Shown: positions 1 to 64,000 of the stretch, piece by piece | Numbering within the stretch: the stretch's first letter is position 1 | Layout: the number at the start of each line of letters is the position of its first letter | Assembly (NCBI RefSeq): GCF_000526935.1 | Contig: NZ_JAHA01000007.1 | Span: 62,001-126,000 of the forward strand | Direction: 5' to 3' | Length of the DNA stretch: 64,000 bases | Origin: Butyrivibrio sp. FCS014 | GTDB taxonomy: Bacteria; Bacillota; Clostridia; Lachnospirales; Lachnospiraceae | The notes under the pieces: generated by a model | What the model saw: only the letters and a program-made list of their open reading frames with translations | Database searches by the model: none | Told to the model about the DNA's origin: nothing | Position numbers and translations under genes: made by a program

Positions 1-170
1 GTTATTATACATGATTTTTGTGAATTATGCTCTTGTTGTGCGGATTTTTCACCATGTATTTTTGGCGAAATTGTGCTTGATTATATTTGATATTGTAGTA
101 GACTTACATTTTGTCTGTTGCAGTAATGTATTGTTTATTTTTGTTCGCTAAAGCGACAGTTGGGATATTT

Positions 171-1541
171 ATGCAGAATAAATCAATTGTAAGGGACCTC
201 ACAGTGGGGGATCCCATGAAACTCATTATCGGATTTGCAATGTCTCTTTTCTGGGGCATGCTTTTCCAGCAGCTTTATAACATCATTGATACCGCCATTG
301 TTTCCTGGTTCCTGGGAAAAGAGGCATACACCGGAGTGGGCACCACCGGCGCCGTGAACTTCCTGATCATGGGATTTTGCATGGGCGTATGCAACGGCTT
401 TGCCATCCCTGTTGCCCAGAGATTCGGAGCCAAGGACTTTAAGAGCATGAGAAAGTTCGTATCCCATGCCATCATTCTCTGCTCTGTATTCGCGGTAGTC
501 ATGACATTTTTTGTAAGCGTATTTGCGCGTCAGATCCTGGTGGCCATGCGCACTCCCGCGGATGTTATTGATTACGCCTACGGCTACATCATCGTGATAT
601 TCCTTGGAATTCCCGTGACCTATATGTACAACCTGCTCTCCGGTGTCATCAGAGCCCTGGGAGACAGCAAGCACCCTGTGCAGTTCCTTATTATTGCGTC
701 CATCATCAACATTTTCCTGGACCTTCTGTTCATCGTGCCCTTCCACATGGGAATCACGGGAGCGGCCCTTGCGACTGTGCTGTCACAGGGGATTTCCGGC
801 ATCATGTGCCTTGTGTTCATAATCCGCAAAATGGATATCCTCCACCTAAAGAAGGAGGACTGGGAGCTTGATCACTCTCATTTCATGATCCTTTTAAATA
901 TGGGAGTTCCCATGGGACTTCAGTATTCCATCACTGCCATAGGAAGCGTTATTCTTCAGATGGCCATCAACGGCCTTGGAACAGATGCTGCGGCTGCGGT
1001 AACAACAGCGGCCAAAGTCGGAATGTTCTTCTGCATTCCCTTTGACGCCCTCGGATCCACAATGGCTACCTACGGCGGTCAGAACGTTGGGGCAAAAAAG
1101 CTGGAGCACCTTCAGCAGGGCCTTGTGGCAGCCGTAAAGCTTGGCTGCGGCTATGCGCTCCTGGCATTTCTGGTGCTGTACTTCTTCGGAAGGTCCTTTG
1201 CTCTGATATTCCTTGATGCTTCGGACGTTGCCTGCCTTGATAACGCGCATCTGTACCTTATCATCAACAGCGCCTTCTATATTCCCCTGGCTCTTGTAAA
1301 CATAGTCAGATTCCTGATCCAGGGAATGGGCTTTTCAATGTTTGCTGTTTTGGCGGGAGTTATGGAGATGATAGGCCGAACCCTGGTGGCGGTAGTGCTG
1401 GTTCCGATCTTCGGATTCCCCGCAATCTGTTTCGCCAGCCCCATCGCATGGATACTGGCGGATGCCTTCCTGATCCCGGCCTATATTTCCGTAAAGAACA
1501 AGCTTAAGAGAATCTTCAACGGTCAGGTTGAAGTCTACTGA
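171..1541 (+). CDS. MATE-family multidrug/cation efflux protein
   Basis: A 456-residue integral membrane protein with about 12 hydrophobic segments in two similar halves. This is the usual size and layout of MATE antiporters, which expel drugs or metabolites in exchange for Na+ or H+. The N-terminal start DLTVGDPMKLIIGFAMSLF, the early QLYNIIDTAIV segment and the inner-half GLQYSITAIGS segment are typical of the DinF/NorM-like branch common in clostridia. An in-frame TTG lies at 111, but the ATG at 171 gives the normal family N-terminus, so I chose it; no strong Shine-Dalgarno is visible before either. It is transcribed alone and converges on the GH2 gene. The substrate cannot be inferred. 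Confidence 0.88.
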   Translation: MQNKSIVRDLTVGDPMKLIIGFAMSLFWGMLFQQLYNIIDTAIVSWFLGKEAYTGVGTTGAVNFLIMGFCMGVCNGFAIPVAQRFGAKDFKSMRKFVSHAIILCSVFAVVMTFFVSVFARQILVAMRTPADVIDYAYGYIIVIFLGIPVTYMYNLLSGVIRALGDSKHPVQFLIIASIINIFLDLLFIVPFHMGITGAALATVLSQGISGIMCLVFIIRKMDILHLKKEDWELDHSHFMILLNMGVPMGLQYSITAIGSVILQMAINGLGTDAAAAVTTAAKVGMFFCIPFDALGSTMATYGGQNVGAKKLEHLQQGLVAAVKLGCGYALLAFLVLYFFGRSFALIFLDASDVACLDNAHLYLIINSAFYIPLALVNIVRFLIQGMGFSMFAVLAGVMEMIGRTLVAVVLVPIFGFPAICFASPIAWILADAFLIPAYISVKNKLKRIFNGQVEVY

Positions 1542-1557
1542 TAAAGCTTAGAAAAGA

Positions 1558-3522
1558 TCACTGATTGTTGATGCCTGAAGTCATGTTGGGGTCAAGATCC
1601 GGATTGATCTTGGTAATGCGCCTGTCATAGGTGATAAGGCCGTTTACCTCTTCCTCAACATCACTAAGCTGAGTATATACCACTCCCGAGAGGCCCTTGG
1701 TGATAAGGGGCTTCATGGAGCCGTTCACAAGATTGTAATATGCGACACCCAGTTCATCCAGGGTGTCGTATTTTTTATATCCGTAAATCCTGTCCACGCT
1801 GCTGTGTCCGTCGATATGGCAGGCAAGGCCGCCGTACTCGGAGATCACAAAGGCGCGGTTTTCATTGTTGACTTCAACGGTGAGGGGCCTGAAATAGTTG
1901 TGGACACTTCTGAAGCTGCCGCTGCCCTCATCAAACCAGCCGCTGGCCTGGTCAATTGGACGGGTAGGATCCAGGTCTTTTGCCATGGTGGTGGCACCTG
2001 CGGCATTGAACTGTCCCCAGCCCTCGTTGAACAGAACCCAGGTTGCGATGCTGGGAACGTTATAAAGGTGCCTGATGGTAGCAAGCATCTCCTGAAGCCA
2101 CTCGGAGCGGCCCTCGGAATCTCCTCTTGAGAAGGTCTTGTAATGGGATGGACCGTCGTTCATGCGGCCGAATACCTTCGGGAAAAGAGTCGGCAGATAA
2201 GACACCACGGGCTTGGCATAGGAGGAACCTCCGCTTACCATGTCCTGCCAAACGATCATACCCAGGCGGTCGCAGTGGTAGTAATATCTTGCGGCCTCCA
2301 CCTTGATGTGCTTGCGGAGCATGTTGTAGTGGAGCCTCTTCATCTCCTTGATATCGAAAATAAGCGCCTCATCAGAAGGGGCGGTATAAAGCCCGTCGGG
2401 CCAGTATCCCTGGTCCAGAACTCCCATAAGGAAGTAAGGCTTTTTATTAAGGAAAAACCTGTAGATGCCTTCGCTGTCGGGCTCTACGGTAAAGCTTCTC
2501 ATGGCAAAATAGGACCTTACGTTGTCATTTCCTGCCTCGATCACAAGAGGATACAGGTAGGGATCCTCCGGAGACCAGAGGTGCGGGTCCTCAATCCTGA
2601 ATTCAAAATCATAGCAACAGCTGTCTGAAGGCGCCTTGCCGTCAGGGCCACAGGGACAGGTGTCAGAGGAAAGGAATGTCTCCTCAGTGCTCTTCCATCC
2701 GGAAGAGCCTGTGCTCTCGGGAGAGCGCACCATCTCATGCCCCGGTATCTTAACAGTCACCTTACAGGGACTGCAGGTGGAAACCTGAATGGAAACGGTC
2801 TGAAGGTCCTGGCCGGGAGTTATCTTGATCTGCCTAACATAGTTTTCGGGAACTTCCTCGATCCAGACGGTCTGCCAGATTCCGCTCTGACAGGTGTAGT
2901 ACATGCCGCCGCGCCTCAGGGTCTGCTTACCTCTGCTGTGATAGGAGGAGTCGCTGGTATCCCTGACTCTTACGCAAAGCTCGTTCTCCTCGAGGGTCCG
3001 GGATCCATCCCCGGAAAACTTCAAAAGATCTGTTATATCAAGGGTAAAAGGAAGATATCCTCCGCTGTGGGAACCCGCAAAGGAGGAATTTACATATACG
3101 TCCGCAAACTGATCCACTGCGCCGAAGTGCAGAAGGAAGCGGGAATTTTCACTGCTTCTTTTTAATACGGGAAGTGTCCTCTTATACCAGAGGTACTGGT
3201 CGGGCAGAAGTCTCTTTTCCACTCCGGAGAGCATGGCCTCCGGCGAAAAGGGAACCAGGATCCTGCCGTCCATTTTGCTGGGGATCTGTTCTCCAAAGGC
3301 GTTGTTGAGCCCTTTGGTGTCGAATTCGGAAGGCTGTGGCACGATGGAATACTCCCAGTAGCCGTTTAAGTTTATGTAGCTGTCCCTGACAAACTGAGGC
3401 CTGGGGTACTCAGCAAGCACGTGTTCCGGATCAAGATTTTCTCCCCAGGGGGTAAAGAGCCTGTTCAGAACGTCGTCTTCATGGGGCTTGTCGATAGCTT
3501 TTATTGCGTCAATGAGATCCAT
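1558..3522 (-). CDS. Glycoside hydrolase family 2 protein (beta-galactosidase/beta-glucuronidase-like)
   Basis: A 654-residue protein with the GH2 order: N-terminal sugar-binding jelly roll, immunoglobulin-like beta-sandwich, then a TIM barrel. The expected catalytic pair is visible: the acid/base Glu in LFNEGWGQF (E500) and the nucleophile Glu in VISEYGG (E562). There is no signal peptide, so it should act in the cytoplasm on imported glycosides. It is short for a LacZ-type enzyme and lacks the C-terminal beta domain. The linker near residues 265-305 is Ser/Cys-rich and looks non-conserved. It lies downstream of three small genes on the same strand, with a 39-base gap. Exact sugar specificity is uncertain. 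Confidence 0.85.
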   Translation of the reverse strand: MDLIDAIKAIDKPHEDDVLNRLFTPWGENLDPEHVLAEYPRPQFVRDSYINLNGYWEYSIVPQPSEFDTKGLNNAFGEQIPSKMDGRILVPFSPEAMLSGVEKRLLPDQYLWYKRTLPVLKRSSENSRFLLHFGAVDQFADVYVNSSFAGSHSGGYLPFTLDITDLLKFSGDGSRTLEENELCVRVRDTSDSSYHSRGKQTLRRGGMYYTCQSGIWQTVWIEEVPENYVRQIKITPGQDLQTVSIQVSTCSPCKVTVKIPGHEMVRSPESTGSSGWKSTEETFLSSDTCPCGPDGKAPSDSCCYDFEFRIEDPHLWSPEDPYLYPLVIEAGNDNVRSYFAMRSFTVEPDSEGIYRFFLNKKPYFLMGVLDQGYWPDGLYTAPSDEALIFDIKEMKRLHYNMLRKHIKVEAARYYYHCDRLGMIVWQDMVSGGSSYAKPVVSYLPTLFPKVFGRMNDGPSHYKTFSRGDSEGRSEWLQEMLATIRHLYNVPSIATWVLFNEGWGQFNAAGATTMAKDLDPTRPIDQASGWFDEGSGSFRSVHNYFRPLTVEVNNENRAFVISEYGGLACHIDGHSSVDRIYGYKKYDTLDELGVAYYNLVNGSMKPLITKGLSGVVYTQLSDVEEEVNGLITYDRRITKINPDLDPNMTSGINNQ

Positions 3523-3561
3523 ATGTGTCCATCCTTAATGATGATATATTGGTAAAAAGAT

Positions 3562-4287
3562 TTAGTTATTGCCGGAAGCTGCCGATGCAACAAGGTCCTG
3601 ATAGAATGCGCAGGTTGATGCGTATCTGTAGACACTTACCCACAGAAGCGGCACGAACAGGGAAATGCATCCCAGAAGATATAGCGGAACAAAGGAAACG
3701 TTCAGGGCAAAGAGACGCAGCTTGTTTCCTTTCATAAGTCTCCTGCTGGTGGCCAACAGCTCTTTTGCCGACCTTCCCGGAAAGTCGTGGAGAAGGAAGA
3801 AGGCCTGGGAGTAGGTGAGTGAAACAAGGATATTCACCACAAGACCCAGGAAAAGAGCTATCAACAAAGCGGAGCGCAGATCGTAGCTCTGGTCCTGCTG
3901 ATAGAACACCAGAAGGATCTGGCTGGGAATGCTCACAAGGAAATCCACCAGCACAAACAATGCCTGGATAACAACCGCTTTCTGAGGCTCTTTGCGCAGG
4001 CCAAAGAAGATGTCTGAGGTGGATACGGTCTGGGAATACAGAAGATTCATATAAAGATAAGCCTTGCCGGACATAAGAAGGCCCAGAAGGATATTCACTA
4101 TCAAAGTTATGATGTTGTTGATGATAATGATGGCGATATTGCCTGAGGCGGCCACTGTGGTAAAGCCGGTGGCCAGTATCTGAATTGCAAAGATTATAAT
4201 GTTGGCACCTATGAGGGTACCGTATTTACCCAGTGATTTCTCTTTGGCAATTCCCTTAAGTTCTGCAGATGATTTCATACTGCTCAT
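3562..4287 (-). CDS. DUF975-like multi-pass membrane protein
   Basis: A 241-residue protein with about five or six hydrophobic segments. The C-terminal pattern (RLMKGNKLRLFALNVSFVP, then a long hydrophobic stretch, then WVSVYRYASTCAFYQDL) matches the DUF975 family of clostridial membrane proteins of unknown role. The start at 4287 follows GGGGAGCG. It is the third gene of a leftward run (5279 to 1558) that probably forms one operon with the GH2 gene. Function unknown; an envelope role is inferred only from topology. Confidence 0.7.
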   Translation of the reverse strand: MSSMKSSAELKGIAKEKSLGKYGTLIGANIIIFAIQILATGFTTVAASGNIAIIIINNIITLIVNILLGLLMSGKAYLYMNLLYSQTVSTSDIFFGLRKEPQKAVVIQALFVLVDFLVSIPSQILLVFYQQDQSYDLRSALLIALFLGLVVNILVSLTYSQAFFLLHDFPGRSAKELLATSRRLMKGNKLRLFALNVSFVPLYLLGCISLFVPLLWVSVYRYASTCAFYQDLVASAASGNN

Positions 4288-4305
4288 GAAAAAGCGCTCC
4301 CCACC

Positions 4306-4836
4306 TTATCCGGCGAGGTCAACGTTTGCCCCCAGCAAGCCCTGCTTGTTCATGTTCTTTCTCGCCTGTATATAAGGATTTTCTTCGTTAGAATATGCTA
4401 TCTTGGTGCAGGTCTCACCGCCTGCTACATAGGTTCGTCCGCACTCCGGACATACTGCTGTCTTGATTGATACCGATGCCTGAAGGACCTTGCCGTTGTT
4501 CATGGCCGCATCCTTGTAGGCGTTGCTCACGTGCTCAGCCTCATGGCCGCGAACCCTTGAAGCTGCCGCCTGAGGAGAAATGTGCTGTGCGCTCTTAAAA
4601 GAAACCATCTCGTCGGAACCGTCCTGATACTTGCGGTTCTTGCAGGTCTCACACTCGGCGGGAGAAACTCTCTTGCCGGGCTTTGCCTCTGTGGGCTGTC
4701 CGGGATTTAATATCGCCTTGCCCGCTTCATCAGCCTTGCCTGCGCCGCCGGCTGCGTATCCGCTGCCTGCCGCCGCCATCGACATCTGGTTTGCATAAGC
4801 ACCATATCCACTTCCTATAGCACCGATCATACTCAT
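4306..4836 (-). CDS. SprA-related putative zinc metalloprotease-like protein
   Basis: A protein of about 176 residues. The N-terminus is Gly/Ala/Met-rich (residues 1-45), followed by CETCKNRKYQDGSDEMVSF, then HEAEH within RGHEAEHVSNA, then a CPECGRTY knuckle. HEAEH fits the HExxH zinc-peptidase signature, and with the SPAECETCKNRKYQDGSD block it resembles the SprA-related family. There is no signal peptide. The GAGG Shine-Dalgarno fits the ATG at 4836 better than a GTG two codons upstream. The two Cys pairs could hold a second zinc. Proteolytic activity is inferred only. Confidence 0.6.
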   Translation of the reverse strand: MSMIGAIGSGYGAYANQMSMAAAGSGYAAGGAGKADEAGKAILNPGQPTEAKPGKRVSPAECETCKNRKYQDGSDEMVSFKSAQHISPQAAASRVRGHEAEHVSNAYKDAAMNNGKVLQASVSIKTAVCPECGRTYVAGGETCTKIAYSNEENPYIQARKNMNKQGLLGANVDLAG

Positions 4837-4868
4837 AGGCACCTCATTTCATATGCCCGGGAAAAGGA

Positions 4869-5279
4869 TCAGTTACCGCCTATGGAAACTCCGATTTCCT
4901 TGAGCATATCGTCAAAGCTGACACCGTTCATCTGCTGTGACATCTGGTTTAACTGCTCATGGTACTGAGGATCGGTCAGTACCTTGTGCACGTCATAGGC
5001 CATAACGCTGTATCCCAGGACTATTCCCAGGATTCCGAATATGACTGCCCGCCTGGCCTGTGGCAGGAATTTCTCCATCGTTCCCTTGGACAAAAGAGCC
5101 ATCACTATGGCGATACCACCGATGACAACTCCTATGTTAAGAAAGAAACATAAGGGTATGGAAGCAAGCCCTAAAATAAGGGCCGTGCCTGCCATGGCTA
5201 CATGCGGATCCAGCTCGTTATGAGCTTTGTTGTAGTCATAGTTATTGTAATAGTAATTGTTGTCCCCGTTTTCTCCCAT
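4869..5279 (-). CDS. Small membrane protein, function unknown
   Basis: About 136 residues. An Asn/Tyr-rich hydrophilic head (residues 1-25) is followed by two or three hydrophobic segments (residues 28-60 and 72-92) and a polar Met/Gln-rich tail. The layout resembles DUF4190-like small membrane proteins, but I cannot assign a family firmly. The start follows GAGGAAG. It is the first gene of the leftward cluster, divergent from tex. Confidence 0.55.
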   Translation of the reverse strand: MGENGDNNYYYNNYDYNKAHNELDPHVAMAGTALILGLASIPLCFFLNIGVVIGGIAIVMALLSKGTMEKFLPQARRAVIFGILGIVLGYSVMAYDVHKVLTDPQYHEQLNQMSQQMNGVSFDDMLKEIGVSIGGN

Positions 5280-5364
5280 CAATACTTCCTCAAATACTTA
5301 TACTTACTATAGATTTTACTATAAAGCCGCCTTTTTTTCAATGTTTGAGCGGGGTTGACGAGTC

Positions 5365-5394
5365 TTGAAAACTGACTGAAAGGCTTGGTATAAT
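5365..5394 (+). promoter_or_regulatory. Sigma-A-type promoter for tex
   Basis: A -35 TTGAAA (5365-5370) and a perfect -10 TATAAT (5389-5394) are separated by 18 bases, about 95 bases before the tex start codon. Confidence 0.65.
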
Positions 5395-5487
5395 AAGGAA
5401 GTGTGTTCTGTTTACGAAAGTTTTATCGAAATTTCCCACAGGGTTTATCCGCAGCAGAACGTATTTTGGTTTTTGGAGAGGTTTTTT

Positions 5488-8274
5488 ATGGACATTGTAT
5501 TAAAGATCAAAGAAGAACTTGGCGTAGAGAAGTGGCAGGTAGAGGCGGCTGTTAAGCTGATCGATGAGGGCAATACCATTCCCTTCATTTCCCGATACAG
5601 GAAAGAAGTGACAGGATCCCTTAACGATGAGCAGCTCCGTAACCTGGACGAGAGACTTAAGTATCTTAGAAGTCTTGAGGAGAGAAGAGAGCAGGTGCTT
5701 GCTTCCATAGAGGAGCAGGGCAAGATGACAGATGAGCTTCGGGAGAAGATCATCGCTGCAGAGACCATGGTAGCCATCGAGGATCTCTATCTTCCCTACA
5801 GACCCAAGAGAAAGACAAGGGCCAGTGTTGCCAGAGAGAAGGGCCTTGAGCCTCTGGCACAGATCCTTCTTTTGCAGGAGACCACAAAGCCTCTTCAGGA
5901 GGAGGCTGCGGCCTTTATAGATGAGGAAAAGGGCGTTAATGATGCGGCAGAAGCTCTTCAGGGAGCCATGGACATCATCGCCGAGGATGTTTCGGACAAT
6001 GCGGATTTCCGTACCTACATCCGTGAAGCTACCATGGAGGAGGGCGTTCTTACCAGCAAGGCCAAGGATGAGAAGGCTCAGTCCGTATACGAGATGTACT
6101 ACGACTACTCAGAGCCCGTTAAGAAGGTTCTGGGCCACAGAGTTCTTGCCCTCAACAGAGGTGAGGCTGAGAAATTCCTGGTAGTTAAGATCGAGGCTCC
6201 CGAGGAGAAGATCCTTCAGTTCCTCAACAAGAAAATGCTTAAAAATGACAATCCCATCACCACTCCCGTTATCGAGGAGATCAATCAGGATGCCTATGAG
6301 AGACTTATAGCTCCTGCCATTGAGCGTGATATCAGAAACGAACTTACAGAGAAGGCTGAGGATGGCGCCATTTCAGTATTCGGCAAGAACCTGACCCAGC
6401 TTCTCATGGCACCTCCCATTGCAGGCAAGACAGTCCTTGGATGGGACCCTGCTTTCAGAACAGGATGCAAGCTGGCCATCGTTGATGCCACCGGCAAGGT
6501 GCTTGATACCAAGGTCATCTATCCCACAGCTCCCCAGAACAAGGTTGAGGAGTCCAAGGCTGAGCTCAAGAAGCTCATCGACAAATATAATGTAGACCTT
6601 ATCTCCGTAGGTAACGGTACCGCTTCCAGAGAATCTGAGCAGGTTATCGTGGAACTCATAAAGGAACTGCAGCGTCCTCTTCAGTACGTTATCGTAAACG
6701 AGGCCGGCGCTTCCGTATACTCAGCAAGTAAGCTGGCAACTGAGGAGTTCCCTCAGTTTGATGTGGGACAAAGAAGTGCCGCATCCATCGCAAGAAGACT
6801 TCAGGATCCCCTGGCAGAGCTGGTTAAGATCGATCCCAAGTCCATCGGTGTAGGCCAGTACCAGCATGACATGAACCAGAAGAAACTTGGCGAGACCCTT
6901 GAGGGTGTAGTTGAGGACTGCGTTAACAAGGTTGGTGTTGACCTCAACACCGCATCAGCACCGCTTCTTCAGTATATTTCAGGTATCAGCAAGACCATTG
7001 CCAAGAACATCGTTGATTACAGAGAAGAGAACGGCAAGTTCAAGGCTAGAGAAGAACTTTTGAATGTTCCCAAGCTCGGACCCAAGGCCTATGAGCAGTG
7101 CGCAGGTTTCCTCCGTATCGCAGACGGCGATAACCCTCTGGATGCCACCAGTGTTCACCCTGAGTCCTATGAGGCTACATTGAAACTTATGGAGAAGCTC
7201 GGCATCACCTTCGATGATGTCCGTGCAGCTCAGAAGAACGCAGCCAAGGCAGCTTTGGAGAAACCCGCAGCCAAGTCCGAAGATAAGCCCCGCCCTCAGA
7301 AGAAACAGAAGCAGGTAGTAATAAGGAATACCGGAACAGCCATGGGTGCCGCTCTGGCAGCAGCTCTGGCAGGAAGTAACCTTGCGGTTGTGGAGGACGG
7401 ATCTGATAATGGTGCATCTAAGGGCGTTAGCGGAAAGGGCGCAGGCAAGAACGGCAATGGCTCAGCAAACGACGCAGGTAACGCTACGGCCGGTTCAGGC
7501 GCAGGAAGCCTCTCCAAAAAGGTAACCGAGGCTGAGAAGAAGAAACTTGCCCAGGAGCTTGGAATAGGTGAGATCACTCTTACGGATATCCTCTCCGAGC
7601 TTGAGAAGCCCTCAAGAGATCCACGTGAGAACATGCCTGCTCCTATCCTTAGAAGCGACGTCCTTGACATGAAGGACCTTAAGCCCGGTATGATCCTCAA
7701 GGGAACAGTAAGAAACGTTATTGATTTCGGATGTTTCGTAGATATAGGCGTGCACCAGGATGGACTGGTACACATTTCACATATTACAGATAAGTTCATC
7801 AAACATCCCCTCGAAGCTGTAAGCGTAGGCGACATCGTGGACGTTCAGGTGCTTGATGTTGAGCTGGACAAGAAGCGTATCTCTCTTACCATGAAGCTTC
7901 AGGATCCCGCTAAGGTTGCCGCAGAGGCAGCAGCCAATGCGGCAAAGAGAGCATCCCAGGCTCCGGCTAAGACTGCTGCTGATGGCGATGCCAAGAAAGC
8001 AACTAAGAGAGTCTCTGTTGTAGATCAGATGGCAAAGGAAGCAGGAATCACAAGAAAGCCCGCTGCAAAGAAGACTCCGGCTACATCATCTGCCCGCAGA
8101 GCCGATGGACCTGCACCTGACGCAAGACCCGGCGCCGCAACATCATCTGCCCGTCGCCCGGAAGGCAGCAGCGCAGCAGCCAAATCCGCTTCTGCCACAG
8201 CTTCCGCAGATGCCAAGCCCAAGACCTTCAAGAAGAAGGGAATTGTAATCTTTAAAGGCAACGCCAACGACTGA
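5488..8274 (+). CDS. tex: Tex-family RNA-binding transcription accessory protein
   Basis: A 928-residue Tex/YqgF-fold protein. In order: N-terminal Tex helices (MDIVLKIKEELGVEKWQVEAA), the YqgF-like nuclease-fold domain (GWDPAFRTGCKLAIVD, about residues 315-440), helix-hairpin-helix segments (ISGISKTIAKNIVDYREENG), and an S1 RNA-binding domain (GMILKGTVRNVIDFGCFVDIGVHQDGLVHIS). The ATG at 5488 follows GGAGAGG and gives the normal N-terminus. Two unusual parts are an Ala/Gly-rich linker between the helical part and S1 (about residues 590-700) and a basic Ala/Lys-rich tail of some 100 residues after S1. It is a single-gene unit with its own promoter. Tex proteins act in RNA metabolism and ribosome quality control. 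Confidence 0.95.
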   Translation: MDIVLKIKEELGVEKWQVEAAVKLIDEGNTIPFISRYRKEVTGSLNDEQLRNLDERLKYLRSLEERREQVLASIEEQGKMTDELREKIIAAETMVAIEDLYLPYRPKRKTRASVAREKGLEPLAQILLLQETTKPLQEEAAAFIDEEKGVNDAAEALQGAMDIIAEDVSDNADFRTYIREATMEEGVLTSKAKDEKAQSVYEMYYDYSEPVKKVLGHRVLALNRGEAEKFLVVKIEAPEEKILQFLNKKMLKNDNPITTPVIEEINQDAYERLIAPAIERDIRNELTEKAEDGAISVFGKNLTQLLMAPPIAGKTVLGWDPAFRTGCKLAIVDATGKVLDTKVIYPTAPQNKVEESKAELKKLIDKYNVDLISVGNGTASRESEQVIVELIKELQRPLQYVIVNEAGASVYSASKLATEEFPQFDVGQRSAASIARRLQDPLAELVKIDPKSIGVGQYQHDMNQKKLGETLEGVVEDCVNKVGVDLNTASAPLLQYISGISKTIAKNIVDYREENGKFKAREELLNVPKLGPKAYEQCAGFLRIADGDNPLDATSVHPESYEATLKLMEKLGITFDDVRAAQKNAAKAALEKPAAKSEDKPRPQKKQKQVVIRNTGTAMGAALAAALAGSNLAVVEDGSDNGASKGVSGKGAGKNGNGSANDAGNATAGSGAGSLSKKVTEAEKKKLAQELGIGEITLTDILSELEKPSRDPRENMPAPILRSDVLDMKDLKPGMILKGTVRNVIDFGCFVDIGVHQDGLVHISHITDKFIKHPLEAVSVGDIVDVQVLDVELDKKRISLTMKLQDPAKVAAEAAANAAKRASQAPAKTAADGDAKKATKRVSVVDQMAKEAGITRKPAAKKTPATSSARRADGPAPDARPGAATSSARRPEGSSAAAKSASATASADAKPKTFKKKGIVIFKGNAND

Positions 8275-9149
8275 TGAATTGCAGCATCAGCTGCACTGTT
8301 GGAGGATTACTGCACAGAAGAGGGAATTGAGACAGAGGCGTCATATGAAGTAGTGAGACAGGGCAAAGAGCATGTGGATTGAGTTTTTCTTGCGGTGAGT
8401 GTGATCGTTTGAAGAGCATGTGGATTGAGCACTTTCCGACACAAAGTACTCTACAAGCTGATTGAGTCGGTAAAATAGCCCCAAAACTTGACGTTATATC
8501 GGTAAATGGCTTGTTTTAGCGCTCGGTTATCGGAATAGCGTTTTCGTTCTGAATATTCTATATGCTATTTCGTCAATATCACCGCCGCAAAGTCCAATCA
8601 CAGACAATTGCGTCGGAAGCACCTTGTAGAAATCATCGAAATCTTGTAAGCCCGTCGCATATAAATATAAGTTCGCCGCACATACCCAATTACGCAATCT
8701 GCAGATCGGTCTGTACCAGTTATGATGATGTATAGAACTCGTATTTGTATCATCCTGTTTCGGGCAACACAAATATAAAAAAGTGACAAAAAGAAAAACG
8801 GCAAAACCGGGATTTATAACCAGCTTTGCCGTTTTTTGCTTAGAGTCTTTTTCGGATTTTCGTCCGGTTTCTTCTTTTTATCATCTATAGGTCCTATAAG
8901 AATTCTCATTTCGTGAGCAAAATACTTACTGTTCTATACAATTATACGAATGAAAAAGAAAAATGGACATAAATATGGGCATTTTTTTACTTGATTTTAT
9001 TTTAACAATCTGATAACCTAGTCCTCGTGCGCTTCTTGGGCCTTCCAAAGGACCGTATGGACAGGCGCACAAAAAATAATATGTTCCCTGTAAAGGCAAA
9101 AAGCTGTCTTTCAAAAGGAACATAAGAGGGTTAAGAGGAGAGAAAATTT
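8275..9149. other. Gene-poor 875-base gap between tex and a lipoprotein gene
   Basis: No convincing complete gene. It holds a 34-codon open stretch in the tex frame (8278-8382), two copies of AAGAGCATGTGGATTGAG (8366-8383 and 8412-8429), a strong hairpin (8794-8836) and a possible structured leader (9027-9070). An open stretch on the minus strand (8527-8772) ends with plausible protein-like composition, but I recognise no family in it. The whole looks like eroded sequence plus regulatory DNA. Confidence 0.5.
8794..8837. terminator. Bidirectional-looking hairpin terminator
   Basis: AAAAACGGCAAA (8794-8805) pairs perfectly with TTTGCCGTTTTT (8825-8836) around a 19-base loop. A/T runs on both sides allow termination in either direction. 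Confidence 0.6.
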
Positions 9150-9920
9150 ATGAAAAAAAGATTTATCGGATTCATGCTGGCTACAGCAATGATGGTTACA
9201 GTTGCAGGCTGCGGCAAGCAGATCACACCTGCAGAGAACGTGACAGAAGAGACAGCTGTTGAGGAAACAGCGCAGGCAGAAGAGCAGACAGCAGAGGCTG
9301 AGCAGACAGAGTCTGCTGAGGCAGAGGAAAACGAGACAGCAGAGGCTGAGGCTCCCGCAGAGGAAGAGAGCGACGTTGAGTTCACAACAGGAACCGTAAA
9401 CGGCAATGTATATGAGAACGAGTACTTTGGTATCAAGCTCACTGTTCCTTCTGACTATTCATTCCTTGATGATGATACACTTTCACAGCTTACAGGTATG
9501 GCTTCAGATATCATGAAGGACAACAAGGCTGCCAAGGAGGCACTTGAGAACGGAACAGCTGCTATCGTAGCTTACGCTATCAAGTCAGGCGCTGCTGATA
9601 ACATTAACGTAACTATTCAGTCAAACGCATCTCTTGCAAACGCTGTATTCGATGAGAAGGCTATCATGGATGTAAGCAAGGATCAGCTTAAGAGCGTGCT
9701 TGAGTCACAGGGCGCAGAGATCACAAGCTGCGAAGTTGTTGAGAGCGAAGTTGCAGGCGAGAAGCACTACATCATCGAGCTTGAAGGAAACGTTAACGGT
9801 ATGGAAGTACATGAGCAGGTTGTTAACTTCCAGAAGGGTGATTACATGATGGCAATCGCAGCCAGCACCTTCAATTCAGACGATGTTGCCGCACTTATGG
9901 CCGGTGTTGAGAAAAATTAA
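9150..9920 (+). CDS. Surface lipoprotein, function unknown
   Basis: A 256-residue lipoprotein: a Lys/Arg start, a hydrophobic stretch and the lipobox VAGC (Cys about residue 21). An Ala/Glu/Thr-rich acidic linker (residues 25-75) should carry the domain away from the membrane. The folded domain (about 85-256) contains YFGIKLTVPSDYSFLDDDTL and a C-terminal alternation of strands and helices. This resembles small clostridial lipoproteins with a PsbP/DUF-like fold, but I cannot name a family. Start follows AGAGGAGAG. It is monocistronic, ahead of the metK leader. Confidence 0.75.
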   Translation: MKKRFIGFMLATAMMVTVAGCGKQITPAENVTEETAVEETAQAEEQTAEAEQTESAEAEENETAEAEAPAEEESDVEFTTGTVNGNVYENEYFGIKLTVPSDYSFLDDDTLSQLTGMASDIMKDNKAAKEALENGTAAIVAYAIKSGAADNINVTIQSNASLANAVFDEKAIMDVSKDQLKSVLESQGAEITSCEVVESEVAGEKHYIIELEGNVNGMEVHEQVVNFQKGDYMMAIAASTFNSDDVAALMAGVEKN

Positions 9921-9942
9921 CGTTTATTTTATCAAAAGACTA

Positions 9943-9971
9943 TTGATTTATTTTATACCATAGGTTATTAT
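9943..9971 (+). promoter_or_regulatory. Promoter for the SAM riboswitch-metK transcript
   Basis: A -35 TTGATT (9943-9948), 17-base spacer and -10 TATTAT (9966-9971). Transcription would begin about 35 bases before the riboswitch P1 stem. Confidence 0.55.
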
Positions 9972-10012
9972 TGCATAACGGACGACGTAAGAAGTCCAAT
10001 ATAACTATAGTT

Positions 10013-10145
10013 CTCTTATTCAGAGTGGTGGAGGTACATAGGACCTGAGAAGCCACGGCAACCCCTGACATACAGGAAGGTGCCAACCTGAGCGTGCAAC
10101 TTTCGAGGCCTGATAGTTAGGCTGAGATACAACGAGCAATAAGAG
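10013..10145 (+). ncRNA. SAM-I (S-box) riboswitch
   Basis: The P1 stem forms between CTCTTATT (10013-10020) and AATAAGAG (10138-10145). Inside are the S-box landmarks: AGAGTGGTGGAGG, GAAGCCACGGCAACC, the AAGGTGCCAACCTG block and the pseudoknot partners. SAM-I aptamers bind S-adenosylmethionine and, when bound, favour a downstream terminator. The terminator that follows (10166-10208) and metK as the regulated gene fit feedback control of SAM synthesis. Confidence 0.95.
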
Positions 10146-10165
10146 GATCTGAAACCAGATCAGTT

Positions 10166-10208
10166 CCGCTTGTTTGTGTCCTGCACGCACCAAACAAGCG
10201 GATTTTTT
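10166..10208 (+). terminator. Riboswitch-controlled intrinsic terminator
   Basis: CCGCTTGTTTG (10166-10176) pairs with CAAACAAGCGG (10191-10201), followed by ATTTTTT. It lies between the S-box aptamer and metK and is the expected expression platform: SAM bound means termination. Confidence 0.9.
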
Positions 10209-10335
10209 ACGCGTGTTATGGCAGAGGCATGAATCAACCTCGATATATGCAAAGCCACGTAAGTGAGGAATCGCGGAGTGATTTCGAGTATGCCATAACG
10301 CTTTATTGGCGCAAAGCGCAAGAAAGGAAAGAAGA

Positions 10336-11526
10336 ATGGATAAGTTTATTTTCACATCCGAGTCAGTAACAGAGGGACATCCCGACAAAATTTGCGACAA
10401 CATCTCAGACGCAATCCTTGATGCCTGCATGGCACAGGATCCCATGAGCCGTGTAGCCTGCGAGACTACAGCCTGCACAGGTTTCGTTCTCATCACAGGT
10501 GAGATCACCACAAAGGCAGTTGTAGATTACGCCAAGATCGCAAGACAGACAGTTTGCGAGATCGGCTATGACAGCTCAGAGAAGGGCTTCGATGGAAACA
10601 CCTGCGCAGTTATGGTTGCTCTTGATCAGCAGTCAGCTGACATCGCTATGGGCGTTGACAAGGCTCTTGAGGCAAGAGAGAACAACATGACCGATGAGCA
10701 GATCGAGGCTATCGGTGCCGGCGACCAGGGTATGATGTTCGGTTATGCTACCAACGAGACAGAGGAGTATATGCCCTACGCTATCAGCCTTGCACACAAG
10801 CTCACCAAGAAGCTCACAGAGGTTAGAAAAGACGGAACTCTTCCTTATCTTCGCGCAGACGGCAAGAGCCAGGTTTCTGTTGAGTACGATGAGAACGGCA
10901 AGCCCATCAGACTTGAGGCTATCGTTATCTCAACTCAGCATGACGAGAAGGTTACACAGGAGCAGATCCACACAGATATCAGAAAGTATGTTATTGATGC
11001 AGTAGTTGATGCAGCTATGGTTGATGCAAACACCAAGATCTTCATCAATCCTACAGGACGTTTCGTTATCGGCGGACCTCAGGGTGATGCAGGACTTACA
11101 GGACGTAAGATCATCGTTGACACCTACGGCGGAGCAGCTCGTCACGGCGGCGGAGCATTCTCCGGCAAAGACTGCACAAAGGTTGACCGTTCAGGTGCTT
11201 ACGCAGCAAGATACGTTGCCAAGAACATCGTTGCAGCAGGACTTGCTGACAAGGCTGAAATCCAGCTTTCATACGCTATCGGCGTAGCACAGCCCACATC
11301 AATCCTTGTAGACACCTTCGGAACAGGTAAGGTTTCCAATGAGAAGCTCACAGAGGCAGTTCGTAAGGTATTTGACCTTCGCCCTGCAGGAATCATCAAG
11401 ATGCTCGACCTTCGTCGTCCCATCTACAAGCAGACAGCAGCTTACGGACACTTTGGCCGCAACGATCTGAACCTTCCCTGGGAGCAGCTTGACAAGGTAG
11501 AAGAGCTCAAGGCAGCAGTACAGTAA
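10336..11526 (+). CDS. metK: S-adenosylmethionine synthetase
   Basis: A 396-residue enzyme that makes SAM from methionine and ATP in the cytoplasm. Family motifs are intact: [17 protein letters not shown] (ATP site), [27 protein letters not shown] and [14 protein letters not shown]. The ATG at 10336 follows AAAGGAAAG; an upstream in-frame codon at 10306 lacks a site. It is monocistronic between the S-box terminator and its own hairpin, so regulation by SAM is direct feedback. Confidence 0.98.
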
Positions 11527-11553
11527 TCTATATAAATCGCTTATATAATGAAA

Positions 11554-11594
11554 AGAGACGCATCATGCAGAGACGCATCATGCGTCTCTTTTTT
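11554..11594 (+). terminator. metK terminator with duplicated 5' arm
   Basis: AGAGACGCA (11569-11577) pairs with TGCGTCTCT (11581-11589), followed by a T run. The 15-mer AGAGACGCATCATGC occurs twice in tandem (11554-11568 and 11569-11583), so two alternative 5' arms exist. Confidence 0.85.
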
Positions 11595-11730
11595 TGCGTG
11601 TGAATAAATATACTATTAAGATTCTAACCGCGATATAAACGAAAAATGAAATTTATTTTAGATTTTACAAAAAATACCCCCTTTTATGATGGGTCACATG
11701 ATGGGTCATAGGGTAGAATCTATTTTGGAG

Positions 11731-11769
11731 TTCACACTAAATTCACACAAAGTTCACACATTCTTATGA
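11731..11769 (+). promoter_or_regulatory. Three TTCACAC repeats at 11-bp spacing before a -10-like element
   Basis: TTCACAC begins at 11731, 11742 and 11753, exactly 11 bp apart, and TTATGA (11764-11769) follows in the same phase. Direct hexamer repeats at an 11-bp period are how PhoP/OmpR-type response regulators bind upstream of activated promoters. Which regulator is involved is unknown. Confidence 0.4.
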
Positions 11770-11781
11770 GAGGGTAAACAA

Positions 11782-14700
11782 ATGAAGAAAAAATCAATTA
11801 AGAAGCAAGTAGTAAAAGCGCTTGCAGTGGGAATCAGTGCATCTATGGCGCTTCAACCAATGGCAGTATTTGCCGAGGGTGAAGCGGTACTTGAACCTAT
11901 TGCACCGGCCCCTGTAGAAGGCTCTGCAGAAGAAGTTCCCGCAACTACCATATCCGAGTGGGTAGCTCCTACTCCTCAGGACATTGAGGGTAAAGCAGAT
12001 GCTGCGCAGGAAGCTGCAGATGTTGTTTCAAATGATGTTGAAACAAACGAAGAAACCGGCCAGGTTCGCGGAGACCTGGACACAACTATCGATGATACTG
12101 AGACACTTACAGAAGATGTCTTCGACAACAGCAATATCTTTGAGACTCCCGGAGAAGCAGGCCCCGGTGTTCCTTTCGGAACAGACGCTGCACTCAATGT
12201 AGTTGTTGATGCTGCTGTTATAGCAACTCACGATCATGCAGAAGATGCTAAGGCTGATATTGAGAGTGCCAAGAAGGATCTTATCGTGGGTGAGATCGCT
12301 GAAGCTCAGGAAGAGCGTGGTGCTCAGGATGCAGCTAAGGCTGTCAATGATATGCAGACTCTGGCTGATGCCACCGATAAGCAGGTTGACGATGCAATAG
12401 TACAGGCTAATGAGTACGTTGATGGCATCAAGAATGCTACAACCCGTAATGCTGCACAGACAAACTATAACAATCTGGTAGCTCTTGCAGGCGAGACAGA
12501 GCAGGCAGTTATCGATGCTAATTCAGAGATGGAAGAGCTCAATGAGAAGTATGATGCTGCTAAGGCATACCTTGTAGCTGCTCAGATGAGATTTGAAGCA
12601 GCTATTAATGGTAGGGATGGCGCTTCTGCTGATGTTGCTGAGGCATCCAGAGAGATGAAGAAAGCTCATGAAGAGATTCATCAGCTCCAGGCGGATATTG
12701 CAGTAGCAGAGCAGAATATTGAGAGACATTACGCAGTAGCTCTTGAGATCGTAGCTCTTCAGGAAGAAGTTGCTAATGCTCCTGAGATTGAGAAATCCGA
12801 GAAGCAGGATCAGCTCTTTATAACAGTTATTGAGAAGCATTATGCAGACCAGTTCGCAGGCAAAGATGCTAAGAACGTTAAGGTAGAGAAGTCCGATAGC
12901 GGATACTTCACACTTAGCTATGAAGTTCCCGGCAAATCCCCTTATCGCACAGAGTTCAAGCAGAAATATTACACCTATGAAGTTGGCGAGAACGGAAATA
13001 TCTCTTTCAGATTAAAGAGCGCTGAGCAGGTTGCAGCACTTGATTATGCAGCTAAATTTGAGGCAGAGCATAAGATTTCTCTTACAGATGAACAGAGAAC
13101 AGTTTACAAGACTACCGAAGAAGGAAGACCTGGTCATGCTGATAAGGTTACATATTACACAAAGTATGAGCTTGAAAACAGAGATGATGTAGTATTTGTT
13201 GATGGCCAGCCTTATTTCCTTAACGGTAAGGGCAAGACTACACCTGAGATCACAATAGTTGGTGAGGACAATCTTAACAGCCTTTACAATGAGATTGCTC
13301 CCGGCGAGACCAAGGAAGTTGCTACCGGTATCGTAGAAGGCACCGAGCAGGTTTCCTATGAGGTTACAAAGAGCGGACGTCTTCTTAAGCACACAACAGC
13401 TACTGTCAATGTGACTGAGTATAAGAGAGAGCAGACCGAAGAAGCTGAATACAAGAAAGCATATGAAACAGGGAAAGGTCGTAATAAGACTACTGTTAAT
13501 GGATACACCGAAGCTGATAAGAAGGCTGCTCAGGAAGCTTTAGAGGAAGAGTATGAGACAATCGTTATCTCCAAGATCGTAAATAAGGAGAAGACCTTCT
13601 TCGTAGTTTCCGGAACATATACACCTACATTCGTTGTTGACCTTGACGCCGCAGGTGGTATTTATAAACGTGCAATTGGCGGCTATAACGCTAAGAATAA
13701 GCTCATTGATGACATCGATGACGATATCATAGGCAAGTTCTGGTATGATGACAGTAAGCTTACTGCTCAGTATGAGAGCGATGTTTCAATAGCACTTGGA
13801 TACGAGAATTATAAGCTTGGCGGAAAAGTGGTTCTCACCAGAAAACAGGTGTCAGGTGTTATCACTTCTGACGAGTTCGTATATTCAGATGATGCAGCTT
13901 TTGCTGCAGCCATAGCAGATCTTAAGAGTAAGATGAAAGATAATCTTGGCAAAGATGGCTATACAATGTCAGATGTGGTTCTGGATTCTTATAAGTATAA
14001 TACAATTTGGCGTGGACTTATTCCTAAAGTAACTGTTGAAGATAAGGAAGTTAAAGTTTCACCTACAGAAGATTTCATTCTTAATCAGTCCTCCCTTACT
14101 GTGGACGATTACAAGAAGTATTCTTACTACATTGACTACATCAAGAAGGTTGGCGAGAGCACCAAGGAAGGCGAGCTGATCTCAACTACCGAGTACAAGA
14201 ATGCTAAACATGCTATTGAGATCCTCCAGAATTCAGGACGTGAGCTTGAGCTGATCGATAAGCACTATCAGGAGTACCTTGATTATGCCAAGGATCTGCT
14301 TGATAAGTATCAGAGATATGCCGAAGAGGCAGAGGCTGTTCATCAGGATATCAAGCAGACTCAGAAGGATCTTAAGAAGCTTGATAACGCCATCGACAGA
14401 CTGAACGATACACAGAAGGCAGGCGTTCTTCTTGAGTCGCTCCTCAATGGCGCAACAATTGCTGATTACTTCGGAATCAGTGAACTTCCGGAGGAGGAGA
14501 AGCGTGAGATCCTCGGTCATGTTAGAGAGGAAAATCTTGAGAATATTTCAGTCAGAGGACTTATCAGAATCTTAGACAGACTGAAAGTAAGAGCAAATAA
14601 TAAGCTCCTTGAAGCAAATGAGAAACTTGGAGAGTTCGATGACATTCTTGCTACTGCAGATGAAGAGCTTCAGAAAGCACTTGAGCGTCTTCCTGAACCC

Positions 14701-15150
14701 ACTCCCGGTCCCGGACCCGGACCTGGCCCTGCACCCAGTGGCCCTTCAACCACAGAAGATGTTATCACAACTTTGGCAGTTGTAAATCCTCCTGCAGCAG
14801 AAGAGGAGGCAGCAGTTCTTGGTGAGCAGAGACGTGTTTCCAGAAGAAGAACAGCAGCTACTGTAGAAGAAGTTGAAGCACCTGCTGAGACACAGGAAGC
14901 TCCCGCAGTTCAGGAAGAGCAGAAAGCTCCTGAGAAGACTGAAGAAGTTGAGGTTAAGCCTGAGACAACTATCGAGGATGCTGATACAGCTAAGGCTGCA
15001 GCACCTATACAGGCACAGACAGGATTCCCTTGGTGGATTCTTATCATCGTTGCAGCGGTAGCAGGCGTATCGGTTGAGGAGATCGTAAGACGCAGAAACG
15101 CTAAGGCAAAAGCAAACAGCGTAAGCGACACAACCAATAAGGATATCTGA
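11782..15150 (+). CDS. Large secreted, membrane-anchored surface protein
   Basis: A 1,122-residue protein. The signal peptide (residues 1-32, cleaved near FA|EG) is followed by an acidic region, a coiled-coil segment rich in Ala/Glu/Gln (about 150-330), a beta-rich middle with repeated Tyr/Lys/Glu patterns (about 340-800), and a second coiled coil (about 820-960). A PGPGPGPGP wall-spanning linker lies near 972, then a Glu/Pro/Ala-rich stretch and a C-terminal membrane helix (about 1081-1100) with a positive tail. There is no LPxTG sorting motif, so anchoring is by the helix. Likely structural or adhesive; no recognised catalytic domain. It converges on dnaE. Confidence 0.7.
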   Translation: MKKKSIKKQVVKALAVGISASMALQPMAVFAEGEAVLEPIAPAPVEGSAEEVPATTISEWVAPTPQDIEGKADAAQEAADVVSNDVETNEETGQVRGDLDTTIDDTETLTEDVFDNSNIFETPGEAGPGVPFGTDAALNVVVDAAVIATHDHAEDAKADIESAKKDLIVGEIAEAQEERGAQDAAKAVNDMQTLADATDKQVDDAIVQANEYVDGIKNATTRNAAQTNYNNLVALAGETEQAVIDANSEMEELNEKYDAAKAYLVAAQMRFEAAINGRDGASADVAEASREMKKAHEEIHQLQADIAVAEQNIERHYAVALEIVALQEEVANAPEIEKSEKQDQLFITVIEKHYADQFAGKDAKNVKVEKSDSGYFTLSYEVPGKSPYRTEFKQKYYTYEVGENGNISFRLKSAEQVAALDYAAKFEAEHKISLTDEQRTVYKTTEEGRPGHADKVTYYTKYELENRDDVVFVDGQPYFLNGKGKTTPEITIVGEDNLNSLYNEIAPGETKEVATGIVEGTEQVSYEVTKSGRLLKHTTATVNVTEYKREQTEEAEYKKAYETGKGRNKTTVNGYTEADKKAAQEALEEEYETIVISKIVNKEKTFFVVSGTYTPTFVVDLDAAGGIYKRAIGGYNAKNKLIDDIDDDIIGKFWYDDSKLTAQYESDVSIALGYENYKLGGKVVLTRKQVSGVITSDEFVYSDDAAFAAAIADLKSKMKDNLGKDGYTMSDVVLDSYKYNTIWRGLIPKVTVEDKEVKVSPTEDFILNQSSLTVDDYKKYSYYIDYIKKVGESTKEGELISTTEYKNAKHAIEILQNSGRELELIDKHYQEYLDYAKDLLDKYQRYAEEAEAVHQDIKQTQKDLKKLDNAIDRLNDTQKAGVLLESLLNGATIADYFGISELPEEEKREILGHVREENLENISVRGLIRILDRLKVRANNKLLEANEKLGEFDDILATADEELQKALERLPEPTPGPGPGPGPAPSGPSTTEDVITTLAVVNPPAAEEEAAVLGEQRRVSRRRTAATVEEVEAPAETQEAPAVQEEQKAPEKTEEVEVKPETTIEDADTAKAAAPIQAQTGFPWWILIIVAAVAGVSVEEIVRRRNAKAKANSVSDTTNKDI

Positions 15151-15170
15151 TAACTGATTTTTACACGTAT

Positions 15171-15205
15171 AAAACGTGCAGCTCGTTATGTGAGCTGCAC
15201 GTTTT
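15171..15205. terminator. Bidirectional terminator overlapping the end of dnaE
   Basis: A perfect 14-bp stem: AAAACGTGCAGCTC (15171-15184) with GAGCTGCACGTTTT (15192-15205), loop of 7. T-rich flanks occur on both sides. It serves the surface-protein gene on the plus strand and dnaE on the minus strand. Confidence 0.85.
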
Positions 15206-18200
15206 CTTTTCCAAATACATCGGAAAGAGCTGCCAATGTAACTTTATCTGCATTTATGCTCTGGGAGCGCCCCAGGGCTTTCACCTGCTTGGTCTCTTTG
15301 AGGTATATCTTTACCTCATCATGGCCGTCGCTCTTTGCAATGATCTCTTCAAGAGCACCGGATCCGGCTTCATAATCCTCCTTGTTGGCAAACTGAACCC
15401 AGACAGTCTTGGGAACTTCATCAAAGGTCTTTACCTCAGAGGCGATAAGCTTGGCACTGCGGCCCTCCTCCACCGAAACTCTTCCGGAGATGAAAACCTT
15501 GGCATCCTCCATGAGCTTTGGCCCGTAGGTCTCGTAGGCCTTGGGGAAGACTATGACCTCCACGGTGCCAACCATATCCTCTATGGTGACGAAGGCCATC
15601 ACCTGCTGAGTTTTGGTGTATTTAATGGTCTTGGCGGTGATGATTCCGCCGATGGTGGCGTTTGCCTTGTCTGTAACAGCGGGAACACTGTCGCCCGCAG
15701 AGGAATTCTTGTCATCATCGGTTCCTTCCTTGGTCTCCACAAAGAAGTCGGTGGAAACATTGGTGATCTTCTTTTTCCACATATTGACGTACTCTTCAAG
15801 TGGATGCCCGCTGGCATAGATTCCCAGTACGTCCTTTTCAAATTCAAGGAGCAGCTCCCTGTCAAACTCTCCGACCTTGGGCATGGGGATCTCGTATTGC
15901 TTCTTCTGATCCTCTCCCGCAATATCAAAAAGAGTCATCTGCCCGGCCATGGCATTTTTGCCGGAGGTGTGGAGCTGATCCATGATGGTTCCGTAGACGG
16001 TTATCATCTGCTTCCTGGTGTGGCCGAAGCAGTCAAAGGCACCGGCCTTTATAAAGTTCTCAACGGCACGCTTGTTGACTTCGCACTCGCCGCCCTGCAT
16101 TCTGGTGAGGAAATCGTTGAGGTCCTTGAACCTGCCCCGGATCCTTCTCTCATGGACGATACCTTCGATAATGGGTCGTCCCACGCCTTTGATGGCAGTG
16201 AGGGCATAGCGGATTGCCTTACCGGAGGCCTTGCCTGCAGCAGCGCTTCCTTCAGCTTTGGAATTGTCACCGGCGGCGCCGCTTCTGTCCACGGAGAATC
16301 CCTCAACGCCGTCATTTATATCAGGGGGCAAAAGAGCTATCCCCATATTCCGGCAGGTCATGATGTAGCCCGCAACCTTACCCGGGGCATCGATGACGGA
16401 AGTCATCAGTGCAGCCATGAATTCAGCGGGATAGTAGTATTTGAGCCAGGCGGTCTGTATAGCCACAACGGCATAGCAGGCAGCGTGAGCCTTGTTGAAG
16501 GCATAGGCTGCAAAACTCATCATGGAATCAAAGATGCTCTTGGCAACTTCAGGAGAGATGCCCTTGGCTGCGCAGCCGGGGATTCCCTCTTCGGGATTGC
16601 CGTAAATGAAGTTTGCCTGCTCACGTTCCAGCTCGTCTGCGTGCTTCTTACTCATGGCGCGGCGGATCATGTCAGCTCGTCCAAGGGTAAATCCCGCCAG
16701 CTGCTGGAATATCTGCATAACCTGCTCCTGGTACACGATACATCCATAGGTTGTACTAAGGATAGGCTCAAGCTCAGGAGTTGCGTAGGTAATGGGCTCC
16801 TTGCCGTTCTTGCGGGCAATGTAGGTTGGAATGAAATCCATTGGGCCCGGGCGGAAAAGGGCCACGCCCGCTATGATATCCTCCAGTGACTGGGGCTTGA
16901 GGTTCTTCATGAATGCCTTCATTCCCGGAGACTCCAGCTGGAAGATACCGTCTGTCTGTCCTGATCCTATGTAGGAGAGAACATGCCGGTCGTTGTAATC
17001 AATTTTGTCTATATCTATAAAGTTAGGATCTCCGGGCTTTGCACCGATGGACTTATTGGCGTCACGCACGGCATCCTTGATAACGGTCAGAGTCCTAAGC
17101 CCCAGGAAATCCATTTTAAGAAGTCCCAGTGATTCCGTGGTCTTCCAGGGGAACTGAGTGGTGACACCGCCTTCTGCGGAGCGGGCAAGAGGTATCATAT
17201 CCTCCGCCGGGTCTTTGCAGATAACCACGCCGGCAGCGTGGATGGAAGCGTGCCTTGGAAGGCCTTCAAGCTTCTTGCACATGTCAATGAGCTTGTGGGC
17301 AGTGGGATCCTCGTCGTACATCTTCTTAAGGTCCGGGCTCAAGCTAAGGGCCTTATCCAGAGTGATCTTGGGATCCGCAGGGATCATCTTGGCAATCTGG
17401 TCCCCGTAGCTGTAGGGAAGGTCCATTACTCTGGCAACGTCCCTTACAACGCCCTTGGCCAGGAGACTTCCGAAGGTTATGATCTGCATGACCCTGTCGG
17501 GGCCGTACTTGCGGGTAACGTAATCTATTACCTCCTGGCGCCTTTCGTACTCGAAGTCCACGTCTATATCGGGCATGGACACACGCTCGGGATTAAGGAA
17601 ACGCTCAAAGAACAGATCATATTTAATAGGGTCGATATTGGTTATATGTATGCAGTAGGATACGATACTTCCGGCGGCGGAGCCACGGCCCGGGCCTACA
17701 GCGATGTCGTTCTCACGGCAGAAATTGATGTAGTCCCATACTATAAGGAAGTAATCCACATATCCCATGTTCCTGATGATATTAAGCTCGAAGTCAAGAC
17801 GCTTACGAAGGGTCCCGTCATCATCGGGATATCTCTCCTTAAAACCGTCGTCGCAGAGCTTGTTGAGATAGGTCCAGGAATCGTACCCCTCCGGAACATC
17901 GTAGCTTGGGAGTTTGCTCTTGCCCATCTCGATATCCACGTGACATCTGTCGGCGATCTTCTGTGTATTGTCGATAGCCTCCTGAGCATAAGGGAAAAGA
18001 GATCTCATCTGCTCTTCACTCTTAACGTAATACTGCCCGCCCTCGTAGCGCATACGGTCTTCGTCGCTGACTTTTTTGCCCGTCTGGATACACAAAAGCA
18101 GGTCGTGAGCTTCCGCGTCGTCCTCGTAGGTGTAGTGGCAGTCGTTGGTGGCTACAAGCGGGATCCCCAGCTGCTGGGACAGAGCCATGAGAGAGTTGTT

Positions 18201-18779
18201 CACCATGCGCTGTTCGGGAATGCCGTGATCCTGCAGCTCCAAAAAGAAGTTGCCCTGGCCGAAGATGTTGTTGAGGCGAAGGGCTGCCACCTTGGCAAGG
18301 TCGGGAGTACCCTTTAGGATATTCCTTGGTATCTCGCCGGCAAGACAGGCACTTAGTGCTATGATGCCCTCATGGTACCGGGAAAGAAGCTCGTAATCCA
18401 CACGGGGCTTATAGTAGTAGCCTTCCGTGAAGCCGCGGCTCACGATGTGGGTGAGGTTCTCATAACCCTTGTTGTTCTCTGCAAGAAGCACCAGGTGATA
18501 GTATCTGTCGTCGCTCTGGGACTCTCTGTCAAAGCGGGAACCGGGAGCAACGTAGACCTCGCAGCCGATTATGGGATTGATGGCATAGTCGGTGGGATCG
18601 TCCTTATTGACCTTTTTGCAGGCATTATAGAAGTCGATGACACCGTACATGACACCGTGGTCCGTAATGGCACCGGCGGTCATGCCAAGCTCCTTGAGGC
18701 GCGCTACATATTCTTTTATTTTATTGGAACCGTCCAGAAGGCTGTATTCCGTGTGGACGTGAAGATGTGTGAAAGCCAT
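15186..18779 (-). CDS. dnaE: DNA polymerase III alpha subunit (DnaE type)
   Basis: A 1,197-residue replicative polymerase. The N-terminal PHP domain begins FTHLHVHTEYSLLDG; the palm holds the catalytic acidic motif PDIDVDFEYERR (about residues 400-412); HhH and OB-fold regions follow (IGGIITAKTIKYTKTQQVM). The length fits DnaE1-type enzymes, and there is no internal 3'-5' exonuclease domain as in PolC. The ATG at 18779 follows GGGGGAT; a longer frame to 18818 lacks the family N-terminus. The last codons and the stop lie inside the terminator hairpin. It is divergent from pfkA. Confidence 0.97.
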   Translation of the reverse strand: MAFTHLHVHTEYSLLDGSNKIKEYVARLKELGMTAGAITDHGVMYGVIDFYNACKKVNKDDPTDYAINPIIGCEVYVAPGSRFDRESQSDDRYYHLVLLAENNKGYENLTHIVSRGFTEGYYYKPRVDYELLSRYHEGIIALSACLAGEIPRNILKGTPDLAKVAALRLNNIFGQGNFFLELQDHGIPEQRMVNNSLMALSQQLGIPLVATNDCHYTYEDDAEAHDLLLCIQTGKKVSDEDRMRYEGGQYYVKSEEQMRSLFPYAQEAIDNTQKIADRCHVDIEMGKSKLPSYDVPEGYDSWTYLNKLCDDGFKERYPDDDGTLRKRLDFELNIIRNMGYVDYFLIVWDYINFCRENDIAVGPGRGSAAGSIVSYCIHITNIDPIKYDLFFERFLNPERVSMPDIDVDFEYERRQEVIDYVTRKYGPDRVMQIITFGSLLAKGVVRDVARVMDLPYSYGDQIAKMIPADPKITLDKALSLSPDLKKMYDEDPTAHKLIDMCKKLEGLPRHASIHAAGVVICKDPAEDMIPLARSAEGGVTTQFPWKTTESLGLLKMDFLGLRTLTVIKDAVRDANKSIGAKPGDPNFIDIDKIDYNDRHVLSYIGSGQTDGIFQLESPGMKAFMKNLKPQSLEDIIAGVALFRPGPMDFIPTYIARKNGKEPITYATPELEPILSTTYGCIVYQEQVMQIFQQLAGFTLGRADMIRRAMSKKHADELEREQANFIYGNPEEGIPGCAAKGISPEVAKSIFDSMMSFAAYAFNKAHAACYAVVAIQTAWLKYYYPAEFMAALMTSVIDAPGKVAGYIMTCRNMGIALLPPDINDGVEGFSVDRSGAAGDNSKAEGSAAAGKASGKAIRYALTAIKGVGRPIIEGIVHERRIRGRFKDLNDFLTRMQGGECEVNKRAVENFIKAGAFDCFGHTRKQMITVYGTIMDQLHTSGKNAMAGQMTLFDIAGEDQKKQYEIPMPKVGEFDRELLLEFEKDVLGIYASGHPLEEYVNMWKKKITNVSTDFFVETKEGTDDDKNSSAGDSVPAVTDKANATIGGIITAKTIKYTKTQQVMAFVTIEDMVGTVEVIVFPKAYETYGPKLMEDAKVFISGRVSVEEGRSAKLIASEVKTFDEVPKTVWVQFANKEDYEAGSGALEEIIAKSDGHDEVKIYLKETKQVKALGRSQSINADKVTLAALSDVFGKENVQLT

Positions 18780-18880
18780 ATGAAATCCCCCGTTTTTGCT
18801 CCTTACATAATAACACATTACGAGGGAGGATTGTGGGACACCTTCCTATATGATGATGGCTTTTTTGACCACATTTTTAG

Positions 18881-18909
18881 TTGCATCATAAAAAAACATG
18901 CGCTAATAT
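18881..18909 (+). promoter_or_regulatory. Probable pfkA promoter
   Basis: A -35 TTGCAT (18881-18886) and a -10 TAATAT (18904-18909) with 17-base spacing; an overlapping TATAAT lies at 18907-18912. The site is about 50 bases before the pfkA start, in the dnaE-pfkA divergent gap. Confidence 0.45.
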
Positions 18910-18958
18910 AATAAGTTAGAGAAGATTGGGGAATTTATTTAGAATCGAGGATTAAAAT

Positions 18959-19930
18959 ATGGCAGCTAAGCAGATTAAGACAATCGGCGTACTTACAAGC
19001 GGTGGCGATGCACCGGGCATGAATGCCGCAATCCGTGCGGTAGTCCGCAAGTCACTTGCCAACGGCCTTAGAGTAGTGGGCATCAAGAAAGGCTATCAGG
19101 GTCTTCTCAATGAGGAGATCATTGAGATGGACAGACGCAGCGTTTCCGACATCATCCAGAGAGGCGGTACAATTCTTGGAACCGCAAGATGCATGGAGTT
19201 CACAACACCTGAGGGACAGGCCAAGGGCGCTGAGATCTGCCGCAAGCATGGAATAGACGGAATGGTTGTTATCGGCGGCGACGGTTCATACCGCGGAGCT
19301 CAGAAGCTCTCTGCACAGGGGATCAACACAGTTGGTATTCCCGGAACCATCGACCTTGATATCGCCTGCACAGATTACACCATCGGATTCGATACAGCCA
19401 TCAACACAGCGATGGACGCTATCGACAAGATCCGTGATACTTCTTCCTCCCACGAGAGAGTCAGCATCGTAGAGGTTATGGGACGTCACGCAGGATACAT
19501 CGCACTGTGGTGCTCAATCGCCAACGGCGCAGACGACATCCTTCTTCCCGAGAAGTATGACTACAACGAGCAGCGCGTTATTGACAACATCATCGATAAC
19601 CGTAAGAAGGGCAAGACCCATCATATCATTGTAAATGCCGAGGGTATCGGACATTCAACCTCAATGGCACGTCGTATCGAGGCAGCTACAGGTCTTGAGA
19701 CCAGAGCTTCAATCCTTGGATACATGCAGCGTGGCGGAAGCCCTACCTGTAAGGACCGTGTATATGCTTCCATGATGGGATGCTATGCAGCAGATATCCT
19801 TGCAGCAGGCAAGACCAACAGGGTTGTAGGCTACAGAAACGGCCAGTTCGTTGACTACGATATCGATGAGGCCCTTGCAATGAAGAAGAACATCAACGAG
19901 TACATGTACGAGATCGCGCGTACAATCTGA
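18959..19930 (+). CDS. pfkA: ATP-dependent 6-phosphofructokinase
   Basis: A 323-residue glycolytic enzyme that phosphorylates fructose-6-phosphate. Visible motifs are GVLTSGGDAPGMNAAIRA (nucleotide loop), GGDGSYRGA (the Gly after GGD points to ATP rather than pyrophosphate) and the catalytic loop PGTIDLDIACTDYTIGFDTA. Most bacterial enzymes read TIDND here; this one has Leu in place of Asn, while both Asp residues are kept. MGRHAGYIAL and the C-terminal MQRGGSP motif are normal. Single gene with promoter and terminator. Confidence 0.96.
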   Translation: MAAKQIKTIGVLTSGGDAPGMNAAIRAVVRKSLANGLRVVGIKKGYQGLLNEEIIEMDRRSVSDIIQRGGTILGTARCMEFTTPEGQAKGAEICRKHGIDGMVVIGGDGSYRGAQKLSAQGINTVGIPGTIDLDIACTDYTIGFDTAINTAMDAIDKIRDTSSSHERVSIVEVMGRHAGYIALWCSIANGADDILLPEKYDYNEQRVIDNIIDNRKKGKTHHIIVNAEGIGHSTSMARRIEAATGLETRASILGYMQRGGSPTCKDRVYASMMGCYAADILAAGKTNRVVGYRNGQFVDYDIDEALAMKKNINEYMYEIARTI

Positions 19931-19985
19931 TGTCTGTCATCTGAAGCGGCGGGGATGACCTGTCATTCATATAACAAGAAATTAT

Positions 19986-20035
19986 GTGGACTTTTTTGCG
20001 CAGTGACTAGCACAAAACAAAAAAGTCCACTTTTT
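19986..20035 (+). terminator. pfkA terminator
   Basis: GTGGACTTTTTTG (19986-19998) pairs with CAAAAAAGTCCAC (20018-20030), followed by TTTTT. Confidence 0.85.
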
Positions 20036-20065
20036 CTATTTATGCGCATCTGCTAAAATTTCCTT

Positions 20066-21151
20066 ATGAAAACCCAAAACGAAGACAGCTACAAGAAAAG
20101 AATAGGCAGGCAGTACCTTTTGCTGATCCTGACTCTTATATTTGTCCTTATCACCCTGATCGCGGGAGCAGTGTTTTTCAGGCTCTACAGATCTGCCCTG
20201 GTGGCCAAGGCAGAGTCAAGGGTTTACGACAGATATTACGTAATGATCACGGATAATTACAAGTCTGATTTCTGGAAGTCCGTGTACAAGGGAGCGCTTG
20301 ATACCGCAAGGGAGGAGAATGCCTTTGTGGATCTTCTGGGAGAGCATTTCTCCAAGGACTATTCCGTGGAGGAGCTGATGGAGATTGCCATCGCCTCAAA
20401 GCCTGACGGAATAATGGTTTACGCCAACGAGACCTTGGAGATGTCGGCCCTTATCAACAGGGCGGTAAACGCAGGGATCCCGGTGGTCACCCTTTACGGC
20501 GACTGCACCAAATCCGACAGACTCAGCTTCGTTGGAGTGGGCAGCTACAGCATCGGCAAGATGTACGGCAGCCAGATCATAGATATCATTAAGGAAAAGA
20601 GACGAGAAGAGCTTTTGGAGTCCGAGACCATCGAGGACAGAAGCCAGGTTAAGATCACGGTACTTGTCAACTCGGATACCAAGGACGCCGGGCAGAACAT
20701 CATTATTTCCAGCCTTCAGGATACCATCTATCAGGGCAATGTCACCGACGCGGAGTTTGCGGTGTCAGTGGCGGCCATCGATAACACCAACAGCTTTTCC
20801 GTGGAGGAATCCATCAGGGATATTTTCCTTGGGGAGAATGTGCCCGATGTTATCGTATGCCTTGACGAGCAGAGTACGGACTGCACCTATCAGGCGGTGG
20901 TGGATTTTAATAAGGTTGGAGAGATCAGCATCCTTGGATACTACGGCTCCGAGACCATTATCAACGCCATAGACAGAGGCGGAATCTATGCCACTATATC
21001 AATAGATGCGGCCCAGCTCGGGGAATACAGTGTTACAGCTCTTTCCGATTTCCTGGAGTTTGGAACCACCAGCGAATATTACCTTGCGGACATAACTCTT
21101 ATAAATCAGGACAACGTGGATGAATACCGGAAGGAGGATGGAGATGAATAA
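20066..21151 (+). CDS. Membrane-anchored sugar-binding sensor protein (XylFII-like)
   Basis: A 361-residue protein with a short cytoplasmic head, one membrane helix (about residues 18-40) and an extracytoplasmic periplasmic-binding-protein fold of the RbsB/LacI type (segments SDFWKSVYKGALDTAREENAF, GIPVVTLYGDCT, INAIDRGGIYATISIDAAQLGE). It lacks a lipobox. In Clostridium beijerinckii, XylFII presents xylose to the LytS kinase, which drives YesN; the same order binding protein-kinase-regulator is found here. It overlaps the kinase start by 8 bases (ATGAATAA). The ligand is inferred to be a sugar only. Confidence 0.8.
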   Translation: MKTQNEDSYKKRIGRQYLLLILTLIFVLITLIAGAVFFRLYRSALVAKAESRVYDRYYVMITDNYKSDFWKSVYKGALDTAREENAFVDLLGEHFSKDYSVEELMEIAIASKPDGIMVYANETLEMSALINRAVNAGIPVVTLYGDCTKSDRLSFVGVGSYSIGKMYGSQIIDIIKEKRREELLESETIEDRSQVKITVLVNSDTKDAGQNIIISSLQDTIYQGNVTDAEFAVSVAAIDNTNSFSVEESIRDIFLGENVPDVIVCLDEQSTDCTYQAVVDFNKVGEISILGYYGSETIINAIDRGGIYATISIDAAQLGEYSVTALSDFLEFGTTSEYYLADITLINQDNVDEYRKEDGDE

Positions 21152-22631
21152 ATTCCTCAACCGCCCCCTTCAGTTCAAGATCATCAGCGTCTGTATTTTT
21201 GCCAACGTAATTATCTTCATAGTAAATATCTTTTTGATCCTGGGCATCAACAGCATGTCCGAGGATATGGAGATGGTCTATCAGGATAACCGCTCCTTGA
21301 ACCAGCTCTCCGAGGCTATGACCAAGGTTCAGGACTCCATGACCGCTTACCTTAGTTCCAAGACCAGCGAGTCCTTGGAGGAGTACTACAGGGATGCCCA
21401 GCATTTCTCGGATCTTTCCCTAACACTTAATGACTCCGTAACGGACCTTGCCTACAGCAGGATGGAGAGAAACATAAGGTACATGTCCCAGAATTACCTT
21501 CAGGAAGTAGCCCAGACCATCGAGGCCAAAAGAGGACGTAACGTCGAAAAATACAGGTCTTTTTACGAGAGCAGCACAAGGCTCTACGAGGACATCGATG
21601 ACTATATCACAAGCCTTAACCTGGAGCTTTTCGTTATCAACTCCGAGAACTATCTGACCCTTTCAAGGGCGTTCAGAAGGTTCGAGGTCATCGGCGTCGG
21701 CGTAATGACCCTTGTCATGATAGGAAACGTAATCCTGGTTACAAGCTTTGTTACCACGGTTATCATGCCCCTTAAGAACCTGGCGAATACCGCCAACGAA
21801 GTTTCGGAGGGTAATTTCGACGCCAACATACCGCCGGCTCTTTACCATGATGAGGTGGGAATCGTTATCAATGCCTTCAGCAAGATGGTTGTCAGCATCA
21901 AGGACTACATCGAGAGGCTCAAGGAGAGTATGGAGAAGGAACGCTACATGCAGGAAAAAGAGCTGCTGATGGAGGCGCACCTCAAAGACGCCCAGCTTAA
22001 GTACCTGCAGGCACAGATCAATCCCCATTTCCTTTTCAACACCCTGAATGCGGGAGCGCAGCTTGCCATGATGGAGGGGGCTGACAGGACCTACGAGTAC
22101 GTTCAGACCGTTGCGGACTTTTTCAGGTATAATGTACAGAGCCAGAAAAGAGATGTCACCATCAGGGACGAAGTGACGCTGGTGGACAACTATATAAGAA
22201 TTCTTAACGTAAGATTTTCCGGGGACATCGGCTACGAGAAGCAGGTTGACGAAAGACTCCTTGACCACATTATGCCAAGCATGATACTCCAGCCCATTGT
22301 TGAGAATGCGGTAAACCACGGCATCAGGGAGATGGCCGGGGCAGGTAAGATAATGCTCCGGGTCTACAGAGAGGATGATATCGTATGCATCAGCATCAGG
22401 GATAACGGCAAGGGAATCAGCAAGGAAACCATTGATCAGCTGCTGAGCGGAAGCTTCAGTCACATAGAAGACAGCTATGACAACAACGGAATAGGAATGG
22501 ACAACGTTATTTCCAGGATCAGGATCTTTGCCGGGGCGGAGGATGCCATCGACATCATCAGCTACGGCGAGAACAAGGGGTGCGAGGTCATCATAAGACT
22601 TCCTTTGGGAGGAGAAGAATGTATAGAGTGA
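21144..22631 (+). CDS. Sensor histidine kinase, YesM/LytS type
   Basis: A 495-residue kinase: a transmembrane helix near residues 14-38, an extracytoplasmic helical domain, a second helix (about 185-205), HAMP (LKNLANTANEVSEGNFD), a His_kinase domain with QINPHFLFNTLN (phospho-acceptor His), and HATPase motifs VENAVNHGI, DNGKGIS and GIGMDNV. The ATG at 21144 is best placed after AAGGAGG; another ATG lies two codons upstream. It is likely to sense through the preceding binding protein and to phosphorylate the next gene's product. Confidence 0.93.
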   Translation: MNKFLNRPLQFKIISVCIFANVIIFIVNIFLILGINSMSEDMEMVYQDNRSLNQLSEAMTKVQDSMTAYLSSKTSESLEEYYRDAQHFSDLSLTLNDSVTDLAYSRMERNIRYMSQNYLQEVAQTIEAKRGRNVEKYRSFYESSTRLYEDIDDYITSLNLELFVINSENYLTLSRAFRRFEVIGVGVMTLVMIGNVILVTSFVTTVIMPLKNLANTANEVSEGNFDANIPPALYHDEVGIVINAFSKMVVSIKDYIERLKESMEKERYMQEKELLMEAHLKDAQLKYLQAQINPHFLFNTLNAGAQLAMMEGADRTYEYVQTVADFFRYNVQSQKRDVTIRDEVTLVDNYIRILNVRFSGDIGYEKQVDERLLDHIMPSMILQPIVENAVNHGIREMAGAGKIMLRVYREDDIVCISIRDNGKGISKETIDQLLSGSFSHIEDSYDNNGIGMDNVISRIRIFAGAEDAIDIISYGENKGCEVIIRLPLGGEECIE

Positions 22632-24220
22632 TGGTGGCGGATGACGAAGGCATCGTCATCGATTCCATGAAATTCATAATAGAAAAAGAGTTTGGCGACA
22701 GCTGCCAGGTGGAATGCGCCAAGAGCGGCAGGAGCGTAGTTGAGCTGGCGGAGAACTTCAGGCCCGACATTGCGGTCATCGACATTCACATGCCCGGCAT
22801 CAACGGCATCGACGCCATAAGGGAGATGAAGCAGTTCTGCACCAACACCGTGTTCATCGTAATGTCCGCCTATGACAAGTTCGACTACGCCAAGGAGGCC
22901 ATTGCCCTGGGTGTTATGGAGTACATCACCAAGCCCATGGAGAAGATGAAGGTGGTGGCAGTCCTCAAAAGAGCCATGGCCCAGATAGACGGAGACAGGC
23001 AGAAGCGCAGCAACGACCTTCTTATTAAAGAGAAGCTTGAGACCGTGGAGCCCATCATAGAGAACGGCCTTATTTATGACATTCTTTTGCAGGAGCATTT
23101 TGAGGAGGATGTGAACAACTACAAGACCATTCTTGGAATCACCGAGAACTACGGCTGTATGATGGCCATTATCTGCGGAGATTCCCAGGAGGGCAGCAGG
23201 ATGACCAACGCCATCGGAAGCTCCGTTAAGATCTCCGGCAAGTACCACGAGATCCGTGAAGGCGTCAAATCCTACTTCAACTGCAAGATCGGAAACGTGA
23301 TGTCCAACAAGATCGCGGTGCTGATCCCCTGCAACGAGTCCAGGATCGAGTACAACGAAAGAACCGAGATGATCGACAGGGCAAGAGAACTGGCCCGTTT
23401 CCTTCGCAAAAAAACCGACATAAGCTTCAGGATCGGAATCGGCGGAGTAAAGCCTCTTAGGGAACTTGGAGATTCCTACAGGGAGGCCCTGAACGCGCTT
23501 ATAGCAACAACAGGTTCCGTAGCTCATGTGGATGACCTTGTCATCCCCTGCGACTACGACGAGGATTATCCCAAGAACCTTGAAAAACCGCTGTTTGAAG
23601 CCATCGCCAAGGGCGACCTCAACGAGGCTCAGGTGATGGTTGATAAGTACGGAGACTGGATGTGTCAGAAGGCCGGGGACGGGGATCTTATGTCAATGAG
23701 GCTCAAGACCCTGGAGTTTGCCCTTTACGCCGAACACATCGCCTACCAGAACGGCGGTCAGACCTACCACTATTCCGGAAGGAAGGACTATCTGCCCCAG
23801 ATCATGGAGCTTGAGACGCCAGGGGAGATACGGGACTGGTTTTCGGAAAAGATAATGAGCGCCTGCCGAAACGTTGTGAGCAAGCGCGAGGAGCGCTCCG
23901 GCGACATCATAAGGAATGCAAAGAGGTATATTGAGGACAACTTTGACAAGGACATCTCCCTGGACGACGTATCCAGGGTGGTGAACATCTCCCCTTACTA
24001 TTTCAGCAAGGTCTTCAAGGAGGAGAGCGGCCTCAATTTCATCGAATACCTGACCAACATCAGGATAGAGAAGGCAAAAGAGCTGTTGGAGAATTCCGGA
24101 CTTTCCATCAAGGAGATATGTCTCTCCTGTGGATATACGGATCCCAACTATTTCAGCAGGAGTTTCAAGAAGAACGTAGGGGTAACTCCTACTGAGTACA
24201 AGGAGAAACTGAATGTATGA
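22619..24220 (+). CDS. AraC-type response regulator, YesN family
   Basis: A 533-residue regulator: an N-terminal receiver domain (VMVADDEGIVIDSM, acceptor Asp in VIDIHMPG, Lys in YITKPMEK), a long middle region, and a C-terminal AraC double helix-turn-helix (ISLDDVSRVVNISPYYFSKVFK; SIKEICLSCGYTDPNYFSRSF). The start overlaps the kinase stop by 13 bases, showing translational coupling. Probable targets are the adjoining chvE-mmsA-mmsB operon and this operon itself. Confidence 0.94.
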   Translation: MYRVMVADDEGIVIDSMKFIIEKEFGDSCQVECAKSGRSVVELAENFRPDIAVIDIHMPGINGIDAIREMKQFCTNTVFIVMSAYDKFDYAKEAIALGVMEYITKPMEKMKVVAVLKRAMAQIDGDRQKRSNDLLIKEKLETVEPIIENGLIYDILLQEHFEEDVNNYKTILGITENYGCMMAIICGDSQEGSRMTNAIGSSVKISGKYHEIREGVKSYFNCKIGNVMSNKIAVLIPCNESRIEYNERTEMIDRARELARFLRKKTDISFRIGIGGVKPLRELGDSYREALNALIATTGSVAHVDDLVIPCDYDEDYPKNLEKPLFEAIAKGDLNEAQVMVDKYGDWMCQKAGDGDLMSMRLKTLEFALYAEHIAYQNGGQTYHYSGRKDYLPQIMELETPGEIRDWFSEKIMSACRNVVSKREERSGDIIRNAKRYIEDNFDKDISLDDVSRVVNISPYYFSKVFKEESGLNFIEYLTNIRIEKAKELLENSGLSIKEICLSCGYTDPNYFSRSFKKNVGVTPTEYKEKLNV

Positions 24221-25290
24221 AAAAGAAGGTTAAGGGGCTATTGGGGATGGCACTGGCCATGGCGCTTCTTGTCATGTGCCTTGGCGGGTGCGGCGCTGCT
24301 TCTCAGGGCGATACCGACATGACGGCAGATGACGGCGACAAGATACAGATCGGCATGAGCTTTGACTCTTTTGTCATAGAGCGATGGCAGAGAGACCGTG
24401 ATGTATTTGTTTCCGCGGCAAAAGAGCTGGGTGCGGAAGTCAACATCCAGAATGCCAACGGGGATGTGCAGCAGCAAAAAGATCACATCGACTACTTTAT
24501 AAAGAAGGGAATGGATGTCATTGTTATAATCAGCATCGATCCCGATGAACTGGTGGATTCCGTCAGGAAGGCTCAGGATGTGGGGATAAAGGTCATCGCC
24601 TACGACCGTCCCATTCCCAAAGCATTGGTGGACCTCTATATCTCTTTTGACAATGAAAAAGTCGGAGAGCTTATGGGAGAAGCTATGGTAAAGGCAGGTC
24701 TTGACGAGGGAGGCAAGGCAGTGATGATCTGCGGATCACCCAAGGACAGGAACGTGCCCATGGTGGACGGCGGCTTTAAGGCTGTTATGAGCGACAACGA
24801 TGTGGAGATCCTTGATGAGTACTACTGCGACGGCTGGAAGGCCGAGCTGGCGGGAGACTATGTCTACAACAATCCCGACAGGATCGAGGAAGCGGACGCC
24901 ATCATGTGCGGCAACGACGACCTTGCCAGCAGAGTGGTGTATGCCCTTGCCGAGAAGAGAATGGCGGGAAAAAAGCTGGTGGTAGGCCAGGACGCCGATC
25001 TTGAAGCCTGTCAGAGGATAGTTGAGGGTACTCAGCTGATGACCGTTTACAAGCCCATCGAGAAGCTGGCCCAGAAGGCGGCGGAGGCAGCAGTCAGCCT
25101 TGCCAAGGGAGAAGAACTGCAGGGGGACGATGTATCGGAGTATGTGGGTGAAGCCGGCAAGGTTCCGTATCTTAAGATAGAGCCCATCGCCGTTACCCAG
25201 GACAACATCGATGAGGTGATCATAGGCAGCGGATTCCATCTGAAAGAGGATGTATACCTGAATGTTCCGGGGAAGATGCCGCCCAACTGA
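24217..25290 (+). CDS. Sugar-binding lipoprotein (RbsB/XylF family)
   Basis: A 357-residue lipoprotein with lipobox LGGC (Cys near residue 25) and a type I binding-protein fold (IGMSFDSFVIERWQRDRDVF, VIAYDRPIPKALVDLYISFD, GQDADLEACQRIVEG). It overlaps the regulator stop by ATGA, so it is translated with the two-component system rather than with a permease. It may be a second sensor ligand carrier or feed the transporter encoded just downstream. Confidence 0.88.
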   Translation: MKKKVKGLLGMALAMALLVMCLGGCGAASQGDTDMTADDGDKIQIGMSFDSFVIERWQRDRDVFVSAAKELGAEVNIQNANGDVQQQKDHIDYFIKKGMDVIVIISIDPDELVDSVRKAQDVGIKVIAYDRPIPKALVDLYISFDNEKVGELMGEAMVKAGLDEGGKAVMICGSPKDRNVPMVDGGFKAVMSDNDVEILDEYYCDGWKAELAGDYVYNNPDRIEEADAIMCGNDDLASRVVYALAEKRMAGKKLVVGQDADLEACQRIVEGTQLMTVYKPIEKLAQKAAEAAVSLAKGEELQGDDVSEYVGEAGKVPYLKIEPIAVTQDNIDEVIIGSGFHLKEDVYLNVPGKMPPN

Positions 25291-25340
25291 CAGAAATTTA
25301 GTTTCACTTTAAAGGACTAATAGCAAAATATTGTTACATT

Positions 25341-25379
25341 AAAGCTGTGCTTGCAAAAAAATGCTAGCACAGCTTTTTT
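25341..25379 (+). terminator. Terminator of the sensor operon
   Basis: AAAGCTGTGCT (25341-25351) pairs with AGCACAGCTTT (25366-25376), followed by TTTT. It separates the sensing operon from the transport operon. Confidence 0.85.
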
Positions 25380-25507
25380 ATGAAAGAATACAACTTAAAA
25401 ATGTGCTACAAGTCGTAAATCATTCCTATTTGTTCTATGGTAAATTGAATCATGTAAAGAGCAGACATTCGTCTGTATAAACCAATCCAAAAAGGGAGGA
25501 TTACTAA

Positions 25508-26590
25508 ATGAAGAAGAAAATTTTAAGCGGTATTCTTTCAGTATTACTGGCAGCTTCCATGCTGGTTGGATGCGGCGGCGCAGCAGCTCCTGCATCTTCA
25601 TCAGGATCAGCTTCAGGTAAGATCGGTGTAGCAATGCCTACAAAGGATCTTCAGAGATGGAACCAGGACGGTGCCAACATGGAGAAACAGCTCAAGGAAG
25701 CTGGCTACGATGTTGACCTTCAGTATGCATCAAACGATATCGCAACTCAGGTTTCTCAGATTGAGAACATGATCTCTTCAGGAGCAAAGGTTCTCGTAAT
25801 CGCATCTATCGATGGTGATTCACTTGGAACAGTTCTTGCACAGGCTAAGGAGCAGGGCATCAAGGTTATCGCATATGACCGTCTGATCATGAACTCCGAC
25901 GCTGTTTCCTACTACGCTACATTCGATAACTACATGGTAGGAACAAAGCAGGGCGAGTACATCAAGCAGCAGCTTGATCTCGACAATGCAGCAGGTCCTT
26001 TCAACCTTGAGATTTTCACAGGTGACCCCGGTGACAACAACGCAAGATTCTTCTACGGCGGTGCTCTCGACGTTCTTAAGCCTTACATCGACAGCGGCAA
26101 GCTGGTTGTTCAGTCAGGTCAGGTTGATTTCGATAACGTAGCTACAGCTAACTGGTCAACAGAGAATGCACAGGCTAGAATGGATGCCATCATTTCTGCT
26201 AACTATGCTGACGGAACAAAGCTTGATGCAGTTCTTTGCTCAAATGACTCAACAGCACTCGGTGTTACAAACTCACTTACAGCTAACTACACAGGTGAGT
26301 GGCCTATCATCACAGGTCAGGACTGTGACGTTGCTAACGTTAAGAACATGATCGCCGGCAAGCAGTCAATGTCTATCTTCAAGGATACACGTACACTTGC
26401 TGCTAAGACAGTTGAGATGGTTGACGCTATCATGAAGGGAACAGAGGCTCCCGTTAATGATACAAAGACATATGACAACGGCACAGGCGTTATCCCTTCA
26501 TACCTTTGCGAGCCCGTATTCGCAGACGTAAACAACTACAAAGAGCTTCTTATTGATTCCGGCTATTACACAGAGGATCAGCTTAAGTAA
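25508..26590 (+). CDS. chvE: Multiple-monosaccharide ABC transporter substrate-binding lipoprotein
   Basis: A 360-residue lipoprotein: lipobox VGC (Cys near residue 22), a Ser/Ala linker, then a ChvE/XylF-type fold (IGVAMPTKDLQRWNQDGANM, VIAYDRLIMNSDAVSYYATFDN, FTGDPGDNNARFFYGGA). ChvE-like proteins bind aldoses such as galactose, xylose and arabinose. Start follows GGGAGGA. Codon choice is strongly biased, consistent with high expression. A GC-rich hairpin follows the stop, as is common after abundant binding proteins. Confidence 0.92.
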   Translation: MKKKILSGILSVLLAASMLVGCGGAAAPASSSGSASGKIGVAMPTKDLQRWNQDGANMEKQLKEAGYDVDLQYASNDIATQVSQIENMISSGAKVLVIASIDGDSLGTVLAQAKEQGIKVIAYDRLIMNSDAVSYYATFDNYMVGTKQGEYIKQQLDLDNAAGPFNLEIFTGDPGDNNARFFYGGALDVLKPYIDSGKLVVQSGQVDFDNVATANWSTENAQARMDAIISANYADGTKLDAVLCSNDSTALGVTNSLTANYTGEWPIITGQDCDVANVKNMIAGKQSMSIFKDTRTLAAKTVEMVDAIMKGTEAPVNDTKTYDNGTGVIPSYLCEPVFADVNNYKELLIDSGYYTEDQLK

Positions 26591-26618
26591 AACCTCTTAT
26601 TTTCCCAAATTGAACAAA

Positions 26619-26642
26619 GGGCGGGCCTTAGACGACCCGCCC
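26619..26642 (+). other. Intra-operon GC-rich hairpin
   Basis: GGGCGGG (26619-26625) pairs with CCCGCCC (26636-26642) with no T run after it. It lies between the binding-protein and ATPase genes. It probably protects the chvE message or partly attenuates, giving more binding protein than transporter. Confidence 0.6.
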
Positions 26643-26688
26643 TATGTTCGCTCTAAAAAGAAAAGCAATAAGATAGGAGGAGGGCAAA

Positions 26689-28242
26689 GTGGCACAGATA
26701 TTGCTGGAAATGAAAAATATCACCAAGACCTTCCCTGGTGTTAAAGCCTTAGATAATGTAAATCTTCAGGTAGAACAAGGCGAGATCCATGCGCTGGTTG
26801 GTGAAAATGGTGCAGGAAAATCCACCCTTATGAACGTGCTTAGCGGAGTGTATCCCTATGGTTCATATGAGGGGGATATTATTTATGATGGTCAGGTTTG
26901 TCAGTTCAACCAGATCAAAGACAGTGAGGCAAAGGGTATAGTTATCATCCATCAGGAGCTTGCTCTTATACCTTACATGACAATTGCGGAAAATATGTTC
27001 CTGGGGAATGAGAGAGGACAGAAGTACAAGATTGACTGGCACGAAACAAACTCGCTTGCCAGAGAGTATCTGGACGTCGTAGGACTTAAGGAGAATACTC
27101 AGACTCTTATTAAGGACATCGGTGTAGGTAAGCAGCAGCTTGTTGAAATAGCGAAGGCTCTTTCCAAGGATGCAAGACTTCTTATCCTTGACGAGCCCAC
27201 ATCTTCACTTAATGAGACAGATTCAAAGGCACTTCTTGATCTGCTTCTTAAGCTGAAGGCAGAAAGAGGTCTTACCTCTATCATTATTTCTCATAAGCTC
27301 AATGAGGTTTCTTATGTTGCCGATAAGATCACCGTTATCAGAGACGGTGCAACTATCGAGACTCTTACAAAGGGTGTAGACGATCTCTCCGAGAGCCGTA
27401 TCATCAAGGGCATGGTTGGTCGTGAGATCTCCGACAGATTCCCTAAGAGAGAGTCCCACATCGGCGAAGTAATGATGGAAGTAAAGAACTGGAACGTTTA
27501 TCATCCTTTACAGAAGGAAAGAAAAGTCGTTGACAACGTAAATATTTATGTAAGAAGAGGCGAAGTTCTCGGTATCTCAGGTCTTATGGGCGCCGGAAGA
27601 ACAGAGCTTGCCATGAGCATATTTGGGAAAAGCTATGGGGAAAATATATCGGGTCAGACTTTTATAAACGGCAAAGAAGTCCATATGAATACGGTAAGCA
27701 GTGCTATCCGCAATGGACTTGCATATGTAACGGAAGACAGAAAGGGTAACGGACTTATCCTGTCCAATCCCATAAAGATCAATACAACTCTTGCCAACCT
27801 TGATGATGTCAGCAATCACAAGGTTATCGACAAGCATAAAGAGTACAATGTAGCAGTAGAGTATAAGGAAAAGCTCAAGACCAAATGTCCTACAGTAGAG
27901 CAGAACGTAGGAAACTTAAGCGGTGGTAACCAGCAGAAGGTCCTTCTTGCAAAGTGGATGTTTGCGGATCCCGAGATCCTTATTCTTGATGAGCCTACAA
28001 GAGGTATCGACGTAGGTGCCAAGTACGAGATCTACTGCATCATAAATCAGCTGGTAGCTGAGGGTAAGTCAGTAATCATGATTTCTTCAGAGCTTCCTGA
28101 GATTCTTGGTATGTGCGACAGAATATACGTAATGAATGAAGGAAAAATGGTTGGGGAGCTTGATGCAAAAGACGCGACCCAGGAAAAGATCATGACTTAT
28201 ATATTACAGTCATCCGCAGAGAAGGAGGAGAATCATGAATAA
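26689..28242 (+). CDS. mmsA: Multiple-monosaccharide ABC transporter ATPase
   Basis: A 517-residue protein with two tandem ATPase domains: first Walker [17 protein letters not shown], Walker [13 protein letters not shown]; second half with degenerate Walker A ([16 protein letters not shown]), signature [14 protein letters not shown] and [13 protein letters not shown]. This matches GguA/MglA/XylG. GTG start at 26689 after GGAGGAGGG. The stop overlaps the permease start by 8 bases. It energises sugar import with chvE and mmsB. Confidence 0.94.
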
Positions 28243-29428
28243 AGAATCAGTTTTGGGATTTTTGAAAAAGAACACGATGATCATTGTTCTCGTCATCGTA
28301 GTTGCATTTTTCTCAATGCAGACAGGCGGAGCAATCCTGCTTCCCATGAACGTAAGTAACCTGATCTCACAGAATGCATACGTATTTGTTCTTGCAACAG
28401 GTATGCTGCTGTGTATCTTAACCGGTGGTAACATCGACCTTTCCGTTGGATCTGTTGTGTGCTTCGTAGGTGCGGTAGGTGCGGTTCTTATGATGAACCT
28501 TAATGTACCTGTATGGCTTTCAATCATTATCATGGTTCTCATCGGAACAGCTATCGGTGCTTTCCAGGGCTTCTGGATCGCCTTTGTAAGAATTCCTCCT
28601 TTCATCGTAACACTGGCAGGAATGCTTGTATTCAGAGGGCTTTCAAACGTAGTGCTCAACGGTCTTACCGTTTCAATCGGAGACAAGGTTGGCTTTGTAA
28701 ACCTCTTCGGCGGCGGTGCAAACTGCTATATCCCCGATTACATCGGAGGCCAGGGCGGACTTAACATGACCTGTCTTATCGCAGGTATTCTTGCAGCAGT
28801 TTGTCTGGTTGTTGTTCAGGTAATGGGCCGTATCAAGAAAAAGAACTCCGGATATGAGCTGGAAGCTGTTTGGACCTTCACTCTTAAGCTGGTAGTACTT
28901 GCAGGTGTTCTTGTAGCATTTGCTTACAGACTTGCTCAGCACAAAGGTATCCCTTCAGTTCTCATCTGGGTTATCATCGTAGTATTCGTTTACGGTTACA
29001 TCACCTCCAACACCACGGTTGGCCGTTACTTCTACGCAGTGGGCGGTAACGAGAAGGCAACAAAGCTTTCCGGTATCGATACAAACAGAGTTTATTTCCT
29101 TGCTTACACAAACATGGGCTTCCTTGCAGCTCTTGCAGGAATGATCACCATCGCAAGACTTACATCCGCTCAGCCCACATACGGCCAGAACTACGAGATG
29201 GACGCCATCGGTTCCTGCTTCATCGGTGGAGCATCAGCTTACGGTGGAATCGGAACAGTTCCCGGCGTTATCGTAGGTGCGGTTCTCATGGGTGTTATCA
29301 ACCTCGGTATGTCACTGATGGGCGTTGATGCCAACATGCAGAAAGTTGTAAAGGGTGTCGTTCTTCTTGCAGCTGTTATCTTCGACGTAGTATCAAAGCG
29401 TGGCGGCAAGATGATCGTAAAGAACTGA
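28235..29428 (+). CDS. mmsB: Multiple-monosaccharide ABC transporter permease
   Basis: A 397-residue integral membrane protein of the GguB/XylH type with about 10-11 hydrophobic segments. Typical stretches are [54 protein letters not shown] and [18 protein letters not shown]. The start overlaps mmsA by 8 bases after GGAGGAG. It forms the membrane channel of the sugar importer. Confidence 0.94.
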
Positions 29429-29454
29429 TAATCAAATCAGAAATATGGGGTTAC

Positions 29455-29489
29455 AGGCCGGGGCCGGTTTTTCCGCCCCGGCCTTTTTG
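29455..29489 (+). terminator. Sugar-transport operon terminator
   Basis: AGGCCGGGGC (29455-29464) pairs with GCCCCGGCCT (29475-29484), followed by TTTTT. Confidence 0.88.
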
Positions 29490-29537
29490 TGCTATACTAA
29501 TCGTACTAACAATATTTGTCAGTGAGAGGAAGCTTAG

Positions 29538-30353
29538 ATGATAACCAGTACCAGTAACGACCGGGTTAAGAAGGTTGTTTCATATGTAGAAAAGAGCAAG
29601 GCCCGCCGCGAGGACAAGGTCTTTGTCATAGAAGGCATGAAAATGCTAAGAGAAGCACCTGTGCTTCAGGTTAAGGAAGTCTACATCACCGAGAAGTTCC
29701 TTGACAGCGCCGGGGAGGACGACAAGGAGATCCTCTGGAGATACGGCGCCGAGACAGTCAGCGACGAAGTCATGAAGAAGATGTCCGACACCCAGACGCC
29801 CCAGGGAGTTCTGGCAGTTATGCGTCAGTACGAATACTCCGCTGAAGAGGTACTTACCGGCTACAACGAGAGCTCTTTTTCCGAGGGAAAAGAGACAGCG
29901 CCTCTCATTCTGGTCCTTGAGAACATCCAGGATCCCGGGAACCTTGGAACCATGCTAAGGTCCGGTGAGGGAGCAGGTGTTACGGGCGTGATCCTAAGCA
30001 AGGGATGCGCAGATATCTATAATCCCAAGGTAATAAGATCCACCATGGGTTCGATTTTCAGAATGCCTTTTATATATGTGGAGGACCTTCCCGGAACCGT
30101 GAAAGACCTTGAGACAAAGGGCATAAACACCTATGCGGCTCACCTCAAGGGAGAGAAGAACTACGACGAATTCGACTATACCGGGCCGACAGCTTTTTTG
30201 ATAGGAAACGAGGGCAACGGCCTGACAAAAGAAACTGCGGATGCAGCAAAGACCTACGTACTCATCCCCATGAAGGGAGAGGTGGAGTCCATGAATGCTG
30301 CTACATCATCAGCGATATTAACATTTGAAGCTTCAAGACAAAGGAGGGGGTGA
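29538..30353 (+). CDS. SpoU/TrmH-family RNA 2'-O-methyltransferase
   Basis: A 271-residue protein: an N-terminal substrate-binding domain (RVKKVVSYVEKSKARREDKVFVIEG) and a SpoU domain with the three knot motifs LENIQDPGNLGTMLRSGEGAG, IRSTMGSIFRMPF and FLIGNEGNGLTKE..IPMKGEVESMNAATSSAI. It resembles 23S rRNA methyltransferases of the RlmB/TsnR type; the target nucleotide is not certain. The stop overlaps the proC leader. Confidence 0.9.
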   Translation: MITSTSNDRVKKVVSYVEKSKARREDKVFVIEGMKMLREAPVLQVKEVYITEKFLDSAGEDDKEILWRYGAETVSDEVMKKMSDTQTPQGVLAVMRQYEYSAEEVLTGYNESSFSEGKETAPLILVLENIQDPGNLGTMLRSGEGAGVTGVILSKGCADIYNPKVIRSTMGSIFRMPFIYVEDLPGTVKDLETKGINTYAAHLKGEKNYDEFDYTGPTAFLIGNEGNGLTKETADAAKTYVLIPMKGEVESMNAATSSAILTFEASRQRRG

Positions 30354-30358
30354 ACCAA

Positions 30359-31156
30359 ATGACAATCGGATTTATCGGACTTGGAAACATGGCGAAGGCC
30401 ATGATCGGAGGTATGCTACAGAAAGGCGTTGTGGCGCCCAACGAGATCATAGGAACGGCGAACACCGAGGCGACCTGCCAAAAGGTGGCTGCTCAGTACG
30501 GCATTCAGACCCGCAATTCAAATGCGACGGTAGCCAAGGAGGCGGACATCATCTTCCTGGCTGTTAAGCCGGATTACATGTCAGTGGTCATCGCCGATAT
30601 TATGGACAGCGTGGATGACAGCAAGGTAATTGTCAGCATCGCTGCCGGAAGAAGTATTTCCTGGATTGCCAAGGAATTTGAGAAGCCCGTCAAGATCGTG
30701 AGGGTTATGCCCAATACTCCCGCCCTTGTGGGAGAGGGATGCTCTGCAGTCTGCAGAAATGACCTGGTGAGTGATGACGACCTTCACTTTATCATGGAGC
30801 TGCTTGGAAGCTTCGGCAAGGCTTATACTGTCAAGGAATCACTTATGGACGTGGTGGTTGGAGTATCAGGCTCCTCACCTGCATATGTCTTTTTATTCAT
30901 AGAGGCAATGGCCGATGCGGCTGTGGCAGGCGGAATGACCAGGAAACAAGCCTATGAATTCGCAGCCCAGTCCGTAATGGGCAGTGCCAAGATGGTTTTG
31001 GAGACCGGCAAGCATCCGGGCGAGCTAAAAGACATGGTTTGCTCCCCTGCAGGTACCACAATCGAGGCTGTGCGCGTACTTGAGGAGAACGGATTCAGGG
31101 GAACCGTTATGGATGCTGTATCTGCCTGCATTGACAAGAGCCGAAATCTTTGTTAA
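30359..31156 (+). CDS. proC: Pyrroline-5-carboxylate reductase
   Basis: A 265-residue enzyme of the last step of proline synthesis (NAD(P)H-dependent). Rossmann motif IGFIGLGNMAKAMIGGM, then VRVMPNTPALVGEG, and the C-terminal dimer helices with SGSSPAYVFLFIEAMADAAV and SPAGTTIEAVRVLEE. The ATG at 30359 is well placed after GGAGGGGG; an in-frame GTG at 30350 is less likely. Translated with the upstream methyltransferase. Confidence 0.95.
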   Translation: MTIGFIGLGNMAKAMIGGMLQKGVVAPNEIIGTANTEATCQKVAAQYGIQTRNSNATVAKEADIIFLAVKPDYMSVVIADIMDSVDDSKVIVSIAAGRSISWIAKEFEKPVKIVRVMPNTPALVGEGCSAVCRNDLVSDDDLHFIMELLGSFGKAYTVKESLMDVVVGVSGSSPAYVFLFIEAMADAAVAGGMTRKQAYEFAAQSVMGSAKMVLETGKHPGELKDMVCSPAGTTIEAVRVLEENGFRGTVMDAVSACIDKSRNLC

Positions 31157-31172
31157 TATTTCCTGCGGAGTG

Positions 31173-31219
31173 TTTTCACATTCTTAACAAGTTGCAACAA
31201 AGTTGTAACAAACTTATGA
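31173..31219 (+). promoter_or_regulatory. Run of (C/A)ACA repeats before the cell-wall hydrolase gene
   Basis: TTCACA, TTAACA, GCAACA and GTAACA follow each other at 9-11 bp steps (31175-31210), then TTATGA (31214-31219). The layout resembles the leader of the surface-protein gene at 11731. A response-regulator site is possible. Confidence 0.3.
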
Positions 31220-31235
31220 GGATAGCGGGAGAGAT

Positions 31236-32354
31236 ATGGACAAGTCAGTAAAGTTGTCTGCCGGCCTGTCAAGGCGCCTTGTTTCGGCATGCCTTGCATT
31301 GAGTGTATTTTTAGGCTCGGGGATGACCGTAGAGGCAAGGAATACATCAAGCTATTTGGAACTTGCTACAGGAATAACAAACATTATCAGCCCAATTTCG
31401 CCTCTGGGCATGGACAGCGAGGCGCCTGAAGTTAAGGCGGCGGAGAATGCGGAGAAGTCTTCTGCATCATCCAGCGCTTCAAGCCAGGAGGAAGAGAAAG
31501 AGAGCCCGAAGATCGTAATGGCCAACGTCAGCAAGGTCATGAACGTCAGGGAAGAGCCCAGTGAGGACGCCGTTAAGGTAGGTGTCCTTTACAAGGACTG
31601 CGGTGGTAAACTTCTTGACAGACAGGACGGATGGAGCAAGATCCAGTCCGGCGAGCTGATTGGATGGGCCAAGGATGAGTATCTTCTTTTCGATGAGGAT
31701 GCGGAGGCTCTTGCCGAGGAACTGGGCAAACAGATCGTTACAAGCCAGAGCAGTGCTCTTAACGTAAGAGCAGAGGCATCTGCGGATGCAGAGATTCTGG
31801 GAGTTCTCACTGAGAAGACCTTCGTTGATATGATCGAGGATCTGGGCAACGGCTGGATCGCCATCGATTACAACGACGAGACGGGTTATGTTCAGTCCGA
31901 ATATGTAACAACAGATTTTAAGATAGACCAGGGTGAGACCGTAGCGGCCATCAAGCTCCGTGAGGAAGCTGAGAAGAAGGCTGCACTTACCAGGAACCGC
32001 GGCGCAGTCAGCGCAGATGCGGATGAGGTCAAGCTTCTGGCAGCACTTATCCAGTGCGAGGCAGGTAATCAGCCTTACGAGGGAAGAGTCGCTGTTGGTG
32101 CGGTTGTCCTTAACAGGGTTAAGTCAGGTGCTTATCCCAACAGTATATACGGTGTTATCTATGCATCAGGCCAGTTTACACCAGCCCTTAACGGAACAGT
32201 GGCTAAGGTATACAACAGCGGCAGGATCAGTGATACCAACATCCAGGCAGCTCAGGCAGCCATAGGCGGTGAGACGACCGTAGGCGGAGCGCTTCACTTC
32301 AGAAGGGTCAACGGAAGAGAGGGTATCATCATCGGAGCCCATGTATTCTGGTAA
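31236..32354 (+). CDS. SH3-domain cell wall hydrolase (SleB/Hydrolase_2 type)
   Basis: A 372-residue exported protein: signal peptide (about 1-30), Ser/Glu-rich linker, two bacterial SH3 repeats (SKVMNVREEPSEDAVKVGVL, SSALNVRAEASADAEILGVL), a basic helical link, and a C-terminal Hydrolase_2 domain (LAALIQCEAGNQPYEGRVAVG, AVVLNRVKSGAYP, with the catalytic Glu in QCEAGNQ). SleB-type enzymes are lytic transglycosylases; here the SH3 repeats suggest binding to vegetative wall rather than spore cortex. Confidence 0.88.
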   Translation: MDKSVKLSAGLSRRLVSACLALSVFLGSGMTVEARNTSSYLELATGITNIISPISPLGMDSEAPEVKAAENAEKSSASSSASSQEEEKESPKIVMANVSKVMNVREEPSEDAVKVGVLYKDCGGKLLDRQDGWSKIQSGELIGWAKDEYLLFDEDAEALAEELGKQIVTSQSSALNVRAEASADAEILGVLTEKTFVDMIEDLGNGWIAIDYNDETGYVQSEYVTTDFKIDQGETVAAIKLREEAEKKAALTRNRGAVSADADEVKLLAALIQCEAGNQPYEGRVAVGAVVLNRVKSGAYPNSIYGVIYASGQFTPALNGTVAKVYNSGRISDTNIQAAQAAIGGETTVGGALHFRRVNGREGIIIGAHVFW

Positions 32355-32398
32355 TTAAACATAGGGGTGCACAAAAAGCCCGCATAATGGTAGAATGA

Positions 32399-32428
32399 AG
32401 GGGATTGCAGAAACTGCAATCCCTTTTT
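32399..32428 (+). terminator. Terminator between the cell-wall hydrolase gene and argF
   Basis: AAGGGATTGCAG (32399-32410) pairs perfectly with CTGCAATCCCTT (32414-32425), followed by TTT. Confidence 0.85.
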
Positions 32429-32476
32429 CACTGGTTTTTTTGCCTATTAATAATTTCATATACAAGGAGGAGCCAC

Positions 32477-33466
32477 ATGAATCTGTACGGACGGGATTTT
32501 TTGAAACTGCTGGATTTTACCACAGAAGAGATCGAGTATCTCATAGACCTGGCAGCAGAGCTTAAGGACAAAAAGAAGAACGGTGTTCTTCATGACGAGC
32601 TTAGAGGCCGCAATATAGCGCTCATTTTTGAGAAAACCAGTACCAGAACCAGGTGCTCCTTTGAAGTGGCTGCCCACGACCTTGGAATGGGCACCACATA
32701 TCTTAACCCCACTGATTCCCAGATCGGCAAGAAGGAGAGCATTGCAGATACCGCAAGGGTTCTGGCAAGCATGTACGACGGTATCGAGTACCGCGGCTAC
32801 GGGCAGGAGATCGTTGAGACCATTGCAAAGTACAGCAAGGTTCCTGTATGGAATGGCCTTACCAACGAGTTCCACCCCACGCAGATGCTGGCAGATGCCC
32901 TGACCATCAGAGAGCACTTCGGACACCTTAAGGGGATCCATCTGGTTTACATGGGTGATGCAAGGTACAACACCGGCAATTCCCTGATGGTTCTTTGCGC
33001 CAAGCTTGGAATGCACTTTACCGCTGTTTCCAACAAGAAGTACTTCCCGGGAAAAGAGCTGGTGGAGGAGTGCCGGAAGATCGCCGAAACCACAGGAGCT
33101 GTCATCGACTTTAGCGAGGATGCCATCGAGGGAACCAAAGGTGCTGACGTTATCTACACCGACATCTGGGTATCCATGGGCGAACCCGACGAAGTCTGGG
33201 AAGAGCGTATCAGGGACCTCAAGCCCTATATGGTAACCATGGACATCATGAACAATGCCGGCCCTCAGTGCGTATTCATGCACTGCCTGCCTTCATTCCA
33301 TGATCTCAACACCGGAATCGGCAGGGACATCAAGGAAAGGTACGGACTGGACGAGATGGAAGTTACAGATGAAGTTTTTGAGTCAGACAGGTCCATCGTA
33401 TTTGAAGAAGCAGAGAACCGTATGCACACCATCAAGGCTGTGATGCTGGCAACTCTCAGGAAATAA
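32477..33466 (+). CDS. argF: Ornithine carbamoyltransferase
   Basis: A 329-residue arginine-pathway enzyme that makes citrulline. Motifs are the carbamoyl phosphate loop [14 protein letters not shown], the YRGYGQE region, [27 protein letters not shown] and the catalytic HCLPSFHD. The ATG at 32477 follows AAGGAGG. No ARG-box palindrome was seen. Probably cotranscribed with birA 21 bases downstream. Confidence 0.96.
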
Positions 33467-33487
33467 TTAGCAAAGGATGCAGAAAGC

Positions 33488-34537
33488 ATGCTTGGCAGCA
33501 GTAAGATAATAAGCCTGCTCCGAACAAGGTGGGCAGGAAGAAATACAGTTTACAAAGACATAACGGGCTCCACCAATGACGATGCAAAAGAGCTGGCGGC
33601 TGCCGGTGCAGATCACGGCACGCTGGTGGTTGCGGACCGGCAGGATACCGGCAGAGGCTCAAGGGGCCGAAGCTGGGAGACACCTCCCGGAGCAAACATC
33701 GCCATGAGCCTTATAGTACGGCCCAATATCCCCATAGATCGGGTTCCCATGCTGACACTGGTGATGGGACTTTCTGTGGCGGAGGGCGCAGACGAGGCCA
33801 TTAAAGAGACAGCAGAACTGCAGGGGAGTGAAGGCGCAACCGGTGCAGCAAACAGTGGACCGGCGACCACAGCGCACGAAGATGCCTCCAAGGATAACCT
33901 CGTACCTGCCTGCGGTATCAAGTGGCCCAACGACGTGGTTTTAGCAGAAAGGAAGATCTGCGGAATACTCACAGAGCTTCACATGAATCCCGATGGTTCT
34001 ATAGGCGATGTAGTCATAGGCGTTGGCATCAATGTTAACATGAAACACGAAGATTTTGCCGAGAGCATAAGGCAGGTGGCGGGATCTCTTTTGACCGGAA
34101 CCGGACTTAGGGTGGACAGAAGCCTGGTGGTGGCAAGGGTCATGGAGAGGTTCGAGGAGAACTATGAGAAGTTCACCGAAACCTGCGACCTGTCACTTTT
34201 AAGGCAGCAGTACGAGGCAAGACTCCTTAACAAGGACCGGCAGGTGATACTCATAGACCCCAAAAGGACGGCGGACATAGCTTCGAGGAGCAGCGTGGAA
34301 GATAAGTTCAGGGAGCAGAATGCAGCTTTGGACGCAGATGCCAAGGCCGGCAGCGCGAAGGCAGAAGGTGCCGCAGCCGGAAATACGAAGGCATCAGGCA
34401 CCGCGGCTTCGGAGGAAACCGGCACAGCGCTTGGAATAACAGATCTTGGAGAACTCAGAGTAAAGCTTTCAAACGGCGAAGAGCTGCAGGTTAATTCCGG
34501 AGAAGTTTCTGTTCGCGGAGTCTACGGATACGTGTGA
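33488..34537 (+). CDS. birA: Biotin-[acetyl-CoA-carboxylase] ligase
   Basis: A 349-residue biotin protein ligase. It has DRQDTGRGSRGRSWETPPG (biotinyl-AMP loop), IKWPNDVVLAERKICGIL and GVGINVNM. No N-terminal helix-turn-helix is present, so it is a ligase only and not a repressor. Two low-complexity Ala/Gly/Thr-rich insertions (about residues 115-140 and 275-315) enlarge it. It follows argF and precedes coaX. Confidence 0.92.
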   Translation: MLGSSKIISLLRTRWAGRNTVYKDITGSTNDDAKELAAAGADHGTLVVADRQDTGRGSRGRSWETPPGANIAMSLIVRPNIPIDRVPMLTLVMGLSVAEGADEAIKETAELQGSEGATGAANSGPATTAHEDASKDNLVPACGIKWPNDVVLAERKICGILTELHMNPDGSIGDVVIGVGINVNMKHEDFAESIRQVAGSLLTGTGLRVDRSLVVARVMERFEENYEKFTETCDLSLLRQQYEARLLNKDRQVILIDPKRTADIASRSSVEDKFREQNAALDADAKAGSAKAEGAAAGNTKASGTAASEETGTALGITDLGELRVKLSNGEELQVNSGEVSVRGVYGYV

Positions 34538-34570
34538 TAGCCACACATTTTTTGATGGAGAGATAAGAAG

Positions 34571-35386
34571 ATGATACTGGTGGCAGATGTTGGAAATACT
34601 AATATAACCTTCGGAGTTTTCAAAGGAGAGACGCTAAAGAGCTCCTTCAGGATGATCTCCAGGATCGAGCATACCTCCGATGAGTACGGAATGCAGATCC
34701 TTTCAATGCTGAGCCTAAACGGGATTGACAAAGAGGACATTGAGGGCGTGATGATTGCCAGCGTTGTTCCCAAGATAATGCACGCGCTGGTAAACGCCAT
34801 CGTGAAATACATCGGGAAAAGACCTTACATCGTGGGCCCGGGGATCAAGACGGGAATCAAGATCAAAACGGATAACCCCAGGGAAGTGGGACCGGACCTT
34901 ATCGTGGATTCGGTAGCGGCCTTTGAAATCTATGGCGGACCGGTGCTGGTGGTGGACTTTGGAACGGCGACCACCTATGTGACTGTCAATGAGAAGGGTG
35001 AGTTTTTTGCGGGAGTGGTTTCTCCGGGAATCAGGATCTCCGCAAGGGCACTGTGGGAAGGAACCGCCAAGCTGCCGGAGATTGAGATCAAGAAGCCTGA
35101 CAGCATCCTTGCAAAGGAGACCATCTCCAGCATGCAGGCAGGACTAATTTACGGCCAGATTGGCCAGTCCAAGTACATCATTACAGAGATGAAAAAAGCC
35201 TCCGGCTGCCCGGACATGAAAGTAGTAGCCACAGGCGGTCTCGGAAGGCTCATCGCCGAAGAGACGGAAGAGATAGACATTTACGACCCCACGCTTACAC
35301 TTAAGGGTCTGCAGATATTATATGAAAAGAACCGCAGGCAGAAGCCTCAGAACAAAGAATTTGACGATCAGGATCATCCTGAATAA
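34571..35386 (+). CDS. coaX: Type III pantothenate kinase
   Basis: A 271-residue ASKHA-fold kinase of the first step of coenzyme A synthesis. Motifs: [12 protein letters not shown] (phosphate loop), [35 protein letters not shown] and GGVV-like [19 protein letters not shown]. Start follows GATGGAGAGATAAG. It lies with birA, a common clostridial pairing. Confidence 0.95.
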
Positions 35387-35409
35387 GCCGGCGGTTTAAA
35401 GGAGCAGTT

Positions 35410-35886
35410 ATGGGCGCTAAGGAATTTGAAGACGAGTACAAAAAAGAATTTGAACAGAACATAGACAACAGCGGGGATGACCTGCATATCGACGAGATGC
35501 AGAAGACCAACAAGGGAAGGGTGTTTGAAGAAAATGCCGGCGGCAGAGTGGTGCTTTGTGGTGCCAACGCCTACGAGCAGAAGTATTACTTCAACCCCAT
35601 CTTCAAGCAGATCCCCGAGAGCATCAAGAAGGAGCTGAACATCATCAGCGTTCTCTTTACCCAGGAGGCGGGCGGTATCTTTACCATCGTCTTTGAAGAG
35701 GACGGCAATATCTCAATCGAGACCAATGCCGACGAGGAGGACATCACCTACGACGAGATCACAGCGGGACTTCTTGTAAGCGAAGTAAGAAGGAAGAGAC
35801 AGGATCTTTTCGAGGCACTGGGTCTTTACTACAGGATCTACGTGCTTCACGAGAATCCGGCGGATATATTAGGAGACGAAGACTGA
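35410..35886 (+). CDS. Conserved protein of unknown function (DUF6145-like)
   Basis: A 158-residue acidic soluble protein with a charged N-terminus and the block ENAGGRVVLCGANAYEQKYYF, then a beta-rich centre and ITAGLLVSEVRRKRQDLFEAL. It fits a small Lachnospiraceae family found beside coaX and dusB; DUF6145 is a tentative name. It lies 23 bases after coaX with a GGAG start signal. Function unknown. Confidence 0.7.
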   Translation: MGAKEFEDEYKKEFEQNIDNSGDDLHIDEMQKTNKGRVFEENAGGRVVLCGANAYEQKYYFNPIFKQIPESIKKELNIISVLFTQEAGGIFTIVFEEDGNISIETNADEEDITYDEITAGLLVSEVRRKRQDLFEALGLYYRIYVLHENPADILGDED

Positions 35887-35973
35887 GATAGATAGTCTCT
35901 GATTTTCGTGAGCGAAGCTTGTTCTGGCGAGCGATAGCGAGAGCAGAACTACCTTGATAAGGAATTTTGATTT

Positions 35974-36954
35974 ATGGCAGGCTACGGCAAGCTGCAGATA
36001 GGCAGCGTAACTCTTGACAACAACATAATACTGGGACCGATGGCAGGGGTATCCGACCTGCCGTTTCGTGTTTTATGCAGCGAAATGGGAGCGGGAATGG
36101 TGTGCATGGAGATGATAAGCGCCAAGGCCATTCTCTACAAGAACCGCAACACCAACATGCTGCTGGAGATCCACGAGAACGAGCATCCGGTAAGCCTCCA
36201 GCTCTTTGGCTCCGAGCCTGAGATAATGGCACAGGCCGTGGAGATGATAAAGGATAGGCCCTACGACATTCTGGATGTGAACATGGGATGCCCTGTGCCC
36301 AAGATCGTGGGCAACGGCGAGGGCTCGGCTCTTATGAAGAATCCGAAGCTCATCGAGGAAATCGTTGCGGCGCTGGCCAAGGTGTCCGACAGACCCATTA
36401 CCGTTAAAATAAGGAAGGGCTTCAACGAAAATTCCGTAAACGCAGTTGAGTGCGCGCTGGCAGCACAGCAGGGCGGAGCGGCAGCGGTTGCCGTCCATGG
36501 AAGAACCAGAGAGCAGTTCTATTCAGGCAAGGCCGACTGGGATATCATAAGACAGGTAAAAGAGGCATTGAAGGTGCCGGTTATCGGAAACGGCGATGTG
36601 GTTGACGGAGAGAGCGCAAAGCGGATGTTTGAGGAGACCGGGTGCGACGGCGTAATGGTGGCAAGGGCAGCCCAGGGCAATCCGTTTATCTTCCGGGAAA
36701 TTAATAGCTTTTTTACCCTGGGGAAGGCATGTGAGCGGCCGACGCAGCGTGAAGTTTACGACACAGTCATAAGGCATGCAGACATGCAGCTTAAGTACAA
36801 GGGCGAATACATCGGAATCAGGGAGATGAGAAAGCACGTGTCATGGTACACCACGGGGATGCCGGGAAGCGCCAGATTCCGCAATGAGATAAACCAGATG
36901 ACGGATATGGAGTCCCTAAAGAGCGCCTGCGCAAAGGTCATGCTGGGAGAGTAA
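35974..36954 (+). CDS. dusB: tRNA-dihydrouridine synthase
   Basis: A 326-residue FMN enzyme reducing uridines in tRNA D-loops. TIM-barrel motifs: LGPMAGVSDLPFRVLCSEMGAG, DVNMGCPVPKIVGNGEGSALM (catalytic Cys in MGCP), VKIRKGF, VAVHGRTREQFYSG and GNGDVVDGESAKRMFEETG, which are characteristic of DusB. It follows the DUF6145-like gene after an 87-base gap with short inverted repeats. Confidence 0.94.
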   Translation: MAGYGKLQIGSVTLDNNIILGPMAGVSDLPFRVLCSEMGAGMVCMEMISAKAILYKNRNTNMLLEIHENEHPVSLQLFGSEPEIMAQAVEMIKDRPYDILDVNMGCPVPKIVGNGEGSALMKNPKLIEEIVAALAKVSDRPITVKIRKGFNENSVNAVECALAAQQGGAAAVAVHGRTREQFYSGKADWDIIRQVKEALKVPVIGNGDVVDGESAKRMFEETGCDGVMVARAAQGNPFIFREINSFFTLGKACERPTQREVYDTVIRHADMQLKYKGEYIGIREMRKHVSWYTTGMPGSARFRNEINQMTDMESLKSACAKVMLGE

Positions 36955-36963
36955 AAACATACG

Positions 36964-36992
36964 TTGACACACCCAGTTATAGACTGTATAAT
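36964..36992 (+). promoter_or_regulatory. Perfect consensus promoter for greA-lysS
   Basis: TTGACA (36964-36969), 17-base spacer, TATAAT (36987-36992). Both hexamers match the sigma-70/A consensus exactly. Confidence 0.88.
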
Positions 36993-37097
36993 AGCAAAGT
37001 TAAAAGGAGCTAAAGATTGTTGGGTTAGTACCGATAAATATATAGTGAAAGCCGAAACGGCGGCGATTCAAACTTTGTGAAGGGCAGGAATTAGGAA

Positions 37098-37580
37098 ATG
37101 GAAGAGAAGAAGAATATTTTAACTTATGAAGGTCTCAAGAAATATGAGGATGAGCTTCACGAGCTGAAGGTAGTCAAGAGAAAAGAAGTTGCCGAGAAGA
37201 TCAAAGAGGCAAGAGAGCAGGGCGACCTTTCAGAGAACGCCGAGTACGATGCAGCTAAAGACGAGCAGCGCGACATCGAAGCAAGGATCGAAGCCCTTGA
37301 GAAGATCCTCAAGAACGCAGAAGTAGTTGTTGAAGAGGATGTAGACCTGAACAAGATCAGCATCGGATGCAAAGTTAAGATCCGTGACCTTGAGTTCAAC
37401 GAGGATCTTGAGTACAAGATTGTAGGTTCATCAGAGGCTAACAGCCTTAAGGGCAAGATCTCAAACGAGTCACCTGTCGGAAAGGCTCTTATCGGTGCCA
37501 AGAAGGGACAGACAGTTTCAGTAGAGACACAGGCTGGCGTCCTTAAGTACAAGGTACTTGGAATCGAGAGATCTGAGTAA
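37098..37580 (+). CDS. greA: Transcription elongation factor GreA
   Basis: A 160-residue factor that rescues backtracked RNA polymerase. An N-terminal coiled coil with the tip acidic residues ([16 protein letters not shown]) and a C-terminal FKBP-like domain ([28 protein letters not shown]). Length is normal. First gene after a consensus promoter. Confidence 0.96.
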
Positions 37581-37595
37581 TAAATTTGATTTAGG

Positions 37596-37625
37596 AGCCG
37601 GCGATCTGAGAGTAGGTCGTCGGCT
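37596..37625 (+). other. Hairpin between greA and lysS
   Basis: AGCCGGCGATCT (37596-37607) pairs with AGGTCGTCGGCT (37614-37625), 12 bp with two G-U pairs and a 6-base loop. Only a weak T-rich stretch follows, so it may be a partial terminator or processing site. Confidence 0.45.
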
Positions 37626-37706
37626 TTACTTTAATAATAAGATGCAGATGTACAGCAATGTCGCTGTGAACATTGATCAGCAGAAACCAGCACAGGAGGA
37701 ATTAAC

Positions 37707-39275
37707 GTGGCAGAGAATAATCAGCAGAACAATCAGCAGAATGCACCTGCAGAGGACGTTGGACGTCTTCGTCAGGTAAGAAGAGACAAGCTCTCCGAGC
37801 TTCAGGCTCAGGGAAGGGATCCTTTCCGGATCGTTAAATATGATCAGACCCATCATACCCAGGAGGTTCGTGACAACTTCGAGACACTTGAGTTTGTTGC
37901 ACCTACAGACGAGGACGGCAGGGCAGTTGTAGTGCCCATGTCAGACATCCCCGCAGAGAAGATCGTTTCCCTTGCAGGACGTATGATGAGCAAGCGTGTA
38001 ATGGGTAAGGCTTCCTTTGCAAATCTTCAGGACAGAGACGGCCGCATGCAGCTGTACGTTTCAAGAAACGACCTTGGCGACGAGGCCTATGCTGATTTCA
38101 AGAAGATGGACATCGGCGATATCATCGGTGTTAAGGGCTTTGCTTTCAGAACCAAGACCGGTGAGATATCAGTTCATGTTAAAGAGCTGACTCTTTTGTC
38201 CAAGTCTCTTATGCCCCTGCCTGAGAAATTCCACGGCCTTACAGATACAGAGATCAGATACAGACAGCGCTACGTTGACCTTATCATGAACGAGGATGTT
38301 AAAGAGACCTTCAAGAAGAGAAGTGCTATCCTTCGTGAGATCCGTAACTTCCTTGCAGAGCGTGACTTCCTTGAGGTTGAGACTCCCATGCTTGTTGAGA
38401 ACGCAGGCGGCGCAGCAGCAAGACCTTTCATCACACACTACAATGCCCTGGATGAGGAGAGAAAGCTTCGTATTTCACTGGAGCTCTATCTTAAGAGACT
38501 TATCGTTGGCGGTCTTGAGAGAGTATACGAGATCGGACGAGTATTCAGAAATGAGGGAGTAGATACCAGACACAACCCTGAGTTCACACTTATGGAGCTG
38601 TACCAGGCTTACACAGATTACGAGGGAATGATGGAGCTTACAGAGTCCATGTTCCGTTATCTTGCCGAGAAGGTTTGCGGCACAACACTTATCAAGTACG
38701 GCGACAACGAGATTGATCTCGGAAAGCCTTTCGAGCGTCTTACAATGAACGACGCAATCAAGAAGTACGCAGGCATTGACTTTGATGCTGTTAAGAGCGA
38801 CGAGGAAGCCAAGGCTATTGCCAAGGAACACAATATCGAGTTTGAGGATCGTCACACAAAGGGCGACATCATCAACCTCTTCTTTGAGGAGTATTGCGAG
38901 AAGAACCTGATCCAGCCTACATTCATCATGGATCATCCTCTTGCCATCTCACCTCTTACCAAGAAGAAGCCCACAGATCCCGAGAAGGTTGAGCGTTTCG
39001 AACTCTTCATCAACACCTGGGAGATGTGCAACGCCTACTCCGAGCTTAACGATCCCATCGACCAGCGTGAGCGTTTCGCTGCTCAGGATGCTAACGCAGC
39101 AGCCGGCGACGAAGAGGCTGAGCACACCGACGAGGACTTCCTTAATGCCCTCGAAGTTGGTATGGCTCCTACAGGTGGTATCGGCTACGGTATCGACAGA
39201 CTCTGCATGCTGCTGACAGATAGCGCTACCATCAGAGACGTGCTGCTGTTCCCGACACTTAAGAGCATGAAGTAA
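37707..39275 (+). CDS. lysS: Lysyl-tRNA synthetase, class II
   Basis: A 522-residue enzyme. A Gln/Asn-rich head, the OB-fold anticodon domain ([26 protein letters not shown]), then class II motif 1 ([21 protein letters not shown]), motif 2 ([22 protein letters not shown]) and motif 3 ([19 protein letters not shown]). GTG start at 37707 after CAGGAGGA. It ends in a strong terminator, after which the plasmid-like module begins. Confidence 0.96.
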
Positions 39276-39314
39276 AAAACTCAGTGTTCATGCGGGTTTC
39301 AAGAGTTGAAATGA

Positions 39315-39338
39315 TATTTGACAGCAAATTTGACAGCA
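39315..39338. repeat. Tandem 12-bp repeat ATTTGACAGCA(A/T) behind lysS
   Basis: ATTTGACAGCAA is followed at once by ATTTGACAGCAT, between the lysS stop and its terminator, at the junction with the plasmid-like module. It could be part of an attachment site or a scar; the partner copy is not in the window. Confidence 0.35.
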
Positions 39339-39405
39339 TATAGAGCGTGCAATGTAGTAAAATACAGTACGTTTTGTGATTTGGCAAATAAAATATAATG
39401 GAATT

Positions 39406-39446
39406 AAGAGTCATTTTTGAAGAAATTCAAAGATGGCTCTTTTTGT
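39406..39446 (+). terminator. lysS terminator
   Basis: A 16-bp stem (39406-39421 with 39426-39441, two G-U pairs) on a GAAA loop, followed by TTTGTTT. Confidence 0.85.
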
Positions 39447-39507
39447 TTACTCAGAAGCCATGACATGTAGTAGGGCGTTCATCAACAACAAAATAAGGAG
39501 GCAAGAC

Positions 39508-39708
39508 ATGGGAAGAATTAAAAGGCCAAGAGAGTTCGGTGATCCTGATTATATAAGGATTGATCAGGCGGTATTCAAGTTTAACTGTTGTGAAGACACT
39601 GTTCGTGTTATTGCCAAACAGTGTGATGCCCAGAGGAAGGTCAATGGAGCTGTTTACTACGACTATGAAAAGCTCAAAAGATTCTTTGATCTTAGCCCTG
39701 CAAACTGA
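39508..39708 (+). CDS. Small DNA-binding-like protein of a mobile element (first of three)
   Basis: A 66-residue basic protein (MGRIKRPREFGDPDYIRIDQ) with a MerR/excisionase-like layout: FKFNCCEDTVRVIAKQC as helix-turn-helix, then a short YYDYEKLKRFF wing. The ATG at 39508 follows AAGGAGG. It heads the parAB-repA operon and resembles the DUF6462-type small proteins of clostridial elements. It may regulate the operon or help excision. Confidence 0.6.
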   Translation: MGRIKRPREFGDPDYIRIDQAVFKFNCCEDTVRVIAKQCDAQRKVNGAVYYDYEKLKRFFDLSPAN

Positions 39709-39721
39709 AAGGAGCAATCGG

Positions 39722-39994
39722 ATGAGTAACATTGTTGATGAGTACATGGATATTGAGAGAAAAGATGAAGTAACGAGGGGTGTGAGGAAGCTTCGCAGGA
39801 AGTTCTTCAGGTACAAGGAAGCAGAATATGTTTACAGTATCGAGCACAAGAAGCTTCTGGAGCTTGCTGATAAAGCTGGAGCAATTTACAGGGTTGATGG
39901 ATTTGTTCTCATTGAAAGGGAAATATTTGAGAGATTTCTTGAGACCTTTCATCAGCCACCTAAAATGACAAAGACCGGAGGACGTAAAAAATGA
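39722..39994 (+). CDS. DUF6462-like small protein (second)
   Basis: A 90-residue basic protein with RKFFRYKEAEYVYSIEHKKLLELADKAGAIYRVDGFVLIEREIFERFLE split over a helix-turn-helix-like fold. This is the layout of DUF6462 proteins found next to partition genes. Start follows AAAGGAG. It overlaps the next start by ATGA. Confidence 0.6.
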   Translation: MSNIVDEYMDIERKDEVTRGVRKLRRKFFRYKEAEYVYSIEHKKLLELADKAGAIYRVDGFVLIEREIFERFLETFHQPPKMTKTGGRKK

Positions 39995-40296
39995 GCGGAA
40001 TTATTTGGAAGTTCTCCCAGTACTTGGATGATGAAGATGTCATGTTCAGTCGTAAATGCATGGTGTCGTATCGAATGGCCCAGGATTATTACGGACTTGG
40101 AATGAAACCTATTATCAGAATGGCCTGGGCCTCAGGCTCGGTTTATAAGATCGGCAAAAAGGTTCTGATAAGGCGTGACATCTTTGAAGAGTATCTAAGA
40201 CAGCATCAGAAGATTGTTGAAGATCTTATTGATGGTGATGAAGACAAATTATTAAAAGCCCTCGCTAAAGAGGTGGAAGGAGAATCGTATGAGTAA
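39991..40296 (+). CDS. DUF6462-like small protein (third)
   Basis: A 101-residue relative of the preceding gene: [21 protein letters not shown] (helix-turn-helix-like), [26 protein letters not shown], then an acidic tail. It overlaps both neighbours (ATGA upstream; 8 bases with parA), so the set is translated as one unit. The three small proteins may be paralogues. Confidence 0.6.
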
Positions 40297-41071
40297 AGTT
40301 ATTGCAATCGCAAATCAGAAAGGTGGTGTGGGAAAAACCACAACTACAGTAAATTTAGCAGCAGGCCTCGCAAATATGGGGAATAAGGTCCTGGTCATAG
40401 ATGCTGATCCTCAGGCAAGTCTGTCCATATGTATGGGACAGCAGGAACCGGATAAGCTGGAGCCTACTATCGTGGATATTATCGAAAAGCTTGTAAATGA
40501 GGAAGAAATACCTGATGGCTATGCAATAATCCGTCATAGCGAGAATATAGACCTTCTTCCTTCTAATATAGGTCTTTCTGCCGCTGAAGTTTCTCTTGTA
40601 AACGTAATGAGCCGTGAGCTGGTTCTTAAGGGATATATCGAAAGTGTAAAAGAAAACTATGATTACGTTGTTATCGACTGTATGCCTTCACTTGGTGTCA
40701 TGACTGTTAATGCGTTGGCATGTGCTGACACCTGTCTCGTTCCTGTTCAGGCAGCATTCCTTCCTGTGAAAGGATTACAGGCTCTTATTAAAACTATCTA
40801 CACAGTAAAACGCAGGCTCAATCCAAAACTGGAGATTGAGGGAATTCTCCTAACTATGGTAGATAACCGAACAAACTACGCTAAAGACATTATAGCAGAG
40901 GTTAATGAGGTTTATGGAAAAAGTATTCCGGTATTTCCAATTCAAATTCCGATTTCAGTAAGGGCTACAGAGACCAGCGCTATGAGTAAGAGCATTTTTG
41001 AATATGATCCCAAAGGAAAAGTAGCAGCAGCCTATTCGACACTTACAGAGGTTGTCATGAAGAATTCATAA
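40289..41071 (+). CDS. parA: ParA/Soj-family partition ATPase
   Basis: A 260-residue deviant-Walker ATPase: [21 protein letters not shown] (Walker A with signature Lys), [30 protein letters not shown]. No N-terminal DNA-binding extension, so it is the small Ib/chromosomal type. Drives segregation with ParB. It starts inside the preceding gene and lies 11 bases before parB. Confidence 0.94.
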
Positions 41072-41082
41072 GGAGGAGCATT

Positions 41083-42069
41083 ATGGTAGCAAAGAGACAG
41101 AAAATACATTTTGAGTCAGTTGAGGAGCTTCTTGGTGCTCCTATTACAAAAGATGTTACAGAAGAAATACAGATTAGTCAGATCAGACCGTTCAAGGACC
41201 ATCCTTTCAAGGTTATTGATGATAGTCGTATGGAAGATCTTGTAAAAAGTATTGCAGTAAATGGTGTTCTTACTCCGGTAATGCTTAGACCCTGTGCTGA
41301 TGGCGGTTACGAGATGGTTTCTGGGCACAGAAGAATGCATGCCGCTAAGCTTGCAGGGCTAAAAACGATTCCTGCTGTTGTCAAGGAAATGGATGATGAT
41401 ACCGCTGTTGTGGCAATGGTTGATTCTAATGTACAGCGAGAAGAGATTTTACCTAGTGAAAGAGCCTTTTCTTTCAAGATGAAATATGACGTTTTGAAAA
41501 AGCAGGGAAAGAGAAATGACTTAACTTGTGGAACTGAGTTCCACAAGTCAGAAGATGATGAAGACCTTGATGCTATATATGAGGACGAAGTAACATGTGG
41601 AACCGAGTTCCACAAGTTAGAACATGAGAATAAGAAAGCAAGGGACACAGTTGGAAAGGAAGCAGGCATAAGCGGCCGTCAGGTACAAAAATACATTAGC
41701 CTTACAGAACTTATTCCTGATCTTCTTGATTTAGTGGATGCCAAGAAAATAGGTTTAAATACCGCTGTCGATATTTCTCATTTTGACAGAGAACTGCAGA
41801 ACTGGATTTATGAATACTACAGTGAGACAGGTTTCTTAAGGCCTGTTCAGATAGAAGCACTTAAGAATACTGAGAATGTAGAAAACATTTCTCATACAGT
41901 CATGACACAGATTATGAGAGATGCACTTCCAGAGAATAAGCCATCAAGAAAGGTTTCACTGTCAGAGAAAAAACTTGATAAGTATTTCCCTCCACACTTT
42001 AGTGCTAAGGAGAGAGAAATGGTTATCCTGGGGCTTTTGGAGAAGTGGCAACAGGAAAATGAACAATAA
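41083..42069 (+). CDS. parB: ParB-family partition protein
   Basis: A 328-residue protein: N-terminal ParB/Srx domain (IRPFKDHPFKVIDDSRMEDLV, ENGVLTPV-like block, SGHRRMHAAKLAG), a linker, then a helix-turn-helix (KEAGISGRQVQKYISLTELIP) and a C-terminal dimer region. The linker (residues about 146-180) repeats TCGTEFHK twice. The DNA coding these repeats forms two 25-bp inverted repeats. Start follows GGAGGAG. Confidence 0.92.
   Translation: MVAKRQKIHFESVEELLGAPITKDVTEEIQISQIRPFKDHPFKVIDDSRMEDLVKSIAVNGVLTPVMLRPCADGGYEMVSGHRRMHAAKLAGLKTIPAVVKEMDDDTAVVAMVDSNVQREEILPSERAFSFKMKYDVLKKQGKRNDLTCGTEFHKSEDDEDLDAIYEDEVTCGTEFHKLEHENKKARDTVGKEAGISGRQVQKYISLTELIPDLLDLVDAKKIGLNTAVDISHFDRELQNWIYEYYSETGFLRPVQIEALKNTENVENISHTVMTQIMRDALPENKPSRKVSLSEKKLDKYFPPHFSAKEREMVILGLLEKWQQENEQ
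41524..41548. repeat. 25-bp inverted repeat inside parB (copy 1)
   Basis: Two perfect 12-bp arms around one central base; each arm contains TGTGGAAC/GTTCCACA. It encodes TCGTEFHK. Possibly a centromere-like or autoregulatory ParB site. Confidence 0.6.
41593..41617. repeat. 25-bp inverted repeat inside parB (copy 2)
   Basis: The same repeat 69 bp after copy 1, with one mismatch between the arms and three central bases (core TGTGGAAC-CGA-GTTCCACA is not fully symmetric at its centre). It encodes the second TCGTEFHK. Confidence 0.55.
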
Positions 42070-42093
42070 TATGGAAATGGGAGGAAGATCCAA

Positions 42094-43161
42094 GTGGGTT
42101 ACAAGGAAGAAGAAATCAAAAAACTGAATTTGAAGTATTTCAATGGAAAGGAGTCGGAGACATATGCTTTTCTCATGGTTCCCAAAGCAATTCTGTATGA
42201 CAAGGAATATGAAGGGCTTAAGCTATCAGAGATTCTGATATATTCAAGCCTCCTTGAAAGAATGAAGCTGGGCGGAAATATTAGCGGACATGATGAACTG
42301 GGGAGAGCATATGTCTACTGTTCATTGGAAATGGCACAGCAATTTGGCCACTGTAAAAGAAGCTCAGCTATAACAGCTCTTAAGAGCCTTGAGGCCAGAG
42401 GGATGATTGAAAAAGATACAAGATGCCCAGGAAGTGTCTCAAGATTCTATGTGAAAAACTTCCTTATCAACGATATGCAGAAGTACAAAAAACAAACTTT
42501 TGGAGCGATTGATAAAAAGAGAATCCTTGAATCTGCTGGATCTACAGATGTGGATAACTTCACACCAGTCCAAAATTTAAACTATGGAGTACAGAATTTG
42601 GATGGGGGTAGTGTGAATTTTGAATCTAAACCCGTTCAAAATTTGGACCCATATAATAATAAAAATATAAAAAATATTAATAATAATCTCATCCCTATCT
42701 ATCCCAGTAACAGTAATAAACAAAGGGTTGATGGGATAGGATTGGATGAAGATGCATGGGCATATAGAGAGTGTGTTGATGAAAATATCGAGACGGAAGC
42801 TCTTTGCCGGAATTATCCTGGGAACGCAGGGATTATCAGAGGAATAGCTGATCTCATGGTTGATGTCCTGACTTCATCCAAGGAGAAAATGGTCATTGGA
42901 GGTGAAGAGAGGAGCACCAATGTGGTTAAGGGAAGATTCATGAAGCTCACAAGATTCCACATCGAGGACGTTCTTGATAACTGGAACAAACTTGCAGAGC
43001 CGCCAATAAATCCAAGGCAGTATCTCCTGGCAATGCTTTACAACGTATCAACAACAGCTGATGCGCAATTTAAGGCAGTGATAAACAAAGACGCCAGGAA
43101 TAACTTCCGGAGCGTGGAAGAAACCAATAACACAGATGATGACGAGTATATGGAGGGTTGA
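42094..43161 (+). CDS. repA: RepA_N-family replication initiator
   Basis: A 355-residue protein. The N-terminal winged-helix domain reads MVPKAILYDKEYEGLKLSE, ILIYSSLLERMKLGG, then GRAYVYCSLEMAQQFGHCKR and ITALKSLEARGMIEKDTR, the RepA_N family of plasmid initiators. The middle is Asn-rich (residues 155-210) and encoded by repeats and AT-rich DNA. A C-terminal region resembles DUF6017-like tails (FMKLTRFHIEDVLDNWNKL). GTG start after GGGAGGAAG. It marks this module as plasmid-derived. Confidence 0.88.
   Translation: MGYKEEEIKKLNLKYFNGKESETYAFLMVPKAILYDKEYEGLKLSEILIYSSLLERMKLGGNISGHDELGRAYVYCSLEMAQQFGHCKRSSAITALKSLEARGMIEKDTRCPGSVSRFYVKNFLINDMQKYKKQTFGAIDKKRILESAGSTDVDNFTPVQNLNYGVQNLDGGSVNFESKPVQNLDPYNNKNIKNINNNLIPIYPSNSNKQRVDGIGLDEDAWAYRECVDENIETEALCRNYPGNAGIIRGIADLMVDVLTSSKEKMVIGGEERSTNVVKGRFMKLTRFHIEDVLDNWNKLAEPPINPRQYLLAMLYNVSTTADAQFKAVINKDARNNFRSVEETNNTDDDEYMEG
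42568..42690 (+). repeat. Iteron-like repeats plus AT-rich tract, candidate in-gene origin
   Basis: Four AATTT-centred units (cores at 42574, 42595, 42616 and 42640; steps 21, 21 and 24) have flanks such as GTCCAAAATTT and AAATTTGGAC. They are followed by about 40 bases that are almost pure A/T (42651-42690). RepA_N plasmids such as pAD1 and pSK41 carry their origin within rep, so this is the natural candidate. Confidence 0.5.
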
Positions 43162-43163
43162 AT

Positions 43164-43457
43164 ATGTTTATGATCAAGTTACTTGCGAAGATAATAATGT
43201 TCCCGGTGTTCCTGATGGTTTGCTTCATCAGGACCTGGGTAGGTGTTCTTTCAAAGATCGGCTGCGTGATTTTGGGACTGTTCTACCTCATCATGCTGGC
43301 AATTATCATCATGTATGCCTGCCAGCATATGTGGGAGTGCGTGATGATTGCTCTGGGAATGTCTTTTGCGGCATTCCTTGTAAGCTTCTCAGCTGTGGCT
43401 GTGGGAATGGCCCTTGAAGGGATTGGAGATAAGATTGGGGAGTTTTTAGCATCATAA
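43164..43457 (+). CDS. Small membrane protein after repA
   Basis: A 97-residue protein with two or three hydrophobic segments (about 5-40, 42-58 and 62-82) and a short polar tail (GDKIGEFLAS). The ATG at 43164 follows GGAGGG inside the end of repA. No family recognised; such small membrane proteins often follow rep or par genes in clostridial elements. Confidence 0.55.
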   Translation: MFMIKLLAKIIMFPVFLMVCFIRTWVGVLSKIGCVILGLFYLIMLAIIIMYACQHMWECVMIALGMSFAAFLVSFSAVAVGMALEGIGDKIGEFLAS

Positions 43458-43733
43458 AGGTAATAGTGGAAGTGCTGTGAAACGATATCTCGGAATTATA
43501 TCTTGCGGTATAACTGAGAAAGACAAATCGGTGTTTGTCGAGCTGCCTGTTTAGGAATAGCGCTTGATAAATTCCGGTTTCGGGCTGAAGTTGGCGTGTT
43601 ATATTGGAATATAATTTCCTTCCTCGATGGTTCGCATTATTCACCATAATACGAACTAAAAGCTTTCGAGTAACAGTGACAGTTTTCAAATATTACCTTC
43701 ATCAGAAGACATTCACGGGATTCTGAGGCGAGC

Positions 43734-43862
43734 ATTGAAGGCGTGGTGTGCAGTAACTGTGCTACGAGAGTAGAGAACGCTCTTAACAGAAATGATGGTA
43801 TTTATGCCAGAGTCGACCTGGGAAATAAAAAGGCTGTTATTCATGCCAAGAGAGGAATATAA
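43734..43862 (+). pseudogene. Truncated HMA-domain gene fragment
   Basis: Encodes IEGVVCSNCATRVENAL and continues to a stop at 43860. By hand alignment it matches 51514-51637, inside the intact HMA gene, with about 12 differences in some 120 bases. The metal-binding pair CSNC is kept, but the membrane helix, start codon and last 15 residues are missing. Confidence 0.8.
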
Positions 43863-43885
43863 GTCGAAGACTGAACCCTCTAAAA

Positions 43886-43901
43886 GTTAGCTATTGCTAA
43901 C
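43886..43901. promoter_or_regulatory. GTTAGC palindrome, operator 1a
   Basis: GTTAGCTATTGCTAAC. It covers the -35 (TTGCTA) of the ABC-operon promoter. A member of a set of four perfect copies in this island. Confidence 0.75.
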
Positions 43902-43922
43902 CAGACTACAACGTACTATAAT
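43894..43922 (+). promoter_or_regulatory. Promoter of the ABC/ECF operon
   Basis: A -35 TTGCTA (43894-43899), 17-base spacer and perfect -10 TATAAT (43917-43922). Operators lie on the -35 and just after the -10, a classical repression layout. Confidence 0.7.
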
Positions 43923-43925
43923 CGT

Positions 43926-43941
43926 GTTAGCATTAGGTAAC
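43926..43941. promoter_or_regulatory. Imperfect GTTAGC palindrome, operator 1b
   Basis: GTTAGCATTAGGTAAC, one base off the consensus, exactly 40 bp downstream of operator 1a and just after the -10. Confidence 0.55.
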
Positions 43942-43960
43942 TTTATATGAGGAGGGTATC

Positions 43961-45739
43961 ATGAAAAAAAGAAGTGTTATATCCTGGGTGCTTGAGTTTG
44001 CCGGAAGAAAGAGGGTGTTCTTCGTCGGAAGTGTACTTCTTGCTATGCTTGGAGTAGCTGCATCTTTTGCACCTTATCTTATTATTGCCAGGATTGTTTC
44101 AGAACTTTTATCAGGAAACAAAGACTGGAGTTTTTATCTGACGCAGACCATTATCATGGGCGTCTGCTGGATTCTCAGAGTGACACTGCATTCTGTGTCA
44201 ACATCCCTATCACACATAGCTACATTTACTGTTCTTGGAACAATTAGAAAGCAGGTCTGCGAAAAGCTTGCGACAATTCCACTTGGCTCGGTTCTCGATG
44301 ATAACAGTGGAAGCTACAAGAACATCATAGTTGAAAGAATAGATGCCATGGAGACCACTCTGGCACATATTGTTCCGGAGTTCACGGCAAATATTCTGTT
44401 GCCTGCAGTTATGTTTATCTATCTGCTAACTCTGGATTGGAGGCTTGGCCTTAGCAACCTTGTAGGAGCCGCAATTGGTCTTGTGTTCTGCACGGTGATG
44501 ATGATAAAGAGCCGTGGCGGATATGAGGTCTCTGTTCAAAAGACAAAGAAGCTCAACGATACTGCAGTAGAGTACATCAACGGAATAGAAGTAATAAAGG
44601 CCTTTGGTAAAACAGGCAGTTCCTACGAAAAGTTTGTAGTTGCTGCAAGAGAAGGTGCGGACTGCTTCATTGATTGGATGAGAAAATGCATTTGGCCTCA
44701 GGCTGGAATGATGGCCTTTTTGCCTGCAACTTTCCTTGGAGTTCTTCCGATAGGTCTTTTACTGGTAAAGAATGGCGCTATTACTCCGGAAAAGTTTATA
44801 ACAGGAAGCATTTTGTCTGCGGGACTTATCACACCGCTTGTGATCGCATTCTCTTACATGGATGACATCCTGAAGATGGGAACAATCTTTGGAGAAGTTA
44901 CTGAAATCCTTGAGAGAAAAGACATGGAGAGACCGGCTGCAATAACCAAAAAGCCTCAGGGGTCTGATATCTGTCTTAAGAATGTGAGATTTACTTACAA
45001 AGATAAAGAAGTTCTTCACGGAATCGACATGGATATTAATCAGGGCGAAGTTGTTGCTATGGTTGGCCCTTCAGGTTCAGGAAAGAGCACAATCGCCAGG
45101 CTCATTGATTCTTTGTGGGATCCTGATTCGGGAACCATCACTTATGGTGGAGTCGATATAAAAGAACTGCCTCTTGATTATTACATGGGACAGATATCCT
45201 ACGTTGCGCAGGATAACTACCTCTTTGATCTGTCTGTAAAAGAAAATATAAGACTTGGCAGAGCTGGAGCCACAGACGAAGATGTGATAAATGCCGCGAA
45301 GGCAACAGGATGCCACGACTTCATTATGGGGCTTGAAAACGGCTATGACACAGTGGTTGGCGGAGCAGGAGGTCATCTGTCCGGCGGCGAGAGACAGAGA
45401 ATCTGTATTGCCAGAGCAATGCTCAAGAATGCTCCTGTAGTAATTCTTGACGAAGCTACTGCCTATACAGATCCCGAGAATGAAGCGCTGGTTCAGGCCA
45501 GTGTAGCGAGGCTCGTTCAGGGCAGAACCCTTATTGTGATTGCACACCGTCTTTCAACTATCGTGGATGCTGATAAGATCTTCGTGATCAATAACGGTAA
45601 CGTGGAAGCCTGCGGAACACAGGAGGAACTCCTTAAGTCATGCGTACTTTACAGAAAGATGTGGGATGCTCACATCATGTCGAAAGATGAAGATATAGAG
45701 AATGCATCAGGTCAGGAACTGACCAGGAAGGAGGCCTAA
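43961..45739 (+). CDS. ABC exporter half-transporter (first of pair)
   Basis: A 592-residue protein: six-helix membrane domain (about 1-310) and ATPase domain with Walker A VGPSGSGKSTIARL, Q-loop SYVAQDNYLFD, signature LSGGERQRICIARA and Walker B VVILDEATAYTDPE. It resembles SiaD/IrtA/YbtP-type fused half-transporters. Start follows GGAGGG. It abuts the second half-transporter, so a heterodimer is likely. Operator palindromes precede it. The direction of transport is not certain, as IrtAB-like pairs can import. Confidence 0.88.
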   Translation: MKKRSVISWVLEFAGRKRVFFVGSVLLAMLGVAASFAPYLIIARIVSELLSGNKDWSFYLTQTIIMGVCWILRVTLHSVSTSLSHIATFTVLGTIRKQVCEKLATIPLGSVLDDNSGSYKNIIVERIDAMETTLAHIVPEFTANILLPAVMFIYLLTLDWRLGLSNLVGAAIGLVFCTVMMIKSRGGYEVSVQKTKKLNDTAVEYINGIEVIKAFGKTGSSYEKFVVAAREGADCFIDWMRKCIWPQAGMMAFLPATFLGVLPIGLLLVKNGAITPEKFITGSILSAGLITPLVIAFSYMDDILKMGTIFGEVTEILERKDMERPAAITKKPQGSDICLKNVRFTYKDKEVLHGIDMDINQGEVVAMVGPSGSGKSTIARLIDSLWDPDSGTITYGGVDIKELPLDYYMGQISYVAQDNYLFDLSVKENIRLGRAGATDEDVINAAKATGCHDFIMGLENGYDTVVGGAGGHLSGGERQRICIARAMLKNAPVVILDEATAYTDPENEALVQASVARLVQGRTLIVIAHRLSTIVDADKIFVINNGNVEACGTQEELLKSCVLYRKMWDAHIMSKDEDIENASGQELTRKEA

Positions 45740-47476
45740 ATGCTTAGTATGGTAAAAAAGTTCTTTGACTTCTGCAATGAAAAGAACAGGAATAAGTTTT
45801 ATAAATCAGTTGTACTTGGAGTAATAGATGCAATGTTTGCTGCAATGAAGATACCTGCAGCTTTTGTAGCAATCAAGGCAATTCTTGAGAACAATCTTAC
45901 AAACACTACAATACTCACAGTTATCGGACTCATGCTTGTCAGTACTCTTGGCAAAATGGTCATAAACCGCTTTGCATATATGCTTCAGACGGAAGCAGGC
46001 TATGATACCTGCGCCATGAAACGAATCGAGATAGGTGAGCATCTTCGGTATCTTCCTATGGGATATTTCAACGATACCAGCCTTGGACATATCACTTCTG
46101 TGACAACAAATACCATGGAGCAGACCGGTGATATTGCTACAAGAGCAATAATGCTGGTACTTCAGGGCGGACTGACAACTATAGTTATTGCGCTTTTCAT
46201 GTTCGCCTTTGACTGGAGGATTGGACTTATATCAGTGGCCGGCATAGGAGTCTTTTTCCTGGTGAACAAGTGGACAAATCTTAGCGTTGCAAGAGTTGCT
46301 GATGAGAAGCTTTCTGCTGACCGGGAGATGGTTGGAGTGATCCTTGAGTATATTCAGGGCATTGCCGAGATCAGGAATTATAACATCATAGGACAGAATC
46401 AGTCCAAAGTTCAAAAGTCTATTGAGAGAAAAAAGAAAGCTGATATAGCAGCTGAAATCGCAGCAATCCCGGCAGTTGGAGTACAGAATCTTATCTGCAA
46501 ACTTATCGGAGTAGTGATTGCCGGCGTATCTGTGTATTTCTACCTGACAGGTACTATGGAGCTTGTTTATACAATCGTCATGCTCCTTAGCTCCTTCATG
46601 ATCTTTGAATCACTGGATACCTGCGGTATTTACACTGCGCTTCTCAAGGTAATCGGTAAGGGAGTAGATCTTGCCAATGAGATCCTAAATATCGAGCAGA
46701 TGGATATTGATGGCGCAGATTTTAAGCCTGAAAACAGGGATATCCATTTGGAACATGTAGGATTTGCTTACGAGAATCGAAAGATCATCGACGATGTAAC
46801 TCTGGATATAAAAGAGAATACGACTACCGCTATTGTAGGACCTTCGGGAGGTGGAAAGACGACCATCACTTCCTTGATCGCCCGCTTCTGGGATGTTCAG
46901 GAGGGTAAGGTTACACTTGGTGGCAGGGATGTTAAGGACTACAGCTTTGACAGCCTTATGGAAAATTTCAGCTTTGTATTCCAGAGAGTATATCTTTTTG
47001 AAGATACAATTGCCAATAATATTCGCTTTGGAAAGCCTGAGGCGACAATGGATGAAGTCATTGAAGCTGCCAAGAAAGCTGCATGCCATGAGTTTATCAT
47101 GGGGCTTCCGGATAAATATGAAACTGTAGTAGGTGAAGGCGGAGCTACTCTTTCAGGAGGAGAAAAGCAGAGAATAGCCATCGCCCGTGCCATTATGAAG
47201 GACGCTCCGATCATCATCCTCGATGAAGCTACAGCCAACGTGGATCCGGAGAATGAAAAAGAGCTTACGCAGGCAATTGAGAATCTTACCAAGCAAAAGA
47301 CGATAATCATGATCGCGCACAGACTTAAAACTGTAAGAAATGCAGATCAGATAATCGTTGTCGATAAGGGCAAGATCGTCCAGAAGGGTAGACACGAAGA
47401 ACTAATGGAACAGGATGGTATATATAAGAACTTTATTACCGGCAGAAAACAGGCAGTAAGCTGGAAGATTGCATGA
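45740..47476 (+). CDS. ABC exporter half-transporter (second of pair)
   Basis: A 578-residue partner: membrane domain (about 1-320) and ATPase with Walker A VGPSGGGKTTITSL, Q-loop SFVFQRVYLFE, signature LSGGEKQRIAIARA and Walker B IIILDEATANVDPE. It starts directly after the stop of the first gene, with the site AGGAAGGAGG inside that gene. Together they match the SiaE/IrtB role. Confidence 0.88.
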   Translation: MLSMVKKFFDFCNEKNRNKFYKSVVLGVIDAMFAAMKIPAAFVAIKAILENNLTNTTILTVIGLMLVSTLGKMVINRFAYMLQTEAGYDTCAMKRIEIGEHLRYLPMGYFNDTSLGHITSVTTNTMEQTGDIATRAIMLVLQGGLTTIVIALFMFAFDWRIGLISVAGIGVFFLVNKWTNLSVARVADEKLSADREMVGVILEYIQGIAEIRNYNIIGQNQSKVQKSIERKKKADIAAEIAAIPAVGVQNLICKLIGVVIAGVSVYFYLTGTMELVYTIVMLLSSFMIFESLDTCGIYTALLKVIGKGVDLANEILNIEQMDIDGADFKPENRDIHLEHVGFAYENRKIIDDVTLDIKENTTTAIVGPSGGGKTTITSLIARFWDVQEGKVTLGGRDVKDYSFDSLMENFSFVFQRVYLFEDTIANNIRFGKPEATMDEVIEAAKKAACHEFIMGLPDKYETVVGEGGATLSGGEKQRIAIARAIMKDAPIIILDEATANVDPENEKELTQAIENLTKQKTIIMIAHRLKTVRNADQIIVVDKGKIVQKGRHEELMEQDGIYKNFITGRKQAVSWKIA

Positions 47477-47505
47477 AATTTAGAGGAGTTGTGGAGGAGA
47501 AAAAA

Positions 47506-48093
47506 GTGAACAAGAAATTGGAAGCTAAAGATTTTATTACCGTAGGACTTTTTACAGCACTGTTATTTGTGGTTGAGTTTGCATGTGGAATCCTCGGATT
47601 TATACACCCTTATATCGTAGCATCATACGTGGTGATGATCCCATTGGTAGGTGCCATTCCGATGATGCTTTTCTATACAAAGATCGATAAGTTTGGAATG
47701 ATCAGTATAATGTCAGTTCTTCTGGCTATTATTATGTTTGTCACCGGGATGGGGTATCTTGGAGCTCCACTTATCATCGCGGCAGGAGTGATAGCTGATT
47801 TCGTTGCCAAAAGCGGAGATTATAAGGATTTTAAGAAGATTGCCATCAGCTATGGAATATTCTGTCTTTGGATCTGTGCTAACTATTTTCCTGTGATCGT
47901 AAGCGCTAAATCATACAGACAGGATCTTCTTGATGGGGGATACACTGCTGAGTATTGCGACAGTCTCTTTAGAGCTATCAATTCAAAAACCATTGCAGTT
48001 TTGCTTGTCCTTTGTTTGTTATTTGGATTTCTTGGAGCTTTCCTTGGAAAAGCAGTGGTCAGAAAGCATTTTGAGAAAGCCGGTATTGCATAA
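47506..48093 (+). CDS. ECF transporter substrate-specific (S) component, MptD/Trep_Strep family
   Basis: A 195-residue membrane protein with about five or six helices. KLEAKDFITVGLFTALLFVV and the C-terminal LGAFLGKAVVRKHFEKAG are typical of the Trep_Strep S-component family. The GTG at 47506 is well placed after GGAGGAG; an ATG at 47473 overlapping the previous stop is the alternative. In group A Streptococcus the related SiaFGH set imports haem, so haem or another tetrapyrrole/iron complex is a reasonable guess. Confidence 0.8.
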   Translation: MNKKLEAKDFITVGLFTALLFVVEFACGILGFIHPYIVASYVVMIPLVGAIPMMLFYTKIDKFGMISIMSVLLAIIMFVTGMGYLGAPLIIAAGVIADFVAKSGDYKDFKKIAISYGIFCLWICANYFPVIVSAKSYRQDLLDGGYTAEYCDSLFRAINSKTIAVLLVLCLLFGFLGAFLGKAVVRKHFEKAGIA

Positions 48094-48795
48094 ATGGAAT
48101 TAAAACTAGACCCAAGGACAAAACTGTATATGATATTTGTTGTGTCGGCAGTTGTAATGATGAGTGCAACTACGCCCTTTTTATGGGGGCTAAGGATAGC
48201 AATAACTATGGTTCCAATAGCTCTTTTGATAGTGGAAAAACAATATGCATCAGCGCTGCGTTTTCTTGTATTGTATTTGGCTGCGTTAGGGCTTACTTTC
48301 TACTATCTTACGGCACAAGCCACCGGATTTCTGACGGCATTTCTTGTGGGCTATTGCAGTATTGTTGCTCAGTTTATGCCTGCAATGATAACCGCATGGT
48401 ATGTGGTCAGGACTACTAAGATAGATGAGTTTATATCAGCAATGCAAAAGATGCATGTGCCCGATGGAATAACAATTTCCCTGGCGGTAGTGATGAGATT
48501 TTTTCCAACCATCAAGGAAGAGTATGCATCCATACGGGATGCCATGAAAATGCGTGGCGTTATGCTGGGCGGAGGCAGTGCAGTGAAAATGGTGGAGTAC
48601 AGGATGATACCTCTTTTGTTTTCCTGCGTGAATATTGGTGATGAACTGTCCGCTGCGGCAATCACCAGAGGTCTTGGAGGAAAGGTTAAGAGAACCAGTA
48701 TAGAGCAGCTTAAAATGCAGGCACTGGATTACGTTTTTATTTTCGTTTTTACTGCTGCGGCTGTGATATTTGTGGCCTCAAAATACATGAAATGA
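48094..48795 (+). CDS. ECF transporter membrane (T) component
   Basis: A 233-residue EcfT-like protein: five or so helices (LDPRTKLYMIFVVSAVVMM at the start) and the cytoplasmic coupling motif pattern DAMKMRGVMLGGGS and ITRGLGGKVKR. It follows the S component without a gap, and its stop overlaps the next start (ATGATGA). Confidence 0.88.
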   Translation: MELKLDPRTKLYMIFVVSAVVMMSATTPFLWGLRIAITMVPIALLIVEKQYASALRFLVLYLAALGLTFYYLTAQATGFLTAFLVGYCSIVAQFMPAMITAWYVVRTTKIDEFISAMQKMHVPDGITISLAVVMRFFPTIKEEYASIRDAMKMRGVMLGGGSAVKMVEYRMIPLLFSCVNIGDELSAAAITRGLGGKVKRTSIEQLKMQALDYVFIFVFTAAAVIFVASKYMK

Positions 48796-50330
48796 TGAAG
48801 AATATTATAGAGATTAAAAATGTCAGGTTTCACTATAAAGGGGCAAAAGAATCACTGCAGAATGTTTCGCTTTACATAAAGGAGGGCGAAACTCTTTTGC
48901 TGTGCGGAGCATCGGGCTCAGGTAAGACTTCAGTATTAAGACTTATAAATGGTCTGATTCCAAATTATTATCAAGGTGAGCTTACGGGAGAAGTTATGGT
49001 TGCGGGAAGGGATATCTCAAAAACTCCGTTATATGAGCTTGCCGGTGTTGTGGGCACAGTTTTTCAGAATCCGAGAAGCCAGTTTTTCTCAGTTGATACA
49101 GATGGAGAGATTGTATTTGGACCTGAGAATGTTGGCCTTGAACCGGAAGAGATAAAGAGGCGAAAAGAACTGATCATCAATGAGATGGGAATAGATAAGC
49201 TTATGGAGAGAAGTCTCTTTGAATTATCCGGCGGCGAAAAGCAGCAGATAGCCTGTGCTTCGGTGGCAGCTCTTTTACCTGGGATTATACTTCTTGATGA
49301 ACCATCATCAAACCTTGACCGTGATGCCATAGAAAAGCTCCATGACATTATTCTTAAGTGGAAAAAGCAAGGCAAAACAATCATTATCTCTGAGCACAGA
49401 CTCTGGTATTTAAAAGATTTGTTTGATCGCGTGATATATATGGACAAAGGCAGGATTAAGAAGCAGTGGAGTAAGGAAGAGTTTTTGAAGCTCGACACTG
49501 CCACTATAGAGAATTTGAAGCTAAGACCATTGGAAGTGCCCTCATATTTCTCGGTGCTTTTTAATGAAAGGAGCAGTGAAAAAGAGACATCGGAGTCAGG
49601 CATGTCAAATAGTATATTACTGCAGGATTTCTTTTTCTCGTATCGAAGTTCGCCATATCTGTTTAGAAAAAGACATTTCGCGGAGAGTGATGGAGATAGA
49701 CTCGAACTCTGCATTCCTGAGCTTAAACTGCCTAAGGGGAAAGTAATAGGAATAGTTGGAAAAAACGGAACAGGAAAATCGACGTTTCTTAGATGTTTAT
49801 GTGGCTTAGAGAAGGACTGTAGAGGAATCATAGAAACAGATGGAAAAGTATATCGTGGAAATGCCAGGATCGGGCTAAGCTATATGGTCATGCAGGACGT
49901 GAACCATCAGCTTTTTACAGACAGTGTAGAGAGTGAAGTGCTGCTCTCTATGAGTGATAAGGATGAGATACGATGCCATGAAATACTTAAAAATCTTGGC
50001 CTAATTGAGTATAAAGACACACATCCAATGGCGCTATCAGGCGGACAGAAGCAGAGGGTTGCAATAGCGTCTGCTATAGCTGCAGGTGCAGAGATCCTTC
50101 TTTTTGATGAACCGACCTCAGGGCTTGATTTTGATCATATGATGAAAGTTGGACTGCTCTTGAAGGGGCTGGCGCAGTCGGGGAAAACTGTATTGGTATC
50201 AACACATGATCCGGAGCTTATAGAGAAATGCTGTGATTACGAATTGTACATAAAAAATGGCAGAGTAGAGTCGTTTGGCGGAATAGCAGAGAAAATTCTG
50301 AAAAGAAATGAGATTAAAGAAAGTGTATAG
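48792..50330 (+). CDS. ECF transporter ATPase, two fused domains
   Basis: A 512-residue fusion of two EcfA-like ATPases: domain 1 Walker A GASGSGKTSVLRL, signature LSGGEKQQIACA, IILLDEPSSNLD; domain 2 Walker A GKNGTGKSTFLRC, signature LSGGQKQRVAIA, ILLFDEPTSGLD. It completes the importer with EcfT and the S component. Last intact gene of the operon before a broken ABC system. Confidence 0.9.
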   Translation: MMKNIIEIKNVRFHYKGAKESLQNVSLYIKEGETLLLCGASGSGKTSVLRLINGLIPNYYQGELTGEVMVAGRDISKTPLYELAGVVGTVFQNPRSQFFSVDTDGEIVFGPENVGLEPEEIKRRKELIINEMGIDKLMERSLFELSGGEKQQIACASVAALLPGIILLDEPSSNLDRDAIEKLHDIILKWKKQGKTIIISEHRLWYLKDLFDRVIYMDKGRIKKQWSKEEFLKLDTATIENLKLRPLEVPSYFSVLFNERSSEKETSESGMSNSILLQDFFFSYRSSPYLFRKRHFAESDGDRLELCIPELKLPKGKVIGIVGKNGTGKSTFLRCLCGLEKDCRGIIETDGKVYRGNARIGLSYMVMQDVNHQLFTDSVESEVLLSMSDKDEIRCHEILKNLGLIEYKDTHPMALSGGQKQRVAIASAIAAGAEILLFDEPTSGLDFDHMMKVGLLLKGLAQSGKTVLVSTHDPELIEKCCDYELYIKNGRVESFGGIAEKILKRNEIKESV

Positions 50331-50372
50331 TTGTATTGGCAGAGAATGAAAACTGCATAAAGAGGAGAAGTT

Positions 50373-50716
50373 ATGAAAGAGTTTCTTGAGATTAATGATA
50401 TAAAAAAGAGCTTTGGAAGTGGTGAAGCCAGGCAGGATGTCCTCAGGGGCATGAATTTTACTGTAAAAAAAGGAGAGTTTTGTGTCCTCCTTGGTCCTTC
50501 CGGTTCCGGAAAGTCTACGCTGCTTAATATCATAGGTGGAATCGATACCCCGGATTCCTGATGCAGATGGATGGTTATTTCGCATTCTTCATGAGCAGGG
50601 AATCGATGGTGATGTCAGTAGTCTATATGCTGATAGGATATGCATTCGTATCACTGATTGACTTTAGGAGAATTAAACGGATACCACTGGATGTGGCGCT
50701 TAAGAACATTGAGTGA
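50373..50716 (+). pseudogene. Deletion remnant of a MacB-type ATPase joined to an FtsX-type permease tail
   Basis: Part 1 (50373-50561) encodes the first 62 residues of a MacB/LolD-like ATPase, with FVK-type start and Walker A GPSGSGKSTLLNIIGGID, ending where DTPDSG should continue. Part 2 (50561-50716) starts one base later in another frame and encodes a permease C-terminus: a helix MSVVYMLIGYAFVSLIDF and the tail IPLDVALKNIE. Everything between, probably well over a kilobase, has been lost. Comparable intact systems include HrtAB-like efflux. Confidence 0.8.
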
Positions 50717-50748
50717 GGCTTATAGTTGTCGCCAATTAAAATAGATAC

Positions 50749-50795
50749 GAAAACAAATTGAGGCAATCATATGATAATTGCCTCAATTTGTTTTC
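50749..50795. terminator. Perfect 19-bp hairpin terminator
   Basis: Arms 50749-50767 and 50777-50795 are perfectly complementary with a 9-base loop. It ends the flavodoxin gene (minus strand) and could stop readthrough from the ABC remnant. Confidence 0.8.
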
Positions 50796-50805
50796 TGAGA
50801 ATGAT

Positions 50806-51228
50806 TTATGCAATGGCTCTTCCAAGCGCAGAGCAGTTCTTCAGATCATCATCAGAAGGTGCATTGTTGGCAATAACGCTGTCTGTTACAAGATTTGCGT
50901 TATCGGATTTGCATCTTTCCTCCCAGTCACGCATCCACTGGCCATCACCCCAACCATAAGAACCGAAAAGTACTACCTTTTTACCGGATAAAGAGTTTTC
51001 TACTGATGTGAACATTGGATCAAACTCAGTTTCTTCAAGGACCTCTGCTCCCATTGCAGGACAACCGAATGCTATTGCATCGTAACCTGAAACGAGGGAA
51101 GAATTGAACTCAGAAGGTGAGAACATATCGACTGAAGCACCACTGCTTTCAGCACCTGCTTTTACTGCCTCAGCCATTGACTGAGTATTTCCTGTACCAC
51201 TCCAATAAACAATTGCTATTTTACTCAT
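50806..51228 (-). CDS. Flavodoxin
   Basis: A 140-residue FMN electron carrier. FMN phosphate loop WSGTGNTQSMA, then FGCPAMGAEVLEE and LFGSYGWGDGQWM (isoalloxazine loops). Flavodoxins replace ferredoxin when iron is scarce. It is divergent from the HMA gene, with a strong promoter (TTGACA-N16-TACAAT on the minus strand) followed by a GTTAGC operator. Confidence 0.95.
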   Translation of the reverse strand: MSKIAIVYWSGTGNTQSMAEAVKAGAESSGASVDMFSPSEFNSSLVSGYDAIAFGCPAMGAEVLEETEFDPMFTSVENSLSGKKVVLFGSYGWGDGQWMRDWEERCKSDNANLVTDSVIANNAPSDDDLKNCSALGRAIA

Positions 51229-51249
51229 ACTTTCCTCCTTTACGTTTAA

Positions 51250-51265
51250 GTTAGCTTATGCTAAC
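51250..51265. promoter_or_regulatory. GTTAGC palindrome, operator 2
   Basis: GTTAGCTTATGCTAAC, between the divergent flavodoxin and HMA genes. It begins immediately downstream of the flavodoxin -10, over its start point. Confidence 0.78.
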
Positions 51266-51293
51266 ATTGTATTTGACAGTGCTACAGTGTCAA
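51266..51293 (-). promoter_or_regulatory. Flavodoxin promoter
   Basis: On the minus strand: TTGACA (51293-51288), 16-base spacer, TACAAT (51271-51266). A plus-strand TTGACA (51273-51278) overlaps it and could serve the HMA operon, with a weaker TATTTAT at -10. Confidence 0.7.
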
Positions 51294-51332
51294 TATTTAT
51301 CACTGAGAAAATGTCTCAAGAGGTGACAGACT

Positions 51333-51710
51333 ATGGATATTCAGACAATAGTTGCAGCTGCTATATTTGTCGCAGCAATAATTCTTTTAATAATCATGAT
51401 GAAGAAAAAGCTTCTTCATGGAGGCTCATGCTGCGGAGGACATGAAGCGCCTGAATCTAAAGTGAAGGTGGCCGATAAGAATATTAGTCATTACGACTAT
51501 CATTATGAAGTGAGTATTGAAGGCATGGTATGTAGTAACTGTGCTACGAGAGTAGAGAACGCTCTTAACGGAAATGAGGGCATTTATGCAAAGGCCGATC
51601 TGGGAAATAAAAAGGCAGTTATTCATGCCAAGAGAGCGCTAAGCAAAGAAGAAGTGCTTGGGTATGTTAAAGAACTTCCGTATACAATAATGAGTTTTGC
51701 TCAAAAGTAA
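51333..51710 (+). CDS. Membrane-anchored HMA metal-binding protein
   Basis: A 125-residue protein: N-terminal membrane helix (about 5-24), a Cys/His-rich juxtamembrane piece (GGSCCGGHE) like that of FeoB-associated small proteins, then a heavy-metal-associated domain (GMVCSNC...RVENAL, residues about 62-120). It may bind copper, zinc or iron at the membrane. An approximate 120-base copy lies at 43734. It is the first gene of an operon of methyltransferase genes. Confidence 0.85.
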   Translation: MDIQTIVAAAIFVAAIILLIIMMKKKLLHGGSCCGGHEAPESKVKVADKNISHYDYHYEVSIEGMVCSNCATRVENALNGNEGIYAKADLGNKKAVIHAKRALSKEEVLGYVKELPYTIMSFAQK

Positions 51711-51736
51711 CGTCAAGAGAGGGATATTAGTCGAAT

Positions 51737-52336
51737 ATGTTTTGGGATAAGATTTCACCTTTATATGATCTTTTTGAGAATATCTATAATCATAAGGTAT
51801 ACGCTGACACAGGAAAAAGAGTCGCTGACTTCATAGAGAGCACCGATGAGGTTTTGGAGTGTGCCTGCGGAACAGGAGCTATCAGTTTTTATATTGCGAA
51901 GAATTGTAAGACGCTGATTGCTACAGACTTTTCATCCGGAATGCTAAAACAGGCTTCCAGGAAATGCAGTACTTATAATAATGTTTATTTCAAAAAAGCA
52001 GATATCACAAATATCAAATGCAGGGATTCATGGTTTGATAAGGTTGTTGCGGGCAACGTGATCCATTTGCTTCCTGATCCGGGAAAGGCTTTTGCTGAGC
52101 TGTGGCGTGTGGTTAAACCGGGAGGCAAGATAATCATCCCAACATACATCAATAAGTCAAAACAGTCTGCAGGACTGGCAGTAAAGTTTGTCACGCTGCT
52201 CGGTGCAGACTTTAAGCAGCAGTTTGATCTTGATTCTTACAAGAAATTCTTCGAGAACCTGGGATATCAGGGCGTGGAGTACACAGTAGTTGATGGCAGA
52301 ATGCCATGCGCTATTGCGGTGATCACAAAGGTGTAA
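51737..52336 (+). CDS. Class I SAM-dependent methyltransferase
   Basis: A 199-residue methyltransferase: motif I VLECACGTGAISFYIA, acidic loop IATDFSSGML, VVAGNVIHLLPDP, and the FAELWRVVKPGGKIIIPTYI strand. Substrate unknown. It is the first of four methyltransferase domains in the island. Confidence 0.85.
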   Translation: MFWDKISPLYDLFENIYNHKVYADTGKRVADFIESTDEVLECACGTGAISFYIAKNCKTLIATDFSSGMLKQASRKCSTYNNVYFKKADITNIKCRDSWFDKVVAGNVIHLLPDPGKAFAELWRVVKPGGKIIIPTYINKSKQSAGLAVKFVTLLGADFKQQFDLDSYKKFFENLGYQGVEYTVVDGRMPCAIAVITKV

Positions 52337-52338
52337 AC

Positions 52339-53079
52339 ATGATTATTATGAATGATAAAGCTGGTTTTAGTAGAAGTACAAAAGGATTATATCCCAGGAA
52401 ATATAACGAGAAAGTGAAGAAATGGCTTGTTGAAAGGTATGGTAAGGATAAGGCTGAAAGAATATGGGGGTGCCTTCAGGAAAACTATCTTCGGTTTCTG
52501 AATGAACTTCCGGATTATGGCGGTGCGAAAAACGGACATGCATCAGCGATATATGGAGGTTTTCTGATTTTTTCATTGTATCAGGCCCTGCCAGATCAAC
52601 CGAAGATAGAAGAATTGCAGGACTTCGTACAAAATCTTTTCATGGAGCCGTTTACAAAACTGGGTAAGGTGGTAGATCTTAATAAACCATTTTACATGAA
52701 GCTCATAAACTATGTGTTTACCAGGGTTGGGGACAGGGATAGGAAAGATATATTAAAGTACCCGGATGGTTTCATAAATGTAACGGAAGGTTATGATAAA
52801 GAACATCTTGCTTCGAGATATTACTTTACACAATGCCCTAACGCTGAAATCGCAAAGAGATATGGGTTATTACATGTACTTCCGCTTATGTGTAACTGTG
52901 ATTTTTATGGAATATCACAAATACATGGAAAGCTTGTCAGGGAAGGTACCTGCGGAAACAGTTCGAGGTGCGATTATCTTGTAATAGGGGATAAGAACCC
53001 CTTGGCATCCGAATATGAGACGGTAACCGATAAGGACGGATTTGTAGTAAGTAGACGGGTGGAGTTTAAAGCAGAATGA
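52339..53079 (+). CDS. L-2-amino-thiazoline-4-carboxylic acid hydrolase-family protein
   Basis: A 246-residue protein. The C-terminal half (FTQCPNAEIAKRYGLLHVLP, LMCNCDFYGISQIHGKLVREGTCGNSSRCDYLV) fits the ATC-hydrolase family widespread in gut clostridia, whose true substrate is usually unknown. Cys/His residues in CNCDF and GTCGNSSRCDY could bind metal or act catalytically. A second ATG lies 9 bases on. It overlaps the next gene by ATGA. Confidence 0.75.
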   Translation: MIIMNDKAGFSRSTKGLYPRKYNEKVKKWLVERYGKDKAERIWGCLQENYLRFLNELPDYGGAKNGHASAIYGGFLIFSLYQALPDQPKIEELQDFVQNLFMEPFTKLGKVVDLNKPFYMKLINYVFTRVGDRDRKDILKYPDGFINVTEGYDKEHLASRYYFTQCPNAEIAKRYGLLHVLPLMCNCDFYGISQIHGKLVREGTCGNSSRCDYLVIGDKNPLASEYETVTDKDGFVVSRRVEFKAE

Positions 53080-53768
53080 CTAGCGGAGAAACTGAAAGAA
53101 TTGATTGGGAAAGAATAAGGCATCTGTTAAAGGTTGGATGTTTTGCAGCATTAATGGTATTGGCAGCGGATATGATTCTGGGATGGGGAACATTTTACAG
53201 GGATGTACCCGGTCTTCCACCCATGTGGGCAAGATTCCTTTTAGTATCAGATGGAAGGATAATTGCATCAGCGCTTCTGGGGCTTATAGGGATTCCGTTG
53301 GAATGTCTGTGCTGGTTTGCTGTTTATCGCATGATAAAGCCCTTTTCTGAAAAGAATGCACATGATTACAGAGCTGGGCTCATAGGATGCCTTGCGTTTG
53401 GAGGATGTGGAGTGCATGTCCCATGCTGCATGGCGGTTTTTTTATTGAAGAGATTCTATCAATTGAATCCTGATACTGTGGTCGAAAACATGAAACCATT
53501 TCTGATCTGGTTCCTGTTACCTGCGACAATGATATTTCTGATCTTCTTTATACTTACAGCAGTAGTTCAGATAAGAGCATTCATCAAAGGAAACACGCCA
53601 TTACCGAAGTGGTGCTGGGTATTTAATATTATGATTGGGATACCATGGATTGTTTTAATGAGAGTCGTAGGAGATTATCCAATTACCAATGCTCTTGCTG
53701 CAGCATGGATCAGCGTTGGTAATTTATGGATGATGGGCGGGCTGCTCATTATGACCAGAGGGAAATGA
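53076..53768 (+). CDS. Conserved multi-pass membrane protein (DUF6796-like)
   Basis: A 230-residue protein with about six hydrophobic segments and the conserved-looking patches DVPGLPPMWARFLLVSDGR, GGCGVHVPCCM and VVGDYPITNALAAAWISVGN. Tentatively the DUF6796 family. Operon position suggests a role with the ATC-hydrolase-type and methyltransferase genes. Confidence 0.6.
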   Translation: MTSGETERIDWERIRHLLKVGCFAALMVLAADMILGWGTFYRDVPGLPPMWARFLLVSDGRIIASALLGLIGIPLECLCWFAVYRMIKPFSEKNAHDYRAGLIGCLAFGGCGVHVPCCMAVFLLKRFYQLNPDTVVENMKPFLIWFLLPATMIFLIFFILTAVVQIRAFIKGNTPLPKWCWVFNIMIGIPWIVLMRVVGDYPITNALAAAWISVGNLWMMGGLLIMTRGK

Positions 53769-53820
53769 GATAGTAGGCGGAATGTATTTCTATTAAGAGG
53801 GAGATTTTTGGAGGAGCTTT

Positions 53821-55356
53821 ATGTCTAAAAAGGCATCAAATTTTCAGAAAGTAGTAATGTCCTGGGGGTATCGCGGAAAAGAAATATTTAAACCGCTGAA
53901 TACGGGATGGATTGATGAAAATGTGGCTTGTGTCCGGGAATGGATTGCCAATATCTTCTTTTATACCAAGAATGGCACAACAATCATGATTGATGCCGGA
54001 TATAACTATGAGCGGCTTGCAGAGAAGATGAAATGGCTTGATATAGAGCCATCGAGCATAAAAGACATCCTGATAACACATCAGGATACTGATCATGTCG
54101 GCGCTGTGGAGAGAGACTCTGATGGACTGTTCAGGAATGCCAGACTGTATATCAGTGAAATTGAAAATAGATATATGACTGGCGAGAAGCGGCGCAAGGT
54201 AATCTTTGGGCTGTATAAGCTTCCGATGGTTAAAAGTGATAATGAGAGAAAACTTCTTAAAGATGGCGATGTGTTTTACATTGAGGACATCAAGGTGGAA
54301 GCAATCCTGGTTCCGGGTCATACTTGGGGGCATATGGTCTATCTGGTAGATGACGCTTATCTTTTCACCGGAGACACGATCTGGTTCGGCGCAGATGGCG
54401 GCTACAGTTTTATAAACGCACTGGCAGAGGATAACGAACTGTCAAAGAAGTCCCTGGCAAAGCTTGAGAAGCTACTTCGCGACAGGGGTATCAGGCCGAA
54501 GGTGATAACAGGCCATACAGGATGGTCTGATGATCTGGATTTTGTATTTGCGCACAGAGACCAGATCTGCAATAGTTTGAAGAGACAAAAACCTCATGAT
54601 CCTAATGCTCCTTATGATGGATATGACGAGAGGGAAGATAACGAAGAGAGGGCAAGAACCGAACGGCTAAAAAAGGCAGTTCCTGTATCTGACAGAATCC
54701 AGAGCGCCTATCATGATTCAAAAAATATCTATGATGATGTTCTGACACAGGGAAGTTTCCTTAGCAGGCAGTACATTCGCTTTTTCTGGAGCGGTACTGA
54801 TGACAATGAAATAGCAAGGAAAATACTTGCTTATGTTCCAGATGATTTCTCCGGGACACTACTTGATGTACCTGTAGGAACTGCGGTTTTTACAGAAAAG
54901 AAGTGGAGAAGGCTTTCAAAAGCTGGTATTACCTGCCTTGATTACAGCGTCGATATGCTGGAACAGGCAAAGAAAAGGCTTGAGGATTGTAAGAATATCT
55001 CATTTATTCAGGGAGATGTGGGAAAACTTCCTCTTGCTGATGGCAGCCAGGATATAGTCATGAGTATGAATGGATTTCATGCTTTCCCCGATAAGAAGAA
55101 GGCTTTTAAGGAGACATTCCGCGTTCTTAAGAAAGGTGGAATGTTTGTAGCATGCTTTTATATCAAGGGTAAATCCAAGAGAACAGACTGGCTTGTAAAG
55201 AACATTCTATCTAAAAAGGGCTGGTTTACACCGCCATTTCCTACAGAAGATCAGCTGCTTCGTATTCTTCATAAGCTATATTCTCAGGTTGAATATCATG
55301 TGGATGGTTCTATGGTGTATTTTAAATGCGTGAAGAGCAGATCTTTAAATGAATGA
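53821..55356 (+). CDS. Metallo-beta-lactamase fold and methyltransferase fusion protein
   Basis: A 511-residue fusion. N-terminal metallo-beta-lactamase-type hydrolase (about 20-245): THQDTDHVGA in place of HxHxDH, VPGHTWGHMVYLVDD, LFTGDTIWFG and VITGHTGWSDD. C-terminal class I methyltransferase (about 325-500): LLDVPVGTAVFTEK, CLDYSVDMLEQAK, SMNGFHAFPDK and FKETFRVLKKGG. The second metal-ligand His is replaced by Asp, as in several MBL subfamilies. Start follows GGAGGAG. Confidence 0.85.
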   Translation: MSKKASNFQKVVMSWGYRGKEIFKPLNTGWIDENVACVREWIANIFFYTKNGTTIMIDAGYNYERLAEKMKWLDIEPSSIKDILITHQDTDHVGAVERDSDGLFRNARLYISEIENRYMTGEKRRKVIFGLYKLPMVKSDNERKLLKDGDVFYIEDIKVEAILVPGHTWGHMVYLVDDAYLFTGDTIWFGADGGYSFINALAEDNELSKKSLAKLEKLLRDRGIRPKVITGHTGWSDDLDFVFAHRDQICNSLKRQKPHDPNAPYDGYDEREDNEERARTERLKKAVPVSDRIQSAYHDSKNIYDDVLTQGSFLSRQYIRFFWSGTDDNEIARKILAYVPDDFSGTLLDVPVGTAVFTEKKWRRLSKAGITCLDYSVDMLEQAKKRLEDCKNISFIQGDVGKLPLADGSQDIVMSMNGFHAFPDKKKAFKETFRVLKKGGMFVACFYIKGKSKRTDWLVKNILSKKGWFTPPFPTEDQLLRILHKLYSQVEYHVDGSMVYFKCVKSRSLNE

Positions 55357-55396
55357 AGAGTAGCATCGTAAAAACATGAATGAAGTCTGATGTGCT

Positions 55397-55412
55397 GTTA
55401 GCAAATGCTAAC
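55397..55412. promoter_or_regulatory. GTTAGC palindrome, operator 3
   Basis: GTTAGCAAATGCTAAC, 43 bases before the first gene of the operon that carries feoAB. TATATA (55415-55420) follows directly. Confidence 0.78.
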
Positions 55413-55454
55413 TTTATATAAATGACTAATCAGAAAAGAGGAGGAAAAAAAGTA

Positions 55455-56219
55455 ATGAAACCGGACTATAAGAACTGGGTGCCAAATGGGATGGTATATG
55501 GATTTTTGGGAGCTACCGGTGGGGCACTTATATTGACCTTGATCTTTGGCGTGGAAGGAATAGTTGGAAAGGTACTATTGGTAATAACTATAGTTCTTGC
55601 GCTAATGACGCTTTGGATGTTTCTGATGCACAGGGCATTTTCTTACAATGGCTCAAGGCAGATGTCCAGGCAGATAATTGATGGTGTTTCAGCCTATGTG
55701 AAGATTCCTGATGGAGGGAAAGGACTGGATGTCGGGTGTGGCAGCGGCGCGCTTACAATCGCATGTGCCAAGAAGAATCCAAATGCACAGATGGTTGGAA
55801 TAGACAGATGGGGAAAAGAATATGCGTCATTCAGCAAGACTCTTTGCGAAAGCAATGCAGAAGCTGAAGGAGCAGCAAATGTTTCTTTTGGTCAGGGAGA
55901 TGCTACAAAGCTTGGATTTGAAGATGAGACTTTTGACGCAGTGACAAGCAACTATGTATATCACAACATCCCCAGCAGGGACAGGCAGGCTATCCTCCTG
56001 GAGACGCTGAGAACACTGAAAAAGGGTGGAACATTTGCTATCCATGACATCATGTCAAAGAGCAAATACGGAGATATAGAGAGTTTTGCCAAAAAGCTTA
56101 AAGACATGGGCTACGAGGAAGTGCGGCTTGTTGATACTACCAGCGGAATGTTCATGAATAAGTTTGAAGCCACTTGGATGGGACTTAGTGGATCAACGAT
56201 TCTTATGGGTAAAAAATAA
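55455..56219 (+). CDS. Membrane-anchored SAM-dependent methyltransferase
   Basis: A 254-residue protein: two N-terminal membrane helices (about 14-60), then a class I methyltransferase with GLDVGCGSGALTIACAKK (motif I), MVGIDRWGKEYASF, SNYVYHNIPSRDRQ and TLKKGGTFAIHDIM. The ATG at 55455 follows AGAGGAGG; an upstream in-frame ATG at 55422 overlaps that site. First gene of the feo operon. Confidence 0.85.
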   Translation: MKPDYKNWVPNGMVYGFLGATGGALILTLIFGVEGIVGKVLLVITIVLALMTLWMFLMHRAFSYNGSRQMSRQIIDGVSAYVKIPDGGKGLDVGCGSGALTIACAKKNPNAQMVGIDRWGKEYASFSKTLCESNAEAEGAANVSFGQGDATKLGFEDETFDAVTSNYVYHNIPSRDRQAILLETLRTLKKGGTFAIHDIMSKSKYGDIESFAKKLKDMGYEEVRLVDTTSGMFMNKFEATWMGLSGSTILMGKK

Positions 56220-56241
56220 AATGAGTGATGAGGAGGATACA

Positions 56242-56868
56242 ATGATGGGATTATTCAAGAATTATGTAAGTCAGACAAGAAAACCGGAAGGGGTTCTCGG
56301 GAAAATGATGATCAATGGTATGAACAGTGGTCATGCTAAGATGGCGGACTGGGGAATATCACATCTTGAAGTCAGTGCACCCAAAGAGATGGTCGAACTT
56401 GGCTGTGGTGGGGGAAGAAATGCCGGGGTACTCATGGAAAAATACTCTTCGGCAAATATGACAGCAATTGACTACTCGCCGCTGTCTGTCGAAAAAGCAA
56501 CAGAATACAACAAGGTAATGATCGATAAAGGAAGGTGCCAGGTTAAGCAGGGAGATGTATCAAATCTAACTCTTCCGGAAGAAAAGTATGATCTGGCAAC
56601 TGCATTTGAAACTATATATTTCTGGCCGGGACTGGAGAAATGCTTTTCAGAAGTGGCAAAGGTTTTAAAGCCGGGTGGAACCTTCATGATTGTAAACGAA
56701 TCAGATGGTACAGACAAAGCGAGCCTGAGCTTTGAGAAGATCATCGATGGGATGAGGTGTCATACTCCTGATGAGATAGAAAAAGCTTTAAAAAGCGCAG
56801 GCTTTTCAAAAGTGAGGACAGATCACCATGAATCTAAGCCATGGATTACTGTAATGGCAGAGAAATAA
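56242..56868 (+). CDS. Class I SAM-dependent methyltransferase
   Basis: A 208-residue methyltransferase: VELGCGGGRNAGVLMEKY (motif I), MTAIDYSPLSVEKA, QGDVSNLTLPEEKYDLA and LKPGGTFMIVNESDG. The ATG at 56242 follows GAGGAGG. It lies 36 bases before feoA. Substrate unknown. Confidence 0.85.
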   Translation: MMGLFKNYVSQTRKPEGVLGKMMINGMNSGHAKMADWGISHLEVSAPKEMVELGCGGGRNAGVLMEKYSSANMTAIDYSPLSVEKATEYNKVMIDKGRCQVKQGDVSNLTLPEEKYDLATAFETIYFWPGLEKCFSEVAKVLKPGGTFMIVNESDGTDKASLSFEKIIDGMRCHTPDEIEKALKSAGFSKVRTDHHESKPWITVMAEK

Positions 56869-56904
56869 AGTTTATTAAACAAAGTATATGAGAGGAGAAG
56901 TGTT

Positions 56905-57132
56905 ATGAGTTTAAGTGAAGTAAGGGAAAACAAAGATGCAGTGATCACAGCTATTCAAGGCGATACAAGGTTTATGAGCCGTATCACCTCGATAGGACTT
57001 ACACCGGGCTGTAAGGTTAGCGTTATCAAGAACGATAAGAACAGACCTATGCTGGTTTATTCAAGAGATACCATGATCGCACTGAACCGTAAGGAGTGCA
57101 GTGGTATTACAGTCGAGGAGGTGACAGCATGA
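56905..57132 (+). CDS. feoA: Ferrous iron transport protein A
   Basis: A 75-residue SH3-like protein (MSRITSIGLTPGCKVSVIKN, then DTMIALNRKECSGITVEE). FeoA works with FeoB in ferrous iron import. It overlaps the feoB start by ATGA and has its own GAGGAG site. Confidence 0.93.
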   Translation: MSLSEVRENKDAVITAIQGDTRFMSRITSIGLTPGCKVSVIKNDKNRPMLVYSRDTMIALNRKECSGITVEEVTA

Positions 57133-59144
57133 GTGCAGCTGCAACTATAGCCCTCCTTGGACAGCCTAACTCGGGCAAGTCAACTTTATTCAATGCGCTT
57201 ACCGGACTTCGCCAGCATGTGGGAAACTGGCCAGGCAAGACAGTAGAGAAAAAAGAAGGATCTTTTACCTATGCAGGAAAAGAATACAATGTGGCGGATC
57301 TTCCGGGATCCTACAGCCTTTCTGCCAATTCAGATGAAGAGGTTATCACAAGAGATTTTATTACATCAGGAAAAGCTGATGTTGTCTGCATCCTTGCTGA
57401 CAGTTCACAGCTTCAGAGAAGCCTTTTCATGCTGGCTGATTATGCGGGAATAAATGCACCATGCTTTTTATTGCTCAATATGGCAGATGTAGCCGCCGAT
57501 CAGGGAAAAAAGATTGATGCCAAGGCTATAGAGGAAAAGCTTGGCATTCCTGTCATCCCTTTTTCTGCGACAGATGTGAAGTCTTATGACGAGTTCTATA
57601 AAACTCTTGAAAAGGCTATCAAGAAAGACTCAAGGCTTGATGTTTCCAAGCTAAAAGAACAGTACGAGAGTATCAAAGGTTTTCAGGAAATCTGCAACCT
57701 GATTCCTGAAGGCGTTATTCCCGGCTATTCTTCAATGTGGCTTGCTTCAAAGGTGCTTGAGAATGACAAGGTAGTTGTTGCGAAGCTTAAAAATACACTG
57801 GATGCATCTGTTTTTTCAGAAATTGAAAGTATCAAAGATTCATCCCAGGGCGCTGTGGCTGTCGGCGGCTGCAAATTCGCCTGGATCGATGATGTGATAG
57901 ACGGTGCAATCCAATCTAAGTCTGTAAAGGTAACCCTTGGAAAACTTGACCGTATCTATACAAGTAAAGTCTGGGGAAAGCCTGCGGTTATACTTACTGT
58001 TCTATTAGGTCTTATTGCTTCATTTGTTCCTGCTCTTCCGCCCATGTTTCTGGGCGAGCTGGTTCTTATGACTAAAGCTCCGATTACTGCAGGATTATCA
58101 GCTATAGGATGTCCTGAATTCGTTATGCTCATCATTACAGATGTAATAATTCAGTCATTCTCATATATTTTCAAGATGTTGGGATTTGTGTTTGGTGTAA
58201 CCCTTGTATTCGGACTTCTTGAGGAAGTGGGCATCATGGCCCGTATCTCCTATGTGTTTGACAACACCATGGGTAAGCTTGGGCTTCAGGGAAAGTCAGT
58301 CATGCCATTCCTGGTAAGCTTTGGATGTACCATGGGAGGCGCAGCGGGCGCAAGAGTTATAGATAACTGGGGACAGAAGGTTCTCACGATCGCTCTGGCA
58401 TGGGCAGTGCCTTGCGGCGCAGCCTGGGCAACCATTCCTATGCTTTCATCTATTTTCTTCGGTCCAGGAGCAGTTCTTGTGGTGGCTGTAATCCTTCTTA
58501 CTATGCTCTTGCACATGTATGTCACGGCCAAAGTCTTTGGAGCTAAGCTTGTTCAGAAGGAAGACCGCTACGGAATGATCATGGAGCTTCCTCCGTACCA
58601 CAAACCAAAGTGGGGAGCTCTTTTCAGATATGTATTCGGAAGAACAAAGGAAACATTTATCAGAGTAACAAAGGTGGTTCTACTTGTTTGCGGAGTATTC
58701 TGGCTTCTTAGCTATTCTCCATCCGGAACAGGAGGAATCCTTTACACAATCGGTGTAGCAATAGAGCCTGTCACAAAGTTCTTCGGAATGCCATGGCAGT
58801 TATTCCTTTCCTACATTGCATCTGCTGTTGGAAAAGAAGGTGCTATCGGTGTCATAAGTGCACTTTATAGTGGTGGTTCATATAGCACAGCATTTACAGA
58901 GGCTATGAGTGGTGCAGGAACTACCGCAAATCTTAGTTCTGTTCTTCTTGCGAACGTAACAAAGCCGGAGGCCTTAGCATTTATCTTTGCCATGACCTTC
59001 AACATGCCTTGCGTCGTTGCCCTCGCGGCTACATATCAGGAGACACATTCAGCAAAATGGACAGGAAGGATTGTGCTTTATTACACAGCAGTATCTCTTT
59101 TGCTTGCGTTTATTGCTTATCATGTGGGAATGCTCATCTGGTGA
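57129..59144 (+). CDS. feoB: Ferrous iron transport protein B
   Basis: A 671-residue GTP-gated Fe2+ importer. G domain: G1 GQPNSGKSTLF, G3 DLPGSYSL, G4 NMAD; then the helical regulator domain and the membrane part with about 8-11 helices, including gate repeats GFVFGVTLVFGLLEEVG and FMPCVVALAAT. Long enough to be intact. Expected to import Fe2+ across the cytoplasmic membrane. Confidence 0.96.
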   Translation: MSAAATIALLGQPNSGKSTLFNALTGLRQHVGNWPGKTVEKKEGSFTYAGKEYNVADLPGSYSLSANSDEEVITRDFITSGKADVVCILADSSQLQRSLFMLADYAGINAPCFLLLNMADVAADQGKKIDAKAIEEKLGIPVIPFSATDVKSYDEFYKTLEKAIKKDSRLDVSKLKEQYESIKGFQEICNLIPEGVIPGYSSMWLASKVLENDKVVVAKLKNTLDASVFSEIESIKDSSQGAVAVGGCKFAWIDDVIDGAIQSKSVKVTLGKLDRIYTSKVWGKPAVILTVLLGLIASFVPALPPMFLGELVLMTKAPITAGLSAIGCPEFVMLIITDVIIQSFSYIFKMLGFVFGVTLVFGLLEEVGIMARISYVFDNTMGKLGLQGKSVMPFLVSFGCTMGGAAGARVIDNWGQKVLTIALAWAVPCGAAWATIPMLSSIFFGPGAVLVVAVILLTMLLHMYVTAKVFGAKLVQKEDRYGMIMELPPYHKPKWGALFRYVFGRTKETFIRVTKVVLLVCGVFWLLSYSPSGTGGILYTIGVAIEPVTKFFGMPWQLFLSYIASAVGKEGAIGVISALYSGGSYSTAFTEAMSGAGTTANLSSVLLANVTKPEALAFIFAMTFNMPCVVALAATYQETHSAKWTGRIVLYYTAVSLLLAFIAYHVGMLIW

Positions 59145-59168
59145 GAAATGTAACTAGGGAGGCGTAAA

Positions 59169-59444
59169 ATGGAACAACTTTTGGAACTGTTAAAAGATGG
59201 CCGTGCCAGAACCACAAAGCTTCTTGCCATAGAACTTCATACCAGTGAGGAAGATGTCACCAGACAGATGGAATATCTTGAAAACATGGGTATCATTAAA
59301 AGAGTGGTGTTCACATCCAAGAGTTGTTCAGGATGCAGTGGATGCTCATCCGGAAGCCACTCAGATGGACATACCTGCAAAGGATGCCTGCCTCAGGATG
59401 GATTTCAAAACATGGGACAGATGTGGGAAGTGGTGACGCCATGA
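59169..59444 (+). CDS. feoC: FeoC-like Cys-rich winged-helix protein
   Basis: A 91-residue protein: an N-terminal winged helix (LLELLKDGRARTTKLLAIEL, DVTRQMEYLENMGIIKRV) and a Cys-rich wing (SCSGCSGCSSGSHSDGHTCKGC). The layout is that of FeoC-type proteins whose Cys residues can hold an Fe-S cluster. It follows feoB with GGAGGCG. Five Cys plus His gives more metal ligands than Escherichia coli FeoC. Confidence 0.8.
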   Translation: MEQLLELLKDGRARTTKLLAIELHTSEEDVTRQMEYLENMGIIKRVVFTSKSCSGCSGCSSGSHSDGHTCKGCLPQDGFQNMGQMWEVVTP

Positions 59445-59506
59445 TTACAAGGGCTATAGGAACTTTGGATTACAAAGTCATATCTGTGATAAAGAAATAA
59501 AGAAAG

Positions 59507-59551
59507 AAAACCTCGTAGTTGCCAGAGAATAGCCGCTACGAGGTTTTATTA
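59507..59551. terminator. Bidirectional terminator between feo operon and P-type ATPase
   Basis: AAAACCTCGTAG (59507-59518) pairs with CTACGAGGTTTT (59536-59547); A/T-rich flanks on both sides. Confidence 0.82.
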
Positions 59552-59555
59552 TTGG

Positions 59556-61631
59556 TCAATCATCCAACAGATTTGTCATGCTCTTCATGCTTAGAGCAAT
59601 GGTAGATGCGTTGTGTAGGAATGCTGTAGTGGTTGGGGTGAAGATACCCAACATACCCATAATTATCAGGAAGGAGTTAAACCCGATAATGGAATTGTAG
59701 TTCAGGTTGATCCTTCGCATCAGCTCTGTACTGAGACTTCTAAGCGTTAAAAGAGCTCCAAGATCATCAGAGGAGATGGTTATATCTGCAATCTCTCTTG
59801 CAATGGAAGCTCCTGTGCTGACGGCGATTCCTGCATCTGCCTCTGAAAGAGCAGGTGAGTCATTGATACCGTCACCTATCATGATTACTTTTCTACCTGC
59901 TTCATGTTCTTTTCTTATGAATTCAGCCTTGTCTTCAGGAAGAACTTCAGAGAAGTATCTTGTCACACCGGTCTTTTCTGCAACCGACTTGGCTGTTCTG
60001 TCACTGTCTCCGGTCATCATAACTACATTTTCAAAACCAACCTCTTTCAATTTCCTTATTACCGAAGGAGCCTCATCTCTAAGTGGATCTTCGATAAGTA
60101 TTACTGCAGCGAGTTCTTCACCGATAGCCATATACAGGTGCGAATACTCAGGTGGAAGAGAATCGAACCTGTCAGTGAATCCACTTGGAACAATACACTT
60201 TTCGTCCTCAAAGATGTAGTGATGGCTTCCTATACATACCTTTTTACCGTCAATCGTACTGGAAATGCCATGTGCAACGATATAGGCAGCTCTGGTGTGC
60301 TTTTCTTCATGAGTAAGTCCTTTGACTTCTGCAGCTTTTACCACTGCGTTGGCTATGGAGTGAGGGTAGTGTTCCTCAAGACACGCAGCAAGGCGAAGCA
60401 TCTCATCTTCGTCATTCTCGCCAAAAGTAACAACCTTGGCAACTTTTGGTGTGGCATGAGTCAGAGTTCCGGTTTTGTCGAAGACTATTGTTTTTGCTTC
60501 AGCCACAGCCTCCATGAACTTGCCGCCTTTTACAGATATCTTGTGATCACCGGCTTCTCTCATTGCTGAGAGTACTGAAATAGGCATGGCGAGCTTTAAT
60601 GCGCAGCAGAAGTCCACCATAAGGATTGATGTGGCCTTGGTGGCATTTCTGGTAAATAGCCAGGTGAGGAGTGTGGCACCAAAAGTATAGGGAACAAGTC
60701 TGTCGGCCAGGTGTGCAGCCTTTGCTTCTGACTCGGATTTGAGCTTCTCGGATTCCTCTATCATAGCTACAATCCTGTCGTATCGTCCCTGCCCCTGTGC
60801 CTTCTGTACGGTTATGACAAGCTCACCTTCGTCAATAACAGTACCGGCGTATACAAGAGAGCCTTCTGTTTTGTGGACAGGCTCGGATTCACCGGTCATG
60901 GCTGCCTGATTTACGGAAGCATCACCGCTTAGTACTACACCGTCAAGGGGGATCATGGTGCCGGTTCTGACAACTATCCTGTCATTCTCTTTTATGTCAG
61001 AGATATTTGAAAGGACCTCCTGGCCGTCAGAAGAAAGCATCCATACCTTGTCTACATTCAGGGACATGGCCCTTGCAAGGTCATCGACGGACTTTTTGTG
61101 AGTCCAGTCCTCCATCATCTCACCCATTTCAAGAAGGAACATTACATTGCTTGCTGTTGCATGATCGCCTCTGAGCAGTGATACCGCAATGCTGGTTGCA
61201 TCAAGAACAGAAACCTCAAGCTTTCCGGAGAGCAGGCACTTGAGCCCCTTAATTATGTAAGGGATAGCCTTTAGATATATGATCACCCTTCTTATCTGCA
61301 ATGGAATGATGAATCTGCGGACAAGCTTGCCTGCAATATGGAAGAACATTCTGTCTTCGTATTCGATACGGAGTTCCCTGCCTGTATGTTCGGGCACAGT
61401 AATCTCTGTTCTCTCACTATATTCAGAAAACGCCTGTATCAGATCATTCCTGCAGGAAGAGTCATAGAAAACTATGGCATTTGAAGTCCGTTCATTTACA
61501 TCAGCTTTTTTTACAAAAGGAAGTGAGGAGAGATAATACTGGATCTTATCAGCTTCAAAAGAAGACATATGGCGTACAGCAATGTGTACACGCATACGTC
61601 CCCCATTTTCATGCAATATTTTACAATTCAT
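59556..61631 (-). CDS. P1B-type metal ATPase, candidate ferrosome FezB-like
   Basis: A 691-residue transporter. The N-terminus is a degenerate HMA-like region without CxxC, followed by helices, then the actuator TGES (AAMTGESEPVHKTEGS), the transmembrane metal motif FCCALKLAMP (341-350) instead of the usual CPC, phosphorylation DKTGTLT (D385), the HP-like loop YPHS, and MIGDGINDSPAL. Loss of CPC with retained CALKLA points to an unusual P1B subgroup. P1B-6 ATPases such as FezB drive iron into ferrosomes. The pairing with the small gene upstream supports this, but the assignment is inference. Confidence 0.75.
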   Translation of the reverse strand: MNCKILHENGGRMRVHIAVRHMSSFEADKIQYYLSSLPFVKKADVNERTSNAIVFYDSSCRNDLIQAFSEYSERTEITVPEHTGRELRIEYEDRMFFHIAGKLVRRFIIPLQIRRVIIYLKAIPYIIKGLKCLLSGKLEVSVLDATSIAVSLLRGDHATASNVMFLLEMGEMMEDWTHKKSVDDLARAMSLNVDKVWMLSSDGQEVLSNISDIKENDRIVVRTGTMIPLDGVVLSGDASVNQAAMTGESEPVHKTEGSLVYAGTVIDEGELVITVQKAQGQGRYDRIVAMIEESEKLKSESEAKAAHLADRLVPYTFGATLLTWLFTRNATKATSILMVDFCCALKLAMPISVLSAMREAGDHKISVKGGKFMEAVAEAKTIVFDKTGTLTHATPKVAKVVTFGENDEDEMLRLAACLEEHYPHSIANAVVKAAEVKGLTHEEKHTRAAYIVAHGISSTIDGKKVCIGSHHYIFEDEKCIVPSGFTDRFDSLPPEYSHLYMAIGEELAAVILIEDPLRDEAPSVIRKLKEVGFENVVMMTGDSDRTAKSVAEKTGVTRYFSEVLPEDKAEFIRKEHEAGRKVIMIGDGINDSPALSEADAGIAVSTGASIAREIADITISSDDLGALLTLRSLSTELMRRINLNYNSIIGFNSFLIIMGMLGIFTPTTTAFLHNASTIALSMKSMTNLLDD

Positions 61632-61662
61632 AGTATGCCTTTCATCTAAGCTTACTTATGTC

Positions 61663-61959
61663 TTATGCATTAGCGGCTTCAGCTTCAGCGCTTGCCAGAA
61701 CAGCCTTTGCATCCTCTATTTCTTTTGCTCTTTCATCAGCATAGCGTTTTTCATTGATTTCCTTTGCATCAGCACTGATATCCTGACAGTTCTCCTTGAT
61801 GTTAGTGTAGGTCTCAAGGCATGTATCCTTGCATCTGTACGCCGCAGCAGTTATATGTGTGTAGCATTTCTTGGCATCCTTGCTGGAGAGGAGCTTAACT
61901 CCTGCTGTACCAAGCGCGAAACCGCATGCCACTTTTCCTATTGTGCTCCAATTAATCAT
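61663..61959 (-). CDS. Small helical membrane protein, candidate FezA-like (DUF6110-like)
   Basis: A 98-residue protein: N-terminal hydrophobic helix with GxxxG (GFALGTAG, residues 12-19), then KDAKK and a Cys-bearing helix (CYTHITAAAYRCKDTCLETY), then a long Ala/Glu/Lys coiled-coil-like tail. It lies 31 bases before the P1B ATPase and is cotranscribed with it. Small DUF6110-type partners are found with ferrosome-type ATPases. Function is inferred. Confidence 0.6.
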   Translation of the reverse strand: MINWSTIGKVACGFALGTAGVKLLSSKDAKKCYTHITAAAYRCKDTCLETYTNIKENCQDISADAKEINEKRYADERAKEIEDAKAVLASAEAEAANA

Positions 61960-62118
61960 AGATAGTCCTTTCTGTACCTGGAAATGTACGTTAATAGATT
62001 TGCTAATTAATTATAAAACAGCGAAGGGAGTGTAGAGGCAGCTAACGTGTGAGAATTTTTATCAACAAGGCAGTGGAATGGATGTGCATAAAAACTGCAA
62101 TTATGTCTTTATTTTAGG

Positions 62119-62134
62119 GTTAGCAAGTGCTAAC
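62119..62134. promoter_or_regulatory. GTTAGC palindrome, operator 4
   Basis: GTTAGCAAGTGCTAAC, in the gap between the P1B ATPase pair (minus) and the alpha/beta hydrolase (plus). It could serve either side; it is 86 bases from the hydrolase start and 160 from the small-protein start. Confidence 0.75.
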
Positions 62135-62204
62135 ATATTGGTGTATAGCGAGTATTCGTCGTTGATTGGTGTTGATAAAATGTCTCAAAAATAAGGAATA
62201 CTTT

Positions 62205-62993
62205 ATGACCTACCATGAATTCGGAAAAGAAAATGGAAAAGTAATAGTGTTAATCCACCCTGCTGTGGTGATGTGGGATTATTTTGAATATGTGATTCCG
62301 CTATTGGAAAAAGACTATCATCTTATCATTCCGGCACTTCCGGGATACGATCCTGAAAACGCAAGTGATTTTACAAGTATTGAAGAGATAGCAGAGGAAC
62401 TGGAGAGTTGGCTAGGTGCACAAGGAATATCCACAGTTGAGTGCATATATGGCTGTTCAATGGGAGGGGCTGTAGTTACAAAGCTTTTGGCGAACGGAAA
62501 GATTTATTTTAACCATGCTGTAATTGATGGTGGTATCACACCATACCAGATGCCTTGGCTAGTTACGAGAATTATTGCACTCAAGGATTTTGCAATGATC
62601 TCCATGGGTAAGATTGGTGGAATCAAATTGCTTGAAAAAGCATTCTCAACAGATGAGCTTTCAGAAGATGACATCAGATATGAGGCAAAAGTTCTTGAGA
62701 TGATAAGCTATCAAACAATATGGCGAACCTTTGATTCGGCAAATAACTATTCTATGCCGGATCATGTGAAAACTAATTGCCCGTTCATTGAATACTGGTT
62801 CGCAGAAGCTGAAGAAAAGGCAAGAAAATGGGACATTGCATATATCAGAAAAGCATTTCCCGGATCTCGTTTTGTCAGATTTAAGGACTTAGGACACGGA
62901 GGACTTGCACCGTTTTATCCTGAAAAGCTTGCAAAAGGAATTAGAATGCTCTGTTTGGAATCGATTGAAGGAACAGATGCCGTCATGGGATGA
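62205..62993 (+). CDS. Alpha/beta hydrolase
   Basis: A 262-residue serine-hydrolase-fold protein: VLIHPAVVMWDYFEYVIPLL, PALPGYDPENASDF, nucleophile elbow GCSMGGAV and catalytic His in FKDLGHGGLAP. The ATG at 62205 has a weak site; an upstream in-frame TTG lies at 62166. Substrate unknown. First gene behind operator 4. Confidence 0.85.
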   Translation: MTYHEFGKENGKVIVLIHPAVVMWDYFEYVIPLLEKDYHLIIPALPGYDPENASDFTSIEEIAEELESWLGAQGISTVECIYGCSMGGAVVTKLLANGKIYFNHAVIDGGITPYQMPWLVTRIIALKDFAMISMGKIGGIKLLEKAFSTDELSEDDIRYEAKVLEMISYQTIWRTFDSANNYSMPDHVKTNCPFIEYWFAEAEEKARKWDIAYIRKAFPGSRFVRFKDLGHGGLAPFYPEKLAKGIRMLCLESIEGTDAVMG

Positions 62994-63029
62994 ACTGCAC
63001 AGAATATATGGGAACTGAGGAATCGTTAG

Positions 63030-63509
63030 ATGATAATACTTCAACTGGTCATATACTGCCTTATATTTACGTTGATGGTCAGGTTTTCTGTTCGCGGAGG
63101 CGCAATAGACGGGATGTATTTCTATCCCAAGGCGGTACAAGACAGGGCAATAGAGATTGGTCTTACTACACGGGAGACCATGAATAGAAAAAGAAAGATA
63201 TTCATGACGGAATTCTATATCGTCATGCTGACAACCCTTGTGCTGATCATAGGATTATGGAATAACGTATCAGATTTCAAGGCAGCATATCTGCACGCCC
63301 TGTTGTTCCTTGAGGTGATGAACTGGTATGACGGGATCGTTATCGATGAGGTATGGGTTAGATACAGTAAATTTTGGGTGATTCCCGGATGCGAAGACAT
63401 ACCTTATGTTCAGACTATAAAGCAGATGCTGAAAAAGAGACTGTTTTTGACACTTGTATGGGTTATAGGAGCAGCAATAGTTGCAGGTATCGTGACTTTA
63501 GTCTTTTAG
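63030..63509 (+). CDS. Membrane protein, function unknown
   Basis: A 159-residue protein with about four hydrophobic segments (4-18, 62-80, 85-97, 139-157) and a conserved-looking YDGIVIDEVWVRYSKFWVIPG patch in the middle. Start follows GAGG. It lies 36 bases after the hydrolase, in the same run. Confidence 0.6.
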   Translation: MIILQLVIYCLIFTLMVRFSVRGGAIDGMYFYPKAVQDRAIEIGLTTRETMNRKRKIFMTEFYIVMLTTLVLIIGLWNNVSDFKAAYLHALLFLEVMNWYDGIVIDEVWVRYSKFWVIPGCEDIPYVQTIKQMLKKRLFLTLVWVIGAAIVAGIVTLVF

Positions 63510-63521
63510 GAGGAGTAATAG

Positions 63522-64000
63522 ATGATTCTTACTATTTTTCTGGCGTTAGTTTTTTGTGTGGCGATAACGCTGATGATGTTTTCTGCAGTAGCATTTATAC
63601 AGGATAAGAAATTCTTTTCATCAGCACCGAAGGAAGCTCAGAACGTGATAATCCCTCGGGAGAAAGAACTGTTCTATGGTGCTCGGGCAATAGGCTGGAC
63701 ATTCATGGTGTTCAGTATTCTGCTGATACTCGGAGTTGGAGTGATCTCTATATGGGATGGTTTCAGAAGCGGTTTTTCTTTCTGGCAGTTCTTCTTTAGA
63801 TTTGTGTCGATTTTTACTGTATATAAGGTGTACGACATGATATGTTTTGACTACTTTCTGCTCATGAAATTTAAGTTCTTCCAATATTATTTTCCTGAAG
63901 TGGATAGTGTTTATACTGGCAGAAAGTATGGATTTAACATAAAGAGTCAATTGTTAAAACTACTTGTTATATTCCCGGTTGCCTCGGCATTTGCAGCTTG
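63522..64000 (+). CDS. Membrane protein, partial at window end
   Basis: Starts with ATG at 63522 after TAGGAGGAG and stays open to the window edge (159 codons). N-terminal hydrophobic segment (1-22), then IIPREKELFYGARAIGW, and further helices (about 55-75, 85-110, 150-159). It may belong to the same family context as the gene before it. No function can be assigned. Confidence 0.6.
   Translation, partial: MILTIFLALVFCVAITLMMFSAVAFIQDKKFFSSAPKEAQNVIIPREKELFYGARAIGWTFMVFSILLILGVGVISIWDGFRSGFSFWQFFFRFVSIFTVYKVYDMICFDYFLLMKFKFFQYYFPEVDSVYTGRKYGFNIKSQLLKLLVIFPVASAFAA

Follow-up and report, generated by a model that had tools for sequence, protein, structure and literature searches.

A DUF6110 protein and a P1B-6 ATPase encoded beside feoAB in Butyrivibrio sp. 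FCS014: very probable orthologues of the Clostridioides difficile ferrosome genes

Within the window, by which we mean the whole 64,000-nucleotide stretch analysed here, two adjacent minus-strand genes are almost certainly the orthologues of C. difficile fezA and fezB, the two-gene kit that C. difficile uses for iron-storage organelles, here in a gut and rumen bacterial family. The upstream, fezA-like gene (61663-61959) encodes a 98-aa DUF6110 membrane protein with one GxxxG helix followed by a long charged helix, and 31 bases separate its ORF from that of the fezB-like gene (59556-61631), which encodes a P1B-6 type ATPase of 691 aa with VDFCCALKLAMP in TM4 and LHNAST in TM6. We consider it probable that the pair makes a ferrosome, that is, a membrane-bounded iron store. 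Specifically, the gene pair, its orthology, the pump subfamily, the linkage to iron uptake, and the iron-type operator sequences back this at the level of genes, while iron as the substrate, regulation by iron, vesicle formation, and storage are what we infer. What makes the pair of interest is how it has spread among commensal Clostridia, together with its link to PacL.

The small protein had been described in an earlier note on this DNA as having 98 residues and one GxxxG helix, with a comparison to DUF6110 and FezA proposed as a check. The ORF is present as described, and a Pfam search placed its product in DUF6110 (PF19605, E 1.2e-29), a family that also includes the Clostridioides protein encoded at the position of FezA; no other Pfam family was matched up to E 10, DUF1490 included. 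In an AlphaFold model (mean pLDDT 77.9, pTM 0.36), G13-x3-G17 and G20 lie in the single membrane-length helix formed by residues 4-23, and residues 27-97 form a single long helix. The protein ends in LASAEAEAANA, without a metal-binding motif. Identity to the Clostridioides homologue was 51% over 77 aa by blastp and 37% over the alignment.

The ATPase had likewise been called non-CPC, with a degenerate HMA head, and both descriptions held. Residues 341-350 read FCCALKLAMP where E. coli CopA and ZntA have CPC, the head lacks CxxC, and HMA_2 fell short of its cut-off of 30 bits with a score of 18.8. The ATPase matched TIGR01525, the profile for heavy-metal P-type ATPases, at E 2.2e-142, and the cadmium-type profile TIGR01512 at 339.8 bits, above its cut-off of 313.5. 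Alignment of 13 pumps of this type showed no variation at the second TM4 cysteine or in the TM6 sequence His-Asn-x-Ser-Thr; the mark of P1B-6 pumps in TM4 is Asp-x-(Ser/Cys)-Cys in place of CPC. The window ATPase has both this TM4 mark and HN in TM6, the latter given as a P1B-6 feature in PMC9374683.

For phylogenetic placement, ATPases from 80 loci (a sample among the matches listed, which covered at least 592 stretches of named genomes) were combined with E. coli CopA and ZntA, two paralogues from the same genome as the window, the Clostridioides pump (L085), 12 relatives, and the window ATPase, giving 98 rows, from which a 516-aa fragment (L127) was removed to leave a 97-row tree built by a quick method. 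A more careful 44-row tree comprised 31 P1B-6 rows, labelled after their motifs were known, and 13 outside rows chosen by hand; in the trees, CtpC-type exporters of manganese or zinc are represented by a single stand-in, a CtpC-like pump (L132). All 31 P1B-6 rows, including the window, lay on one side of a branch in the larger tree (SH-aLRT 96) and formed one clade in the smaller (100/98), with CopA, ZntA, the CtpC-like pump and, in the 97-row tree, the two paralogues (L002 and L003) outside. A tree of P1B ATPases was also a check proposed in the earlier note, and in it the window pump is found in the clade of the Clostridioides FezB homologue, apart from CopA, ZntA, and the CtpC-like pump. 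In the 44-row tree, the 28 P1B-6 rows with a DUF6110 neighbour formed one group (100/99). Pumps from the proteobacteria Rhodobacter capsulatus (L135) and Hahella (L131) share the P1B-6 clade (100/98), but the window pump, unlike them, belongs to this separate subclade, and DUF6110 had no match at E 0.05 in either of those genomes. The rows nearest to the window ATPase were L076, from the same genus (76% identity), and L088; all three have Cys-Cys in TM4 and formed one clade (100/100, 44-row tree), while the other 28 P1B-6 rows have Ser-Cys, except L135 with Ala-Cys. The Ser-to-Cys change at the TM4 metal site is limited to this clade among the 31 P1B-6 rows.

Our yardstick for Clostridioides was a genome (G496, locus L085) taken as C. 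difficile or a sister species from its RpoA, which is identical at 313 of 315 positions to PDB 7l7b_A; 7L7B we take to be the C. difficile polymerase. This genome has a single DUF6110 match (E 1e-20), directly upstream of the pump. The latter is the best match of the window ATPase there (56% over nearly the whole length, the next at 30%), and the two are reciprocal best hits, the next pumps of the window's own genome being only 30-31% identical to the window ATPase. In the 44-row tree, the smallest clade holding both was supported at 92/76, and the next one up at 100/99. A PDB search with a neighbour gene of the Clostridioides locus gave no match.

The name fezAB is given to CD630_05910-05920 in PMC11651100. 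PMC6311696 tables this pair as an ATPase and a hypothetical protein, lists both as going up when iron is low and when fur is mutated, and marks a Fur box at CD630_05920; the pair is reported to be required for ferrosomes (PMC12574912). A FezC cytochrome is described in PMC10979944 for the Desulfovibrio-type ferrosome cluster. The window pair resembles CD630_05920/05910, as represented by L085, in having a DUF6110 protein followed by a P1B-6 ATPase in identical order, and in carrying a Fur-like box upstream. It differs in its TM4 Cys-Cys, as opposed to Ser-Cys in the Clostridioides pump, so that metal preference could differ; in the length of the FezA-like protein (98 versus 138 aa); in being adjoined by feoAB and by a second, palindromic operator; and, unlike the C. 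difficile ferrosome system, in being known from its genes only.

The location of the pair beside feoAB, asserted in the earlier note, was borne out. Convergent to the pair, on the plus strand, are feoA (56905-57132; PF04023, E 4.3e-15) and feoB (57126-59144; TIGR00437, E 3.9e-107, over the cut-off), adjoined by a winged-helix, FeoC-like protein with a Cys-rich tail (59169-59444), for which the FeoC score of 17.9 bits, under the cut-off of 21, provides a lead only. The tail of this protein, SCSGCSGCSSGSHSDGHTCKGC, is unusually rich in cysteine. Linkage to feoB recurs elsewhere: of 36 genomes, 14 had feoB within 10 kb of the pair, where the number of feoB genes and the genome sizes predict 0.5. 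These genomes are related and so not independent, which makes the probability calculated for the excess too small (G233, G234, G256, and G223 were left out of the set).

A shared-operator island had also been claimed, and in its own genome it is real. A predicted palindromic operator common to the iron island lies upstream of the pair (TTAGCAAGTGCTAA, 62120-62133), and further predicted copies are located upstream of two methyltransferase genes that run into feoAB (TTAGCAAATGCTAA, 55398-55411) and between a flavodoxin gene (50806-51228, minus strand) and a gene for an HMA-domain membrane protein (51333-51710, plus strand; TTAGCTTATGCTAA, 51251-51264). The underlying TTAGC palindrome, TTAGCNNNNGCTAA, has 12 sites in the 4.09 Mb genome versus 2 for a control pattern, and its 4 sites in the window rank it top of 60 permuted half-sites, the next having 1. 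Five of the 12 are at iron-linked genes, namely the flavodoxin/HMA-protein pair, the methyltransferase-feoAB run, the fezAB-like pair, a Fur-family gene preceded by one copy, and a siderophore-type Peripla_BP_2/FecCD transporter; one precedes an ABC pair of unproven substrate, and six are at genes without an evident iron link, among which L045, L046, and L047 were judged from ORFs alone. The DtxR-family gene of this genome has no exact copy of the operator.

Beyond this genome the palindrome was again the commonest of 60 permuted half-sites in the 40 DUF6110 regions (16 sites, the next having 3), mostly from few genomes: 13 of the sites came from L076-L095, while L096-L115 held 3, where another permuted half-site has 2. 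The operator was found upstream of feoB in two loci (L084 and L105). As an element conserved with the pair it proved weak and was set aside, being present with at most one mismatch upstream in 4 of 50 relatives, window included. In L084 (13922-13969), two copies precede a DtxR-family gene beside feoB, and this gene is a candidate regulator of the operator.

Closer to the pair, a Fur-like box (TGAGAATTTTTATCA, 62050-62064) lies about 91-105 bp upstream of the fezA-like start. It is the one exact match in the window to TGAKAANNNTTMTCA, for which there are four others with one mismatch. Exact copies of this motif occur upstream of 10 of 50 fezA-like genes, window included, compared with a mean of 0.01 and a maximum of 1 in 200 shuffles and with 2 for the best of 119 other permutations, an excess that is partly by construction since the upstream sequences used for counting were also those from which the motif had been derived. 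Its resemblance to the C. difficile Fur box (consensus TGATAATVAWHWTCA in PMC6311696) is independent of that derivation. In L085, two Fur-like sites with two mismatches each lie about 320-380 bp upstream. We regard the enrichment upstream of fezA-like genes as suggestive. Together, the predicted box and the predicted TTAGC operator would point to induction of the pair by iron shortage, which would fit storage better than detoxifying export.

The two genes travel together across genomes. Of 40 regions around DUF6110 matches (39 genomes), 38 have the ATPase immediately downstream in the same orientation. The exceptions are L087 and L078; the latter is a second DUF6110 copy, and the other one in that genome (L079) is followed by the ATPase. 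In L097 (6940-9008) the ATPase appears as two overlapping ORFs, either broken or a sequencing frameshift. Conversely, DUF6110 was directly upstream in 14 of the 17 named P1B-6 loci examined among the matches listed (L127 excluded), and the three counted without it were all proteobacterial; one that was scored as a miss, L141, has a match of 10.7 bits (E 0.025) just upstream of the pump and another, non-adjacent match at E 0.0004. The distribution is patchy: DUF6110 was detected in 80 of 200 sampled Lachnospiraceae genomes (79 over the cut-off), in 29 of 391 genomes (24 over the cut-off) when the class was searched, a count that includes the window's own genome, and in two of the six same-genus genomes listed. 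Named commensals with the pair include Faecalibacterium prausnitzii and Blautia. The idea that the pair replaces ferritin was rejected, as no trade-off was seen: a clear ferritin (E < 1e-20) was present in 5 of 20 genomes that have the pair and in 4 of 20 that lack it; the window's own genome has only a 22-bit ferritin match, under the cut-off.

In weighing the ferrosome reading, we counted in its favour the DUF6110 match, the P1B-6 clade, the orthology to L085, the adjacency of the genes, the feoB linkage, and the shared operators, and against it the TTAGC operator in only 4 of 50 relatives, the exact Fur-like box in only 10 of 50, the lack of a ferritin trade-off, the TM4 Cys-Cys as opposed to Ser-Cys, and the kinship of DUF6110 to PacL, which works in efflux. 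This kinship underlies the main alternative, which we consider unlikely, that the DUF6110 protein only clusters and stabilises a P1B-6 pump in the plasma membrane that expels a metal, iron or another, with no organelle formed. PMC9374683 describes a relationship of DUF6110 proteins to DUF1490/PacL, notes that their genes typically accompany those of P1B6 pumps, and suggests membrane platforms; PMC13043812 calls them PacL-like and gives K9, G17, and G20 as most conserved in PacL. Consistent with such a platform, 8 of 24 DUF6110 proteins also matched the DUF1490 profile at the loose limit of E 10 (best 2.4e-6), a profile comparison with one DUF1490 protein gave 57.6% probability, and a DUF6110 profile found the same protein at E 2e-5 in a small set. 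The gene of this DUF1490 protein lies next to the CtpC-like pump L132, and L132 and L133 together were the sister group of the P1B-6 and related rows (97/97 in the 44-row tree, 98 in the 97-row tree). The window protein has K9, G17, and G20 at PacL numbering, but only the glycines are kept across the 24 DUF6110 proteins (G17 in 21, G20 in 20); K9, retained in 4, was dropped as a feature common to the two families. As in PacL1-CtpC of Mycobacterium tuberculosis, a zinc efflux platform with a DUF1490 protein, the window pair has one glycine-patterned membrane helix, a long A/E-rich helix, an adjoining pump gene, and an HN motif in TM6 of the pump (PMC9374683 and PMC13043812; relative L132). That system differs in the metal-binding tail of PacL and the TM4 CPC of CtpC, both of which the window pair lacks, and the PacL relative beside L132 ends in DVGHDHEH. 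Also speaking against efflux are the requirement of the C. difficile pair for ferrosomes, as reported in PMC12574912, and the predicted operators of iron type that the pair has in common with iron-uptake genes; for an iron exporter one would expect excess iron to be the inducing condition.

That the ATPase is instead an ordinary copper, zinc, or manganese exporter with an unrelated small neighbour is very improbable. The broad heavy-metal ATPase profiles do match it well, TIGR01512 above its cut-off, but it lacks CPC and a CxxC head, has HN in TM6, and falls in a clade separate from CopA and ZntA, and the small protein is encoded beside such a pump in nearly all of the DUF6110 regions; a copper or zinc exporter was rejected on the motifs and the trees.

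Under the ferrosome reading, then, iron shortage would derepress the promoter of the pair, and the FezA-like proteins would pack side by side in the membrane through the glycine-patterned helix, their long cytosolic helices gathering the pump into a patch that would become a vesicle. The ATPase, whose likely metal site is made up of the TM4 cysteines and the TM6 His-Asn, would move ferrous iron from the cytosol to the lumen, where the iron would precipitate, probably with phosphate, to be released later. If granules form, iron storage in organelles would be common in gut and rumen Clostridia, and it could be studied in harmless strains.

A broader and more tentative proposal, possible but in our judgement somewhat doubtful, is that a single machine underlies both ferrosomes and mycobacterial effluxosomes, with two outcomes. 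FezA and PacL would then constitute one membrane-clustering family, with the same glycine-patterned helix, travelling with one HN-type P1B lineage. As the metal-binding tail and CPC were lost, the machine would have turned from the expulsion of zinc-like metals to the packing of iron in a vesicle; the Ser-to-Cys change in the window lineage may have shifted the stored metal. We lowered our estimate for this proposal slightly because K9 is not kept across DUF6110. A joint ferrosome and PacL reading may be unremarked in the literature searched, which excluded Grant 2022 and Pi 2023: looking there for PacL together with the ferrosome gave a single, unrelated paper, and PMC9374683 and PMC13043812 were absent from the matches to 'ferrosome'. 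The link between DUF6110 and PacL offers a testable idea of how the organelle starts.

Finally, we noted several other features of the window. Consecutive genes for ParA-type AAA_31, ParB_N, and RepA_N proteins (40289-43161) may mark the contig (C7, 498 kb) as a megaplasmid or chromid, which would perhaps put the iron island on a second replicon. At 43961-50330, two genes with an ABC-exporter fold are followed by Trep_Strep, CbiQ, and a double ABC ATPase, with a TTAGC operator upstream, a set that perhaps serves metallophore or metal uptake. Several genes in the region heading towards feoAB (51737-56868) encode methyltransferases, including one fusion to a metallo-beta-lactamase domain, and ATC_hydrolase and DUF6796 are also present; elsewhere in the genome (L043), a Fur-family gene is followed by a methyltransferase pair of similar kind.
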